From NCBI GenBank assembly GCA_030280995.1, contig JASXTE010000004.1, positions 46,104,673 through 46,168,672 on the forward strand: a stretch of 64,000 nucleotides of DNA, read 5' to 3'. Origin of the DNA: Hemileia vastatrix. Its lineage: Eukaryota > Basidiomycota > Pucciniomycetes > Pucciniales > Zaghouaniaceae. The notes under the pieces are model-generated. The model ran no database searches. It worked only from the letters and a program-made list of their open reading frames with translations, and was not told the origin of the DNA. Below are positions 1-64,000 of this stretch, piece after piece. A program made the translations under genes and the position numbers. How positions within the stretch are numbered: the first letter of the stretch is position 1; every line of letters begins with the position of its first letter.

Positions 1-562
1 CTCAATAATCAAAGATTTAGGATTTAGAAATGAATATTGAGAAAATAAAAGAAAGATACAATAACAATGATTTTAGCTTTTAAAGATTTACCACTATTAA
101 TGTAAATACAATTTTATAATTTAATTCTAAGGAAATATCGAACCAAATACCCAACCCCTTTTATATCCTTTGTTCCTCCTCGCATTGACCTCCCTTCCAT
201 CGCACCATTCCCATTCCATTGACCATTACTAACATACACTTAGACCCTCTTCGCTAAATATCCGTCCATGCTCAATTTACCCCTTTTTAATTAATTAACA
301 AAACTTTAATGAAAACTACTACTGTACTATTTTTTTGAACCTAGCGCTGTGCGTCGCTTATTGAAAAGGACTAAGGCACCCTATTGGGAGATTGACTAAT
401 TTAGATTTAGAGTTTAGGCTAGCGCAGTTAAATAGTAAGTACACAAAAGAAAATCGCAGTTGCTATGGAGAATTGCTTTCTGCGCTTCGAGTATAGATTT
501 AGGACTTGATATTATTGATTTAATGAGCTGCTTTCGCCTCAAGTGTCACGTGGCGCGTGACA
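1..562 (-). repeat. Element A 3' LTR (partial)
   Basis: This is the same sequence as 7667-8228. Its inner edge at 562 is the TG... end in element sense; bases 544-562 on the plus strand form the imperfect palindrome tgtcacgtggcgcgtgaca. A TATA-like ATATAAAAGG lies on the minus strand at 157-166. In antisense this LTR faces the Zn2Cys6 gene that starts at 673, so it is the probable source of that gene's promoter. No purine-rich primer tract is visible next to the LTR at 563-580. Confidence 0.9.
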
Positions 563-672
563 GATGCCCGGGTATAAGAATTGCTAACTCCGTTGAGCTT
601 GAGCCATCTTCCCACACTAGTTTCCCTTCTTCTAATAATTTTTTCCTCACTTATTAATTTCTCTTTTTTATA

Positions 673-1437
673 ATGAACTGCCTCACTCCCACACCTACGC
701 CTCCACACCCTAAAGCGGATGGGGGAATGATCACGCGACAGTTTTCACAAACTTGCACCGCTTGTGAAAGCATGGAGTATTTCTGTGTCGAAAGTACAGC
801 GACTCGAGGCCCTTGCCAGAAATGCGAGTTTTGCCGTTGGCGACGAGTGGCGTGCGATGCGTTGATGAAGAACGCAGAGATCGAAAAGCGATTTACCAAG
901 ACCAAGTTTTGGGTAATCCCTAAAACCAAAGAGGTGGTCGAAGACATTTGGGATGTCTCGATTGAAGATGAAAAATCGGTGGGGGAAAATGATAAGGAAT
1001 TAAATAACGAGATCTCAACCTGGGTAACCCAGGCCACGAGTTTGAAGCGAGGTGTCGAGGAAGAGGTCGACGAGTTGGTGGAGGAAGATGAAGATGAAGT
1101 CCCTGTTCCAGGGCGGGCACCCAAGAAACGACGGGTGGTCATCGAAGACGACGAGGAGGAGAGAGAGGCAGAGGTCGAAGTGGCGCCAAGGTTATTTTTA
1201 GAGCCTGACCCCATCTTTGAGGTAAGTTTTAATTGTTATTTTTTAAGGATGAAGTTACTGATGAGTTATGTTTAGACATCAAATACTCTTGAAGAGCCGA
1301 TTGGGGAGCCTGTGCCGGTTATACCAACTGAGGCAAACCCTCCAGCCACGGAAGTAGTTAAAGAACCTGAAGACACCCTGGACCAGGTGTGGTCGAAGAA
1401 ACCTCGTCAAGGACGACGAGTAAGGTTCGCGGAATAG
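673..1437 (+). CDS. Antisense spliced Zn2Cys6 cluster protein gene in element A
   Basis: The gene reads plus, opposite to gag-pol, starting 111 bp from the 3' LTR. Exon 1 is 673-1221, intron 1222-1275 (GTAAGT donor, CTGAT branch-like site, TTTAG acceptor, 54 nt, phase 0), exon 2 1276-1437. Unspliced, the frame stops exactly on the acceptor TAG; spliced, it stays open to 236 residues. Cysteines 28, 31, 38, 51, 54 and 61 give C-x2-C-x6-C-x12-C-x2-C-x6-C, the GAL4-type binuclear zinc spacing, with an extra Cys48. It is followed by a PKKRRV NLS-like run near residue 155 and strongly acidic tracts, as in nuclear transcription factors. Past the TAG at 1435 the same frame stays coding-like to TGA 1597-1599 (KMKRLV end), so the TAG may be a nonsense mutation in a 289-residue protein. 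No frameshift is seen although gag-pol is riddled with stops. DNA binding is inferred from the motif only. Confidence 0.72.
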
Positions 1438-1599
1438 TTATGTGGGGAGGTCGACACAATTATCGACACCGCTTCCTTCGACGTGGCAGAGGAGCTTTTG
1501 GAGATTGGAGAGGTGGTTCCAGTAGGAGAGGAGGAGGTATTTGAGAAATGCAGGAAGGAGATAAGGGTAGTTTTAGAGAAAATGAAAAGATTGGTTTGA
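1438..1599 (+). other. Coding-like extension of the antisense gene beyond its TAG
   Basis: In frame with exon 2, 53 further codons remain open, rich in Glu and Val and ending in a Lys/Arg-rich helix-like segment before TGA 1597-1599. Composition resembles the upstream exons and contrasts with the A/T-biased spacer that follows. Either the gene originally ended here and TAG 1435-1437 is a mutation, or this is 3' UTR that looks coding by chance. Confidence 0.45.
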
Positions 1600-2555
1600 G
1601 AAAAATTAAAAGAAAAGATTTGAAATGAAAAGGAGATGTAAGGAAGTAGAAAAAAATTTGTATTTTAGTTTTATTTTATTTTATTTTATTTTATTTTATT
1701 TTTTTATTGTAGGTGAATATTATTAATGTTATAAGATTTGGGAGAGAGAGAAAAAGAAAGAAGAAGTTAAAAAAAATTTTAGAATTTGAAAGAAGAAATT
1801 TAAAAAAAGAAAAAGGTTGTTTAATTGCAGGAAGTTTTAATGTTTTAAAAGGAAAATTTTATGTAAGAAAAGAGAGAGAAAAAGAAACGGTTTGTGATTG
1901 AGATGAGTTTGTTAAATTGAGGATTTAATGAATTTTTTTTTTTTTTTTTTAGAAATTTTAGTTGAAAAGAGAGGAAGAAGAAAGAAAAGAAAAAAAAAGC
2001 AGAATTTAGAATTTAAGAGAATTTGAAAAGAAGAATTATTTGTTTCAAAGAATTATTATAGGGAGATTTAGAGGTTGAAGTTAAGTTCGAGGAAATGGTC
2101 GTACAAGATTTGATGATTCTAAGGAAAGAAAGTTTTAAAAGAGAGAATAAATTTTTAGAAAAGAAATTTTTAAAGAGAATTTTAAATTTAAGAAAAGAAT
2201 GTATTTAGAGAATTGAAAAAGAAAAGGAAGAAAATATTTAGAGAGGTTTAAGAGTTTTTTTTTTTTTTTTTTTAGTTTATTTTATTATTCATGTTTATTC
2301 TATTTATTTTATTTTATTTTATTTTTATTTTATTATTTATGTTTATTCTATTTATTTTATTTTTATTTTATTTCATTTTATTTTATTTAATTTTAATTTT
2401 GATTTTACATTTAGTTGGTTTTGGAGAAAATTTTATAGAAGGAGAAGAAAGAAAAAAGAAGAGAGAAAAAAGAAAACAAGGCTAAGAAATTTAAGAGGTG
2501 TTTTAGATTTTAAAGAAAGAAAGAAAAAGAAAAGAAAATTTTAAATAAAGAAATT
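1600..2555. repeat. Low-complexity spacer of element A
   Basis: Purine-rich AG/AAG stretches alternate with T-rich runs, including TTTTA pentamer repeats at about 1666-1706 and 2280-2400 and long T tracts at 1930-1950 and 2256-2274. Several T tracts end in TTTAG, like fungal 3' splice sites, so the antisense transcript may be further spliced in its 3' UTR. No convincing protein is encoded. Confidence 0.6.
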
Positions 2556-5500
2556 TTAAGGTTTTGGTTTTAAAGGATATTTCAAATGAAAAGATTTTAG
2601 GAGTTCAGGGGCGTTAGAAACATTGATGGCTGGTTCCCAGGATGTTTTGTCTGAGTCATTGAGGAAGCCTTCCCATTCCACGAGGTATTGAAGTTTCCCC
2701 TTGTGTATTCTTGAATCAAGGATACGACTTACTTCCCACTCTAGATGATCTTCTACTTTGACCGGTTCTGGAGGGGGTTGGTTCTTGCCCGGGTATATTT
2801 CTAGAGCCAGTTCCAGGAGAGATACATGGAAAACAGGGTGAATTGCCTTCCATTTAGGAGGTAACTTGAGTCGAAATGCAGTTTTAGAGACTTCAGAGTC
2901 AATTTCGAATGGTCCCAAGCGCTTTTCAGCCAGTTTCTTTGATGGTTGTGTTGTTCGAATGTTTCGTGCTTCGAGCCATACTTTGTCGCCTGGTTTAAAG
3001 GAAGGTGCAGATTGTCGATGTTTGTCGGCCTGTTCCTTGTATCTTCAAATCTCTGATTCCAAATTTGTTTTAAGTTCTTCTTGGAGTCATGATATAGTTC
3101 AAAGATAATGTTCCGCAGGATGATTAGTTCCTAAATGGATTGAGTTGAATCGAGGATGTCGTCCATAAATGGTTTCGAAGGGAGATTGTCGTGTTGAAGA
3201 ATGAGTCGAGTTATTATAAGCCAAATTGGCCAATGGTAACCATGTGGTCCAATTGTCTTGTTGGTAACTGACATACATTCAAAGATATTGTTCGAGGATT
3301 TGGTTAACTCTTTCTGTTTGACCATTGGTTTCAGGGTGATAGGCCGTGGAGAGATTCCTCGTGATATTGAGTTGTCGACACAGTTGGGTCCAGAATGTGG
3401 ATACAAACAATGAGCTTCTATCTGAAATAATATCATTTGCTAAGCCGTGTTTAGAAAATACATATTCTAGAAAAAATTTTGACAAATCTTCTGCTGTAGC
3501 AGTAGTAGTGGTTTTAATGAAAATAGACATTTTTGAAAATCTATCTACTATTACTAATATAGCATCAAAATCATTAGACATAGGAAGTTGAGAAATGAAA
3601 TCCATCAATAAAGATTCCCAAGGTTTAGAGGGAATAGGAAGTGGTTGAAGCAACCCATGCTTCCGGTGACGGGGAGCCTTATTCCTATTTCATTAGTAAC
3701 AAGCTTTTATATAGGCCTTGATTTCACTGGTCATACCTGGCCAGAAGAAATCCCTCGCTATTAAATGGTAGGTTTTAGCAACCCCAAAATGACCAGCTAA
3801 TGGAGAATCATGTCGACTGTTGAAAATCCATAATTTTATCTCATTGTTGTCGGGTATGACTACTCTACCTTCAAAGACTAATAGACCTGATTCAATACTA
3901 AATCTTTTGGCCCCTTGCTTTGAGAGTATTTTGTCTTTTATCCCTAAACAATATTTGTCTTTTGACTGAGCTTCGAGGATGTTAGATAGTTGATTTCGAA
4001 AAGATTGAATTGTCATCGAATTAAGTTGATGAGTCGTTAACATTGATTCGTTGAAGATTGATTGCACATTTGCTGGGTTCTTGTCAGCAAATGCGTCCCC
4101 CCGCTGTGGGTAAACGTTGTCCCGACGTGACAAGATATCTGGGACAATGCAGTTTTTTCCTGGGCGATAGGAAATAGAGAAAGAAAATTCAGACAAAAAT
4201 TCAGCCCACCTGGCTTGACGCCTGGTTAACACTTTAGAAGACATGAATTATTTTAAAGCATTATGATCTGTTAAGATTTGAAAAGGAATATCTAGGCTGA
4301 GAAGAAAAGAATGCCATTTTTTAAGACAATGGATAATAGCTAAAAGCTCTTTGTCATGAATTTCATAATTTAATTCTGCGGCTATGAGTTTGCGTGACTC
4401 AAAAGCAACAGGATGAAACAAATTTGTTTCAGGATTTAATTGGGAGATGACCCCTGCAATAGCATAATCGCTCGCATCTGTCTCAACTATTGTCGAGGCA
4501 GAAGGATTGAAATGTCGAAGAATTGGGGCTGTGGTGAACGCTGTTTTTAGTGCTTCGAATTCCTTTCGTGCTGTAGAAGTAAAAACAAAAGGGATGTCTT
4601 TTCTAAGAAGAGAAGTAAGATTGGAAATAGTTTTAGAGTAATCTTTAATAAATCTCCTATAGAAGTTTGCAAAACCCAAAAATCCTTGAAGCGATTTAAT
4701 GTTTTTGGGCTCAGGCCATTCCAGGATTTTCTGGACTTTGTTGTTATCCATGACTAAACCATCAGTGGATAACGTAAAACCCAAAAAATCAATTGATTTG
4801 AGGTGGAATTCGCATTTATTATGCTTGGCGTAGAGACCATGATCTCGAAGATGATTTAGGACCTGTCCAACATGATGAATATGTTCATCTAGTGTTTTCG
4901 AGAATATTAAAATATCATCTAAATAGTCGACTACAAATTGTTCAACAACATCTTGAAAGATATCATTAACAAAAGTTTGAAAAGTTGAAGGTGCGTTACA
5001 TAATCCAAAAAGCATAACTAAATATTCAAAACTACCAAATATAGTGCGCATTGCAGTCAGTGGTTCATGACCTTCTGCAATGCGAATTAGATTTTAAGCA
5101 CCTCTAAGATCAATTTTAGAAAAGAAATTAGCACCATTTAAAAGGGTAAGAAGTAATGACATAGGAGGAACAGGATATGCATTCTTCTTTGTGACTGTGT
5201 TGAGCTTTCTATAGTCAACACACAACCTAAGACTACCGTCCTTCTTTTTTACAAAGAGGACAGGGGAGCCGGTTGGAGATTTACTGGCTCTGATGAAACC
5301 TTTGGCTACATTCTCTGCAATGTAGTCTCGAAGAACTTGAGATTTGTCCTTTGATAAAGAATAGACAGGACCTGCCGGAGGTACTGGGCCTATTAACTCT
5401 ATTTGATGGTCATAGGGTCGATGAGGTGGTAACTTATAGGCCTTGCCGATTGAGAAAACATCGAGGAAATCGTGGTAGATTTCCGGTAGAGTTGATATAA

Positions 5501-6190
5501 TGGCTTCAACGTTGATTTGGTTGTCCTCTTCATCTTCGAGAGAATCTGTCGAGGGGATACCTGTATTGAGAGAGCAGAATTCGATTACTTCGAGGCAATT
5601 TAAATCCTCTTCGAGTGAAGTCATCAAGCTAGAAGGGTTAGCCAATTTCACATTTAGAGAAGGATCAGATGCTTGCAAGTCATCTGGCAGTGACTTGTCC
5701 TCTAGCAGGACGTTGTCAGGAGGGTTGTTTAACTCCCTATTGACCTGCATTGAAGAATCAGAAATATACTTAGATCATGGGGTGATCAATCCCTTAGTCC
5801 AATCAATTTCGGGATTCCAATGCGTTAAAAAGTCATGGCCAAGAATGGTATCGTCCATCCTTGGGGCGTCCAAGACTGATAATTCCCACTCGAAGGGGGG
5901 AAAGTTTGGAAATTTGAAAACCCATAATACTTTCTTACTTACCCAATATTTGGGTTCCTCTGATTCAATCAAATAGATTGGAGTTCGATCTATATCTGTA
6001 AATGTTAGTTGAAGCTTCTCGGCAAAAGATAAACTAACAAAAGAAATTGAAGCTCCAGAGTCTATAAGACAACTGAAGGGGATATGCTCCTTAAAAAGAA
6101 TGAATCTCAAGCGGTTTAAGGCAACTCTAAGACATGGAGGTTCTGTGAACTTGGAGAGATAAGATAGTTTGCTTTGCACACAAGTAAACT
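2556..6190 (-). pseudogene. pol: Element A pol: protease-RT-RNase H-integrase-chromodomain
   Basis: A single minus frame can be followed through the whole region. Protease has DSGAS; the segment ending near 5775 has the ILGHDFLTHWNPEIDW pattern. RT carries YLDD (about 4914-4925), RNase H has TDASDYAIAG, integrase has the HHCC region and DDE context (MDFISQLP, ISDRSSLF, NGQTERVNQ), and a C-terminal chromodomain lies at about 2582-2741 (WEVSRILDS to TSWEP). In-frame stops: TGA 5775, TAA 5094, TAA 4248, TAA 3693, TGA 3279 and three more TGA between 3130 and 3020. I found no frameshift in 3.6 kb. The start is uncertain: no ATG at the protease, and the frame opens at about 6190 just after the gag stop. 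Chromodomains typically steer integration to modified histones. Confidence 0.88.
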
Positions 6191-6195
6191 ATCTA

Positions 6196-7382
6196 CTAGT
6201 TTTTTGACTTCGAACTAGTACCTTCTCTTTCCTTCAACTTTACACAGTCTTCCAACTTGTGCTTACCCCCACAATACATACATAACCCATTATCTGCTTG
6301 TCTCTTCCTCTCAGCTTCTTTAAGTTCCCCATTAGGATCCAGTACTTTGCTGATATCGCCTGGGGTCGAGCCTTTTGGTCGAGGTTTATCCTTTCCCTTA
6401 TTGGGTTTGGATTGAGTCAAGGAGGATTGATTTGGTCGTGGGTGTGAAGAAGGTCCCGATTTAAAATTTAGGCCTTGAGATTTGTTGGCATATCGACGAT
6501 GTTGAAGTCATCCTTGATAAACGCCGTCAAGTTTGAGGGTTCGATCCATTAAATCCGTTAAAGTAGTCATCTTCTGACCGTGAAGATTTAATTGATCTAG
6601 AATCCTCGAAGGAAGTCCTTTCTTGAAATGATACTTAAGGGCAGCATCATTCCAACCTACTCGAGTTTGAAGTGCTCTGAAGTTTGAGATATATTCAGAG
6701 GCTTTACCATTATCACTCATGCAAAGAAAATCAAGTTCAATTTCCGCGTTTTCCGTTTCATTAGGGTCCCCAAACAACGTAAAAGGTTGGTCTTCGAACT
6801 TTTCCCAATTATTGATAATAAGTGGGTTTCTGTCGAAGAAAGCATGAGTAGATAAGGTTTGAATCATCTTGCTGCTTTCCTGGCTAGGAATGAAGAAGCG
6901 TAAATAACCTTTTATCGGTCGCTGTTAAAGGTTGGAGGGTCATTATAGAACAGCAGCTTGCAGGTTTGCAAGAAGGGTCGCAATCTGTCAGGCTGATCTC
7001 CGCCCAATTTGTCAAGAGATTTCATAGAAGGAGTTTTGAGCTTAGATCCCTCTGAAGACGTTGGATTTGAAAGGGTTTTCATGAAAAGTCTCATGAAATC
7101 TTCCAGAGAGTTAGATGGTCCAGGTTCTCAGGATTGACCAGAAGGGTGATTGGCAGGGGCGGATGGTGCCTCTTGAATTGTATCCTCTCCTTCTTCTTCG
7201 TCACTAGAATCCTCGAAATCATGTGGGATGTCTTCTACAGATTGAACTGAATGTTGCCATTCCCTAAGGTTAAGTGGTTCCAAAGAGTGAGTGCGGGAAA
7301 CAGACCTTGTGGCTGTTGGCCTGCCTCTAGCGGGAGCTCTAGTAGTAGCCCCCGTAGGAGGAGTGCCTTGAACAGGTGCCAT
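6196..7382 (-). pseudogene. gag: Element A gag
   Basis: ATG at 7382 opens an acidic, Pro-rich N-terminus. TGA at 7128 and TAA at 6912 interrupt it. A one-base deletion in a Trp codon near 6868 (ARW context) shifts the frame, after which the capsid-like part 6867-6508 reads on to a TGA at 6508 (probably Trp) and then to 6196. The nucleocapsid has CMYCGGKHKLEDC, a C-x2-C-x3-H-x4-C zinc knuckle. Gag would form the particle and package RNA; this copy cannot make a full-length product without several readthroughs and a frame change. Confidence 0.85.
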
Positions 7383-7439
7383 TTAAAATTTTAAAAAAAA
7401 CCTAAAAGGACGTAGTAGTGCAAAGAATGAGAACTACGC

Positions 7440-7452
7440 AGAATTTAATTAT
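7440..7452 (-). promoter_or_regulatory. Candidate self-priming site next to element A 5' LTR
   Basis: No recognisable tRNA-complementary site follows the LTR. The 13 nt two bases inside the LTR boundary can pair at 12 of 13 positions with an R-region segment of the same transcript at 7782-7794, about 38 nt downstream of the TATA box. Tf1/sushi-type chromoviruses are known to self-prime from the 5' end of their RNA. The segments are AT-rich, so chance pairing is possible. Confidence 0.35.
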
Positions 7453-7454
7453 AC

Positions 7455-8228
7455 TGTCACCGGATGACCTACGCACAAGGTCGAGGATGTTCCTGAAAGT
7501 GAGATGAGGGCTTTAGAAATTTCTTCGAAGCACAGAGGGATGATTCAAGGAAATGGTTCGAAGGTCACTCGAAGTAAGAGCTACAGGTTCGAGGTTTGTT
7601 CGAGAAGAATTATAAACTAGTTTCAAAGGTAATGGGAATTCTTAAGATCTCACGAAGGGTTGGAAACTCAATAATCAAAGATTTAGGATTTAGAAATGAA
7701 TATTGAGAAAATAAAAGAAAGATACAATAACAATGATTTTAGCTTTTAAAGATTTACCACTATTAATGTAAATACAATTTTATAATTTAATTCTAAGGAA
7801 ATATCGAACCAAATACCCAACCCCTTTTATATCCTTTGTTCCTCCTCGCATTGACCTCCCTTCCATTGCACCATTCCCATTCCATTGACCATTACTAACA
7901 TACACTTAGACCCTCTTCGCTAAATATCCGTCCATGCTCAATTTACCCCTTTTTAATTAATTAACAAAACTTTAATGAAAACTACTACTGTACTATTTTT
8001 TTGAACCTAGCGCTGTGCGTCGCTTATTGAAAAGGACTAAGGCACCCTATTGGGAGATTGACTAATTTAGATTTAGAGTTTAGGCTAGCGCAGTTAAATA
8101 GTAAGTACACAAAGGAAAATCGCAGTTGCTATGGAGAATTGCTTTCTGCGCTTCGAGTATAGATTTAGGACTTGATATTATTGATTTAATGAGCTGCTTT
8201 CGCCTCAAGTGTCACGTGGCGCGTGACA
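7455..8228 (-). repeat. Element A 5' LTR
   Basis: In element sense it runs TGTCACGCG...CCGGTGACA, with TGTCAC/GTGACA inverted ends, 774 bp. The right boundary is fixed by the end of homology with the left LTR; the left boundary is inferred from the terminal inverted repeat because the matching end of the other LTR is outside the window. Confidence 0.8.
7823..7832 (-). promoter_or_regulatory. TATA box in element A 5' LTR
   Basis: ATATAAAAGG on the minus strand. It is placed to start transcription roughly 30-40 nt further left, dividing the LTR into a U3 of about 400 bp and a short R-U5. Confidence 0.55.
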
Positions 8229-10478
8229 ATGAGGTATAGCATCATTCAGGAACATTATATCCTGTTCTAATACAAATATCTCATTTTTATCAACACTGTA
8301 AGATATGTTACTTTTTCAATCCTCACTAGATTCCACATTCTCATCTTCATGATTACTAGGTTCAGAATTATGTGAGGTTTCAATAACATTTATTCTCTTC
8401 TTACACGTGTGACCCTTAACCCAAGGTTCATTACATTTGTAACAAGTGTTATTTTCTTATCTCTTAGGGACAAGGGGAGCTGAAGGTTTTTTCTTTTCCA
8501 CTGGTAACTTACTTGTAGTAGGTTTTACCAGGTCAACACTTTGTCTGTATTTACTATACTTGGTTTCATACTTGTGGTTTAATAATATCTCATTGCATAT
8601 ATTAATGAATCCAGAGGTATCTCTGATAGTTTCAGTTCTAGCTACAATAATGTCTCTAACTGATATAGGCAACTTGTATATTATTTTTTCTTTCCACTCT
8701 TCATAATCCATTTTTGGATCCATAGATTTCATGATTTTTATTAAATTCATTAAGAAGACCATGGGTTTATCTCCAGCATTTGTATTATATCTGGCCTTTT
8801 CATACAATCTTTGTTGAGTGATTCTAAATTTTGGGCCACCAAATTGCCTTTCAATTAGTGCCTTCCATTCATTCCAGGAGTAATTAATTCCCTCACTCAA
8901 TACAGATTCAAACCATAATAAGGCCACATCTGTAAATAAAGATATTAACTTTGAAGTAATTTCTTCATCAGGTAGTTTATATGAAAATTTTAAGTTATCA
9001 ATTCTTTGTATGAATTGTTGCCAATCAGATTTTGAATCACCGTCAAAAGAAGGGTACTGATCTAACTTAGGCCAGTTCTTTTGGCTAGTTCTTGCTTCCC
9101 TTACCTGAGGAATATTGAGTAATTCACTTAATTTAGAAAGATGATCATTTATTTCATCTTTTACTGATTTTATATTCTCAGAGCCCATGACACTATGTTC
9201 ATGTTCCATCATTGGTTTATCATCAGAGTGTTTCATGAAAACTGGTACTCTTTCTACATAAGAGATATTATTTTTTATTGTTTCAGTATTTTTCAAAATG
9301 TTAGCTACTTCAATTTCTACTCTTTGTAACCTATATTTTATCACAGGTACATGGGTTAAGGTATCATTTACATTTGAAAAAGACAATTTTACACGTCCCT
9401 CTATGGTGGCCATAATATTCTGAGAATTTTCTAATTTAATTTCTAAATTTTTAATCTCAGAATTTAATCTTTTGTTTTCATTGATCAATTCATTACTTGA
9501 ATTCTCAATAATTTTTAACTTATTGGATGTTGCACTCAATGATTGTGTGATGTTTAATAATACACTTTCCGTATTATTGTTGGACTCTCTAGAGAATTCT
9601 TCCAATTTTTCAATTCTTAATAATAATTTACTAATTATTTTTGATTCCATTGGATTTTCTTTTAGAAAATATTCAATTTTGTCTGTTTCCAATTCAGAAG
9701 ACTCATCATCAGGGTCAAGTTTCAATTCATTTCATTCCATTTTTATATTAATAGTATTTTCCTGGTGATCAATAAAACTGTGTACATTGTCCTCATTTAA
9801 AGAAAAGTCTAACATGTTATTTTCAAATGAATAATTTTTTAAATCCTTATCAATTATATCCAATAACTCTCTATCAATTTCATTACCTATAAGTAATTCA
9901 TTTTTAGGATTATATAATTGATCCTGAGAAGATGGATGACTTACCACGGTCATATTCCATTTCCCCTGCCTCTCCTTGGCTTTCCCCTGTAAGGGTGACT
10001 GCTGGATCCCTGTTGAGGAGGACTGTTGTAGTTTTGGGCATACCAATCCCACTTCCATTTTCTTACAGTTATCTTTTGGTCCTCTTCTGCGACTGGAGGT
10101 GTTGCTGTGGTATTTGGTGCCATTGGTTGTTGATGAGACCTTATATCCACTAGAGCCTGGTTGACTTATATAAAGCCCTGTGCCGCCCTTTTCTCCAGAT
10201 TGTTGATCTGGTCTAACATATTGTTTACTCTTATTGTTAGTGTATTCAGTAGGGTTGAGAGGGAGTGAATTTGCTCTTGTAAGGTGTTTTTGGACTTCCT
10301 TATTGACATTTGTTTTAAGAGCTTTTCCTTTTCCTCCATGGACATTGGTGGGGTGTTGTTTATTGTTACTGGTGATTCTTGACCCTCCATTTGGATTTCC
10401 TGTAACAGGTCTTTCAGCTCTAGTTCTTAAGTTATAAGGCTTTGCCTTATTACTTACAATGTCATTGTTGTCACACAT
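8229..10478 (-). pseudogene. gag: Element B gag
   Basis: The N-terminal part 10478-9732 is open, but homology with E switches between overlapping frames: the YNLRTRAERP start is in one frame, while the coiled coil (about 10390-10166) and the KWKWDW segment (about 10150-9950) are in another, so it contains compensating frameshifts. The main frame 9725-8457 holds a long coiled coil, then the capsid core (WPKLDQYPSFDGDS to RQFGGPKFR). TAA at 8457 precedes the knuckle CYKCNEPWVKGHTC (8403-8444), C-x2-C-x7-H-x-C, a spacing shared with E. Another stop lies near 8310. The sequence toward 8229 should lead into protease but is cut by element A. Confidence 0.82.
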
Positions 10479-11063
10479 TTTTACATGGAATTTTAGAGAA
10501 TTGAAAGTTTAGATATGAAAAACTTCAAAAAGGAGTTTAATCAGTATTTATTAATACCACTGAAGACAATTTTATTGCTTACTTATTGGTATGAAGTGAC
10601 ACTTTAAGTGCCAAAAGTCAAATATGCTTTTATGTGGTCACTTGATTTAACTGGTCTACAATATGTAACTGTGTTTTTATATTTAAAAAAGAAAATTTGT
10701 TAGTAAGATTCTTTCCAAATATTAAATGAATTTTACAAACTAATAAAAAAGGGATTAAGAGTCCTGTAAAAAGAAAACAATTAATCAGTTTAATTGGTTA
10801 TCATCTGCAAAGATCACAAATTTAATTGGTCTATTGACAGACTCCCACTAAGAACAATTATATGTTAAATTAGTGGTAAAATTGATGATTCAATATCACA
10901 ATTTTATTATATAACAGGGCTTCTTTTTCTGAAATCACTATATAAGTGACCCCAACCTGTTGTAATTATCCAAATATTTCTTTAGGGATATTATTTACGT
11001 GTACCTTCTTTGAAAATTTCACTTACTGGATTATAACAGAATTCTTGAGGAAAGGTCCCCAAT
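10479..11063 (-). other. Element B 5' leader
   Basis: AT-rich untranslated stretch between the 5' LTR and gag. In element sense the first bases after the LTR are ATTGGGGACCTTTCC; the TGG within it is where a primer-binding site is expected, but I cannot name the tRNA. No coding sequence is supported here. Confidence 0.5.
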
Positions 11064-11697
11064 TGTCAGGCTAAGGTCAAGTACAAAGACGTGAACTAGC
11101 TTGAATAGTCAGTTGTCTAGAAGATTTTAATAATCCTATATGAATACTGTAGTACTAATTTACTAAGTTGTAAAATTTAATCAAAATTAAAGGTCTCAGT
11201 AATATAATTCTCACTAATTTTATATATGGCTTACAATTTTTGTAGTTGGTAGAAAAATAGATTTTATAATTCAGATACTATTCAAAAGTCTTATAAAAGT
11301 ACTAATTGATATGTATTGTAATTGGTTTGGTTATATTGTGTAAATTGTAAATGATAAAGAATGAAGAAACAAGACCCAAAAACCTCCTCCTTTTATACAC
11401 ACTGAGTTCCCCAATAAATCCCTTGATATACCATCCAATACACAGTTAATTACGCCTCACAACAGCTAATAGACCTTCCCATAAACATCCCTAGTGACAC
11501 ATGACATAATTAGACAAGTAACAACCGCCAAAATACTGTAATAATAAGGGAAATCCATCAAAATTAAAGAAAAAGACAAAAAGAGAGTATATGCTTATAA
11601 AACAATAATATAAAAGACTAAAAGAGACTTTTTAAGGTTAAAAATAGCTTAATAATAAGGGGGATTTACTGTAGAAATAATGGGGCTAATCCTGACA
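11064..11697 (-). repeat. Element B 5' LTR
   Basis: In element sense TGTCAGGATTAG...CTTAGCCTGACA, 634 bp, with inverted TGTCAGG/CCTGACA ends. A minus-strand TATA-like GTATAAAAGG lies at 11389-11398. The outer flank begins ttata at 11698. The partner LTR is not in the window, so the boundaries rest on the inverted ends. Confidence 0.7.
11389..11398 (-). promoter_or_regulatory. TATA box in element B LTR
   Basis: GTATAAAAGG on the minus strand inside the B LTR, the same core as in the LTRs of A and E. Confidence 0.45.
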
Positions 11698-12540
11698 TTA
11701 TACTACGTGAAATTCCCATTCAAAAATAACCAAAATTGACTGAGAAACCACCCAAAAACTTAAAAAAGAGCGTGAGATGTGGGGTAACTAAATGCAGTTC
11801 TTGGCAGGCGCTTTCACGGGTAAATCCTTGACTAAAATTAGGCGAATTTAAGTGTGGTGATGAAATAAAGTGCCAAGAGTGAGGTTATTAATGAAATTAG
11901 TGCAAAAAAACAAGGTCAATACATTATTAATTAAGCTAGGACACTAAATAAGTGCCTGTTGCCTATTTTAGTGTGTTTCCCCACAGTGGGCGTAGAATGT
12001 GGGGTAATTATAGTGTGAAAAAGCTAACTTTGCTAAAAATGAAGCTATTCACACGGGAAAAAAGCAGGCAGTATGTGGCCAGTACACAGAAGCCATTTCT
12101 AGCATAAAAAATTTGAAAAGTGTTATTTTTATGCATTTAAATAGCCAAATCAATAGTTCTAAATGAGCCCAATTGATCTCTCAAAGCGCAATTTTGATAT
12201 TCTCAATTTTATAGCGCATATAGTCAACTTTTAAGTGAAATAAAGCGCATTTCTTGTTTTTTGCATAAAACAATGAATATAACAGCTTTAAGTGTACTTA
12301 AAAATTATGTAGCCTTATACTTAAGGTTCTTAAGATTACCCTAACATATTCCAACTTAATATTAAGTACATAAGACCTATAAAAGGTGGATATATGCGTG
12401 TATATAAGGTGTTATAATGGCATTTTTTGTGTATTATCATAATTTTACTTATGTATACTATTTGTGTACTCTTATTTATTGTTCCCATGTATAGTTCATG
12501 TGTTTAAAATAACTTATAATCACTTTTTACTCAGTCCTGG
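11698..12540. other. Unassigned AT-rich stretch
   Basis: Lies between the outer edge of the B LTR and the first recognisable C0 coding sequence. It has scattered AAGCGCA words and no coding potential I can support, and matches no other part of the window by eye. It may be the target of B, or divergent C0 sequence. Confidence 0.4.
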
Positions 12541-14486
12541 AGATATACAGGCTGACAGATATTCTCAACCTAAGTTGGAATTGTGTGGGGTCGCAAATAT
12601 GTTGAAGAAGCTGCAAACTGTTTTGTGGGGGCAGAATTTTGAGCTGCAGGTGGATGCTAAATCTCTGGTTCAAATGATCAACACCCCTGGTCTTCCAAAT
12701 GCTCCAATGACTAGGTGGGTAGCATTTATTCAGAATTTCTTTTTTGACCTGGTACATAAACCTGGAAAAACTTTTACGATGCCTGATGGATTATCAAGGA
12801 GACGACCCACACATAAAGATTCTGACTCTGAAGAATTTGATGAAGATGTTCCAGTGGTTAGGGCCAGCACAAAGGGTGTTGAAGATTTTTCTCTCCTCCC
12901 CCAATGAGGCTAAACTGGAAGATTTTTCTCTCCTCCCCCAAGAGGTTAAACTGGCTTGTTCTGATCTTGATTCTGGTGAGCAGGATGTTTTTGTTGATCA
13001 AGAAAGGGCTGTTTCTTGGGATGGATCAAAATTGGAAGATGATGTTCTTGTTAGTGAAATAAATTCTCTTATGATTCAGTGGAAGAAATTAGATTGTACC
13101 AAAATTTAGGGATTGGTGTCCTGGTGGGGCTGGCAAAGTGGCTCATTTGTACACTGGTGATTTTTATGACAGTGTTTTATTCTTGCATGTTGTTTTGTTG
13201 ATTTTTAAGATACAACCTGTGTTCAGACTGGGTTTAATTTTAATATGGTTGAAAATCTGTTAACCTTGGATAGGCCAGATATTTGTGATTATGATACTTG
13301 GATGGCGATGAAGAATAAAAGTACTGGCTTCTATGTGTCAGGAAGGAGGTTGATGAGGAGACACCCAAATCCTCAAGTAGTAGTGACTAAGAAGAAGGGT
13401 CAAGAGTTGGTGTTGAAGTCTTTGCATGAAGACTTTTGGTCATAAAGGCTTTTCAGAGGCTTATAGAAGAGTAACAGACAGATTTTGGTGGCCAGGTATG
13501 AAGTTGGCTGTGCAGGGTTGAGTTCAATCTTGTGAAGAATGTCAAAGAAGAAGTCCCTTCAAACCTAAAGAGTTTGGCCATGCTACTGGTGAATCAAATG
13601 TGTTTGGAAGAGTCAGTATGGATGCTGTCCATATCAAAAAGGGCAGGTATAAATACTTGATTTTTACCAGGGATGATTAGTCTGGTTGGGTTGAGGCGGT
13701 GCCTTTGGTTAATTTTACTGCTAAAAACGTGTCAGAATTTTTGACAAAGGCATGGGTGTTTTGATATGGGTTAATGAAGTTGGTGACTGTTGATGGTTGG
13801 CCAGAGTTTGGAGCTGAATTTAAAGAAGCTGTGGCAAGTATTGAATCTAAAGTTAGAGTGGCTATACCTTATTATCCTAAAGCTGAAAGCATGGTTGAAA
13901 GAGGCCATCAAGTTATCATGAATTCTTTGGTGAAGATGTGTGGAGATAGTTCTGAAAAGTGGAGGCATTATATACCCTTGGTATTATTTGCTGATAGGGT
14001 CACTGTAAAAAGCACAACTGGCTATTCCCCTTATTAATTAATTTTTGGGAAGAAATCTGTTATACCAGTTGATTTGGAAGCTTTCTCATAACTTGGAATT
14101 GATTGGGATGATGTGTGCTGAAGAGAAGATTTGCTCTTTACCTGGATGAAACAGTTAGATTGTCGAGATGAATGTCAAGAGAAGGCATACTCTAGAATGA
14201 TGATATAAGAAATCATTTAGTCAGATACTGGGACAAGAAGTTGTCTCATAGACTCAGGAATAACTTGAATCCTGGTTGTTTAATTTTGGTGTATAATAGA
14301 GGTTTGCAGAGTCAGTGGGGGAAAATGTTTTCTGACAGATGGAATGGACTTTATAGAGTCAGATCTCAGGTTACTGGAGGTTCCTATGTTTTGGAGGAGT
14401 TAGATGGTGCAGTCTTGAAGAAGAGAGTGGCTGTTAATAAGTTGAAGAGATTTTACCCAAGATGCACTAGAAGAGAAGAAGATTGA
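12541..14486 (+). pseudogene. pol: C0 pol remnant: RNase H C-terminus and integrase
   Basis: It begins with the RYSQPKLELCGV region of RNase H, then the linker with MPDGLSRR, then integrase. At least four frame changes occur (near 12900, 13110, 13440-13770 and 14040) plus many stops. A 12918-12940 block repeats 12880-12906 (EDFSLLPQ). The TAA in the LDF context at about 13205-13207 is shared with C1 and C2. Integrase core pieces are visible: MDAVHIKKGRYKYLI, VTVDGWPEFG (DGG changed to DGW) and MVERGHQVI. The end matches C1 (KRFYPR then GAAGATTGA). Confidence 0.82.
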
Positions 14487-15139
14487 CTCTGCAATAAGGA
14501 TAGACTATGGACCATTCTTTAATTTTGGATTTTGGTGATGCTGTGCATCAATTTTGTTGGAAACTATTTTTTGTTAGAAGGTACCCAAGGGTGGGTCTTC
14601 TAGAGTTGATCTTGGCAAGTGTGGGGGTAGCTGATGGGCTGGGTGCTCTATCAATGGCTAACCCAGATTTTCTGTTTCCAACCCCTTCTCTTAATTTTGT
14701 TGAACCCTAGTATTGGTTTCTCTCCACAGGTTTTAGTCCTCTATGACTTTAAAATGGAAACTCTTTTGGTCTTCAAGTGCTGGAATCTTCACACTTAATG
14801 GTTTTGGTTTATTGTGTTTGATTTTTTTTTGTTAGAAGGTTCCCAGGGGGGGCTTCTAGATTTATTTTTGGCAAGTGTGGGTATAATTGATGAGCTGTCT
14901 GCTCTGTAGAACAGCTACCCCATAATTTCTGTCTCAAATATTTTTTGTCCTAGTTGAATCCCAGTTCTGCTTTTTTTATTCAGGTTTCAAGTCCACTATG
15001 ACTTTAAACTGGCTTGGTATTAGCATCTTTGGTCTTTTAGGATTGGTGGTGGATCACTGGTGGTTTCCCATCACTTTTACTTATTGGAGGGAGCCCACTC
15101 GGTGATCATTTCCTTGGACTGGACTTTCTATGGAGCCGG
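14487..15139 (+). other. C0 post-pol spacer with stem-loop and AGTC repeats
   Basis: Non-coding. Two copies of a stem-loop repeat (14581-14664 and 14839-14920) and two AGTC...GACTTTAAA motifs (near 14733 and 14990). It ends at CCGG 15136-15139, the target duplicated by C1. Homologous to 22781-23470 of C1. Confidence 0.65.
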
Positions 15140-16212
15140 TGTGGTCTTCCAACATTGGCAGGGGCCTTTTTTGTGTGATTTGGCACTGTTTGTGCATGTC
15201 TTAATTGACATCTGTTAAGGATTTTGGTATTTTTCTGGTTTTATTCCGTCGATTTAGGTCTGCAGGTATGTGGGTACTATCATTGGATAGCCCTGGATTT
15301 TCTCTATATTTTATGTCTTGTAGACATTTTTCATATTCTGAATTTTAAGGGGTCATTTCCTCATTTTTCATATATAAAAGATTGCTGTTTAATTTTGTTT
15401 TTTGTGTTTTACGGGTTAAATGCTTAGTGCCATTGGATAGAGCTAATGTTTCTCTATATTTCTTGTCTCAATTTTGTTATAGTGAAATTCCGTGTTTTAA
15501 AGGTTTTAGTAGTTGTAGCTAATTTTTCTAAGTAGATTAGTTGTTTTTATTGGTTTTCTGGCTTCAGGGAAGCCAGGCCGCTTCAGGCCGCACCTCTGAA
15601 GTTGGGCGGCCCGCCCGCCTCTATTTTGGAAGGTTGGGGAGCGCTTCAGGAGGGTTTTTTATTTAATTTGGTGGGTACAGGTGCCAGATTAGTGGGTGCG
15701 CATGGGCTCTTAGTTAGTGGTCTGTGTGTACATAGTGAATAAGACAGTTTGGGGCAACCTTAATCATCATACAACCATCTGGAGGTGATATCGTTGTTCC
15801 TCACTCAGTTTTCACTGTTTTCTGGCCACAATTGGCTGTGTTTGTTGCAAGTGAATTCTTCATTTAACTTAACTTTGGCAACTGTTTTCTCTGTTATAGT
15901 CTTTGAAGCTATAGCAAGTATTATTGCTGTCTCTGGTGTGCATTTGCAGCCTACATCAAGTATCTTTGCTGTCTTTGGTGTGGACTTTGTTCTACATTTC
16001 AGTTCTTTGGTCTGGTAGTCTATCTGGTGACTACTTTCTTGGCTCATCAAGTAGTCAAGTGTGTTGAAAAGGGGCTTTAGCAAAACAGGAACCAACTTAC
16101 TTTAGCAAGTAAATCTCATTCTATTTTTCTAAAGGGACAGGGGATTTTCTCCCTGGTTTTTCTCCAACTCCCTTGGTCAAGGCCTATAGCTAGTACTATA
16201 GGATTGTCTACA
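15140..16212 (+). repeat. C1 5' LTR
   Basis: TGTGGTCTTCC...GGATTGTCTACA, 1073 bp. Plus-strand TATATAAAAG at 15371-15380. A GC-rich patch at about 15570-15620 stands out from the AT-rich surroundings. A small 77-codon frame at 15785-16018 is open in all three C LTRs, but this may simply reflect close relationship. Confidence 0.92.
15371..15380 (+). promoter_or_regulatory. TATA box in C1 5' LTR
   Basis: TATATAAAAG about 230 bp into the LTR; C2 has TTTATAAAAG at 57655-57664 in the same place. It would drive gag-pol transcription. Confidence 0.5.
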
Positions 16213-16216
16213 TTTC

Positions 16217-16234
16217 TGGCTCCCAACGTGGGGT
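16217..16234 (+). promoter_or_regulatory. C1 primer-binding site, tRNA-Lys type
   Basis: TGGCTCCCAACGTGGGGT begins 4 nt after the LTR. It differs at one internal position from TGGCGCCCAACGTGGGG, the site I know for tRNA-Lys1,2 priming in some animal retroviruses. C2 has TGGCGCCCAGCATGG at 58501. Confidence 0.65.
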
Positions 16235-16303
16235 GGAACTTGCTAGTTCTTTGGAATCTCTGTTTTCTTTGGTTAGCTCTTTTTGGTGTTTTGGTCTGGA
16301 AGA

Positions 16304-18684
16304 ATGGCTTCTGGCTCCTCTATTCATGTGGTGACTTTCAGTGGGGGGGATGGTCCTCCTTCTATGATGGTTAGGGAGTGTGTGAGGATTAAAACTTGGG
16401 ATGGTACCAATTTTAATGGGGAGGATGTCAAGTGGTTTCTAGAGAAGTATGAAACTGCTGCTGGAGTGGATGGTGCTTCCTACCTGGACATGGTGAAGCA
16501 GATTATCTTCTTCATTGGTGATAGGTCAGTGGAGAAGGAGATTGTGGCTATGTCTGGCTACAAGAAGAGGGATTGGAAATTATTGTGTAGGGAGATGGTG
16601 GATTGATGGGGTGTCAGGTTCACTATGGTGGATCTGAACAAGGTTTTCAGTTAATGGCAATCTTATGGTGGTGTTGGTAACTTACATAGTTACAGGAAGT
16701 TTCTGCTACAGTTTGATCCTGTGGTGGAATATTTGGTGGAAGTGGAGGAGCTGGCACATGAAAATGCTGCCAAGGATGTTTTTTGGTCTGCCCTGGCTAT
16801 AGATGTCAGGATGGATGTGTTGAAGGAGTTTTCAAGAAAGGAATTGATGAAGACTCTTTCTAATGGGGACCAGAAGTTGCCTGCCTTGGATAAGGTGAAG
16901 GAGGCTGTTGAGGCCCATTTGAAATTATTGGATGTGGCCACCTATCAGGAGGGGTGTGTCAAATATGTCAGCAAAGTAAGTGAGACTTTGGCTGAAGAGT
17001 AAGTTAGGGAGAAGAAGGAGGAGAAGAATTTAGTGTAGGTTCCCAAGTATGAGAGGGACCCAATGGTGGAGCAGTTGGCTGATCTTACAAAGCAGCTGCA
17101 TATTTTTGTTCAGGAGGCTAAGAAGGTCAATAAGGCACCTTCTCTGCCTAGAGATTTTGATAGGAGGGCTAGTAGGAGTGATCCTTGGGTCTTCTCTTAT
17201 TGCAGAAGGAGGGGGCACAGGTCCAATGATTTTTGGGCATTGAACAGGGATGTGTCTGAAGGAAAGGTGGAATTTGATGGCAGGGTTTTCAAGTTCTATG
17301 ATGGTTCTTTTGTTAAGACCAGTGAGGGGCAGGCTCCTGTTGATTTGGTCAGGAGAAGGGGAGGTCTCAATCAAAGGAGGCCAAGGTTTGAGGAGATTCC
17401 TGATCAAGGGAAGTCTTCTGGTAAGGAGAATGAGGATGGCAAGGGAAAGGGGAAGGAGTTCAATAAGGTCTCTTTTTCTACTTCCTTTGGTGGTTTGGAG
17501 TTGTATTCTTGTGGTGGACAGTCAATTGGTGAATGCTTGGCTGGTGTTTATGATGCGGAAGCAGGAAAGGTGGGTAGGCCTAAGAGCAGTTCTCAGGCCC
17601 AACCAAAGCCAAATGCTTTATATGTGGATCCTAAGCTGAGTGCAGCTAGGAAGAGGTACAGCAAAGAGGAGCTGTACAAGATGCAGAAGGGTATGGCTGA
17701 CATGGGCCCCCCAAGTTTGGGCGCGTTGGACATTATGGTGATCCAATGCCAATTGAGGTGGATTCTGACTCTGAGGAGGATGTTCCTTTGGCTTCATTGC
17801 CAAAGCCTGCTAGAGTTAGACGTTCTGGTGAGGGATCTGGTTTGATTCCTGATAATGGTAAACCTGTTGGTGGTGCTGGTCCTCAAGAAGCCTCTAGGAC
17901 CAAGGTGGTGAAGCCAAGGGCTCACTTTGAGAGGCCAGTAGTTTCTGGTCAAGTTAATGTTATGGACTCTGTCCTGGAAAGGATGAATCAGGGTCAGGTT
18001 TTCCTATCTTCTGGGGAATTGTATGCTATCAGTCCAGGGTTGGCTGATAGACAGAAAAAGTTGTTGACCAGGAGAAGAGTTTCTTCTGGTGAGGTAGAAT
18101 ACATTTGTGATTCTGCTGAAAAGTTTGGTGAGGGGTTGGAAACTCATTTTTCTGCTCCTCTGGGATATGTCAATGTCACTCTGAATGGCAGGGAGGCAAG
18201 GGCATTGGTGGATTCAGGTTCTCAGATAAACCTGATTTCTTTGTTTGAGGCAACTCATATGGGCCTCCCCATCAAAACTGGTATTGGTGGGAATTTTAGA
18301 GGGATCAGTGGCCATGTCACTGAATTGGTTGGAACTTCAGAGTTTGTGAAGTTAGATGTTGGCGGAGCCTCAGGGAAGGTACATTTTTATATTGCTAAAG
18401 GTAATGTAAAAGAAGTCTTGGGTGGGCCATTCTTGATGGATTTTCAGGCAAGAACTGGTTATCAATTTGATTTGGGAATCAGTTTGGAGTTGACTGGTGA
18501 AAATGAAAGGAGACTTCACATAAGGTTGTCATCCCCTGGAGAGGATGGTTGGGACACCAGGCCTGGTTTATCTTCAATGTGCCAGTGCATGGACTGCTAT
18601 AGGAGAAGGAAGGAAGTGGGTGCTGCCTCTGGTTTTTTGTAGTGCGGCTCAGGCTCTATTGAGAGTCTGTCTTTTTTAGAGTAA
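16304..18684 (+). pseudogene. gag-pro: C1 gag-protease
   Basis: ATG 16304 begins MASGSSIHVV, matching C2 at 58587. Stops: TGA near 16604, TAA near 16651, TAA near 17000, TAG near 17036. A one-base deletion near 17730 shifts the frame (C2 has GSLDLNGDPMPMEVD, C1 loses a base in that stretch). The nucleocapsid knuckle is damaged: C2 has C-x2-C-x4-H-x4-C, while in C1 the first and last Cys are Phe (FSYCRRRGHRSNDF). Protease has VDSGSQINLIS at about 18208. The frame ends at TAA 18682-18684 after the terminal QCMDCYRRRKEV region; a TAG near 18640 replaces a Lys codon of C2. Confidence 0.87.
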
Positions 18685-18686
18685 TG
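18682..18686 (+). promoter_or_regulatory. UAAUG stop-start overlap between gag-pro and pol (C1)
   Basis: The gag-pro TAA (18682-18684) shares its last A with the ATG of the pol frame (18684-18686). The identical arrangement is kept in C2 at 60966-60970. UAAUG overlaps support termination-coupled reinitiation in LINE SART1 and some mycoviruses, so this is a plausible way to express pol. Confidence 0.55.
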
Positions 18687-21600
18687 AGGGCTGATCACCC
18701 TAGTGCTACAACCTCTCCCCAAGATGTGGAAATCCCTGTTTGTAGTAGGTCAGCTCCCTTGGAGATATACCAAGTGGAATTTCAACTTTCTCTTTTTAAT
18801 GTTTCTTTTCTCTGCAAGTATTCATCAAGTTTTTTATCAAGTCTCTGTTCTCTCTCAAGATTCTTAATTATTTTTAATTCAAGTTCAAAGAAGAAGATTG
18901 GTTATATATCTTTATTGAAAGATATGCGGAAAGGTTTTGGGGTTGTGAGATTGGGGTGTAGAAGTAAGTCCTCCCAATTTTGCACCGCTAGGGTTTCTTC
19001 TACACCTTTCAAAAACATTACCTGGGCCACACCTGTGAGCATTGGGGAAACCCCTGGTTATTTTTGTAGGTAAGAAGAAAACTCAACAAAAGAAGGAAAA
19101 AATTTCAAGATAATTCAAGAAAATCAAGAAAAAAATCTGAAGATAATGAAGAAAGAAGATCATCAAGATCAATTTATGGGCCTCCAGAATGAGGATAAAC
19201 TGCACAATTTTAGAAGATGTGATTCAGAAGATGAATTAAGATTTGAAGATTTGGAAGTTGGAAGTGATGATGAAGATGTGGATTTGCGGAAAAGTTTTGG
19301 AGTGGTGAGATTGGGGTGTAAAAGTAAGTCCTCCCAATTGTGCACCGCTAGGGTTTCTTCTACACCTTTCAAAAACATTACCTTGGCCACACACGTGAGC
19401 AATGGGGAAAACCCTGGTTTTTGTTCCAGGTCTGGTGGTGAGGATTTCCTGAAGATGCCTCAAGTTGAAGGTGGAGCAGCAAAGTATAAGAAGGTAGCGC
19501 AGAAGATTAGGCCTGTCAATGAGCCTATGCCTGTGGGCTTGAATCCGCCTTTGAAGAGACCTCCTTTGTTAAGAGATCCATACTGTACTTGTTTGGTGAA
19601 GAATCCTCCAGAATTTGTAGAGACGGCTAGGGTGACTGTGGAAAGTTTGAAAGTTGTTAATTTTGGTCCTGATGGGTGGTTGTCTGAAGAAGAAAAGAAG
19701 TTGTTGTTGCACGTTATTGTGCTAAGGGAAAAGCTGAGGCATTTGTTGAGGAGGAAAGGGGTGTATTGAAGCACTCTTATGGAAAACCTTACTTGATTCC
19801 TGTGGTTTGTCATGAACCTTGGCAAATCAAACCTATTCCAATTCCAGCCGCTATTAGGGAGGATTTTGTGGAGATTGTTAGGGAAAGAGTAAGGACTGGG
19901 TTATACGAACAATCAACTTCCAGCTACTCAAGTCCGGTTTTCTGCGTAAAAAAGCAGAATGGAAAGTTGAGGGTGGTTCATGATCTTAGAGCCTTGAATA
20001 GAGTCACTATCAAGGACGCTGGGATTCAACCAAGTGCAGAGGATTTTGTTGAACCTTTTGCTGGAAGGATGTGTTATGGTTTGGGTGATATTATGGGTGG
20101 TTATGATGAGAGGGAACTACATACGGATTCAAGGCCTCTCACAACTTTTGAGACTCCTTTGGGAAGATTTCAGCTCACTAAGTTGCCTCAAGGAGCAACT
20201 AATTCAGTGGCAGTTTATCAAGCACAGATGTCTTGGATTTTGCAGGATGAGGTTCCTACTCATTCTGGTATTTTTATTGATGATGGTGGAATAAAAGGAC
20301 CATCCACTGATTATGGTAATGAGGTGCTAGCGTAGAACCCTGGCATAAGGAGGTTTGTGTGGGAATATGCAATAACTCTAGAGAGAGTGTTGTTTAGAAT
20401 TGAAGAAGCTGGATTGACCATTTCAGGGTCAAAATTCTGTTGTTTTGTTTCTGCTTTGGAAATTCTGGGTCATGTGGTATGTAAAGAGGGAAGGATTATG
20501 GCGAAGAAGAAGATTAATAAAATTCAGTCATGGCCAAGGCCTAAAAATACTACTGAAGTCAGGGGATTTTTGGGTGTATTTGTATATGTCAGGATTTTTA
20601 TTAAGGATTTTTCTGTGTTGGCTTCACCTTTAAGTAAATTGACCAGAAAAGATGCAGATTGGTAATGGACTGACGAGTGTGAAGAGGCTTTTCAGAAGTT
20701 GAAAAAGGTTGTTGGTGAGGATATTGTTCTTCACAAGTAAGATTATTGTGTTGGTGCAGTAAAAATTTATCTGGCAGTGGACTCAAATTATATTGTTGCT
20801 GGTGCTGTTTTATCTCAGGAGGATAAAACTGGGAGGGTCAGGTCAGTAAGATATGAGTCTGTGGTGTTTAATGAGGTGGAATCTAGGTACTCTCAACCTA
20901 AGTTGGAATTGTGTGGTGTAGCTAAAATTTTAAAGAAGCTGCAGACAGTTTTGTGGGGGCAGCAATTTTAGCTGCAGGTGGATGAAAAATCTTTGGTTCA
21001 GATGATCAATACGCTTATTCTTCCAAATGCTCCAATTACTAGGTGGGTGGCATCTATTCAACATTTTTCTTTTGACCTGGTACACAAACCAGGCAGAACT
21101 TTTACTATGCCTGATGGATTATCAAGGAGGCCACCTACAGATGAAGATTCTGAGGCTGAAGAGTTTGATGAAGATGTTCCAGTGGTTAGGGCCAGCACAA
21201 AGGGTGTGGAAGATTTTTCTGACCTCCCCCAAGAGGCTAAACTGGCTGGATCTGATCTTGATTCTGGTGATCAGGATGTTTTTGTTGATGAAGATGGAGT
21301 TGTTGTTTGGGACAGCTCAAAATTTAAAAAGGGTGTTTTTTTTAGTGAACTGGATTCTCACAAGGTTCAGTCGAAAGAGAATGAAGTGCCAATATTTAAG
21401 GATTGGTGTCCTGGTTGGGCTGCTCAATTGGCTCATGTTCACACTGGTGATTTTGATGACAGAATTGTACCCTTGGATGTTGTTTGGTTGGATTTTTAAG
21501 ATGAGACCTGGGGTCAGTCTGGGTTTTATTTTATTTTGGTGGAATATCTGTTGACCTTGGAGAGGCCAGATAGTTGTGATGATGATACTTGATTGACAAT

Positions 21601-22780
21601 CAAGAAGAAGAGTCCTGGATTTTATGTGTCAGGAAGGCGGTTGATGAGAAGGAGACATCCTAATCCTCAAGTGGTGGTGACTCAGAAGAAGGGTCAAGAA
21701 ATGATTTTGAAGTCTTTGCATGAAGACCTTGGTCATAGAGGCTTTGGGGAGACTTATAGAAGAGTAGCAGACAGATTTTGGTGGCCGGGTATGAAGTTGG
21801 CTGTGCAGGGTTGGGTTCAATCTTGTGAAGAATGTCAAAGAAGAAGTCACTTGAAACCTAAAGAGGTTGGCAGTGCTACTGGTGAATCAACTGTTTTTGG
21901 AAGGGTCAGTCTGGATGCTGTCCATATTAAAGAGGGCAGGTATAAATACTTGATTGTTGCTAGGGATGATTTGTCTGGTTGGGTTGAGGAAGTGTCTCTG
22001 GCTAATTTGACTGCCAAGAATGTGGCAGAATTTTTGAAGAAGGAGTGGATTTATAGGTATGGGTTGATGAAGTTTGTAACTATTGATGGCGGGCCAGAGT
22101 TTGGTGCCGAATTTAAAGAAGCTGTGGCTAGTGTTGGTACTAAAGTTAGAGTGGCTACACCGTATTATCGTGAAGCTGAAGGCATTGTTGAAAGAGGCCA
22201 TCAAGTTATCAAGAATGCTTTGGTGAAGATGTGTGGAGATAGTGCTGAAAAGTGGAGGCATTATTTACCCTAGGTGTTATTTGCTGATAGGGTCACTGTG
22301 AAGAGGACAACTAGCTATTATTTTTATGAGTTAATGTTTGGTCAGAAAGCCGTTCTACCAGTGGACTTGGAAGCTGTCTCTTATCTTGGAATTGATTGGG
22401 ATGACGTGCACTCAACAGAAGATTTGCTCTGAGCCAGGATGCAACAGTTGGAATGTAGAGAGGAATGTCAAGAGAAGGCATACTCTAGAATGATGAAGAT
22501 TAGGAATCAATCAGTCAAGTACTGGGACAAGAATTTGGCTCATAGACTCAGGAATCCCTTGAAACCTGGTTGTTTGGTTTTGGTGTATAATAGAAGTTTG
22601 GAGAGTCAGTGAGGGAATTTGTTTGCTGACAGATGGAATGGAACTTACAGAGTCAGATCTCAGGTGTCTGGAGGTTCTTATGTTTTGAAAGATTTGGATG
22701 GTGCAGTCTTGAAAAAGAGGGTGGCTGCAGACCAAGTGAAGAGGTTTTATCCCAGAGGCACTAGGCATGAAGAAGATTGA
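18684..22780 (+). pseudogene. pol: C1 pol: leader, RT, RNase H, integrase
   Basis: It starts MRADHPSATTS at the UAAUG. The leader has an internal duplication (18927-19071 and 19286-19430). A single-base deletion near 19735 shifts the frame; thereafter one frame runs to TGA 22778-22780. RT active site FIDD at about 20273-20284; RNase H SRYSQPKLELCG; integrase with H-x-H and C-x2-C zinc region (LHEDLGHRGF, SCEECQRR), SLDAVHI, TIDGGPEFG and VERGHQVI. Stops: TAG 19071, TAG 20333, TAA near 20663, TAA near 20738, TAG near 20969, TAA 21497 (shared with C0 and C2), TGA near 21590, TAG near 22271, TGA near 22430, TGA near 22610. No chromodomain is recognisable. Confidence 0.9.
18927..19430 (+). repeat. 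Duplicated block in C1 pol leader
   Basis: Two copies of a ~145-bp segment, 18927-19071 and 19286-19430, both beginning GCGGAAA(A/G)GTTTTGG and ending near the FCR/FCSR codons. Both copies encode the same peptide type (FGVVRLGC, TARVSSTPFKNIT). C2 has the pair at 61208-61355 and 61656-61801 with a longer interval, so the duplication predates both copies. Confidence 0.75.
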
Positions 22781-24042
22781 CTCCACAATGAGGATAAACT
22801 ATGGAACGTTCTTTGTTTTTTTTGAATTTTTTTTTGTTGTTGCAGAGCAACTTTTGTGTTGGAAACTTTTTGTTAGAAGGTACCGATGGGTAGGGCTTCT
22901 ATATTTGATCTTGGAAAGTGTAGGGGTGACTGATGGGCTGGCTACTTTATCAACAGTTACCCCAGATTGTCTGTTTCCAACCCTTTCTCTTAATTTGGTT
23001 GAACCCTAGTATTGGTTTCTTTTCACAGGCTTTAGTCCTCTATGACTTTAAACTGGAATTTCCTCTGGTTTTCATGTGCTAGTCTTTTCACTCTTATTGG
23101 TTTTAGTTTTTTTTGTGTTGGATGTTGTGTTTTTGTTAGAATGTACCCAGGGGGGCTTCTAGATTTTATTTTGGCAAGTGTGGGGGTAACTGATGAGCTG
23201 GCTGCTCTGCAGAACAGTTACCCCTGAATGTCTGTTTCAAGTCTTTTGTTTTTCTTAGTTGAATTCTAGTTCTGTTGTCTATTATTCAGGTTTCAAGTCC
23301 ACTATGACTTTAAACTAGTTTGGGACTGGCTTCTTTATCTTTGGTTCTTTCAGATTGGTGGTGGATCACTGGTGGTATCACATCATTTTTACTTATTGGA
23401 GGGAGCCCACCCAGTGATCTTTTCTTTGGACCAGACTTTCTCTTATTGGACCATCTATGGAGCTGGACTGTCTTTGATTTTGCAGTTATGTTTTTTCTAG
23501 ATAGCAGTTTTAGATTTTTTTCTTTTTCTCTTAATTTTTTCTTTTAATTTTTTTATTGGGGTTTTTAAAATTATAAAATCAAAAATTTAGTGTTTTACCG
23601 CATCAGGGTCACCTGGATGTGGGCAATTATTGGTGAAGAAAGGCTCATCAATTGGCCGGGAAATGCTATTTTCTTTTTTATTTATTATTTATTTCATGTG
23701 TTTCTGTGCTTCATCATTTTTATTATCTTCTGAATTTCTAAATTTTTTGAATTTTGTTTTCTGTTAATCATTTAAAAGATTTAATTGTGTATCCACATCA
23801 AGGTGCACTTGGATGTGGGTAAGTTATCAGATGATCAGCTTATCAATTGGCTTTGGGATACCATTTGTATTATTTTTTATATTTTATTTTATTTCATTTA
23901 TGTTATTTCATTTTATTTCATTTATTAATTTTTAAATTTTAGTATATTAGTAGATAAAAAATAAATAAAAAATAAAAATTCTGAAGTTATTTTTATTAAT
24001 TGTTTTATATTATTATTATGTTTCTAATCTTTTTTCAAAAGC
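22781..24042 (+). other. C1 spacer between pol and antisense genes
   Basis: Non-coding and structured. Stem-loop repeats at 22880-22963 and 23143-23224 (in the second, GGGTAACTG at 23184-23192 pairs with CAGTTACCC at 23215-23223). Two AGTC...GACTTTAAACT motifs (near 23030 and 23297). A second repeat type (GGATGTGGG...GATACC-like) lies at about 23595-23670 and 23785-23870. The rest is T-rich. All pieces recur in C0. Confidence 0.65.
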
Positions 24043-25611
24043 TCATTGTCTGGATGATGAAGATTCTGGAGGCTGGTCCGGATTGTGATGACGTTTTTGT
24101 TTTTTGTTGGGATTGTGGGAAGCACTGTGTTCTTTGAAGTGCATCCTGCTGGAGAGATTATAGGGATTGTAATGGTCAGGAATTGGATTAGAGGGAAGTT
24201 CAGAGGAGGAAGAAGAAGAGGCAGGAATGGAGTGCTGGAGGGTGTGCTCAATGATCCTAGACATTTTCCAGTGGTCGTCCAACAGGCACTTTCTCAGGTT
24301 TTTTTCAAAGTCATTCAAAGGTCCATGGAGGGCAAAGGCTTTTAGCATGTTGGAACACATGGTGCTTAGGTGTTTCTTCATGTCTCCATAATCCAGGGTC
24401 AAAGAAGTCTCTAGAGGTTGGCCAACTCCAATAATAGATTCAGGAGGAGGGGTTCCAACTAGAGAAGAAGAATTGGATCAGTAATTATTTTTGTTGAAGA
24501 AATGGGATAATTAATTTGGTACTTACAGATTGGAAGCTCATCAAATTTGTACGCAGATGGAATTTGGATCTCTGACAATTTTGTAATGGCCATAGTGGGT
24601 GGATCAACTAGGGAAAGATATGGATTCTCTTCGTCTCCCTCTGAAAGATTTTGAGAAGGTGAACTAGGAGGCTGATGTTCCTGGGGCCTAGTTGGAGCAG
24701 TGGGATTGTTGTTGTTGTTGTGGTTGTTATTTCTGTTGGATTCAGCTGGAGGAGGTGCTGGTGATGGAGTACCAGGGTTGTTAAAAGATGGAGCAGGAGA
24801 GGGTGATTTGGAAGCAGATTTATCTCTTCTGGATGGAGCTTTTGAAGAGATGGAACTGTCAGAAGAATAGTTGGCTGACAGAGGAGAGGTGTAGTTTCTT
24901 TGTCTTAGTTGGGGACGAAGTTGTTGCTTGGGTGCAGTGTGGGGTGTTCTGGTTTCTTCTTGGGGCTCTCTGGCAGGTCTCCTAGAAGTTTGGGAAAAGT
25001 TGAAGTTATTGGAACTTGGAAGGGTTGGCTGCATTGCTCTGGGAGCAGTGGGAGGTGATTGTTTAGAGTTGGTTTTGTTGATTGATTGAATTTGGCTGTT
25101 TTCTGGTTGTTTTTGGAGATTTTGAGCCGGATTTTTACTGTCCAGTGAGGTGGGCGGGCCGCCTGACATCGACCGGGCCTCCTGGACATGGTCTAGAAGC
25201 CTGGGAGCTGATCTTGAAGCTTTTGGAGCTAATTTGACAGAGATAAAAGCAGTTTCTTGGGAAGCTAAGGCTGGTATTTTGGGAAGAGTTCTGAAGCTGA
25301 GCTTCTGGATCTTCTGAAAGGTTCTGAAGATAAAGAGGAAGAGGAAGGACCAAGCTTTGGGGATCTGGTAGGGGATCTAGAGATGTATTTATGAAAAGGT
25401 GAAGGAAGAGGAATAGGGTGGTTGGCATCTCTGTCACATAATTTCTTTTTGGAATAGCAAGAATCACAAGCCCTTTTGTCGAATTTGGCTTCAGGAGTTT
25501 AAAAATTGAATGTGCAAGGTCTGCACATGTGGATGCAAATTTTGCAGGAAAGTCCTTGGGAGCAGTGAAGCAAGGGAGAGTAGAAGGGTTAACATCAGGA
25601 GATCTAGCCAT
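24043..25611 (-). pseudogene. C1 antisense gene Y: Zn2Cys6-type, spliced, damaged
   Basis: Starts at ATG 25611 (MARSPDV). A one-base indel about 20 codons in and a TAA after CTFNF break it. Read across the indel, the cysteines fall as C-x2-C-x6-C-x15-C-x2-C-x6-C (CKICIHMCRPC, then RACDSCYSKKKLC), a zinc-cluster spacing with a longer middle loop. A long Ser/Pro/Asn-rich region follows. Intron 24459-24526 has a GTAAGT donor and CTCTAG acceptor; splicing keeps the frame into a last exon of 138 codons ending SSSRQ at 24043. Unspliced, the frame stops at the acceptor TAG. The C0 homologue is at 29940-31473. The intron in this strand argues for real antisense transcription. Confidence 0.62.
24459..24526 (-). 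other. Intron of antisense gene Y (C1)
   Basis: 68 nt with 5' GTAAGT and 3' CTCTAG on the minus strand, phase 1. Joining the exons makes a Phe codon and keeps 138 further codons open. In C0 the donor has become GTAATT. Confidence 0.6.
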
Positions 25612-25761
25612 GATCTGTGGTGAGAAAAGATGATGGAAAGGGATAGGAGGAGGCTTTTGTCAGTGATGGGTAGATGATGAAGTGAAGGTGGAAGTTCAGC
25701 AGGTTGGCTGTAGGGGTGGTCTGTATGAAATTAGCTGCATCTATTTTATGCAAAATTCTGC

Positions 25762-26262
25762 CAGTCCATCAAGACTTTAAACTGAAATCTGGTTTCTGCT
25801 AGTCCTCCAAGACTTTAAACTGGCTGGTTTCAAGATTTTATCAAGACTAGTCCATCAAGACTTTAAACTGAACAATGTGTTAGTCCCCCAAGACTTTAAA
25901 CTGAGGGTTGTTGTTGGTTTAGTCCCCCAAGACTTTAAACTGAGGGTTTTGAGTCCCCCAAGACTATAAACTGAGGAAGGAGTTTTTGTTGTTGGAGTTG
26001 GTTTTGAAAGATTGGTGGAGGGTATCCACAGGGGGAGCCTCCGAATTAAGCAAAGGCAAGTTTGGGGGTAATTGATGGGCTGGCAGCTCTGTTTACAATT
26101 ACCCCAGAATGTTAGTTTTTTTCTCTGTGTCTTAATGTGGTTGATCTCTGGTTCTGGGTTTATGATTTAGGTTTTTGAGTCCCCCAAGACTTTAAACTGA
26201 GGGTTTTTGAGTCCCCCAAGACTATAAAATGAGGATGGTCCCCCAAGACTTAAAACTGAGGG
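25762..26262. repeat. Array of AGTC-N6-GACTTTAAACTG motifs (C1)
   Basis: Nine copies of a motif close to AGTCCCCCAAGACTTTAAAC(TGAGG), starting near 25762, 25800, 25848, 25880, 25918, 25949, 26176, 26207 and 26235. Each has an AGTC/GACT inverted repeat. A third stem-loop repeat (26020-26105) interrupts the array. It lies between the antisense genes X and Y. Confidence 0.75.
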
Positions 26263-26320
26263 TTGTTTTGTTGTTACATCCTATAGAGGGTGTGGTCAAT
26301 TTTTCTTTTCTGAATAAAAC

Positions 26321-26960
26321 TCAAGTACTAGTGGAATTACAGAGGGAATCAAGAGATGAAATGAAGTGTTCAGAATTAGCCTTGAACTGGTGAATGAGGT
26401 GTCTTCTGTTCTCAATGTCCAGTGGATCTCTAGCAGGAGTGGATTGAAAGTAGTGAAGCAGAAGTTTTTTCTGTTGAGATGTGTGTTGTTGGAACTTGGC
26501 CTTTATAGTGGTCAAGTGGTTTGGTGTTGGTGGTGCAATGGATCCTACATTGTTATCATCACTATCAGAAGATGGGGGAACTGAGAAGTCATCAGTTTAA
26601 AGTTGAAGGAAGAAATGAAAGTTCTTTACCATCAGATGAACCAGGGATGGTGGAACTAGTTGTTTTATGGGTTGTGGCACTTTTCTGGGAAGGGTGAAGC
26701 TTTTTGATTAATCTGGGTATAAGGATGGATGGCCTAGATCTTTTGGTGCTGGCAGAAGATGGACCAGGTTGAGGTGGAGGTGAATCTGTTGCAGACGATA
26801 GTGGACCAGGTCTGTGGCAGGTCCTCTTTCTAGATTGGCAGACATTGCAGGAAGTTCTGTATGGATGGACAGGTGGTGTCATGGTGCAGATTAAATTATT
26901 GTTGATGCAGTATTGGCAAGGACCCATTTCAGAGGCAGAATTGGGAAGAAGATTGAACAT
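26321..26960 (-). pseudogene. C1 antisense gene X: Zn2Cys6 cluster protein
   Basis: ATG 26960 (MFNLLPNS) lies 48 bp from the start of the 3' LTR and reads away from it. Cysteines 15, 18, 25, 38, 41 and 48 give C-x2-C-x6-C-x12-C-x2-C-x6-C, exactly the spacing in element A. A Ser/Pro-rich linker with KRSRPS follows. Compared with C0, a short deletion near 26597 (PSTLN) shifts the frame; the C-terminal part continues at 26515-26321 (TTIKAKFQQ...IHQFKANSEHF). C0 retains the whole frame. Zinc binding and DNA binding are inferred from the motif. Confidence 0.68.
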
Positions 26961-27008
26961 GGTGGTTGGATGAAGAAAGAATGTGGACATTCTCAATTGG
27001 AGTTAGGA

Positions 27009-28098
27009 TGTGGCTTCCAACATTGGCAGGGGCCTTTGTTGTGTGATTTGGCGCTGTTTGTGCATGTCTTAATTGACATCTGTTAAGGATTTGGTATTTT
27101 TCTGGTATTATTCCGTGGATATTGGGTCTGCAGGTATGTGGGTACTATCATTGGATAGCACTGGTTTTTCTCTATATTTTATGTCTTGTAGATATTTTTC
27201 ATATTCTGAGTTTTAAGGGGTCATTTCCTCATTTTTCATATAAAAAAGATTTCTGTTTAATTTTGTTTTAGTGTTTTACGGGCTAACCTTAAGTCTTAGG
27301 TTTAAGTGCTTAGTACCATTGGATAGAGCTAATTTTTCTCTATATTTCATGTCACAATGTTGTTATAGTGAAATTCCGTGTTTTAAAGGTTTTGGTAGTT
27401 GTAGCTAATTTTTCTAAGTAGATTAGTTGTTTTTATTGGTTTTCTGTCTTCAGGGAGGCGGGGCCGCTTCAGGCGGCTCCTCCGACGTTGGGTGGCCCGC
27501 CCGCCTCTGTTTTGGAAGGTTGGGGAGCGCTTCAGGAGGGTTTTTTATTCAATTTGGTGGGTACAGGCGCCAGATTGGTGGGTGTGCATGGGCTCTTAGT
27601 TAGTGGTCTGTGTGTACATAATGAATAAGACAGTTTGGGGCAACCTTAATCATCATACAACCATCCGGAGGTGATATCGTTGTTCCTCACTCAGTTTTCA
27701 CTGTTTTCTGGCCACAATTGGCTGTGTTTGTTGCAATTAAGTTCTTCATTTAACTTAACTTTGTCAACTGTTTTCTCTGTTATAGTCTTGCAAGCTATAG
27801 CAAGTATTATTGCTGTCTCTGGTGTGGATTTGCAGCCTACATCAAGTATCTTTGCTGTCTCTGGTGTGGACATTGTTCTACATTTCAGTTCTTTTGTCTG
27901 GTAGTCTATCTGGTGACTACTTTCTTGGCTCATCAAGCAGTCAAGTGTGTTAAAAAGGGGCTTTATCAAAACAGGAACCAACTTACTTTAGCAAGTAAAT
28001 CTCACTCTATTTTTCTAAAGGGGAAAGGGATTTTCTCTCTGGTTTTTCTCCAACTCCCTTGGTCAAGGCCTATAGCTAGTACTATAGGATTGTCTACA
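27009..28098 (+). repeat. C1 3' LTR
   Basis: TGTGGCTTCC...GGATTGTCTACA, 1090 bp, homologous to 15140-16212 with many scattered differences. Followed by CCGG (28099-28102), the second copy of the target duplication. In antisense it is the likely promoter source for gene X. The upstream polypurine tract is decayed (ggagttagga) compared with C0. Confidence 0.92.
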
Positions 28099-28247
28099 CC
28101 GGATTTTTTTTTCTTTGAATTTTGTGTCTATGGTTGTGTAAGATAGAAGTTTTAGATTATTTTATTTTTTCTCTTTTTCTCTTTTTCTCTTTTAATTTTT
28201 TATGGGGGTTATTAGGATATAAAGATGGAAAAATCAGAAAATTATAT

Positions 28248-29392
28248 TAGGGGGTGTCAGTTCTGGTAAATCCCCACTTAACTTAAGTGCGGATTTCAAA
28301 CCAAATCATCACTTACAAATTAGCACTTAAATTTTTCAAAAAAGTCACTTAGCTCAAAAAAGGGTGTCAGTTATGACCTCAAATCAGCACTTTTTTCCCA
28401 TTTTTTTTCACAACGACATGTTGGCCACAACATCCCTTTCTTACCCCATCCGTGTCACATGTGACACACTGACCTTCCTCGCTCCCTACCCATCAATCCT
28501 TGGCACACACCCCTTCCTAAAATTTTCAACATTATATTACAGTATACTTGTCGAATGAGTTGTTGCCTCAACAGCAACAATAACTTTTTCCCCTTTCCAG
28601 CCCCCAATCAACAATCTTTAGTAAAGTGCACATTGGCCACAGTCCCCTTAATACCGACTCTCACCCAAATCAACGTCGCTTACACTGTCATGTGCCACTT
28701 ATGCTCAACTAACTTCCGCAAAACGTTGTAAAATATCTTCTTCCTGTGTGCTCAATTACTCCCTTTTTATCTCCCACTCAAAAAACAAGCTTTCATCCAC
28801 AAAATACCATTCCACCATGAAAATATTTTGTCTCTTTTCCCCATTTCAAAATTTGTTGCACATTTTCTCATAGAGTCCAATAGGTTCCAAAATGTTTCTA
28901 CTTACTTTAATCTCGGAACCATTGTACAGTGTCCGAAAATAACTTTTTGGCACATTGTGTTTCTTATGTCAATTTCATAAAAATCAATATTTCACATCGT
29001 AGCCACTAGAGAAGGTTACTGCGGAACTGGAGATTTAGAATATAACACAAAAATACAAAAATGATTGGTAGCTTATTCATAATTTGAGATTATCCAAGGA
29101 TTGATGAGATTAAGATGAAGAAGAGGATTGGGAAGATGGAAGAGAGGAGAGGGAGGAAGATAGAGATGATGATGAGAATGACAAGTATCAGTGAAATGGG
29201 ACTTTATGGTGAAATCAGCACTTTTGGTTGAGAAAGTGCGGATTTGAGTGGAATAGGTGACTTTTTACACTTTTGAAATCCACCAGTATTGGGGCTAGTG
29301 TGTTTTGGAAATACGCACTTAGATAAGTGCGGATTTGGTCAAATTTAAGTGCGGATTTGTAAGTTCAGATTTGCCAGAACTGACACCCCCTA
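28248..29392. mobile_element. Non-autonomous TIR DNA transposon (MITE-like), 1145 bp
   Basis: Terminal inverted repeats TAGGGGGTGTCAGTTCTGG, about 25 bp with one mismatch, flanked by TTATAT at 28242-28247 and 29393-29398 (alternatively a TATTA or TA duplication, since the terminal TA is ambiguous). Subterminal AAGTGCGGATTT words occur at both ends (near 28288, 29235, 29328 and 29347). No transposase gene is seen. The flanks rejoin the C0 spacer as judged against C1 23570-23600. The superfamily is uncertain. Confidence 0.82.
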
Positions 29393-29398
29393 TTATAT

Positions 29399-29939
29399 GG
29401 TGTCACCACATCAGGGTCATCTGGATGTGGGCAAGCATTGGTGGGGAAAGGCTCATCAATTGGCCATGAAATGCTATTTTCATTTTTTATCTTTATCTCA
29501 TTTTTTATTATTTACTTTAATTTCTATTCATCTCATCATATCTTTATTGATATTGTTTTTCTTAATTTATTTTTATTTCAATTAATTTAAAAATTATTTT
29601 ATGGTGTATCCACATCAAGGTGCACTTGGATGTGGGTAAGGTATCAGGGGGCCAGCTCATTAATTGGCTGGGGGATACCATTTGTAATTATTATTTATTT
29701 AATCTTATTATTATTCATTTCATTCTAATTAATCACCGCTCATATTTTTTTGGGAAATTTTGTTTTATAATTTTCAATTTTTATAGTATGTCAGTAGTTT
29801 AAGTAATACTCAGTAAAATTAAATATAAAATAAAATAAAAATAAAAATAGAACAAATTTTATATACATATATATCTGCTAATTATTATTGTTCTATCTAT
29901 TTAGTGAGTTATTAATTTCTTTTTTTGTTTAATGTTGGG
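29399..29939 (+). other. C0 spacer with GGATGTGGG repeats
   Basis: Homologous to C1 23595-24020. Two related structured repeats at about 29405-29475 and 29605-29690; the second holds GGTATC...GATACC and CCAGC...GCTGG nested complementarity. The remainder is AT-rich and non-coding. Confidence 0.55.
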
Positions 29940-31473
29940 AAGAAGAAGCATCCGGCGGTTGGTTGGGATTATGTTGGTGTTTTTGCTTTTTTTTGGGATT
30001 GGAGGAAGAACTGTGTTCTTTGTGGTGTAGGCGGCTGGAAAGAGTATATGTATTGTAATGGTCAGGAACTGGATTGGATGGTAATTTTTAGGTAAAAGTA
30101 GAAGAGGCTGGGATGGAGTGTTGGAAGGTGTGCTTAATTATTCTATATATCTTCCAGTGGTCATCAAGAAGGTTTTTCCTCAGATTTTTCTCAAATTTAT
30201 TCAATGGACGATGAAGAGAAAAGGCTTTAAGCATGTTTGAACACATCATACCTAGGTGTTGTTTCATATTGGCTTAATCCAGTTTCAATGTGGTTTCTAG
30301 AGGTTGGCCAATCCCAATTGCAGTTTTAGGAGGTGGGGTTGCAACTAAACAGAAGAATTGTTTCAGTAATTGTTGTCTGTTGAAGAAATTGGATTAATAT
30401 ATTTGGTAATTACAGATTGGAAGCTCATCAAATTTGTAAGAGGCTGGAATCTGGACTATTGAAGTATTTTGAATGGATGTAGTACGAGGATCAACCAGAT
30501 GGACGTATGGATTTCATGGTCATCCTCTAAATGGTGTTGAGAATATGAATTAGAAGAAGGATGTTCCTGTGGTCTAGTTGGAGCAGCCAGTCTGTTGTTG
30601 TTGTTGATATTGTTGCTTGGCTCAGTTTGGTTGGATACTGGTGGTGGAGTACCATGTTGGTTGTAGGATGGACCTGGAGAAGGTGGCCTGAAAGCTGATT
30701 GGGATCTTCTAGATGAAGATCTGGAAGAAATGGAACTTTCAGATTAGTAATTGGCTAGCAGAGGAGAGGTGTAGTTAATTCTTCTTGTTTGAGAGGGAGA
30801 TTTTTGTCTGGGAGCAGTGTTTGGTGCTCTTGTGTCTTCTTGAGGTCCTCTGGCAGGTCTTCTAGAAGTTTTGGAACTTTTGGCATTTTTTGATGAATAA
30901 ATTGTTGTGTTCATTTCTCTGGGAGCACTAGGAGGTTGATGTGTGGTGTTATTGGTGTTTTCTGGCGGAATTTAGTTGTTTTCCAGCTGATTTTGAAGGT
31001 TTTGAGTCTGATTTTTGCTTCCTAGCATGGTGGGTAGGCTTCCTGGACATGGTCTAGAAGCCTGGGAACTGATTTTGAAGCTGTTTTAGCTGAAGTTTCT
31101 GAGATATAGGCTGTTTCTTGAGATGATAAAGCAGGTCTTTTGGAGAGTGTTTTAGGGATAGAGCGGTGTGATCTTCTGGATTGAGCTGAAAATAAAGAAG
31201 AGTAAGCAGGACCAAGTTCTGGGAACCTGGTAGGAGATCTAGAGATGTATTTGTGTGAAGGTGAAGGTGGTGGTATAGGATAATTGGGGTCTCTGTCACA
31301 CATTTTATTTTGGAGTTGCAAGAATCACAGGCCCTGTTATAGAGTTTGGCTTCAGGAGTTGGAAGAGCAAAAGCGCAAGGTCTGCACATGTGGATACACT
31401 GTTTGCAAGCACAGCCCTTGGGAGCAGTGAAACAAGGAAGGTCTGATGGGTCAAAATCTGGAGATCCAGCCAT
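29940..31473 (-). pseudogene. C0 antisense gene Y: Zn2Cys6-type
   Basis: ATG 31473 (MAGSPDFDPS). The open frame gives cysteines at 23, 26, 33, 49 and 52 plus one 6 residues on after a one-base correction (CKQCIHMCRPC then RACDSCNSK), i.e. C-x2-C-x6-C-x15-C-x2-C-x6-C, with extra Cys14, 21 and 30. A frame change near 31312 follows, and the Ser/Pro-rich middle and last exon are recognisable by homology to C1 but carry stops. The intron donor has mutated to GTAATT near 30413. It was probably an active gene in the ancestor; this copy is decayed. Confidence 0.58.
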
Positions 31474-31625
31474 GATCTGTGATGAGACAACAATGAAGAG
31501 AAAAGAGATAAATGAAAATTTTTTATCAGTGATGGGTAGATGGTGAACAGAAAGTGGAAGTTCAGTAGGTTGGTTGCGGAGCATTGTGCATGGAATTGGC
31601 TCTTTCTTTTTATGCAAAGTGTGGA

Positions 31626-32060
31626 AAGTCTGTCATGACTCTAGACTGAACACTGTGGGAAGTCTTTCAAGACTTTAAAATGAACACTATGTTTAGTCCA
31701 TAAAGACTTTAAACTGAGAAATGGTATAGTCCCCCAAGACTATAAACTGAGGATGGTTTGATGGTTGAGTCCTTCATGACTATAAACTGGTAATATGATT
31801 TTGGTGTGACTCTGTCAGAGGGCATCCGAAGAAGGAGTCTTTGAATTTAGTTAAGGCATGTGTGAGGGTAACTGATGAGCTGGCTGCTCTTTAGAACAGT
31901 TACCCAAGAATTTTAGTTTGTTTTTATAGTCTTTAATGGTTTTATCTCTGGTTCAGTCTTAACAATTTAGGTTTTGAGTCCCCCAAGACTAGAAAATGAG
32001 GGCTGTTAGTCCCCCAAGACTTTAAACTGAGGATGAGTCCCCCAAGACTGTAAACGGAGG
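31626..32060. repeat. Array of AGTC...GACTTTAAACTG motifs (C0)
   Basis: Eight degenerate copies (near 31626, 31660, 31692, 31725, 31766, 31976, 32007 and 32034) and a stem-loop repeat at 31818-31905, in the same order as in C1. The copies are more diverged than in C1. Confidence 0.7.
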
Positions 32061-32172
32061 AATTTCTTATGATTGGCTACATTCAGGAAGTCTGGAGAGT
32101 GGTCAAGAATTTCATTTCTATGTCAAAAAAAAAGTTCAATCAAAATTCAAGTGGCAGAAGAGAATCAAGAGA

Positions 32173-32775
32173 TTAAACAAAGTTTTCAGCATTAGTCTTG
32201 AACTGGTGGATGAGGTGTTTCCTTTCCTCAAGTTCCTGTTGATTTATAGAAGGAGTGGATTGGAAGTAGCTTAGTAGAAGGTGTTTTTGTTCTGAGGAGT
32301 TTTGTTGGAACTTGGCCTTAATGGTGGGCAAGTGGTTAGGTGTTTGTGGTTCAATAGATCCTACATTCTCATCATCACTGTCATAAGATGGAGGAACTAA
32401 GAAGTCGTCAGTTTTAAAAGTAGAAGGAAGGAATAAAAGTTTTTTAATATCAGATGGACCAAGCATGGCAGAGGTGGTTTCTGTATTGGTTTTGGAACTC
32501 TTATTTGAAGGATTTAGTTTGTTGACTAATCTGGGTGTCAGGATGGATGGTCTGGATCTTTTGGTACTGGTGGAAGATGGACCAGGTTGAGGTGGAGGTG
32601 AAGCAGTTGAAGATGATAATCGTCCAGGTCTAAAGAAAGTCTTCTTTCTGGATTGGCAGACATCACAGGAGGTTCTGTATAGATGAGCTGGTGTGATGGT
32701 GCAGATTAGATTGTTGTCAATGCAGTATTGGCAAGGGCCCATGTCAGAGGAAGATTTTGAAAGTAAGCTGAACAT
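32173..32775 (-). CDS. C0 antisense gene X: Zn2Cys6-like protein, uninterrupted frame
   Basis: ATG 32775 (MFSLLSKSSS) lies 48 bp from the 3' LTR start at 32824; 200 codons without interruption. Cysteines 15, 18, 25, 37 and 40 are present, but the sixth ligand position is Phe (RKKTFF), so the cluster is probably not functional. A Ser/Pro-rich linker with KRSRPS, a region with SYDSDDENVG, and a C-terminal helix-like segment (KHLIHQFKTNAENF) follow, all shared with C1. The frame extends upstream into the LTR but that part is not conserved. It is odd that the older copy has the better preserved frame. Confidence 0.6.
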   Translation of the reverse strand: MFSLLSKSSSDMGPCQYCIDNNLICTITPAHLYRTSCDVCQSRKKTFFRPGRLSSSTASPPPQPGPSSTSTKRSRPSILTPRLVNKLNPSNKSSKTNTETTSAMLGPSDIKKLLFLPSTFKTDDFLVPPSYDSDDENVGSIEPQTPNHLPTIKAKFQQNSSEQKHLLLSYFQSTPSINQQELEERKHLIHQFKTNAENFV

Positions 32776-32813
32776 GGTGGATGTGATGGAGGAGAATGTG
32801 GAAATTCTCAATT

Positions 32814-32823
32814 GGAGGGAGGA
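32814..32823 (+). promoter_or_regulatory. C0 polypurine tract
   Basis: GGAGGGAGGA directly before the TGTGGTCTTCC start of the 3' LTR, the expected plus-strand primer. Confidence 0.7.
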
Positions 32824-33069
32824 TGTGGTCTTCCAACATTGGTAAAGGTCTTTGCATGTCTGTTTGGCACTGTTTTTGTATGTCTTAATTGGCATTGGTC
32901 ACATAATTTTGTGTTATTTTGGTTTTATTCAGTGAATATTGGGACTATGAGTATGTGAATACTATCATCGGATAGCCCCGGATTTTCTCTATATTTTATG
33001 TCATGTTGACAATTTTCATATTCTAAGGTTTAAGGGGTCATTTCCTCATTTTTCATTTTAAAAGATAGC
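32824..33069 (+). repeat. C0 3' LTR, truncated
   Basis: The first ~246 bp of the C LTR; homology stops just after the TATA-like region (AAAAGAT) where the T1 terminal sequence begins at 33071. The rest of this LTR is not in the window. Confidence 0.82.
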
Positions 33070-33070
33070 T

Positions 33071-34340
33071 CACCACGGGAAATATGGTGATGATTTGCTA
33101 GCAGTTCTTACTCTTTGAACTCCATGGTAACACTAATTTATGCCATGTATCATACCTTTCATAAGTGTCACATTGAAAATAAATTGGAGTCACATTTAGT
33201 CTGAGATTTGTCCTTGATTAAGTCCCAGTGCACCCTACATTCAGCACAAGTTAATCCAACAAAACTGTAATTTGATCCTTAGTTAAGCCACAATTGAGCA
33301 CATATTGATCTAACATACACATTATGCATGTGTACTCAAAATACATTATTGATGCATATTGAAAATTCATACATATTCATTACCAATTATGCATGCATAC
33401 TCAATATGCGATTTGCATCATGAATAACGCATAATGCATATTCAATATTAAATATTGAATAATTCATGTTGCATATTGCATAAATCATATTGGATATTGG
33501 ATAATTCATAATGCATATTTCATATTTCATATTGCATAATTCATATTGAATATTGCATAGTGAATATTGCATAGTGAATATTGCATATTGCATGTTGCAT
33601 GTGGATGCATAATGCATATGCGAAATGAAATATTCATGCATACAGAATGTGAAAATTAACCTTCTACCTAGAAAAGTGAAAAATAAGTCATGTGACCTAT
33701 AATTTTGAAAAGTGAAAAGAGGAATGATGATTTAAGCTTTTTTTACAATAGACTTAGTTTTCCTTATATTGTTAGAAAATATGCCTTAAAAAACCATATT
33801 TAAAAAACCCAAATCCTTGGTGAGAAATTCTTCATCAAGTTTAAAAAGCAAGTTTTAACTGTTAGCATTATCTATATAGCTTCAAATATGGAAGACTCTA
33901 TGTAAAAAATTAATATCCTCAGTAGTTTACTTATTTATTTTCCATCTCATTTTTATTATCTGCATAAAGCTTCTGAGGAAAAAAATATATAAGAGATATG
34001 TATATTTTATCATGTCTATGTGCATCAAATTGTGTTGAATAATCATTTGTTGTATTTGATGTGTGTATTTTGGGTTGAATGCAAAATGAGATTGCCAACT
34101 GGGATGCAAAAAAGTTGGCATACAATATGAAAATGAATATTGCATAATTAACAGTGGCATTCTAAACTTGCAATTTCACTGATAGATTTTCATACGTGGC
34201 TAGTAGTGTGGGGGAACTGGGATGCAAAAAAGCTGGCATGCAATAATAAATGAATATTGCATATGAAAACAGTGGCAAGCAAAATTTGCAATCCCACTCA
34301 TGGATTTTCATTCTTGACTAGTACTTTGGGGGTTGGTAGC
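33071..34340 (+). mobile_element. T1: left end of the CACCACGGGAAAT family
   Basis: Begins CACCACGGGAAATATGG and shares the TTGCTAGCAGTT box with the ends at 41827 and 46841. It contains an ATGCATA-rich block (about 33390-33640) like that of T3, and a ~115-bp tandem duplication at 34094-34205 and 34212-34330 (AACTGGGATGCAAAAAA start). A related AACA(G/C)TGGCA segment is in T3 near 47568. Interrupted at 34341 by element E. No gene is supported; the open frame on the minus strand in the ATGCATA block is a repeat artefact. Confidence 0.6.
33390..33640. repeat. ATGCATA/ATATTGCAT-rich block in T1
   Basis: Dense, irregular copies of GCATAT, ATGCATA and TATTGCATA words on both strands. A similar block occurs at 47140-47540 in T3 at a comparable distance from its end. 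Confidence 0.7.
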
Positions 34341-35225
34341 TGTCAATGGATCCTGATGGTCTACAAGATTCTTATGGAGGTCCAATGGGATGATTAGGTG
34401 GATATTTGGGTTTTCAAAGTCAAAGTACATATTTTTTTCTTTTATTTTATTTACTCAATTTAAAGAGGTAAAAGTTGTTATAAATATTATTATTGTAATT
34501 GATTAGATTTATGTAGTAGTAAAGGCTAAGACAATGAATAGTAGTAATAGATATTTGTTTAGTGTAGTGATGTAATAAAATAAGTAAGTAATGATTGAAT
34601 GTTTTAAAACAGAAAAAAGGGGAGGCCTTTTATAGGAAAATGAGAGACAAAGCACAGAATTAAAAATCTAAATACAGGAGTATAAGAGAAGAAGAAAGAA
34701 AGTTCCAAGAAGACAAATTCAAATAATAAGAGTGTTATAGAAAGAATGTGTTCAAAACTTGTATTTACAGAATATATCAGAAATAAATTGTTTTATTTTA
34801 AAATTAGAGTAAGTGTCAATTTTAAATAAGTAATTTGAATTTCTTGTATATAATTATTTTTATTTAAATTTTAAATTTTATTTTAATATTAATATTTATT
34901 TAAATATTAATATTTATTTAAATATTAATATTTATTTTAATATTAAGTATTTATTTCTCTTAACCTGTCATTGAGCACGGTGTTAGAAATAAAAATAATA
35001 AAATTTAAATTTAAATTAAAACACAAATAAAAATAATAATATAAAGGACATTTATTATAAAATTTAAATATTTACTAACTTTACTTTTTTTAACTAGTTA
35101 ATTTATTACAAGTAAGTTTAAAGTAAATATATTATAATTAATAATATATAAGAAATAAAAAGGCATGGCTTTATCCAGTAAATAATTAATTATTTTACTG
35201 GGTAAGTCTAGCAGCCTGGATGACA
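34341..35225 (-). repeat. Element E 3' LTR
   Basis: In element sense TGTCATCCAGGC...GGATCCATTGACA. TATA-like TATAAAAGG on the minus strand at 34626-34634. Contains three ~18-bp direct repeats of ATTTATTTAAATATTAAT type at about 34886-34935. The inner boundary is supported by the polypurine tract; the outer one only by the TGTCA/TGACA ends. Confidence 0.6.
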
Positions 35226-35237
35226 CTCCCTCACTCT
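35226..35237 (-). promoter_or_regulatory. Element E polypurine tract
   Basis: AGAGTGAGGGAG on the minus strand directly before the 3' LTR. Confidence 0.6.
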
Positions 35238-35421
35238 AAAAAAAATAACAATAAAAAATGCTATGATTTTTTCTTTTTATATTTCTTTAGTAGAGTAGGA
35301 AGATTAGATATCACCTTCCCAGGTATCCAAGAATCATATTCAGATGATTATTCTTGAATCTCAATTAGTATTCAGTAACTTTTTAAGCAGTAACTATTCT
35401 GTCATTCAGAATCCTATAAAT

Positions 35422-38400
35422 TTATGCTGTCTCAGTGATTTCATTAGGGGTCTTTTTTGGTCTTCCCCTCCTTTTGGGAAATAAATCACTATTGGATGTG
35501 TAAGGTTTCAAAAGAGATATTGGAAAAACAGGATGTTTTCTGTCATAAGGAGAGTAAAAAATAACTTCAACTGCATTATCACCAACCATTCTTTTGACAA
35601 CAAATGGGCCTACAAATGGGTCTTTTAATTTGTTATTACCTTGTAAATTGAAGTGGACTGTAGAAATAAATACTTCATAACCCTTTTTAAAAGTGTATTC
35701 TTTATGGGATTTGTCCATCTCTTCTTCTCATATTCAAAGGATTTTTCAACAAATTTTTGAGCATGGCTTCTGCAAAGTTATTGAATTTGAAGAAATGATT
35801 TCAGACCAGGATGTAAATCCAATTTAGGTATTTTATTATTGAGAATATTTGCAGGATTATTTGGAACATATCCAAGCCAGAGCTCAAAAGGCTTTTTTTG
35901 AGTAACAGAATGAACAGTGCTATTATAAGCAAATTCCACACCAGGAAGTAAGGTAAACCAATCATGAGTGAATCTGTCATTGTCTTTATTTTCAAGGCCA
36001 AAGGCACAATACCTTCTTATCATGTCCTCCAAGGTCTGAATCATTCTTCCAGCCAATCCATCAGTTTGGGGGTGATGGGCAGTAGAAAGTTTCAGATCAC
36101 AACCACAAACATCCATCAGAGACATACAAAATTCACAAGTAAATTTAGGGTCTCTGTCAGAGATTATGGCTTTAGGAAAACCAGCAGTATTAAACATATG
36201 AGACCTCCATAAGACGGCTAATTCTTTAGTGGAAACATCCTTTTGAGTAGGGATAAATTTACACATATTTGTGAATCTGTCCACAATAACCCAACATGAG
36301 CTATAACTGTCATTTCCAGCAATGGGTAATCCTGTTAAAAAGTCCATGTTTATTATCTGCCATGGTGCATCAGGAGGTTCAATATATTGCATTAATCCAG
36401 CTCTTTTACCAGTCAATCTTTTTGATTTTTGGCAAGAATCACAAGATTCAACATATAATTTGGTGTCTTCAGACATATTAACCCACCAAGCAGTGTTTTT
36501 AATTCTGTTCATTGTTTTTTCAAGATCAAAATGTCCAGCGAATATGTCAATATGACAAATTTTCAATATAATCTCTTTCATAGAAGGAGGAATAAAAATA
36601 AAATTACTAAACTTTCTTCTATAATATAGATATCCCTCATCAATTGAAAATTTACCCTTTTCCAAAGCCCTCTGGTATTTTGGTGGAAGGGTTTTAATTA
36701 ATGCTTGTATTGAAGAATTCTTTTGATCATTTAATATGGTGAATAACTTTTTTAAGTCAGTGTCCTTATCATATGAATCCAGAAGAAGCTGTAATATCTC
36801 TTCTTCCATATCAACTACATATATCCCATGAATATGAATAATTTCATCCTCAGGATCATATGCAGGACTTGAGTCATTATTTGGTAAAGGTAACCTTGAT
36901 AACATATCCACATTTGAGTGAACAATACCAGCCCTATGAATTATTGTCATTCTTCCACTGTATTCTTGAATAGCTAACTGCCATCTGAACATATGTCTGT
37001 TAGGTGTTTTCAAGTTTAAGAGGGATTTAACTGCACTGCAGTCAGTGGCAAGTTCAAGTCTCTGGCCATCCATATAATAATGTAGCTTCTCTAGAGCCCA
37101 CACTACTGCTAAACACTAAAGTTGAAGGGCACCATATTTCAATTCACTATTTCTCAAGGTTTTATAAATATAACAAATTACTACCTCTGATAATTTATCA
37201 TTCATCACTTGTTTATGATAGAGGGCAGCACCAAGACAAATAAAACTGGCATCAGTGTATAAAACAAATGGTTGATTAAAGTCAGGTAAAGCAAGAATTG
37301 GTTATGACATCAAACAGTTTTTCATAGTGTCAAAAGCTTGTTGTCCTGCACTATTCCAGACAAAAGCAACATCTTTCCTAGTCAATTGGGTAAGGGGTAA
37401 GGCTATGACTTGGTAATTTTTCATATACTGTCCATATTATCCATACATTCCCAAAAAACTCTGGAGCTCTCTAACTCTGGTAGGAGCCTTCACCTGTTGT
37501 ATGGCTGCCACTTTTTTTTGGTAAACACATATCTGTAACCCTGAAACAACATGACCAAGTACTTTTAAAGAATGGAAACCAAATTTGCATTTCTTCAAAG
37601 AAAGTTTCATATTTATCTCATCTATCTTATGGAACACTTTACACAGGTGGTTAATATTGTCCTCAAATGTTTTAGAGAATATAATGATATCATCAATATA
37701 AACCATCAGCCATCCTTCAATTATTTCCTGATGGAATGTGTTATCCATAACTTTTTGAAAAACTGAAGGGGCATTTTTAGGGCCAAATGGCATCCTATAA
37801 ATACCCATATGAGTAGCAATCATCATGAAATTCTGAGAATTCTTCTCAACAGGTACCTGGTGATATCCCTTGTTACCATCCAAACAGCTGATATATTTAG
37901 CACCTTGTAGGGTAGCATGTATAGAGCTAATTCTGGTAACGGATAGATATCATCAACAGTATAAGTGTTTAATGCTCTATAATCACCACAAAACCTGGCT
38001 TTATCTTTCTCATAAGAAATAAGGACAGGTGAGATAACACAATATTTAGGTTTTTTAACTACCTTTTCAATAATATTCATTTTTAAAAAGGTAGAGATAT
38101 TGTCTTCAATATCTTTTCTCTTTGTGGGAGAAGCAGGATAATGCTTCTTCTTTAAACTAGGTGGTATTTCAGTTAATGGGAAAGATAATGAAAGTTTCAT
38201 TTCTTCTTTAAATAATCATAATTCATGTGACCCATGAGCAAAGGCCATAGGAAAAGATTTTATCAATTTAATGATGGAATCTTTATCCTCACCAGAAAGT
38301 TATTCTCCAAAAGAAGCATTGTCAATTTCAGACTTGAGGGCAAACATTTCTTTTGTATATCTTCCTTTAAATTGAGCTACAGAATTACATGTGTTCAATT

Positions 38401-39000
38401 CTGGTTTTAATAATTTTCTGGGGGGGGAAATCTTAAATTTTCTCTTCCCCTTCATCCCCATTGTGAAGCATTGGTTTGAAGGATCCAATTTTATGCCATA
38501 CTTGGTTAAAATATCATTTCCTAAATAAAACAACTGCTTAAGTTATAATTTTTCATGAAATAAAAATCACATATAGCTCTTAAAAAACCATGGTTATTTT
38601 TGAAAAACACTGTGGCTTTGTATTTACCAATGGGGGACAAAACAGAGCCATAACCTCTCCCATTTTCAGAAATAATAGGCATAAGTTTTGATTTATAATC
38701 TTGGTCCACTGAAGCAAGTGCTTTTTCAGATACTACACTTCCTCCAGCTCCAGAATCCAAAACAACCTCAATGTTGGTTCCATTGACCAAGACTGGTGCC
38801 TTGTGAGGGGCAATAAAAATTGAGCTATCCTTAAGGTTTTTTATGATCTCAGAATCTTCTACTGTAGATAAATCATTATTCTCAATATTAATAGTAGTTA
38901 AATAATGAATATCCTCTTCCATCATCAAAACTTCCTGCTGAGATTCATATGAAATATTGCTGGCACAATCACTTGAGGTATTATCCAGTGCTAATGTGTC
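35422..39000 (-). pseudogene. pol: Element E pol: protease-RT-RNase H-integrase
   Basis: Protease VVLDSGAGGS at about 38757. A frameshift near 38530 leads into FYLGNDILTKYGIKLDP and the RT (CGDYRALNTYTVDDIYPLP); a further shift near 37880 leads into MDGNKGYHQVPVEK with YIDD at about 37689-37700. Stops near 37437, 37306 and 37122 follow, then RNase H and integrase are open from 37103 to 35778 (441 codons): zinc region (HIDIFAGHF, SCDSCQKSKR), NMDFLTGLP, ISDRDPKF, and HPQTDGLAGRMIQT, where the catalytic Glu is replaced by Gly/Arg context. A final frame change leads to the C-terminal domain 35718-35422 ending in a basic RRGRPKK run. Confidence 0.87.
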
Positions 39001-41204
39001 ATCAGAATGTTCCTCAGTTTGTTCAAAAAGATTTATCTTCTTGTTACAAACATGGCCTTTCTGCCAAGGATTTCTGCACTTAAAGCAAGTGTTTGTTGCA
39101 TACTTTTTGGGTGCAACAGGGGCAGAAGGTTTACCAACTTTTTCCAGAGGTTTCTGTTGGTAATTGGAGGGTTTCTCAAAAGGAGTTCTAGGAATGAATC
39201 TTCTGGAATCATACTTGTTTTTTAGAAGGATCTCATTACAAGTACTAATGAAAGAAGAAGGTTCTCTGGAAAACTCAGTCCTAGCAACTATTAAGTCTCT
39301 CAAAGACATGGGTAATTTTTAGAGGATTCTGTCCTTCCATAACTCAAACTCCATATTTGGGTCCATTTCCCTCAAGAATTTTACAAGTTTAATTAGAAAC
39401 TCACTAGTTTTATCAGTAGAAGAGCTATATCTAGCTTCTTTATACTGCCTTTGTTGAGCTATCCTAAACTTGGAGCCACCAAATTGTGCTTTAATTAATT
39501 TTTTTCAATCTTCCCATGAGTAGTCATTTTTATCCAAGAGAACAGATTCATACCACATTAGTGCTACATTGGTAAATAAAGAAATTAGTTTAAACAAAAT
39601 TTCCTCATCTGGGAGTTTGTGAGAATTTTTTAAGTTATCAATTCTGCAAATGAATTGCTGCAAATCAGAGGAAGAGTCACCATCAAATGTTGGATACTGG
39701 TCAAGTTTTGGCCAATTCTTTTGATTTGAAGTAGTCTACTTAGTACAAGCTTGTTTCTGAGTAAGAAGGAGCTGTAATTTCTCCAATTGTGCAGTAATTT
39801 CATTGTTTAATCCTTCTGTGGAAGATCCTGGTAAATCATCAATTTTTGATGGAAACTCAGTGATATCAAAAGGCATTTCTCGAACTAATTTTACTTTGGA
39901 TGAACTAGGAACAGGTAAAATTGTGGTATCCTGCACCATATGTTCTTTAAAAGAGAGGTCAAAAAACTTTTGATCATGAAACAATGAATTCAATTTCTCT
40001 TCAATGGTTGTTAATCTGGTTTTCACTCTTGGAAGACAAGAAAAACTCTCATTGATGGTTGCATAAGATAACTGGTTCTTATTTTGAAAAGATGAATAAT
40101 GGTCACTTAATCTTTTCAAGTTCAAATTATGTTCCTCTAGCTACTGGCAACAGATGGACACAGTATCTTGTAATTTAGGCAAATCATTTTTGATATTTTG
40201 CCATAAAGCAACGTTCTTTTCATGAGTTACTTTGTAATTAAATAAATCATAAGAAACTCTCTGTAACTCACTCCTCAATAATTGATAATCATGTTCAGTT
40301 AACAAACTATTAAATTTATGAGTCAATTGCATGTTGTTCATAATATGATTTTGTTTAGCAATAATATCCCTCAAATATTCATCATTAATTTTTTTCACAT
40401 CTGGAGTATTTCTCAATAGGGAAACAGAATAACTTTCCAGACTCTCATAAAACTCAGGAACAAGTGTCTCATCAACAACAGCCATATCAGGATTTATCAT
40501 TGATTTAGCAATCAAAACCAAAGGATTAGATACATTAGAATATTGAGCAATTTGTCTACTACTATCAGCCTCTACTGGTCTCACAGTTTCATCTCCTTGT
40601 ACAGAATTGCCTGAAAGAACTGAATCAGCAACAAGAAATGGTACTTGAGATTAAATAGAGGGGCTTGCCAAGGCTTGGGCAAGAATTGGATGTGGTTGTT
40701 TTTTCTCTTTCTTCCTCCTTGATAAGGGTGAGGAGGTGTGGGGTTGAACTGATTGGTTCTTGACGGACCTGCCTGAGGCACTTGATGTTGCTGTTGCTGG
40801 GACAGATAGTCCCACTGGGTGTTCAACCAATCCCACTGCCATTTTGACACTTCCACATTTTCTTGTTGCTGGGGAGCCAGTTGTGGAAAGTCCCTGGGGG
40901 GAGGAGGAGGTCTCCTCTTCTCTTGAAGGAAAGACTCTGTCTTCTTACCTTTTCATCTAGAAAATCTGTTTTTGACCTCAGCTTGAGGTTTTCTGTCCTC
41001 AATTCCTTGATGTGAATGGAGAGATTTTTGACTTGCTGAGTTAAGGGCATCTTTTTTATTTTGAAGCCTTTTGAAAGCTCTTCTGGGGGGTTGATAGAAG
41101 GATTTTGTTCCTGAGCAGTTGTCTCCACTAATATTTCCACCTCCTGTATTTCTACATCCTGATTGGTCCAGTAATTGATTAATTTGAGCCAATTTTTTAG
41201 TCAA
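39001..41204 (-). pseudogene. gag: Element E gag
   Basis: The N-terminal part is split over frames 41204-40953, 41140-40823 (coiled coil IHIKELRTENLKLRSKTD) and 40856-40581 (KWQWDWLNTQWDYL). Central coiled-coil regions are at 40584-40141 and 40125-39736. The capsid core, homologous to B, is interrupted by stops between 39730 and 39310. The zinc knuckle CFKCRNPWQKGHVC is at 39046-39087 (C-x2-C-x7-H-x-C) and continues in frame into protease, so gag-pro was probably one frame. Confidence 0.8.
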
Positions 41205-41400
41205 AGGAGAACTTACAGAAGAAGCTTCATCATAATCAATTAAGTCCAGCTCCTTAATACCGCCAGCAGAAGCACCTTGATCAGTCAGAGTGTAGTTTAA
41301 CCTGAGCTGAAAGAAAGAAATATTAAGAATTAATTAGTTATTATTTTTGCTTTATTTAAAGAAAAAAAAGAAAAAAAAAATCTACTATATAATTAATTTT

Positions 41401-41760
41401 CAGGATTTTGCAATCAACTGGAATAATTTAAAATATAATGTTGTTCAGGACAATAAATCAACTGAAAAAATAAAATAAATATTTAATTAGTAATGTAAAT
41501 TTTGATAATTATCAGGATTAAAATCAACTGAAAATCTTTTAATTACCAGGACTTAATGTCAACTGAAAATAATTTTTATTACCAGGACTTAAAGTCAACT
41601 TAAATAATCTAATTATGAGGACTTATTGTCAACTGAAATAATTTTAATATAATCAATTTTAACTAATTTTTAATACTAATTGATTGCCAGGACAATTTTT
41701 CAACTGAAATAATAATATATTATTTTAATTTATCAGGACAAAAGGTCAACTGAAATCAAA
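41401..41760. repeat. Leader array of CAGGACTTA-GTCAACTGAAA motifs in element E
   Basis: Eight degenerate copies near 41401, 41448, 41512, 41548, 41583, 41618, 41688 and 41734, of a unit around CAGGACTTAAAGTCAACTGA, spaced 35-70 bp by AT-rich linkers. The core GACTTAAAGTC is palindromic. It lies between gag and the missing 5' LTR. Confidence 0.7.
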
Positions 41761-41826
41761 GAAAATATAATATAATTAATTTAATTTTTTATATCACTTC
41801 TATGACTAAGATAAATATAGTTCTAT

Positions 41827-42110
41827 CACCACGGGAAATTAGGGGGTGAACTGCTAGCAGTTCCCTCTTTAAGAAACTTTCAGGAAGAGGTTGGGAAATC
41901 ATTGGGGAAATGTTTGGAAAGAATTAGGAAACAGTTTTTAAATTATATGGAAAAATTTTGAAAAAAAAGTTGGCCCTAAATTGAGCCTTGATTTATCCCT
42001 TCTTGAGCAGAGCTTTGGATTTAAGTTGAAAATAAGTTGGAACAAATTTGAGAAATGGTTGAGCCACACCACTTAACATACCATAATATTCAATTTTATA
42101 TATAGATCCA
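41827..42110 (+). repeat. T2 left end
   Basis: CACCACGGGAAATTAGG followed by the TGCTAGCAGTTCCCTCTTT box and about 270 bp similar to 46841-47105, including CTTGAGCAGAGCTT and CACTTAACATACC. It abuts element E at 41826. 42111-42724, up to the SNF2-like gene, is AT-rich with no feature I can support. Confidence 0.7.
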
Positions 42111-42724
42111 TTTAATGTTGGGAGGTCAGGTTTGATATTAGTAGAAATATTATAAATGACACATAGTATACTAGGTCTGGAATATTAATTCAATTATCTA
42201 TTTTATTTCCACAAATATATAAAAAAGAATACTATTTAAGTCCTTTTTAAAATTTTATTAATAAAAATATAACTCTGTAAAAATATTTGCACATAATTTT
42301 AAATTTTCTAGAAAAAAATTGATATTGAGCCCTTATCAATAGAAATTTCTCATTGTTCCTTGGAATAAAAAAGTATAGGACAATGTTCAAAAAATTTAAT
42401 GTAGGAGAAAATATATATATATATATTATGAGGGGGAAAAATAGTAATGTATTTTTTAAAAAATTTACACTATTAAAGAAACTAATTTTAATATATTGGC
42501 ACAAAACTTAGGCTCTAAAATAATGCACTTTTTTTAATTATTTATCTGTATTTAGTTATTATTAAAATGTGAGTCAACATTAATTATTAACATACATGAA
42601 AAATTCAATTTTGAATATTCATCCAATATTATATATATTCTCTACTTTATTCTCTTTCAAAACTTTGCTCTCACCCTCTCTTTCTTTAAACTACCACCAT
42701 CACCATAAAATTCATTTAATTAAA

Positions 42725-45012
42725 ATGTCAAATTTAAGATGCATTGGACAATTCTCTTTAAATTTTAAACCTATTTTTCCAAAAGAAAGATCTGTATTTG
42801 ATGAAGTATCCACTCCAAATATTATGCAACAAGGAAGATCTTTAGTTCATGTTTTTGGATTATTCAAAGAAGAAGAAGCAAAACCTATTGGTGATCTTTC
42901 TAACGAACAGAGCAGCCAAATTGGACAACTACTTAGAGAAATTGGATCTGGATCTCAAATTTAAATTGAGGAAAGGGCTTTAAATCCCCAAATACCTTAT
43001 TATTTTTGCTCTTACTTGGTTCTACTATTAAACAGGCAGTATAGAATTTGTGGCCTCCTTTTTTGTTTGACTGATTTTATTAGTCAGGCTAAAGAAGTAT
43101 TTCTAAATGCTCAAATTGATTTGACACCAATTCCACACTACAATCCAACCGTCTTACTCAATATTCCTCATTCTTGTATTCACACAACTTCTGAAATTTC
43201 TGGGACAAGGGATAATCAAATGGCAAATCTATCTATACATGGTATGAAAACAACTCTGAAAACGCATCAGATTCAAGCTATCAATTTTATGATAGACAAT
43301 GAGAATAACTTATCCAAAAAGTTAGAAAACCTGTGGAGGCATGCAGACAACAGCTGGCTGAGATTGAGTTTTAATAATTATTATGAACAATTTCTTGAAG
43401 AAAAGTTATCCTCTGCAGGAATTGGTTCAATTATAGCTGATGATATGGGCTTGGGAAAGACCCTCTCAACTCTTGGCCTAATTACTGCATCTCAAAGTGA
43501 AGCCAGACAATTCCAACTCTTGGGTGGTGGACAAGAGAAAGATAGGACATCAGCAACTCTCATCATTTGCCCACCTGCAACATTATCAAACTGGGTCAAT
43601 GAAATAAGAATTCACTTTGAAGATAATGCACTACTTTTCAAGCTTCTTTATGGGAAGGATTCAAAGAAAATTAATTTTGAGGAGCTTCAGAACCAGCTAG
43701 TTTTTTTGACTACCTATGAGACAGAAAGTCCATCTTCTTCAAAGAAAACTCCTCAACCTATTCCGCCAGTAACTCATAAACTCATTTGGTACAGAATAGT
43801 TTTAGATGAGGCTCAGTAAGCATTCATTTGAATTACTAATAATTTTGAACATAATATTATAAAAGCTGATGAAATGTTTAACATAATTTAAAAGTTTAAT
43901 CAAATATCCCCAGTTGCACAAGAATCAGAATATATTGGCCTTGGAGGCTGAGTATCAACTATGCTTGACAGGGACACCACTTCAGAACCCGACAACTGAT
44001 CTTCAAAGCCTTATATCATTCCTCAGAATCAAAAGATGGCAAGAAAACGGGTTGTTGATTAATTTTCTTATGAATGGCTTTAACAGAGGAAGCTCTAGCT
44101 TAATAAAATTGATAAATACTCTCTTGAATGTCATATTCCTACGGAGGACAAAAGAAGCAATCTTATCACTTCCTCGAAAAATTGAGCAAGGAATATCTGT
44201 AGAATTATCAGAACCTTGGCACTCAAAACTTACAAAGCTTCAAGAATGTTTTTCTGAGTATTATGGGCCTTCTTGAAACACCAACTTCCCATGGGACTCA
44301 GCTGAGTTTCTCCGAGAACTGTCAATTTTACTGCAATTTTGTAACCACCCTGTCTACAAAAACCCAGATCAACCTCCAACATTTTCTTTCAAATGGAAAC
44401 ATTCAGCAAAGATTATACATCTAATCAGTCATTTAGAAATTTTCTTAAGGGGAGAATGGGGGATAATTTGTCCCAAGGCTGTTATATTTTAAGAGTATGT
44501 GGACTTTTTGGAAATGTAAGGAGTTCTATTAATTATCTCAATAACTTATTTTTAGCTTAAGCAACATTTCAATATTCTATTCATTGAAACAGTATAAAAA
44601 AAGCTTTAGATGACCATGGAATTAGCTACACAGAGCTTGTAGGAAAGTTGAGCATGAAAAAAAGGGATGAAAATCTGGACATTTGCTTGGTACAATCAAG
44701 GCTGAAGGAGTAAGAATAGACTTGAGGTGTGCACAAAATGTATATATAGTGGTAAGTCAAAGAGTCTTATATTGAAATAGAAAAGGTTGAAAAGAGAATT
44801 TGTTTAAAATATTGAAAAAAGAGCCTAATTGGAATCCAGCAGTTGAACAGCAAGCAGTTGATTGTCTGTATAGAATGGGCCAACAAAATGAAGCTCATGT
44901 ACTCAAGTATTTTGTAAGCAGAAGTATTGAATTCAGCATTTATAAGATACAAAGAAAAAAGATTGATCTATCAATGTATGTGAAATTTTCTTTATATAAA
45001 GTTGCATCATAG
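42725..45012 (+). pseudogene. SNF2-family ATPase (RAD5/HLTF-like class), multi-exon, decayed
   Basis: ATG 42725 (MSNLRCIGQF). In-frame TAA 42962. The ATPase part has motif I ADDMGLGKTLST (about 43435), motif Ia CPPATLSNWVNEI and motif II DEAQ at 43806-43817. Intron about 43817-43913 (GTAAGC donor, phase appears off by one), then motif III CLTGTPLQN and motif IV region (LQSLISFLRI). TGA 44274, then HSAKIIHLISHL and KAVIF*EYVDFLEM; intron 44516-44592; a one-base frameshift near 44690 (GTIKAEGVRIDLRCAQNVY); intron 44752-44823; PNWNPAVEQQAVD and motif VI DCLYRMGQ, where the usual first Arg is Cys. Such enzymes remodel chromatin or repair DNA in the nucleus. A RING domain is not seen. Its place behind the T2 end suggests cargo of that element. 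Confidence 0.8.
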
Positions 45013-45109
45013 CTAAAAATATTTATCTGTTCTAATTTTTTAAGGTTAAGTGTCCCAAACATTGGAAACAAGGAATATGAGTCTGCTAGATTATTGATTA
45101 GGGAATTCA

Positions 45110-46258
45110 TCAATAACTCACATTAGAATTTGAAATTTGTTCAAGTATGTAGGAAATGTTTATTGGAGCTTGACTATTAAGAAGTCTTAATTGTTGAGGA
45201 TTAAGAGAAGCGAGATATAATAAAGAATAGCAGTCACTTGGCAAACCCCTGGGGACTGGAAAAGAATTAAAGTGAGTCTCGATTGAGGATACCAAATTTA
45301 ATCTATCATATATTGCCAAGTTCATAAGTATTTCTCCTGAATAAGAGGAAGATTCTCAGATTTGAATGTGTTTCTGGTCGAGATTTTGTGCAAGTCTTGA
45401 GAATTCTTCATATCTCCATGGCAATAAAATCCGCTTAAAAGAACCTTCATCATCAATTTTGCTGTCTGAGCAACATTTGACGTTTTTGAAAATATTCTCA
45501 TAGGTTTCACCATTTGGAAGTTGTTTAAGAAGGTGAGTTGGGTTAAAAGAATTCTGAAAAAGATTGTCAAATTTATATAAGCTTGTGTAAAAAAAAAAGA
45601 TAAAAATATTAGTTCTTACTTTCTTTTTTATTTTATATTTATACTTTCTTATTTTAACTATTTCACGGAAACTATCAGAATCTTTTCCGAGTCGTAATTT
45701 ATCAGCATAACCTATAAACCAGCGGTGAAGAACATCCATTTGATTTAGGTAGGAAATATGAGTAGAGTCCATTGAATAAGAAACCAAATAATTATTTTCC
45801 AAAGCTTTATTCCAGTGCTTAATGATAATTTTTGCCAAAACTTGATTCCACTCGTGAAACCAATCAAGATTCCAAGCAAACGTTTTTCCAGGAAAGTTGC
45901 ATTGAAGAAGAAAGTGTATAAAAGCATTGTGGAATATAGCAGGGATTTGTTCAGAAACACAGTAATTTCATTCAGGATATGGCAAATTAATATCAATGTT
46001 GAGAGAGCTTATATTGAACAATGAAAACCTATGTAGTTGTTCTTCGGTGGGGTTCAGCTTCTATTCATTAGACTGAGGTAAAATATTCAAAAGCACATGA
46101 CAGAAATTGTAAATAGACCTGCAAAAATGAGAAGTTGATCGAGCAAGTATCTCATTGAATCTTTTATTTAGTACACGGGTATTAGTAGGTATTTTTCCCT
46201 GAGGAAAATAAGAGCAACTAGAGCTCATCATATACGTTATGAAAATCAAAATGAACAA
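45110..46258 (-). pseudogene. Unidentified minus-strand gene next to the SNF2-like gene
   Basis: Protein-like frames 45838-45629 and 45556-45110 on the minus strand look joined by an intron at about 45557-45628 (GTAAGA donor, TTTTTCAG acceptor). Recognisable segments: YLNQMDVLHRWFIGYADKLRLG, then after the intron HLLKQLPNGETYENIF and LPWRYEEFSRLA. An in-frame stop at 45356 separates the last 71 codons (SSIETHFNSFPVPRGLPSDCY). Upstream frames to 46258 (SSCSYFPQGKIPTNTRVLN) probably belong to it with frameshifts. I do not recognise a domain; I have a weak memory of repetitive rust proteins of this look. It converges with the SNF2-like gene, and both lie in T2. Confidence 0.5.
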
Positions 46259-46840
46259 AAATATAAAATTTTGAAAGGATATGGCAACAAAAACACTACT
46301 ATAATAAATTTTTTATTTTGAAAATAGTTAATAATGAAGAGTTGAGTGGACGGAGAGATGAGCTTTCTCATGAATATCTTTCTCTATAAAATATGGATAT
46401 CTATGTATGTTCATAATTAATTCAAAAGGAAATAACTCAGCTGTAATAGAAAATTATTGCATGATAAACAGGTAAAAATATAATGCAGAATCATTTTGAT
46501 TTTCCAACTTATTTTGATAATATTTTAATGTAAATAATGACCTTATTTGAGCTTGTTGATTGTGCTGACAAACATATTTTAAAAATTTTTATTAACACCT
46601 TATTAGTATGTATATATTTTATTTACCAAGATTACTTGGAAACCATACCGATTTTTCAGAGTTTGGAATAAGCAACTTAATGTGAAAATTCTGTTTTATG
46701 GATTCTGGAAGCTTTACTTTGATGACCTCTTAGATTTGAAAATTTTAAAATAACATATTTTGTTGAAAAAATATTTATTTTTCAGACTGTAATTCTATAT
46801 TGTGAAAAATAAATATTATAAATTTTTTTTATATTTTATA
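46259..46840. other. AT-rich stretch before T3
   Basis: No open frame or repeat that I can support; strongly AT-rich. Ends TTTTATA just before the T3 terminus. Confidence 0.4.
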
Positions 46841-47105
46841 CACCACGGGAAATCTGGGGGTGAACTGCTAGCAGTTCCCTCTTTTTGAAACTATTAGGAA
46901 TTTGTCAGGAAACTGTTGGGAAACCATCCTGAAACTGTCAGAAAGATGTTTTAAAATCTGATGAAAAAACATTGAAAAAATGAACTGTCACAGATTGAAT
47001 CCAGAACAATCCCTCCTTGAGCAGAGCTTAAGAACCACATTGAACATCAGTTAATCTCAGGTTTGGCAAAAGGTTGAACAACATCACTTAGCATACCTTA
47101 ATATT
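46841..47105 (+). repeat. T3 left terminal region
   Basis: TIR at 46841-46882 and ~220 bp more shared with the T2 end at 41827 (CCTTGAGCAGAGCTTAAG, CACTTAGCATACCTTAATATT). Confidence 0.7.
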
Positions 47106-47139
47106 CAAATATTAAACTTGAATATATGTTCCGTGTATG

Positions 47140-47540
47140 ATATAGATGCATATGCATTTGAATTTGCATGGTGGATACTTATTGCATGCTAAAAATTGAT
47201 GTGAAATGCCTATCCAAAGTGTATGCATAATAACTATAAAGAATAAATATTCATAAAAAATATGCATAAAAATTTGCATAAAAAATATGCATAGTAATTA
47301 TGCATAAAAAATATTCATACTGAATATGCATAAAAATATGCATATTGAATATGCATTAAAAATATGCATATTGAATATGCAAAAAAAAGGTGCATATACG
47401 TATATGAATAAAATATATTATTTTTCATATAAATCTGTATCATGAATATGCATATGAATATGCATAAATATGCATACTGATTGAAAAATGCAAAAAAATG
47501 ATGCTTAACAAGTATATTTTATGCATAAATAGATATATGC
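47140..47540. repeat. ATGCATA-rich block in T3
   Basis: At least fifteen ATGCATA or ATATGCATA words, many in the form AAAATATGCATA, in a 400-bp AT-rich tract. Similar to 33390-33640 in T1. Confidence 0.75.
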
Positions 47541-48149
47541 AATATGAATTCATATTGCATACAGATAACACTGGCAAACCATTTTGACCAAAACTCATAC
47601 TAAATTTTCATTCTGGACTAAAGGTGTGAGGGAAGGAAGAAAAACAGTCCAACGTTAGAAAAATGCTACATGCACTCATTTTGTAGCAGAGCAAATGAGA
47701 AGTGCTGAATTATGGTTGGTGCCCATAATTTAGTATGATATCATAATTTTATTTAATGGTTTTCAATATTGAAAAGACTTTAGGTCGGTTGGTATGGATC
47801 TAGCTGTGCCAGGGTCTACTCTAATTGTTTTAACAATTTCTTAATAATTAATGGGCTTTAATACAAAAACAGGTTGTATTTTTTGTGGGATATTGGATAT
47901 GATAAGGTCTTTTGTAAAAAAAACTTATATTGTTTAAAAATATTCCTGAATCAGATGTGGGATAATCACTACAAAAAATTGTAGTACTGTGGGCAATAAA
48001 ATATATGCACAAGCAGTAAAGAAAGAACCAAGTAAACCCTTTTTGTGCAGTGGGAATCATTAGAGTGGAATTGTGGATAAAAAATACAATTCATTATTAC
48101 CATTTTATTTAATCAAAAAATTTATAATATTAATAAGAACTATTGATTA
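47541..48149. other. T3 stretch between ATGCATA block and satellite
   Basis: AT-rich with no supported gene. Contains the short inverted repeat CTACAAAAAATTGTAG near 47969 and an AACACTGGCA segment near 47568 resembling T1. Confidence 0.4.
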
Positions 48150-51100
48150 ATTGGTATTTGACCTTTGTTCCCCACTCATATTTATCATTTGATTGATTTT
48201 TGTCACCATTATGTTATTAATATTATAAGTATAGCAAAAACTCGTGTGCCAAATGCATACCGGGTGATGTTACACCTTTTATAATATTATTAAATAAAGG
48301 TAAAAAAGTATGAAAATGATTTGTTTTACAAAAAATAAATTGATATAAAAAAGCAATATGAGAGATAAAAAGGTAAAATTAAAGGAATAAAATATGAAAT
48401 AAAAAATTAAAATAAAATTACTGCCATCAAGAGCAAGTAGACATGTTGGGGAAAATGTCCACCAGTGAGGCTAAACTTGGACTATAATTGCTTTTTTGAA
48501 AAACAAAAAAGTGCCAATCTGAGGTTTAAAAAAACTTCAGCATAACCATTTAGCCATATCAAAAAACTTCTAGTTCAATGATTGAGAGAGAATTGATCAC
48601 ACCAGACTGCATGTGACAAAAAGTGTCCAGCACAAGTTTGGCCAAACTTGTGCTGGACAAATTTATGACGGAGAGTAGCTAGGGTAGAATTTTTCTTCAG
48701 TTAATCTGGTATTTCTTATAAACATGTCCATTGGTACTTGATCTTTGTGCCTCACTCATATATATATTTGATTAATTGATTGTCACCATTATATTATTAA
48801 TATTATAAGTATAGCAAAAACTCGTGTGCCCAACACATACTGGGTAATGTTACACGTTTTATAATATTATTAAATAAAGGTAAAAAAATATGAAAATGAT
48901 TTGTTTTACAAAAAATAAATTGATATACAAAAGCAATATGAGGGATAAAAAGGTAAAATTAATCTCAAAGAGATCAATTATGAAAAACAAAATACTAGTA
49001 AAATTCTTGCTCTCAAGAGCCAGTACAAGTGTTGAAAAAAATGGGAGCCATCAGGGCTAAATTGTAATAAGTGACCTTTTTTTTAAAGATAAAAAATTAT
49101 ACACCTGAGGTTGGGAAGTAAACAGGTGGATGATTCAGCTAAACAAAACTGCTTGTAGTGAAGTTTAACAAAAAAACACTTTTTTGTTTCCATATAGAGA
49201 ATTGATTCCATCTGACTGAACATGACTAAAGGTGTCCAGCACAAGTTCAGCCAAACTTGTGCTGGACACTTTAATGATGGAGAGTAGATTGGGTGGAAAT
49301 TTTCTTCAGCTCGTTCATCTTGTATTTCTCATAAACATGTCTACTGGTATTTGATCAGTCTGTATCTTTCATATTTATCATCCAATTAATATTTTATCAC
49401 CATTATATTATTAATGTTATTAGTATAGCAAAAACTTGTGTGCCAAATGCATACCATGTGAAGTTATACCTTCAATAATTTTTTAAAATAGACGTAAATA
49501 AATATGGAAAGGATTAGTTTTACAAAAATTAAATAGAAATTTAAAAGTAAAAAGAAGAATAAAAGAGTAAAATAAAAGTCAAAGAGTTAAAATATGAAAA
49601 AAATACTGGAAAAATTCCTGCTATCAAGAGCCAGTAGAGGTGTTAAAGCAAATGGGAGCCATCAGGGCTTAATTGTAATAAGTGACCTTTTCTTTAAAGA
49701 TAAAAAATTATACACCTGATATTGGGCAGAAAAGCAGGTGGATGATTCAGCTAAACCAAACTACTTCTAGTGAAATTTGATAAAAATATTTTTTTGTTGC
49801 CATACAGAGAATTGATCCCATCAGACTGCACATGACCAAAAGTGTCTAGCACAAGTTCGGCCAAACTTGTGCTGGACACTTCTATGATGGAGAGCGGCTG
49901 GGGTAGAATTTTTCTTCAGTTCATCTGGTATTTCTTACAAACATGTCTACTGGTATTTTATCTTTGTGCCTCACTCATACATATTGTTTGATTAATTTTT
50001 TGGTTAATTATATTATTAATTATATAAGTATAGCAAAAATTTGTGTGCCAAATGCATACTGAGTGATGTTACACCTTTTATAATATTATTAAAAAAATGT
50101 ATAAAAATATTAAAATAATTTATTTTAAAATTTATTAATTGATATCCAAGAGAAATATGAGGAATAAAAAATTAATTTAAAGCGATCAAATATGAAAAAC
50201 AAACTCCAAGTATTATTGCTAATATCAAAGGCCAGTAGAGATGTTGAAGCAAATGAGAGCCGTCAGGGATAAATTGTACTTAATTGATTGTTTTTTAAAG
50301 ATAAAAAATTGTGTACCTGTGGTTTGGATGAACTCTAGGTGGATAATTCACCTATATCAAACTACATCTAGTGAAGTTTCTTATCAAATAATTTTTTTCA
50401 TTTCCATAGAGAGAATTGATCCCATCTGACTGCACCTGACCAAAAGTGTCCAGCACAAGTTTGGCCGAACTTGTGCTGGACACTTTTATGGTGGAGAGTA
50501 GCTAGGGTGCAGGTCTTCTTCAGTGCAACTGTTAATTTTTTAAAACATGTCAAATGGTATTTGATCTTTCTGTGTTATTCATATTTTATTATCTGATTAA
50601 TTTTTTGTCATTAGAATTTTATTAATTTTATTAGTATAAAAAAAACTTGTGCACCAAATTTATGCCATGTTATATTACACCTTTTATAATATTATTAAAA
50701 AATGTTAAAAAATATGAAAATGATTTCTTTTCCAAAATTATAAATTAATATCCAAATGTAACATGAGTGATAAAAAAGTAAAGTAAAAGAGATCAAATAT
50801 GAAAAAGAAAAATTCAAGAAAAATTCCTGCCTTCAAGAGCCAGTAGAGGTGTTGAAACAAATGGGTGCCATCAGGGCTAAATTTGATAAAATCTAATTTT
50901 TTTTAAAGATAAAAACTTTTTCCCCTGAGGTTTGGAAAAACTCAAGGTGGATAATTCAGCCATACCAAACTTCTACTAATGTAATTATTTAAAATTTTTT
51001 TAATTTAATTTACACAGAGAGAATTGATCCCATCTGACTGCACCTGAACAAAAGTGTCCAGCACAAGTTCGGCCAAATTTGTGCTGGACACTTTTATGAT

Positions 51101-54100
51101 GGAGAGTAGCTAGGGTGCAGGTCTTCTTCAGTGCAACTGTTATTTTTTTAAAACATGTCAAATGGTATTTGATCTTTCTGTGTTATTCATTTTTAATTAT
51201 CTGATTAATTTTTTGTCTTTAGAATTTTATTAATTTTATTAGTATAGAAAAAACTTGTGCGCCAAATGCATGCCATGTTATATTACACCTTTTATAATAT
51301 TATTAAAAAATGTTAAAAAAATATGAAAATGATTTCTTTTCCAAAATTATAAATTAATATCCAAATGTAACATGAGTGATAAAAAAGTAAAGTAAAAGAG
51401 ATCAAATATGAAAAAGAAAAATTCAAGAAAAATTCCTGCCTTCAAGAGCCAGTAGAGGTGTTGAAATAAATGGGTGCCATCAGGGCTAAATTTGATAATA
51501 TTTAATTTTTTTTAAAGATAAAAACTTTTTAACCTGAGTTTTGGAAAAACTCAAGGTGGATAATTCAGCCTTACCAAACTACTTCTAATGTAATTATTTA
51601 CCATTTTTTTAATTTAATTTCCACAGAGAGAATTGATCCCATCTGACTGCACCTGAACAAAAGTGTCCAGCACAAGTTCGGCCGAACTTGTGCTGGACAC
51701 TTTTATGATGGAGAGTAGCTAGGGTGGAAGTGTTTCTCAGTACATCAGTTTTTTGTTTTTCACATTTCTATTGGGTTTTTAACTTTTTTTTATCATTCAT
51801 ATTTATCTTATAATTAATTTTTTGTCACCATATATATTATTAATGTTTCTAGTATAGCAAAAACCTTCATGCCAAATGTAAAATTGGTGATGTTACAACT
51901 TTAATAATATTATTATATAAAGTTAAAAAAATATGAATATGTTTAGTTTTTAAAAAAATAAATTGATATTTAAAATTAAAAAGAGTAATAGAAAAGTAAA
52001 ATGAAAATAAATGGGATCAAATACGAAATAAAAAATACAAGTAAAATTTTTCTATCAAGAGCCAGAAGTGGTGTTGGGACAGTTGGGGACCCCTAGGTCA
52101 AGACTTGGTCTAATCTTACTTTTATGTATAGCTAACATATTTTGAAATGAGTTTAGGACAGACTTCCAGGGGACAATTTTACAATATTAAACATTCTTTA
52201 CTTCAATAATTGAGTGAAATATCATTTTTATTGCCATAGAGAGAATTTATCTCATATGACTTCATGCAACCAAAAGTGTCCACCACAAGTTCGGCCAAAC
52301 TTGTGCTGGACACTTTTATAATTGAGAGTAGGCATACAGCAAATCTTCTTAAACTCAAAAGGGATTTTTTATAAACATTTCCACTGGAATTTGATCTTTC
52401 TGTGTCATTTAAATTTACCATTTGATTAATTTTTTGTCATCATTATATTGTTAAAGTTATTACTATAGTAATAACTTGTGTGAAAAATGCATAACAGGTG
52501 GTGTTCAACCTTTAATCATATATTATTAAATAAAGGTATAAGAGTATGAAAATTATTTATTTTAAAAATTAAAAATTGATATTCAAAGCAATATGAGCAA
52601 TATAAAAGTAAAATAAAAGGGATAAAATAAGAAAAAAAAATCTAAGGAAAATTCCCACTATCAATAACAAGTAGATGTGTTAGAACAAATGTGTACCACC
52701 AGGGCTAAACTTGCACTATATTTTCTTTTTTGTTAAACCAAAGAAAGTGTCCTGATGAGTTTTGAAAATTCATCAGGAGGACATTTTGGCAATATAAAAC
52801 TACCTATTGTGCAATGATTGAGCAAAATGTCATTTTCATTTCCATAGAGTAAATTTATCCCATCTGACTGCATGCAACCAAAAGTGTCCAGCACAAGTTT
52901 GGCCGAACTTATGCTGGACACTTCTATGATGGTGAGTATCTAGGGTGCAGGTCTTCTTCAGTTCATCAGGTATTCCTTATAAACAAATCCACTTGTATAT
53001 GATCTTTCTGTGTCATTCATATTTATCATTTGATTCATTGTTTTTCACCATTATAATATTAATGTTATTAGTATTGAAAAAATTTGTAATCCAAATGCAT
53101 ACTGGGAGATGCTACATTTTTCATAATCTTATTAAATAAAAGTAAAAAAAATATGAAAAGTATTAGATTTACAATAAATAAATTGATATTTGAAATCAAA
53201 AACAGGAATAAAAAAGTAAAATAAAAGTGATTAAATATGAAATTAAACATTAAAATAAAATATCTGCCATCAAAGATAATTTGAGTTTTCAGACCAAATT
53301 TGCACCACCAGTTCTAGATTTGGAATATGTTTTCTTTTTTTTAAAATTAATAAAAGTGTCCATCTGAGGTTTTCTAAGAAATCAGGAGGATAGTATAGCA
53401 GTATAAAGCTACTTCTTGTGCAATGATTGAGCAAAAATTCATTTTAACTTCCATTGAGTAAATTTATCCCATCTGACTGCATGCAACCAAAAGTGTCCAG
53501 CACAAGCTCAGCTGAAATTGTGCTGGACACTTTTATGACAGAGAGTAGCTAGGGTGCAAGTCTTCTTCAGTTAATCTTATATTCATTTTAAAAATGTCTA
53601 TGGGTATTTGATCTTTCTGTGTCATCCATATTTATTATTTGATTATTTTTAGTCACCATTATATTATTAATGTTTTTAGTATAGCAAAAAAATGTGTTAT
53701 GAATGTACACTGGATTATTTTACAACTTTAATAATATAATATAATAAATGTAAAAAAATTTGAAAGTTATCAGTTTCACCAAAATAAAATTGATATTTAA
53801 AAGCTAAAGGATAAATAAAAGGGTAAGATTAAAATTAAAAAGATCAAAGATGAAATAAAGATATTAAGTATAATTTCTGCTATCATGAGCCAGTAGAAGC
53901 TTCAGAAAAAATGGGCACCATCATAAATTAACATGGATCAAATTAACTTTTTACCAAAGGAAAAAATTGTCTACCTTAGGTTTGGACAAACTTCCAGGGG
54001 AGAATTTGTCTATATAAAACTACTTTCAGTGCAATGATGCAGTGATAATTCAGTCTCATTTCCATAAAAAGAATTGATTGCGTCTTATGGCATGCAACCA

Positions 54101-56545
54101 AAAGTGTCCAGCACAAGTTTGGCCAAACTTGTGCTGGACAATTTTATCATGAGAGTAGCCAGGGTGCAAGTCTTTTTTAATCATATGAAATTTCTTATAA
54201 ACATATCCACTGTTATTAAATCTTTGTGCCTCACTCATATTTATCAATTGATAAATTTTTTGTCACAATTATATTATTAATATTATCAGTATGGCAAAAT
54301 ATTGTGTGCCAAATGAATACTAGGTGTTGTTAAACCTTTTATAATATTATTAAATAAAGTTAAAAAAATATGAAAATGATTTATTTTACAAAAAATAAAC
54401 TTCTATCCAAAAGCAATATGAGAGGAATAAAGTAAAATAAAAGAAATCAAAAATGAAAATTAAAATCCAAGTTAAATTCCTGACATAAACAGAAAAAAGA
54501 GATGTTGAATTAAATTAGAACAATCAGGGCTAAACTTGCACTAAATTTTCTTTTTTGTAAAAATAAAAAAAAAATCCACTTGAGCTTTACCAAAAATTCA
54601 GCATGAAAATTTTGCCATATCAAACTACTTCTAGTGAAATTTTATATCAAAAATTTATCTTCATTTCCATAGAGAGAATTGCTCCCATCTGACTGCACCT
54701 GACCATAAGTGTCCAGCACAAGTTCGGCCGAACTTGTGCTGGACACTTTTAAAATGGAGAGTAGCTAGGGTAGAATTTTTCTTCAGTTCATCTAGTATTT
54801 CTTACAAACATGTCTACTGGTTTTTTATATTTGTTCCTCACTCATTAATATCATTTGATTAGTTTTTGGTTGCCATTATATTATTAATTTTATAAGTATA
54901 GAAAAAACTCATGTGCCAAATGCATACCAGGTGATGTTATGCCATTTATAATATTATTAAATAAATGTATAAAAATATGAAAATAGTTTATTTTAAAAAT
55001 TATTAATTGATATCCAAAAGCAATATTAGGAATAAAAAATTAAGTTAAAGGGATCAAATATGAAAAAAGAAATCCAAGTAATATTCCTACTATCAAAGGC
55101 CAGTAGAGGTGTTGAAGCGAATGAGAGCCATCAAGGATAAATTGTACCAAATTGACTGTTTTTCAAAGATAAAAAATTGTGCACCTGTGGTTTGGATGAA
55201 ATCTAGGTAGAAAATTTGGCTATGTAAAACTACTTCTAGTGAAGTTTTTATCCATAAAATTTTTTTCATTGCCATAGCGAGAATTGATCTCATATGACTG
55301 CAACTTACCAAAAGTGTCCAGCACAAGTTCGGCCGAGCTTGTGCTGGACACTTTTTTGATGGTGAGTATCTAGGGTGCAGCTCTTTTTCAGTGCAACTGG
55401 TATTTTTTTAAAACATATCCACTGGTATTTGATTTTTCTGTTTTATTAATTTTTTATCATTTGATCAATTTTTTGTTACCAGTATATTATTATTTTTATT
55501 AGTATAGCAAAAAAACATGTGCCAAATGCTTACAGGGTGATGTTAAACCTTTAATAATTTTATTAAATACAGGTAAATAATTATGAAAATGATTTGTTTT
55601 ACATAAAATTAATTGATATCTAAAAGAAAAAAAAGGGATAAAAAGAAATAGGTTGAATAATAGGGATTTTATATGAAATTCAAAATTCAAGCTACATGCC
55701 TACTTTCAAGGCTCAGAAGAGGTGTTGGATAAAATGGGCATCATCAGAAATAAAATTTTACTTAATTTGATTTTTTGAAAAACTAAATGAAGTTTTCAAC
55801 TGATTTTTTTCCAATATTTACTTGGACACTTTATCTATATCAAATTTCTTCTAGTACCATGATTGACCAAATTAAATCCCCATTTCCATATGCAGAATTG
55901 ATCTCATATGGCTGGACCAGGCCAAAGGTGTCAACCACAAGTTTGAGAATTCTTCTGGTAGACACTTTTATGATGGACAGTAGTAGGGTGCAAGTCTTCT
56001 TTAGCTAATCTAGTATTCCTCATAAACATTTTCAGCTTTTTTTTGGCCAAAAATCAGGTGGAAAGGTTTTCCATATAAAATTACTTCTAATGCCATGATT
56101 GACTAAAAATTGATTCTCATTGCCATATAGAGAGTTGATCCCATATGACTGGATTTGACAAAAGTGTCACCACAATTTTTGATAAACTTAAGTTTGAAAA
56201 TTTTATGATGGAAAGCAATTGCAAGTCTTCTTTATTTCATCAAGTAATCCTCATAAAAATATTCACCTGTATTTTGGCCAAACTTCAGGTGCACACTTTG
56301 GCCATATTAAATTAATTTTAGTTCCATGTTGATAAAAAACTGATACTTATTGCCATATATAGATATTAAACCCATCAGACTGTGCCTTTCTAAAAGTGTC
56401 TACCTGAATTATGGCTAAACCTCAGTTAGACACTTTTATGATGCAGAGTAGCTAGGGCAAAAGTATTCTTCAGTTAATTTGGTATTCATAAAAAATTTAT
56501 CCTCCTGAAGTTTATCCTAACTTGAGGTGGACAATTTCGGAAAGC
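48150..56545 (+). repeat. Satellite array, ~608-bp unit with central palindrome
   Basis: Thirteen successive palindromes are centred near 48641, 49251, 49860, 50465, 51072, 51682, 52294, 52902, 53511, 54122, 54728, 55332 and 55946, intervals 604-614 bp; then shortened units centred near 56182 and 56414. Each unit also has a GAGCCAGTAGAGGTGTTG-like box, a GAGAATTGATCCCATCTGAC box before the palindrome, and a GCAAAAACTTGTGTGCCAAA box. Units differ by substitutions and small indels; neighbouring units 50465-51682 are most alike, suggesting local homogenisation. The minus strand of several units has decayed coding traces. Confidence 0.9.
51659..51704. repeat. Perfect 46-bp palindrome (best example in the satellite)
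   Basis: AAAAGTGTCCAGCACAAGTT and its reverse complement around a CGGCCG centre, 46 bp without mismatch. Others are near-perfect, e.g. 54707-54748 and 55311-55354. It could form a hairpin or cruciform or bind a dimeric protein. Confidence 0.85.
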
Positions 56546-56549
56546 ACCA

Positions 56550-56757
56550 GTTAGTCACTATCCATCAAAAAAGTGTTCACCAAAATTTTGGCTAAACTTG
56601 TGGTGGACCCCTTTGATCAGCCACAGTCAGATGAGATCAACTCTTTAGATGGGAATGAGGACGATGTTTTGGTCAATCATGGAAATAGAAGTAGTGTTAT
56701 GTGGCCAAATTACCCCCCTGAAGGTCAGACAAACCTCAGAAGGACACTTTTTAGCAG
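56550..56757 (+). other. Inverted terminal satellite unit with coding-like exon
   Basis: From about 56550 the satellite sequence is in reverse orientation: the CCATCA...AAAGTG flank precedes the palindrome-like core near 56591, followed by CAGTCAGATGAGATCAACTC, the complement of the usual upstream box. This strand has an open frame (TKILAKLVVDPF, QSDEINSLDGNEDDVLVNH, PPEGQTNLRRTLF) matching decayed minus-strand frames in forward units, e.g. 52921-52733 (SAKLVLDTF, QSDGINLLYGNENDILLNH). It ends at a possible donor GTAGTA at 56758. The protein family is unknown. Confidence 0.55.
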
Positions 56758-57066
56758 GTAGTAACTGAGAAAAATCCATTTATCAGAAAGAAAATCTTTT
56801 ATTGGATAGATGCCAAGGTTTCATACTTGTATATTATGGTCAGTATTAATTTTGAAAGAGTCTGTCCAAGCAATTTCATTGCCCATCATGACTCATTTTG
56901 TTTTAAATGTTTCAAACTGCGTGATACAGTATTAAGGTTTCACATAGTATAATTAAGTTCTATCACGTGCCCTCCTATGATGCCTAAATTTATAATTTAA
57001 TATCTTACATAATAATTTTTTTTATATAAATTCATCAATATTTTATTTTATTATCAAATTTAATAG

Positions 57067-57240
57067 AGCAAGTATCCTGAATTATTATATATGCATAAGC
57101 TTAGGTTTGATCAATTTGTGCTAAATTTGTTCTCATCAGAGGACCAAAATCAAGTTCTGGATGATCAACTTGTGCATAATTTGGAATCAGTTGATATTCT
57201 GTCTATAATCAATGTGAGAATTAATGTAAATCTAACTCTA
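57067..57240 (+). other. Coding-like exon near the right end of T3
   Basis: After an acceptor-like TTTAATAG, an open frame of about 57 codons: SKYPELLYMHKLRFDQFVLN, then LDDQLVHNLESVDILSIIN. Amino-acid composition is protein-like in contrast to the AT-rich flanks. It may be the last exon of a gene that includes 56550-56757. No known domain. Confidence 0.4.
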
Positions 57241-57303
57241 ATTTACTTATGTTTATAAAGTATTCATAAACCTGGCATATTTAAGGGACACTCTAAACTT
57301 CAA

Positions 57304-57346
57304 GAGAGGGGATTGCTAGCAATTCACCACTAGATTTCCCGTGGTG
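57304..57346 (-). repeat. T3 right terminal inverted repeat
   Basis: On the minus strand CACCACGGGAAATCTAGTGG..., with TTGCTAGCAATCCCCTCT, matching 46841-46882 in inverse orientation. Confidence 0.75.
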
Positions 57347-57423
57347 ATAGTGATTATTAGTGAAAAACTTTCTGTTACTTAGCAGAATTTTATTAATTCA
57401 GGTGATTGCAGAAAAAAAAATGG

Positions 57424-58496
57424 TGTGGTCTTTGAACATTGGCAGGGGCCTTTGTTATGTGATTTGGCGCTGTTTGTGCATGTCTTAATTGACATCTGTT
57501 AAGAATTGGGTATTTTTCTGATTTTATTCCGTGAATATTGGGTCTGCGGGTATGTGGGTACTATCATTGGATAGCCCCGGATTTTTTCTATATTTAATGT
57601 CATGTAGACATTTTTCATATTCTAAGTTTTAAGGTGTCATTTCCTTATTTTTCATTTATAAAAGATTGCTGTTTAATTTTGTTTTTTGTGTTTTACGGGC
57701 TAACCTTAAGCCTTAGGGTTAAGTGCTTAGTACCATTGGATAGAGCTAATTTTTCTTTATATTTCTTGTCTCAATGTTGTTATAGTGAAATTCCATGTTT
57801 TAAAGGTTTTAGTAGTTGTAGATAATTTTTCTAAGTAGATTAGTTGTTTTTATTGGTTTTCTGGCTTCAGGGAGGCCGGACTGCTTCAGGTAGCCCGCCC
57901 GCCTCTGTTTTAGGAGCTTGGGGAGCGCTCCAGGAGGGTTTTTTATGCAATTTGGCAGGTACAGGCGCCAGATTGGTGGGTGCGCATGGGCTCTTAGTTA
58001 GTGGTCTGTGTGTACATAGTGAATAAGACAGTTTGGGGCAACCTTAATCATCATACAACCATCCCGAGGTGATATCATTGTTCCTCACTCAGTTTTCACT
58101 GTTTTCTGGCCACAATTGGCTGTGTTTGTTGCAAGTAAGTTCTTCTTTTAACTTAACTTTGGCAACTGTTTTCTCTGTTATAGTCTTGCAAGCTATAGCA
58201 AGTATTATTGCTGTCTCTGGTGTGGATTTGCAGACTAAATCAAGTATCTTTGCTGTCTCTGGTGTGGACTTTGTTCTACATTTCAGTTCTTTGGTCTGGT
58301 AGTCTATCTGGTGACTACTTTCTTGGCTCATCAAGCAGTCAAGTGTGTTAAACAGGAGCTTTAGCAAAACAGGAACCAACTTACTTTGGCAAGTAAATCG
58401 CACTCTATTTTTCTAAATGGACAGGGGATTTTCTCTCTGGTTTTTCTCCAACTCCCTTGGTGAATGTCTATAGCTAGTACTATAGGATTGTCTACA
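57424..58496 (+). repeat. C2 5' LTR
   Basis: TGTGGTCTTTGAAC...GGATTGTCTACA, 1073 bp, TATA-like TTTATAAAAG at 57655-57664. The GC-rich patch seen in C1 is shorter here (about 57875-57930). Confidence 0.9.
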
Positions 58497-58500
58497 TTTC

Positions 58501-58518
58501 TGGCGCCCAGCATGGAAT
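58501..58518 (+). promoter_or_regulatory. C2 primer-binding site
   Basis: TGGCGCCCAGCATGGAAT, 4 nt after the LTR. The first nine bases match the Lys1,2-type site; the 3' half has drifted relative to C1. Confidence 0.6.
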
Positions 58519-58586
58519 AGAACTTGCTAGTTCTTTGGAATCTATGTTTTCTTTGGTTGGCTCTTTTGGTGTTTTGGTCAGGAGGA

Positions 58587-60968
58587 ATGGCTTCTGGTTC
58601 TGCTATTCCTGTGGTGACTGTCAGTTGGGGGGATGGTCCTTCTTCTGTGATGGTTAGGGAGTGTGTGAGAATTAAAACTTGAGATGGTACCAAGTTTAAT
58701 GGTGAGGATGTCAAGTGGTTTCTAGAGAAGTATGAAACTGCTGCTGGAGTGGATGGTGCTTCCTACATGGGCATGGTAAAGCAGCTAATCTTCTTCATTG
58801 GTGATAGGTCAGTGGAGAAGGAGGTTGTGGCCATGTCTGGCTACAAGAAGAGGGATGGGAAATTGTTGTGTAGGGAAATGTTTGATAGATGGGGTGTCAG
58901 GTTCACTATGGTGGATCTGAACAAGGTTGCCAGTGAATGGAAATCTTATGTTGGTGTTGGTAACTTACATAGTTACAGGAAGTTTCTGCTACAGTTTGAT
59001 CCTTTGGTGGAATATTTGGTAAAAGTGGAGGATCTAGCACATGAAAATGCTGCCAAAGATGTTTTTTGGTCTGCCCTGGCTAGAGATGTCAGGATGGATG
59101 TGTTGAAGGAGTTGTCAAGAAAGGAATTGACGAAGACTCCTTCTAATGGGGACCAGAAGTTGCCTGCCTTGGATAAGGTGAAGGAGGCTGTTGAGGCCCA
59201 TTTGAAGTTATTGGCTGTGAACAACTATCAGGAGGGGTGTGCCAAGTGTGTCAGCAAAGTCAGTGAGGCTTTGGCTGAAGAGGAAGTTAGGGAAAAGAAG
59301 GAGGAAAAAAATTTGGTGCAGGTTCACAAACAGGAGAGGGACCCAATAGTGGAGCAGTTGGCTGATCTTACAAAACAGCTGCACATTTTTGTTCAGGAGG
59401 ACAAGAAGGTTAATAAGGCACCTTCTCAGCCTAGAGATTTTGAAAGGAGTGATGGTAAGAGTGATCCTTGGGTTTGCTCTTATTGCAGTAGGAGGGGGCA
59501 CAGGTCCAATGATTGTTGGGCACTGAACAGAGATGTGTCTGAAGGAAAAGTGGAGTTTGATGGCAGGGTTTTTAAGTTCCCTGACGGCTCTTTTGTGAAG
59601 CCAAGTGAGGGGAAGGCTCCTGTTGATTTGGTCAGGAGAAGGGGGAGTATCAATCAAAGGAGGCCAAGGTTTGAGGAGATTCCTGATTAGGAGAAGTCTT
59701 CTGTTAAGGTAGATGAGGACGTCAAGGGAAAGGGGAAGGAGGTCAATAAGGTCTCTTTTTCTACTTCCTTTGGTGGTTTGGAGTTGTATTCTTGTGGTGG
59801 ACAGTCAAGTGGTGAATGCTTGGCTGGTGTTTATGATGTGGAAGCAGGAAAGTTGGGTAGGCCTAAGAGCAGTTCTCAGGCCTAACCAAATCCAAATGCT
59901 TCAAAGGTGGATCCTAAGCTGAGTGCAGCTAGGTAGAGGTACAGCAAAGAGGAGCTGTACAAGATGCAGAAGGGTATGGCTGATATGGGCCCCCCTAGTT
60001 TTGGTTCATTGGATCTGAATGGTGATCCAATGCCAATGGAGGTGGATTCTGACTCTGAGGAGGATGTCCCTTTGGCTTCATTTCCAAAGCCTGTTGGAGT
60101 CAGAGGTTCTGGTGAGGGATCTGGTTTGGGTCCTGTTAATGGTAAATCTGTTGGTGGTGCTGGTCCTCAAGAAGCTTCTAGGACCAAGGTGGTGAAGCAA
60201 AGAGCTCACTTTGAGAGGCCAGTAGTGTCTGGTCAAGTTAATGTTATGGACTCTGTCCTGGAAAGGATGAATCAGGGTCAGGTTTCCCTATCTTATGGGG
60301 AATTGTATGCTATCAGTCCAGGGTTGGCTGATAGGCAGAAGAAGTTGTTGACCAGGAGAAGAGTTTCTTCTGGTGAGTTAGAATACATTTGTGATTCTGC
60401 TGAAAAGTTTGGTGAGGGGTTGGAAACTCATTTTTCTGCTTCTCTGGGATATGTTAATGTCACTCTGAATGGCAGGGAGAAAAGGGAATTGATGGATTCA
60501 GGTTCTCAGATAAACCTGATTTCTTTGTTTGAGGCAACTCATATGGGCCTCCCCATCAAAACTGGTATTGGTGGGAATTTGAGAGGGATACGTGGCCATG
60601 TCACTGAATTGGTTGGAACTTTAGAATTTGTGAAGTTAGATGTTGGCGGAGCCTCAGGGAAGGTTCATTTTTATATTGCTAAAGATAATGTAAAACCAGT
60701 TTTTGGTGGGCCATTCTTGATGGATTTTCAGGCAAGAATTGGTTATCAATTTGATTTGGGAATCAGTTTGGAGTTGACTGGTGAAGAAAAAAGGAGGCTT
60801 CACATGAGGTTTAAATCCCCTGGAGAAGATGGTTGGGAGACTAGGCCTGGTTTATCTTCAATGTGCCAGTGCATGGACTGCTGCAGGAGAAGGAAGGAAG
60901 TGAATGCTGCCTCTGGTTTTTTGAAGTGCAGCTCAGGCTCTATTGAGAGTCTATCTTTTTTTGAGTAA
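58587..60968 (+). pseudogene. gag-pro: C2 gag-protease
   Basis: ATG 58587 (MASGSAIPVV); one frame throughout. Stops: TGA near 58680 (Trp in C1), TAG 59688, TAA near 59883, TAG near 59934. The capsid-like region is open at 58749-59690. The zinc knuckle CSYCSRRGHRSNDC is intact (C-x2-C-x4-H-x4-C). Protease is altered: MDSGSQINLIS at about 60494. Ends at TAA 60966-60968, overlapping the pol ATG. No frameshift is seen, so four nonsense codons are the only visible damage. Confidence 0.88.
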
Positions 60969-60970
60969 TG
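60966..60970 (+). promoter_or_regulatory. UAAUG stop-start overlap (C2)
   Basis: Identical to C1 18682-18686; gag-pro stop and pol start share one base. Confidence 0.55.
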
Positions 60971-63900
60971 AGGGCTGATCACCCTAGTGCTACAACCTCT
61001 CCCAGAGATGAAGAAATCCCAGGTTGTAGTAGGTCAGCTCCCTTGGAGATATACCAAGTGGATTTTCAACTTTCTCTTTTTAATGTTTCTCTTCTTTGCA
61101 AGTGTTCATCAAGTTTTTTATCAAGTCTCTGTTCTCTCTCAAGATTCTTAATTATTTTTAATCCAAGTTCAAGGAAGAAGATTGGTTATATATCTTTATT
61201 GAAAGATATGCGGAAAAGTTTTGGGGTGGTGAGATTGGGGTCTAAAAGTAAGTCCTCCCAATTGTACACCGCTAGGGTTTCTTCTACACCTTTCAAAAAC
61301 ATTACCTGGGCCAAACCTGTGAGCATTGGGGAAACCCCTGGTTATTTTTGTAGGACAGAAGAAAACTCAAGAAAAGAAGATAAAAATTTCAAGATAATTC
61401 AAGAAAATCAAGAAAAAAAACTGAAAATAATGAAGTAAGAAGATGCAAAATATTGTTGTGAAGATCGTCAAGATCTATTTTTGGGCCTCCAGCATGAGGT
61501 TAAACTGCAGAAAATTTTGAAGAAAGAAGATCATCAAGATCGATTTTCGGGCCTCCAGCATGAGGATAAACTGCACAATTTTAGAAGATGTGATTCAGAA
61601 GATGAATCAAGATTTGAAGATTTGGAATTTGGAAGTGATGATGAAGATGGGGTTTTGCGGAAAAGTTTCGGAGTGGTGAGATTGGGGTGTAAAAGTAAGT
61701 CCTCCCAATTGTGCACCGCTAGGGTTTTGTCTACACCTTTCAAAAACATTACCTTGGCCACACATGTTAGCAATGGGGAAACCCTTGGTTTTTGTTCCAG
61801 GTCTGGTGGTGAAGATTTCCTGAAGATCCCTCAAGTTGAAGGTGGAGTGGAAAAGTATAAGAAGGTTGCTCAGAAGATTAGGCCTGTCAATGAGCCTATG
61901 CCTGTGGGTTTGAATCTGCCCTTGAAGAGACCTCCTTTGTCAAGAGATCCGTACTGTACTCCTTTGGTGAAGAATCCTCCAGAATTTGTAGAGATGGCTA
62001 GGGTGACTGTGGAAAGATTGAAAGTTGTTAATTTTGGTCCTGATGGGTGGTTTTCTGAAGAAGAAAAGAAGTTGTTGTTGCACGTTATTTTGCTAAGGGA
62101 AAAAGCTGTGGCATTTGTTGAGGAGGAAAAGGGTGTATTGAAGCACTCTTATGGGGAACCTTACTTGATTCCTGTGGTTTTCCATGAACCTTGGAAAATC
62201 AAACCTATTCCGATTCCAGCCGCTATTAGAGAGGATTTTGTAGAGATTGTTAGGGAAAGTGTCAGGACTGGGTTATAAGAACAATTGACTTCCAGTTACT
62301 CAAGTCCGGTGTTCTGTGTAAAGAAGCAGAATGGAAAGTTGCGGGTGGTTCATGATCTTAGATCCTTGAATAGAGTCACTATCAAGGACGCTGGTATGCC
62401 ACTAAGTGCAGAGGATTTTGTTGAAGCTTTTACTGGAAGGGTGTGTTATGGTTTGGGTGATATTATGGGTAGTTATGATGAGAGGGAACTACATACGGAT
62501 TCTAGGCCTCTCACATCTTTTGAGACTCCTTTGTGAAGATTTAAGCTCACTAGCTTACCTCAAGGAGCAACTAATTCAGTGGCAGTTTATCAAGCACAGA
62601 TGGCTTGGATTTTTCATGATGAGGTTCCTATTCATGCTGGTATTTTTATTGATTACGGTGGAATTAAAGGACCATCCACTGATTATGGTAATGAGGTGTT
62701 AGCAGAGAACCCTGGCATAAGGAGGTTTGTGTGGGAATATGCAATAACTCTAGAGAGAGTGTTGTTCAGGATTGAAGAAGCTGGTTTGACCATTTCAGGG
62801 TCAAAATTCTGTTGTTGTGTTCCTGATTTGGAAATTATGGGTCATGTGGTATGTAAAGAGGGAAGTATTATGGCAAAGAAGAAGATTAATAAAATCCAGT
62901 CATGGCCAAGGCCTAAAAATACTACTGAAGTCAGGGGAATTTTGGGTGTGCGTGTATATGTCAGGATTTTAATTAAGGATTTTTCTTTGTTGGCCTCACC
63001 TTTAAGGAGGATGACCAGGAAATATGCAGATTGGGAATGGACTGAAGAGTGCAAAGAGGCTTTTCAGAAGTTGAAAAAGGTTGTTGGTGAAGATATTGTT
63101 CTTCACAAGTTGGATTATGGTGTTGGTGCTGGGAAAATTTATCTGGAAGTGAACTCAAGTTATATTGCTGCTGGTGCTGTTTTGTCTCAGGAGGATAATA
63201 CTGGGAGGATCAGGCTAGTAAGATATGAGTCTGTGATGTTTAATGAGGTGGAATCTAGGTATTCTCAACCTAAGTTGGAATTGTGTGGCGTAGCTAAAAT
63301 TTTAAAGAAGCTACAGATGGTTTTGTGGGGGCAGCATTTTGAGCTGCAGGTGGATGCAAAATCTTTGGTTCAGATGATCAATACACCTAGTCTTCCAAAT
63401 GTTCCAATGACTGGGTGGGTGGCATTTATTCAACATTTTTCTTTTTACCTGGTTCACAAACCAGGTAAAACTTTTACTATGCCTGATGGATTATCAAGGA
63501 GGCCACCTACAGATGAAGATTATGAGGCTGAATTATTTGATGAGGATTTTCCAATAGTTAGGGCCAGCACAAAGGTTGCTGAAGATTTTTCTGACCTCCC
63601 CCAAGAGGCTAAACTGGCTGGATCTGATCTTTATTCTGGTGATCAGGATGTTTTTGTTGATGAAGATGGAGTTGTTGTTTGGGACAGCTCAAAATTGGAA
63701 AAAGGGTGTTTTTGTTAGTGAACTGGATTCTCATAAGGTTCAGTGGAAAGAGAAGGACGCGCTGAAATTTAAGGATTGGTGTCCTGGTTGGGCTGCTCAA
63801 TTAGCTCATGTTCATACTGGTGATTTTGGTGACAGAATTGTAACCTTGGATGTTGTTTTGTTGGATTTTTAAAATGAGACCTGGGGTCAGTCTGGGTTTT

Positions 63901-64000
63901 ATTTTATTTTTGTGGAATATCTGTTGACCTTGGAGAGGCCAGATAGTTGTGATGATGATACTTGGTTGGCAATTAAGAAGGAGAGTTCTGGATTTTATGT
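60968..64000 (+). pseudogene. pol: C2 pol (incomplete at window end)
   Basis: MRADHPSATTS start, leader with the internal duplication (61208-61355 and 61656-61801), then RT and RNase H in one frame. Stops: TAA 61436, TAA 62276 (Tyr in C1), TGA 62534 (Gly in C1). The RT active site reads FIDY at about 62645-62656, the second catalytic Asp replaced by Tyr. RNase H ESRYSQPKLELCG. A one-base A insertion near 63705 shifts the frame; then comes the shared TAA after LLDF at about 63870, and the integrase N-terminus begins before the window ends. Confidence 0.9.
61208..61801 (+). repeat. Duplicated block in C2 pol leader
   Basis: Copies at 61208-61355 and 61656-61801. The interval also contains an extra small tandem duplication (GGGCCTCCAGCATGAGG at about 61483 and 61549) absent from C1. 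Confidence 0.75.

What the first reader, a model, noticed from the sequence alone, without database searches (positions are those of the whole stretch)
673..1599. Intact spliced antisense Zn2Cys6 gene inside a Gypsy retrotransposon (element A)
Seen: an open plus-strand gene opposite to gag-pol, with a 54-nt intron whose removal keeps the frame, C-x2-C-x6-C-x12-C-x2-C-x6-C, a PKKRRV NLS-like motif and acidic tracts. Gag-pol of the same copy has about a dozen disabling changes, while this gene has at most one stop, late in the frame. Known: GAL4-type clusters bind DNA; HTLV-1 HBZ is a spliced antisense nuclear factor made from the 3' LTR. Inference: an element-encoded antisense regulator.
Basis: partly seen in the sequence, partly recalled or inferred. 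Interest (0 to 1): 0.87.

Follow-up and report, generated by a model that had tools for sequence, protein, structure and literature searches.

The report
Selected antisense zinc-cluster gene in retrotransposon
Inside a hugely copied jumping element of a rust-like fungus lies a second gene written backwards, with its own intron and a conserved six-cysteine (zinc-type) motif, which natural selection has kept working, and a second, different element family in the same genome carries genes of the same kind in the same place.

Summary
Element A is a chromodomain Gypsy element with gag-pol on the minus strand. Between pol and the 3' LTR lies a plus-strand gene: TATA-like box 573-578, ATG 673, exon 1 673-1221, intron 1222-1275, exon 2 from 1276. 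This copy's stop at 1435-1437 is private. In 30 genomic copies the splice signals are always kept although intron length varies (54-73 nt); the spliced frame is open for >=290 codons in 18 of 30, the unspliced in 0 of 30. Changes shared by copies are mostly silent (corrected nonsynonymous/synonymous 0.105 exon 1, 0.246 exon 2, the latter outside the query); private changes much less so (0.59, 0.72). The six motif cysteines are kept in 29-30 of 30 copies, a bystander cysteine in 18. A second Gypsy family (B) has two more antisense six-cysteine genes at the same place, one with an intron, also constrained. Best reading: an element-encoded nuclear DNA-binding regulator; expression and function are inferred. 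GAL4-family membership is not supported. Antisense genes at this site are a known kind (Grande, Retand, Boty); this is a new variant.

The parts
1..562 (-). 3' LTR of element A (window starts about 6 bases inside it)
   Evidence: 1-566 matches 7667-8231 at 99.47%; edge read
544..562 (.). 19-bp inverted repeat at the LTR edge, candidate binding site (inference)
   Evidence: sequence
573..578 (+). TATA-like box of the antisense gene
   Evidence: TATAA kept in 27 of 30 copies
673..1221 (+). exon 1 of the antisense gene
754..855 (+). six-cysteine cluster
1222..1275 (+). intron, 54 nt here, 54-73 nt in 30 copies
1276..1437 (+). exon 2 up to this copy's private stop
1438..1599 (+). rest of exon 2, still in frame, beyond the private stop
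2556..3044 (-). 3' end of pol with chromodomain
2556..7382 (-). gag-pol of element A, several stops and frame breaks
7661..8228 (-). 5' LTR of element A
26357..26960 (-). family B copy B1, antisense gene 1 (six cysteines 26817-26918), frame broken near 26598
32176..32775 (-). family B copy B2, antisense gene 1 (last cysteine lost)
31057..31473 (-). family B copy B2, start of antisense gene 2 with six cysteines 31300-31407
24043..25611 (-). family B copy B1, antisense gene 2 (start region frameshifted)
24459..24526 (-). intron of antisense gene 2 in B1, 68 nt

Best explanation
Element A carries a real accessory gene, coded antisense to gag-pol between pol and the 3' LTR. Shown by comparison of copies: it codes for protein on the plus strand, its intron must be removed to read exon 2, and the protein was kept while the elements multiplied. 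Inferred: RNA polymerase II starts at the TATA-like box just inside the 3' LTR and reads away from the LTR; the mRNA is spliced; the protein (290-299 residues in the 18 open copies of 30) enters the nucleus by its PKKRRV motif, folds a zinc cluster with its six cysteines, and binds element DNA at or near the LTR edge through the basic second half, with the acidic tracts as effector region. It would control the element's own transcription (first choice) or its chromatin targeting, in a way that favours the copy that makes it. Antisense placing also explains how an intron survives in a retroelement: the genomic sense RNA does not show the splice sites, so the intron passes through reverse transcription, as in laboratory retrotransposition indicator genes (recalled).
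For: Splice signals in 30 of 30 copies, intron 54-73 nt, spliced frame open >=290 codons in 18 of 30 and unspliced in 0 of 30. Shared changes 73 silent: 28 not in exon 1 (ratio 0.105) and 33: 28 in exon 2 plus tail, outside the query (0.246); private 0.587 and 0.724; other plus frames 1.13-2.13 for shared changes. No indel in exon 1, 2 in exon 2, 24 in the intron. Six motif cysteines in 29-30 of 30 copies against 18 for a bystander; basic APKKRRVV exact in 26 of 30. Same layout in family B: 30 of 30 sampled copies antisense beside the LTR, gene 1 dN/dS 0.368, gene 2 exon 2 pN/pS 0.28 with an intron.
Against: No transcript, no binding data, no structure (model pLDDT 40). No Pfam zinc-cluster match for A; no homologue in the protein collection. 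Copies were picked by protein score, which lowers exon-1 ratios; a sample picked otherwise was never obtained. The complementary minus frame also shows low shared ratios, 0.188 and 0.31. A and B proteins show no homology in sequence. Pol under the same count is also constrained (0.362), so constraint itself does not say what the protein does.
Confidence: 0.55

Rival explanations
1. The protein is real but works on RNA or cDNA, not on promoters: a Rev-like export factor or a zinc-knuckle-like chaperone of the element's genome.
For: Small cysteine cluster plus basic patch suits nucleic acid of any kind; no DNA-binding family match for A.
Against: The element's gag has its own CCHC knuckle (read by eye); nuclear-type motif and acidic tracts fit a DNA-bound regulator better.
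Confidence: 0.27
2. A host zinc-cluster gene captured by the element, with little or no role in it.
For: Cysteine spacing as in fungal zinc-cluster proteins; retroelements can capture genes (review passages).
Against: 6854 and 14904 candidate places, fixed place and selection inside the element; an intron-bearing gene in antisense is not what capture of a spliced mRNA in sense would give.
Confidence: 0.08
3. The antisense RNA, by pairing with gag-pol RNA or feeding small RNAs, is what matters; the protein frame is incidental.
For: Antisense RNA effects are proposed for plant elements (review passages).
Against: Silent-site pattern, intact frame and cysteines are those of a protein; the 5' UTR diverges like third positions.
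Confidence: 0.04
4. The coding frame is the overlapping minus-strand ORF 654-1235 and the plus frame is its shadow.
For: That frame is nearly open in exon 1 (8 stops over 30 copies against 4) with shared ratio 0.188.
Against: Of nine shared exon-1 changes silent in only one of the two frames, eight are silent in plus and one in minus (p = 0.039); the intron and its length changes make sense only in plus; codon-usage score positive only in the plus frame.
Confidence: 0.02
5. Chance open frame.
For: Length alone: 6.9% with the same composition.
Against: Everything.
Confidence: 0.01

Closest known systems
Antisense additional ORFs between pol and 3' LTR of plant Gypsy elements (Grande gene23, RIRE2, Retand TRP28, PvRetro13)
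   Same: Place, strand, presence in many copies; own promoter and nuclear product reported for Grande gene23; predicted DNA binding for Retand TRP28 (passages of PMC7264820 and PMC11963269)
   Different: Different protein (six-cysteine cluster), intron shown by comparison, selection measured within the family, fungal chromovirus
brtn of Boty-like elements, Botrytis cinerea (Zhao et al. 2011; paper itself not seen, only citing passages)
   Same: Fungal Gypsy element with an antisense extra gene
   Different: Cannot be compared in sequence here; host is an ascomycete, this one probably a rust
HBZ of HTLV-1
   Same: Spliced antisense nuclear-type factor coded at the 3' end (HBZ facts from the passages and recall)
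   Different: No bZIP match; promoter-like box lies inside the element, outside the LTR; no kinship claimed
Fungal Zn(2)-Cys(6) binuclear cluster, PF00172 (GAL4 type)
   Same: Spacing of the six cysteines; basic residues in one half
   Different: Basic half comes second; no match for A, below cut-off half match for B

Membership tests
Antisense aORF between pol and 3' LTR | between pol and 3' LTR, antisense to gag-pol | tested here: met
   LTR edge beside the gene in 30 of 30 A copies
Antisense aORF between pol and 3' LTR | present in many copies, not a single capture | tested here: met
   6854 candidates, 150 of 150 scored match full length
Antisense aORF between pol and 3' LTR | transcribed antisense | not testable with these tools
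   no RNA data at hand
GAL4-type Zn2Cys6 (PF00172) | cysteine spacing C-x2-C-x6-C-x5-12-C-x2-C-x6-8-C | tested here: met
GAL4-type Zn2Cys6 (PF00172) | Pfam profile at curated cut-off | tested here: not met
   A: none at E<=1; B best 18.6 of 21 bits
GAL4-type Zn2Cys6 (PF00172) | basic residues between second and third cysteine (pattern recalled) | tested here: not met
   basic residues lie in the second half in A and B
GAL4-type Zn2Cys6 (PF00172) | zinc binding and DNA binding | not testable with these tools
   model unusable
HBZ | bZIP domain | tested here: not met
   no such Pfam match
HBZ | promoter in the 3' LTR | tested here: inconclusive
   TATA-like box 11-16 bp outside the LTR; start site unknown
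HBZ | spliced antisense message | tested here: inconclusive
   intron required by comparison of copies; no RNA seen
brtn of Boty | sequence homology with brtn | not testable with these tools
   brtn sequence and paper not held

The most novel reading that the evidence does not exclude
Gypsy elements of a giant rust-like genome run on a dedicated antisense regulatory layer: at least three antisense genes in two families encode a half-swapped six-cysteine zinc cluster that recognises the element's own LTR edge, and this self-regulation, kept by selection through thousands of insertions, helped drive the genome to about 750 Mb.
Probability: 0.25. Interest if true: 0.9.

Novelty: new variant of a known kind. 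Interest (0 to 1): 0.72.

Why it matters
Antisense extra genes of LTR retrotransposons have been noted for years with their roles undetermined (review passages). Here one can be shown, by comparing copies, to code for protein, to need splicing and to be under selection inside the element, and a second family has the same layout. That makes the open question of what such genes do directly testable, gives a natural example of an intron that survives retrotransposition because it lies antisense, and points to a regulator in elements that inflate a fungal genome.

Tried and rejected
Chance ORF: rejected. Coding frame on the minus strand: disfavoured. 'Gag-pol dead but gene intact' as an argument: rejected as weak. 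A second intron that would remove the stop at 1435-1437: looked for by eye, nothing convincing; the stop is private. Homologues elsewhere: none at E<=1 for A (390 candidates) or B gene 1 (161 candidates), although the collection holds rust proteins. Solved structures: three weak hits for A, E 1.3-1.9, none for B1 gene 1. Structure prediction: pLDDT 40, not used, no fold search made. A-B sequence homology: not shown. Rust transposon paper PMC12210899: passages only; the words antisense, additional ORF and zinc finger do not occur in its main text. Literature searches for such a gene in fungal LTR elements: (listings of open-licence papers) showed none; subscription papers are not covered.

A sample of copies picked by the chromodomain, hence free of exon-1 bias, was asked for 29 times; the machine was busy every time. 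Exon 2, outside the query, is the least biased test that I have.

Full report
What is there. The window starts about six bases inside the 3' LTR of a Gypsy element (element A) whose gag-pol runs on the minus strand; positions 1-566 match 7667-8231 at 99.47%. Pol ends at 2556 with a chromodomain, so this is a chromovirus-type element. Its pol frame holds nine in-frame stops between 6188 and 2559 in this copy. Between pol and the 3' LTR, on the plus strand, lies the gene of the finding: TATA-like box 573-578, ATG 673, exon 1 673-1221, intron 1222-1275, exon 2 from 1276. The organism names shown in the 120 listed relatives of the element's reverse transcriptase are all the rust Austropuccinia psidii (best 64% identity), so the host is probably a rust; its genome is held as 747.6 Mb in 791 contigs, unnamed.

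Is it more than chance? The spacing C-x2-C-x6-C-x5-16-C-x2-C-x5-9-C occurs three times in the six frames of 64 kb and never in 30 simulated windows; all three lie in antisense genes of Gypsy elements. A strict fungal intron motif (GTRAGT, CTRAY branch, YAG, 45-80 nt) occurs once on each strand: at 1222-1275 in this gene, and at 24459-24526 on the minus strand in an antisense gene of another Gypsy family. Open-frame length alone is not decisive: 6.9% of 4000 simulated 765-nt stretches of the same composition reach 205 codons.

Copies. The exon-1 protein found 6854 candidate places; the 150 that were scored match over full length at 93-100% identity, and 135 of the 150, by my count of the table, have no stop in exon 1. 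They were chosen by protein score, so exon 1 is biased towards conservation; exon 2 was not in the query. In the 30 fetched copies the LTR edge, ATG, donor, branch motif and acceptor are all present; the box reads TATAA in 27 of 30. Intron length is 54 (12 copies), 55 (15), 62, 71 and 73 nt (one each); the spliced frame is open for at least 290 codons in 18 of 30 copies, the unspliced frame in none. The stop at 1435-1437 is private to the window copy. Four copies have a stop in exon 1, ten in exon 2 or the tail.

Selection. Changes shared by at least two copies are 73 silent to 28 not in exon 1 (site-corrected ratio 0.105) and 33 to 28 in exon 2 and tail (0.246); private changes are 20 to 43 (0.587) and 16 to 40 (0.724); the two other plus frames give 1.13-2.13 for shared changes. 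Gap events against the window copy, summed over copies: none in exon 1, two in exon 2, 24 in the 54-nt intron, about 320 in positions 1640-1900. Between gene subfamilies G1 and G3 the 5' UTR differs by 19.1% and exon-1 codon positions 1, 2 and 3 by 3.9, 2.0 and 19.7%. So the protein was kept while the elements multiplied and decays after insertion. LTR pairs of 16 of 20 copies differ by 2.3% on average, 0.35-6.7% (four had no 5' LTR in the fetched stretch).

Strand. One minus frame of exon 1 is also nearly open and shows a low shared ratio, 0.188 (0.31 in exon 2), as expected of a frame whose third positions fall on those of the plus frame. Where the two disagree, eight shared exon-1 changes are silent only in plus and one only in minus (p = 0.039); the intron decides for plus.

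Cysteines. Residues 28, 31, 38, 51, 54 and 61 are cysteine in 30, 30, 30, 29, 30 and 30 of 30 copies; the seventh, residue 48 in the linker, in 18 of 30. That picks out the six-cysteine cluster from a bystander. The APKKRRVV stretch is exact in 26 of 30. Pfam gives no zinc-cluster match for element A: none for the window copy, none for four other copies. In family B the match is below cut-off (best 18.6 of 21 bits) and runs from the protein's first half to the profile's second half. In both families the basic residues sit in the second half; I read this as a half-swapped GAL4-like cluster (inference).

Second family. Family B (gag-pol on plus, LTR 15140-16212 and 27009-28098) has minus-strand genes at the same place. 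Gene 1: B1 against B2, both in the window and so picked by no query, gives dN/dS 0.368, mismatches 35/25/56 by codon position and no stop in 198 codons; the five other frames give 0.51-1.70 with 10-26 stops. Genome-wide there are 14904 candidates, 150 scored. Of 30 fetched copies 30 lie antisense beside an LTR match; in the 20 whose match begins at LTR base 1-5 the ATG is 50-58 nt from the edge, in the other 10 only inner LTR parts matched and the distance is extrapolated. Shared ratio 0.496, private 0.96, weaker, many copies being decayed. All six cysteines stand in 7 of 7 copies that I took, by eye, as B1-type, fewer in the other 23. Gene 2 has a six-cysteine stretch in B2 (31300-31407), an intron 24459-24526 in B1 whose removal joins two open frames, and a second exon with pN/pS 0.28 and mismatches 29/14/55; against it, B2's donor is altered, B2 has two stops in that exon, and B1's start region is frameshifted; its complementary plus frame gives 0.46 with stops in both copies.

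Mechanism. Shown: coding, splicing by comparison, selection within the element, fixed place. Inferred: transcription from the TATA-like box, nuclear entry, zinc binding, binding near the LTR edge, where a 19-bp inverted repeat (544-562) stands beside the box, and control of the element's own expression. The antisense layout lets the intron survive reverse transcription (logic of retrotransposition indicator genes, recalled).

What is known. [quoted passage not shown]). Botrytis Boty carries the antisense gene brtn (citing passages in PMC7264820, PMC8365987 and PMC4227169; the original paper not seen). None of the passages or listings that I saw describes a six-cysteine, spliced, selected antisense gene in fungal elements. 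Verdict: a real, selected gene; new variant of a known kind.

Noticed in passing
48150-56440: Tandem array of a satellite with a unit near 608 bp, about 65-90% alike between units.
   Followed up: no
8229-12400: Element A seems to sit inside another Gypsy-like element (gag-like ORF 8457-9731, minus), a third family also seen at 35778-41333; the six-cysteine scan found nothing there.
   Followed up: partly
42965-44276: Plus-strand ORFs that read by eye like an SNF2-type helicase, possibly a host gene; not searched.
   Followed up: no
L001-L030, exon 1 against pol pieces L031-L050: Silent divergence between copies is about 0.21 in exon 1 and 0.14 in exon 2 but 0.055 in pol of mostly the same copies: the gene end of the element looks older than pol, perhaps by template switching between subfamilies.
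   Followed up: partly
L008, L014, L016 introns: Intron length variants of 73, 71 and 62 nt (a long T run in L008) with splice signals kept: a natural series for splicing checks in RNA-seq.
   Followed up: partly
25700-26330 and 31700-32160, minus strand: Repeated stretches between antisense genes 1 and 2 of family B (reading like SLGGLK / KSWGT in translation).
   Followed up: no
544-562: Inverted repeat TGTCACG-N5-CGTGACA exactly at the LTR edge next to the antisense TATA-like box; varies somewhat between copies.
   Followed up: partly
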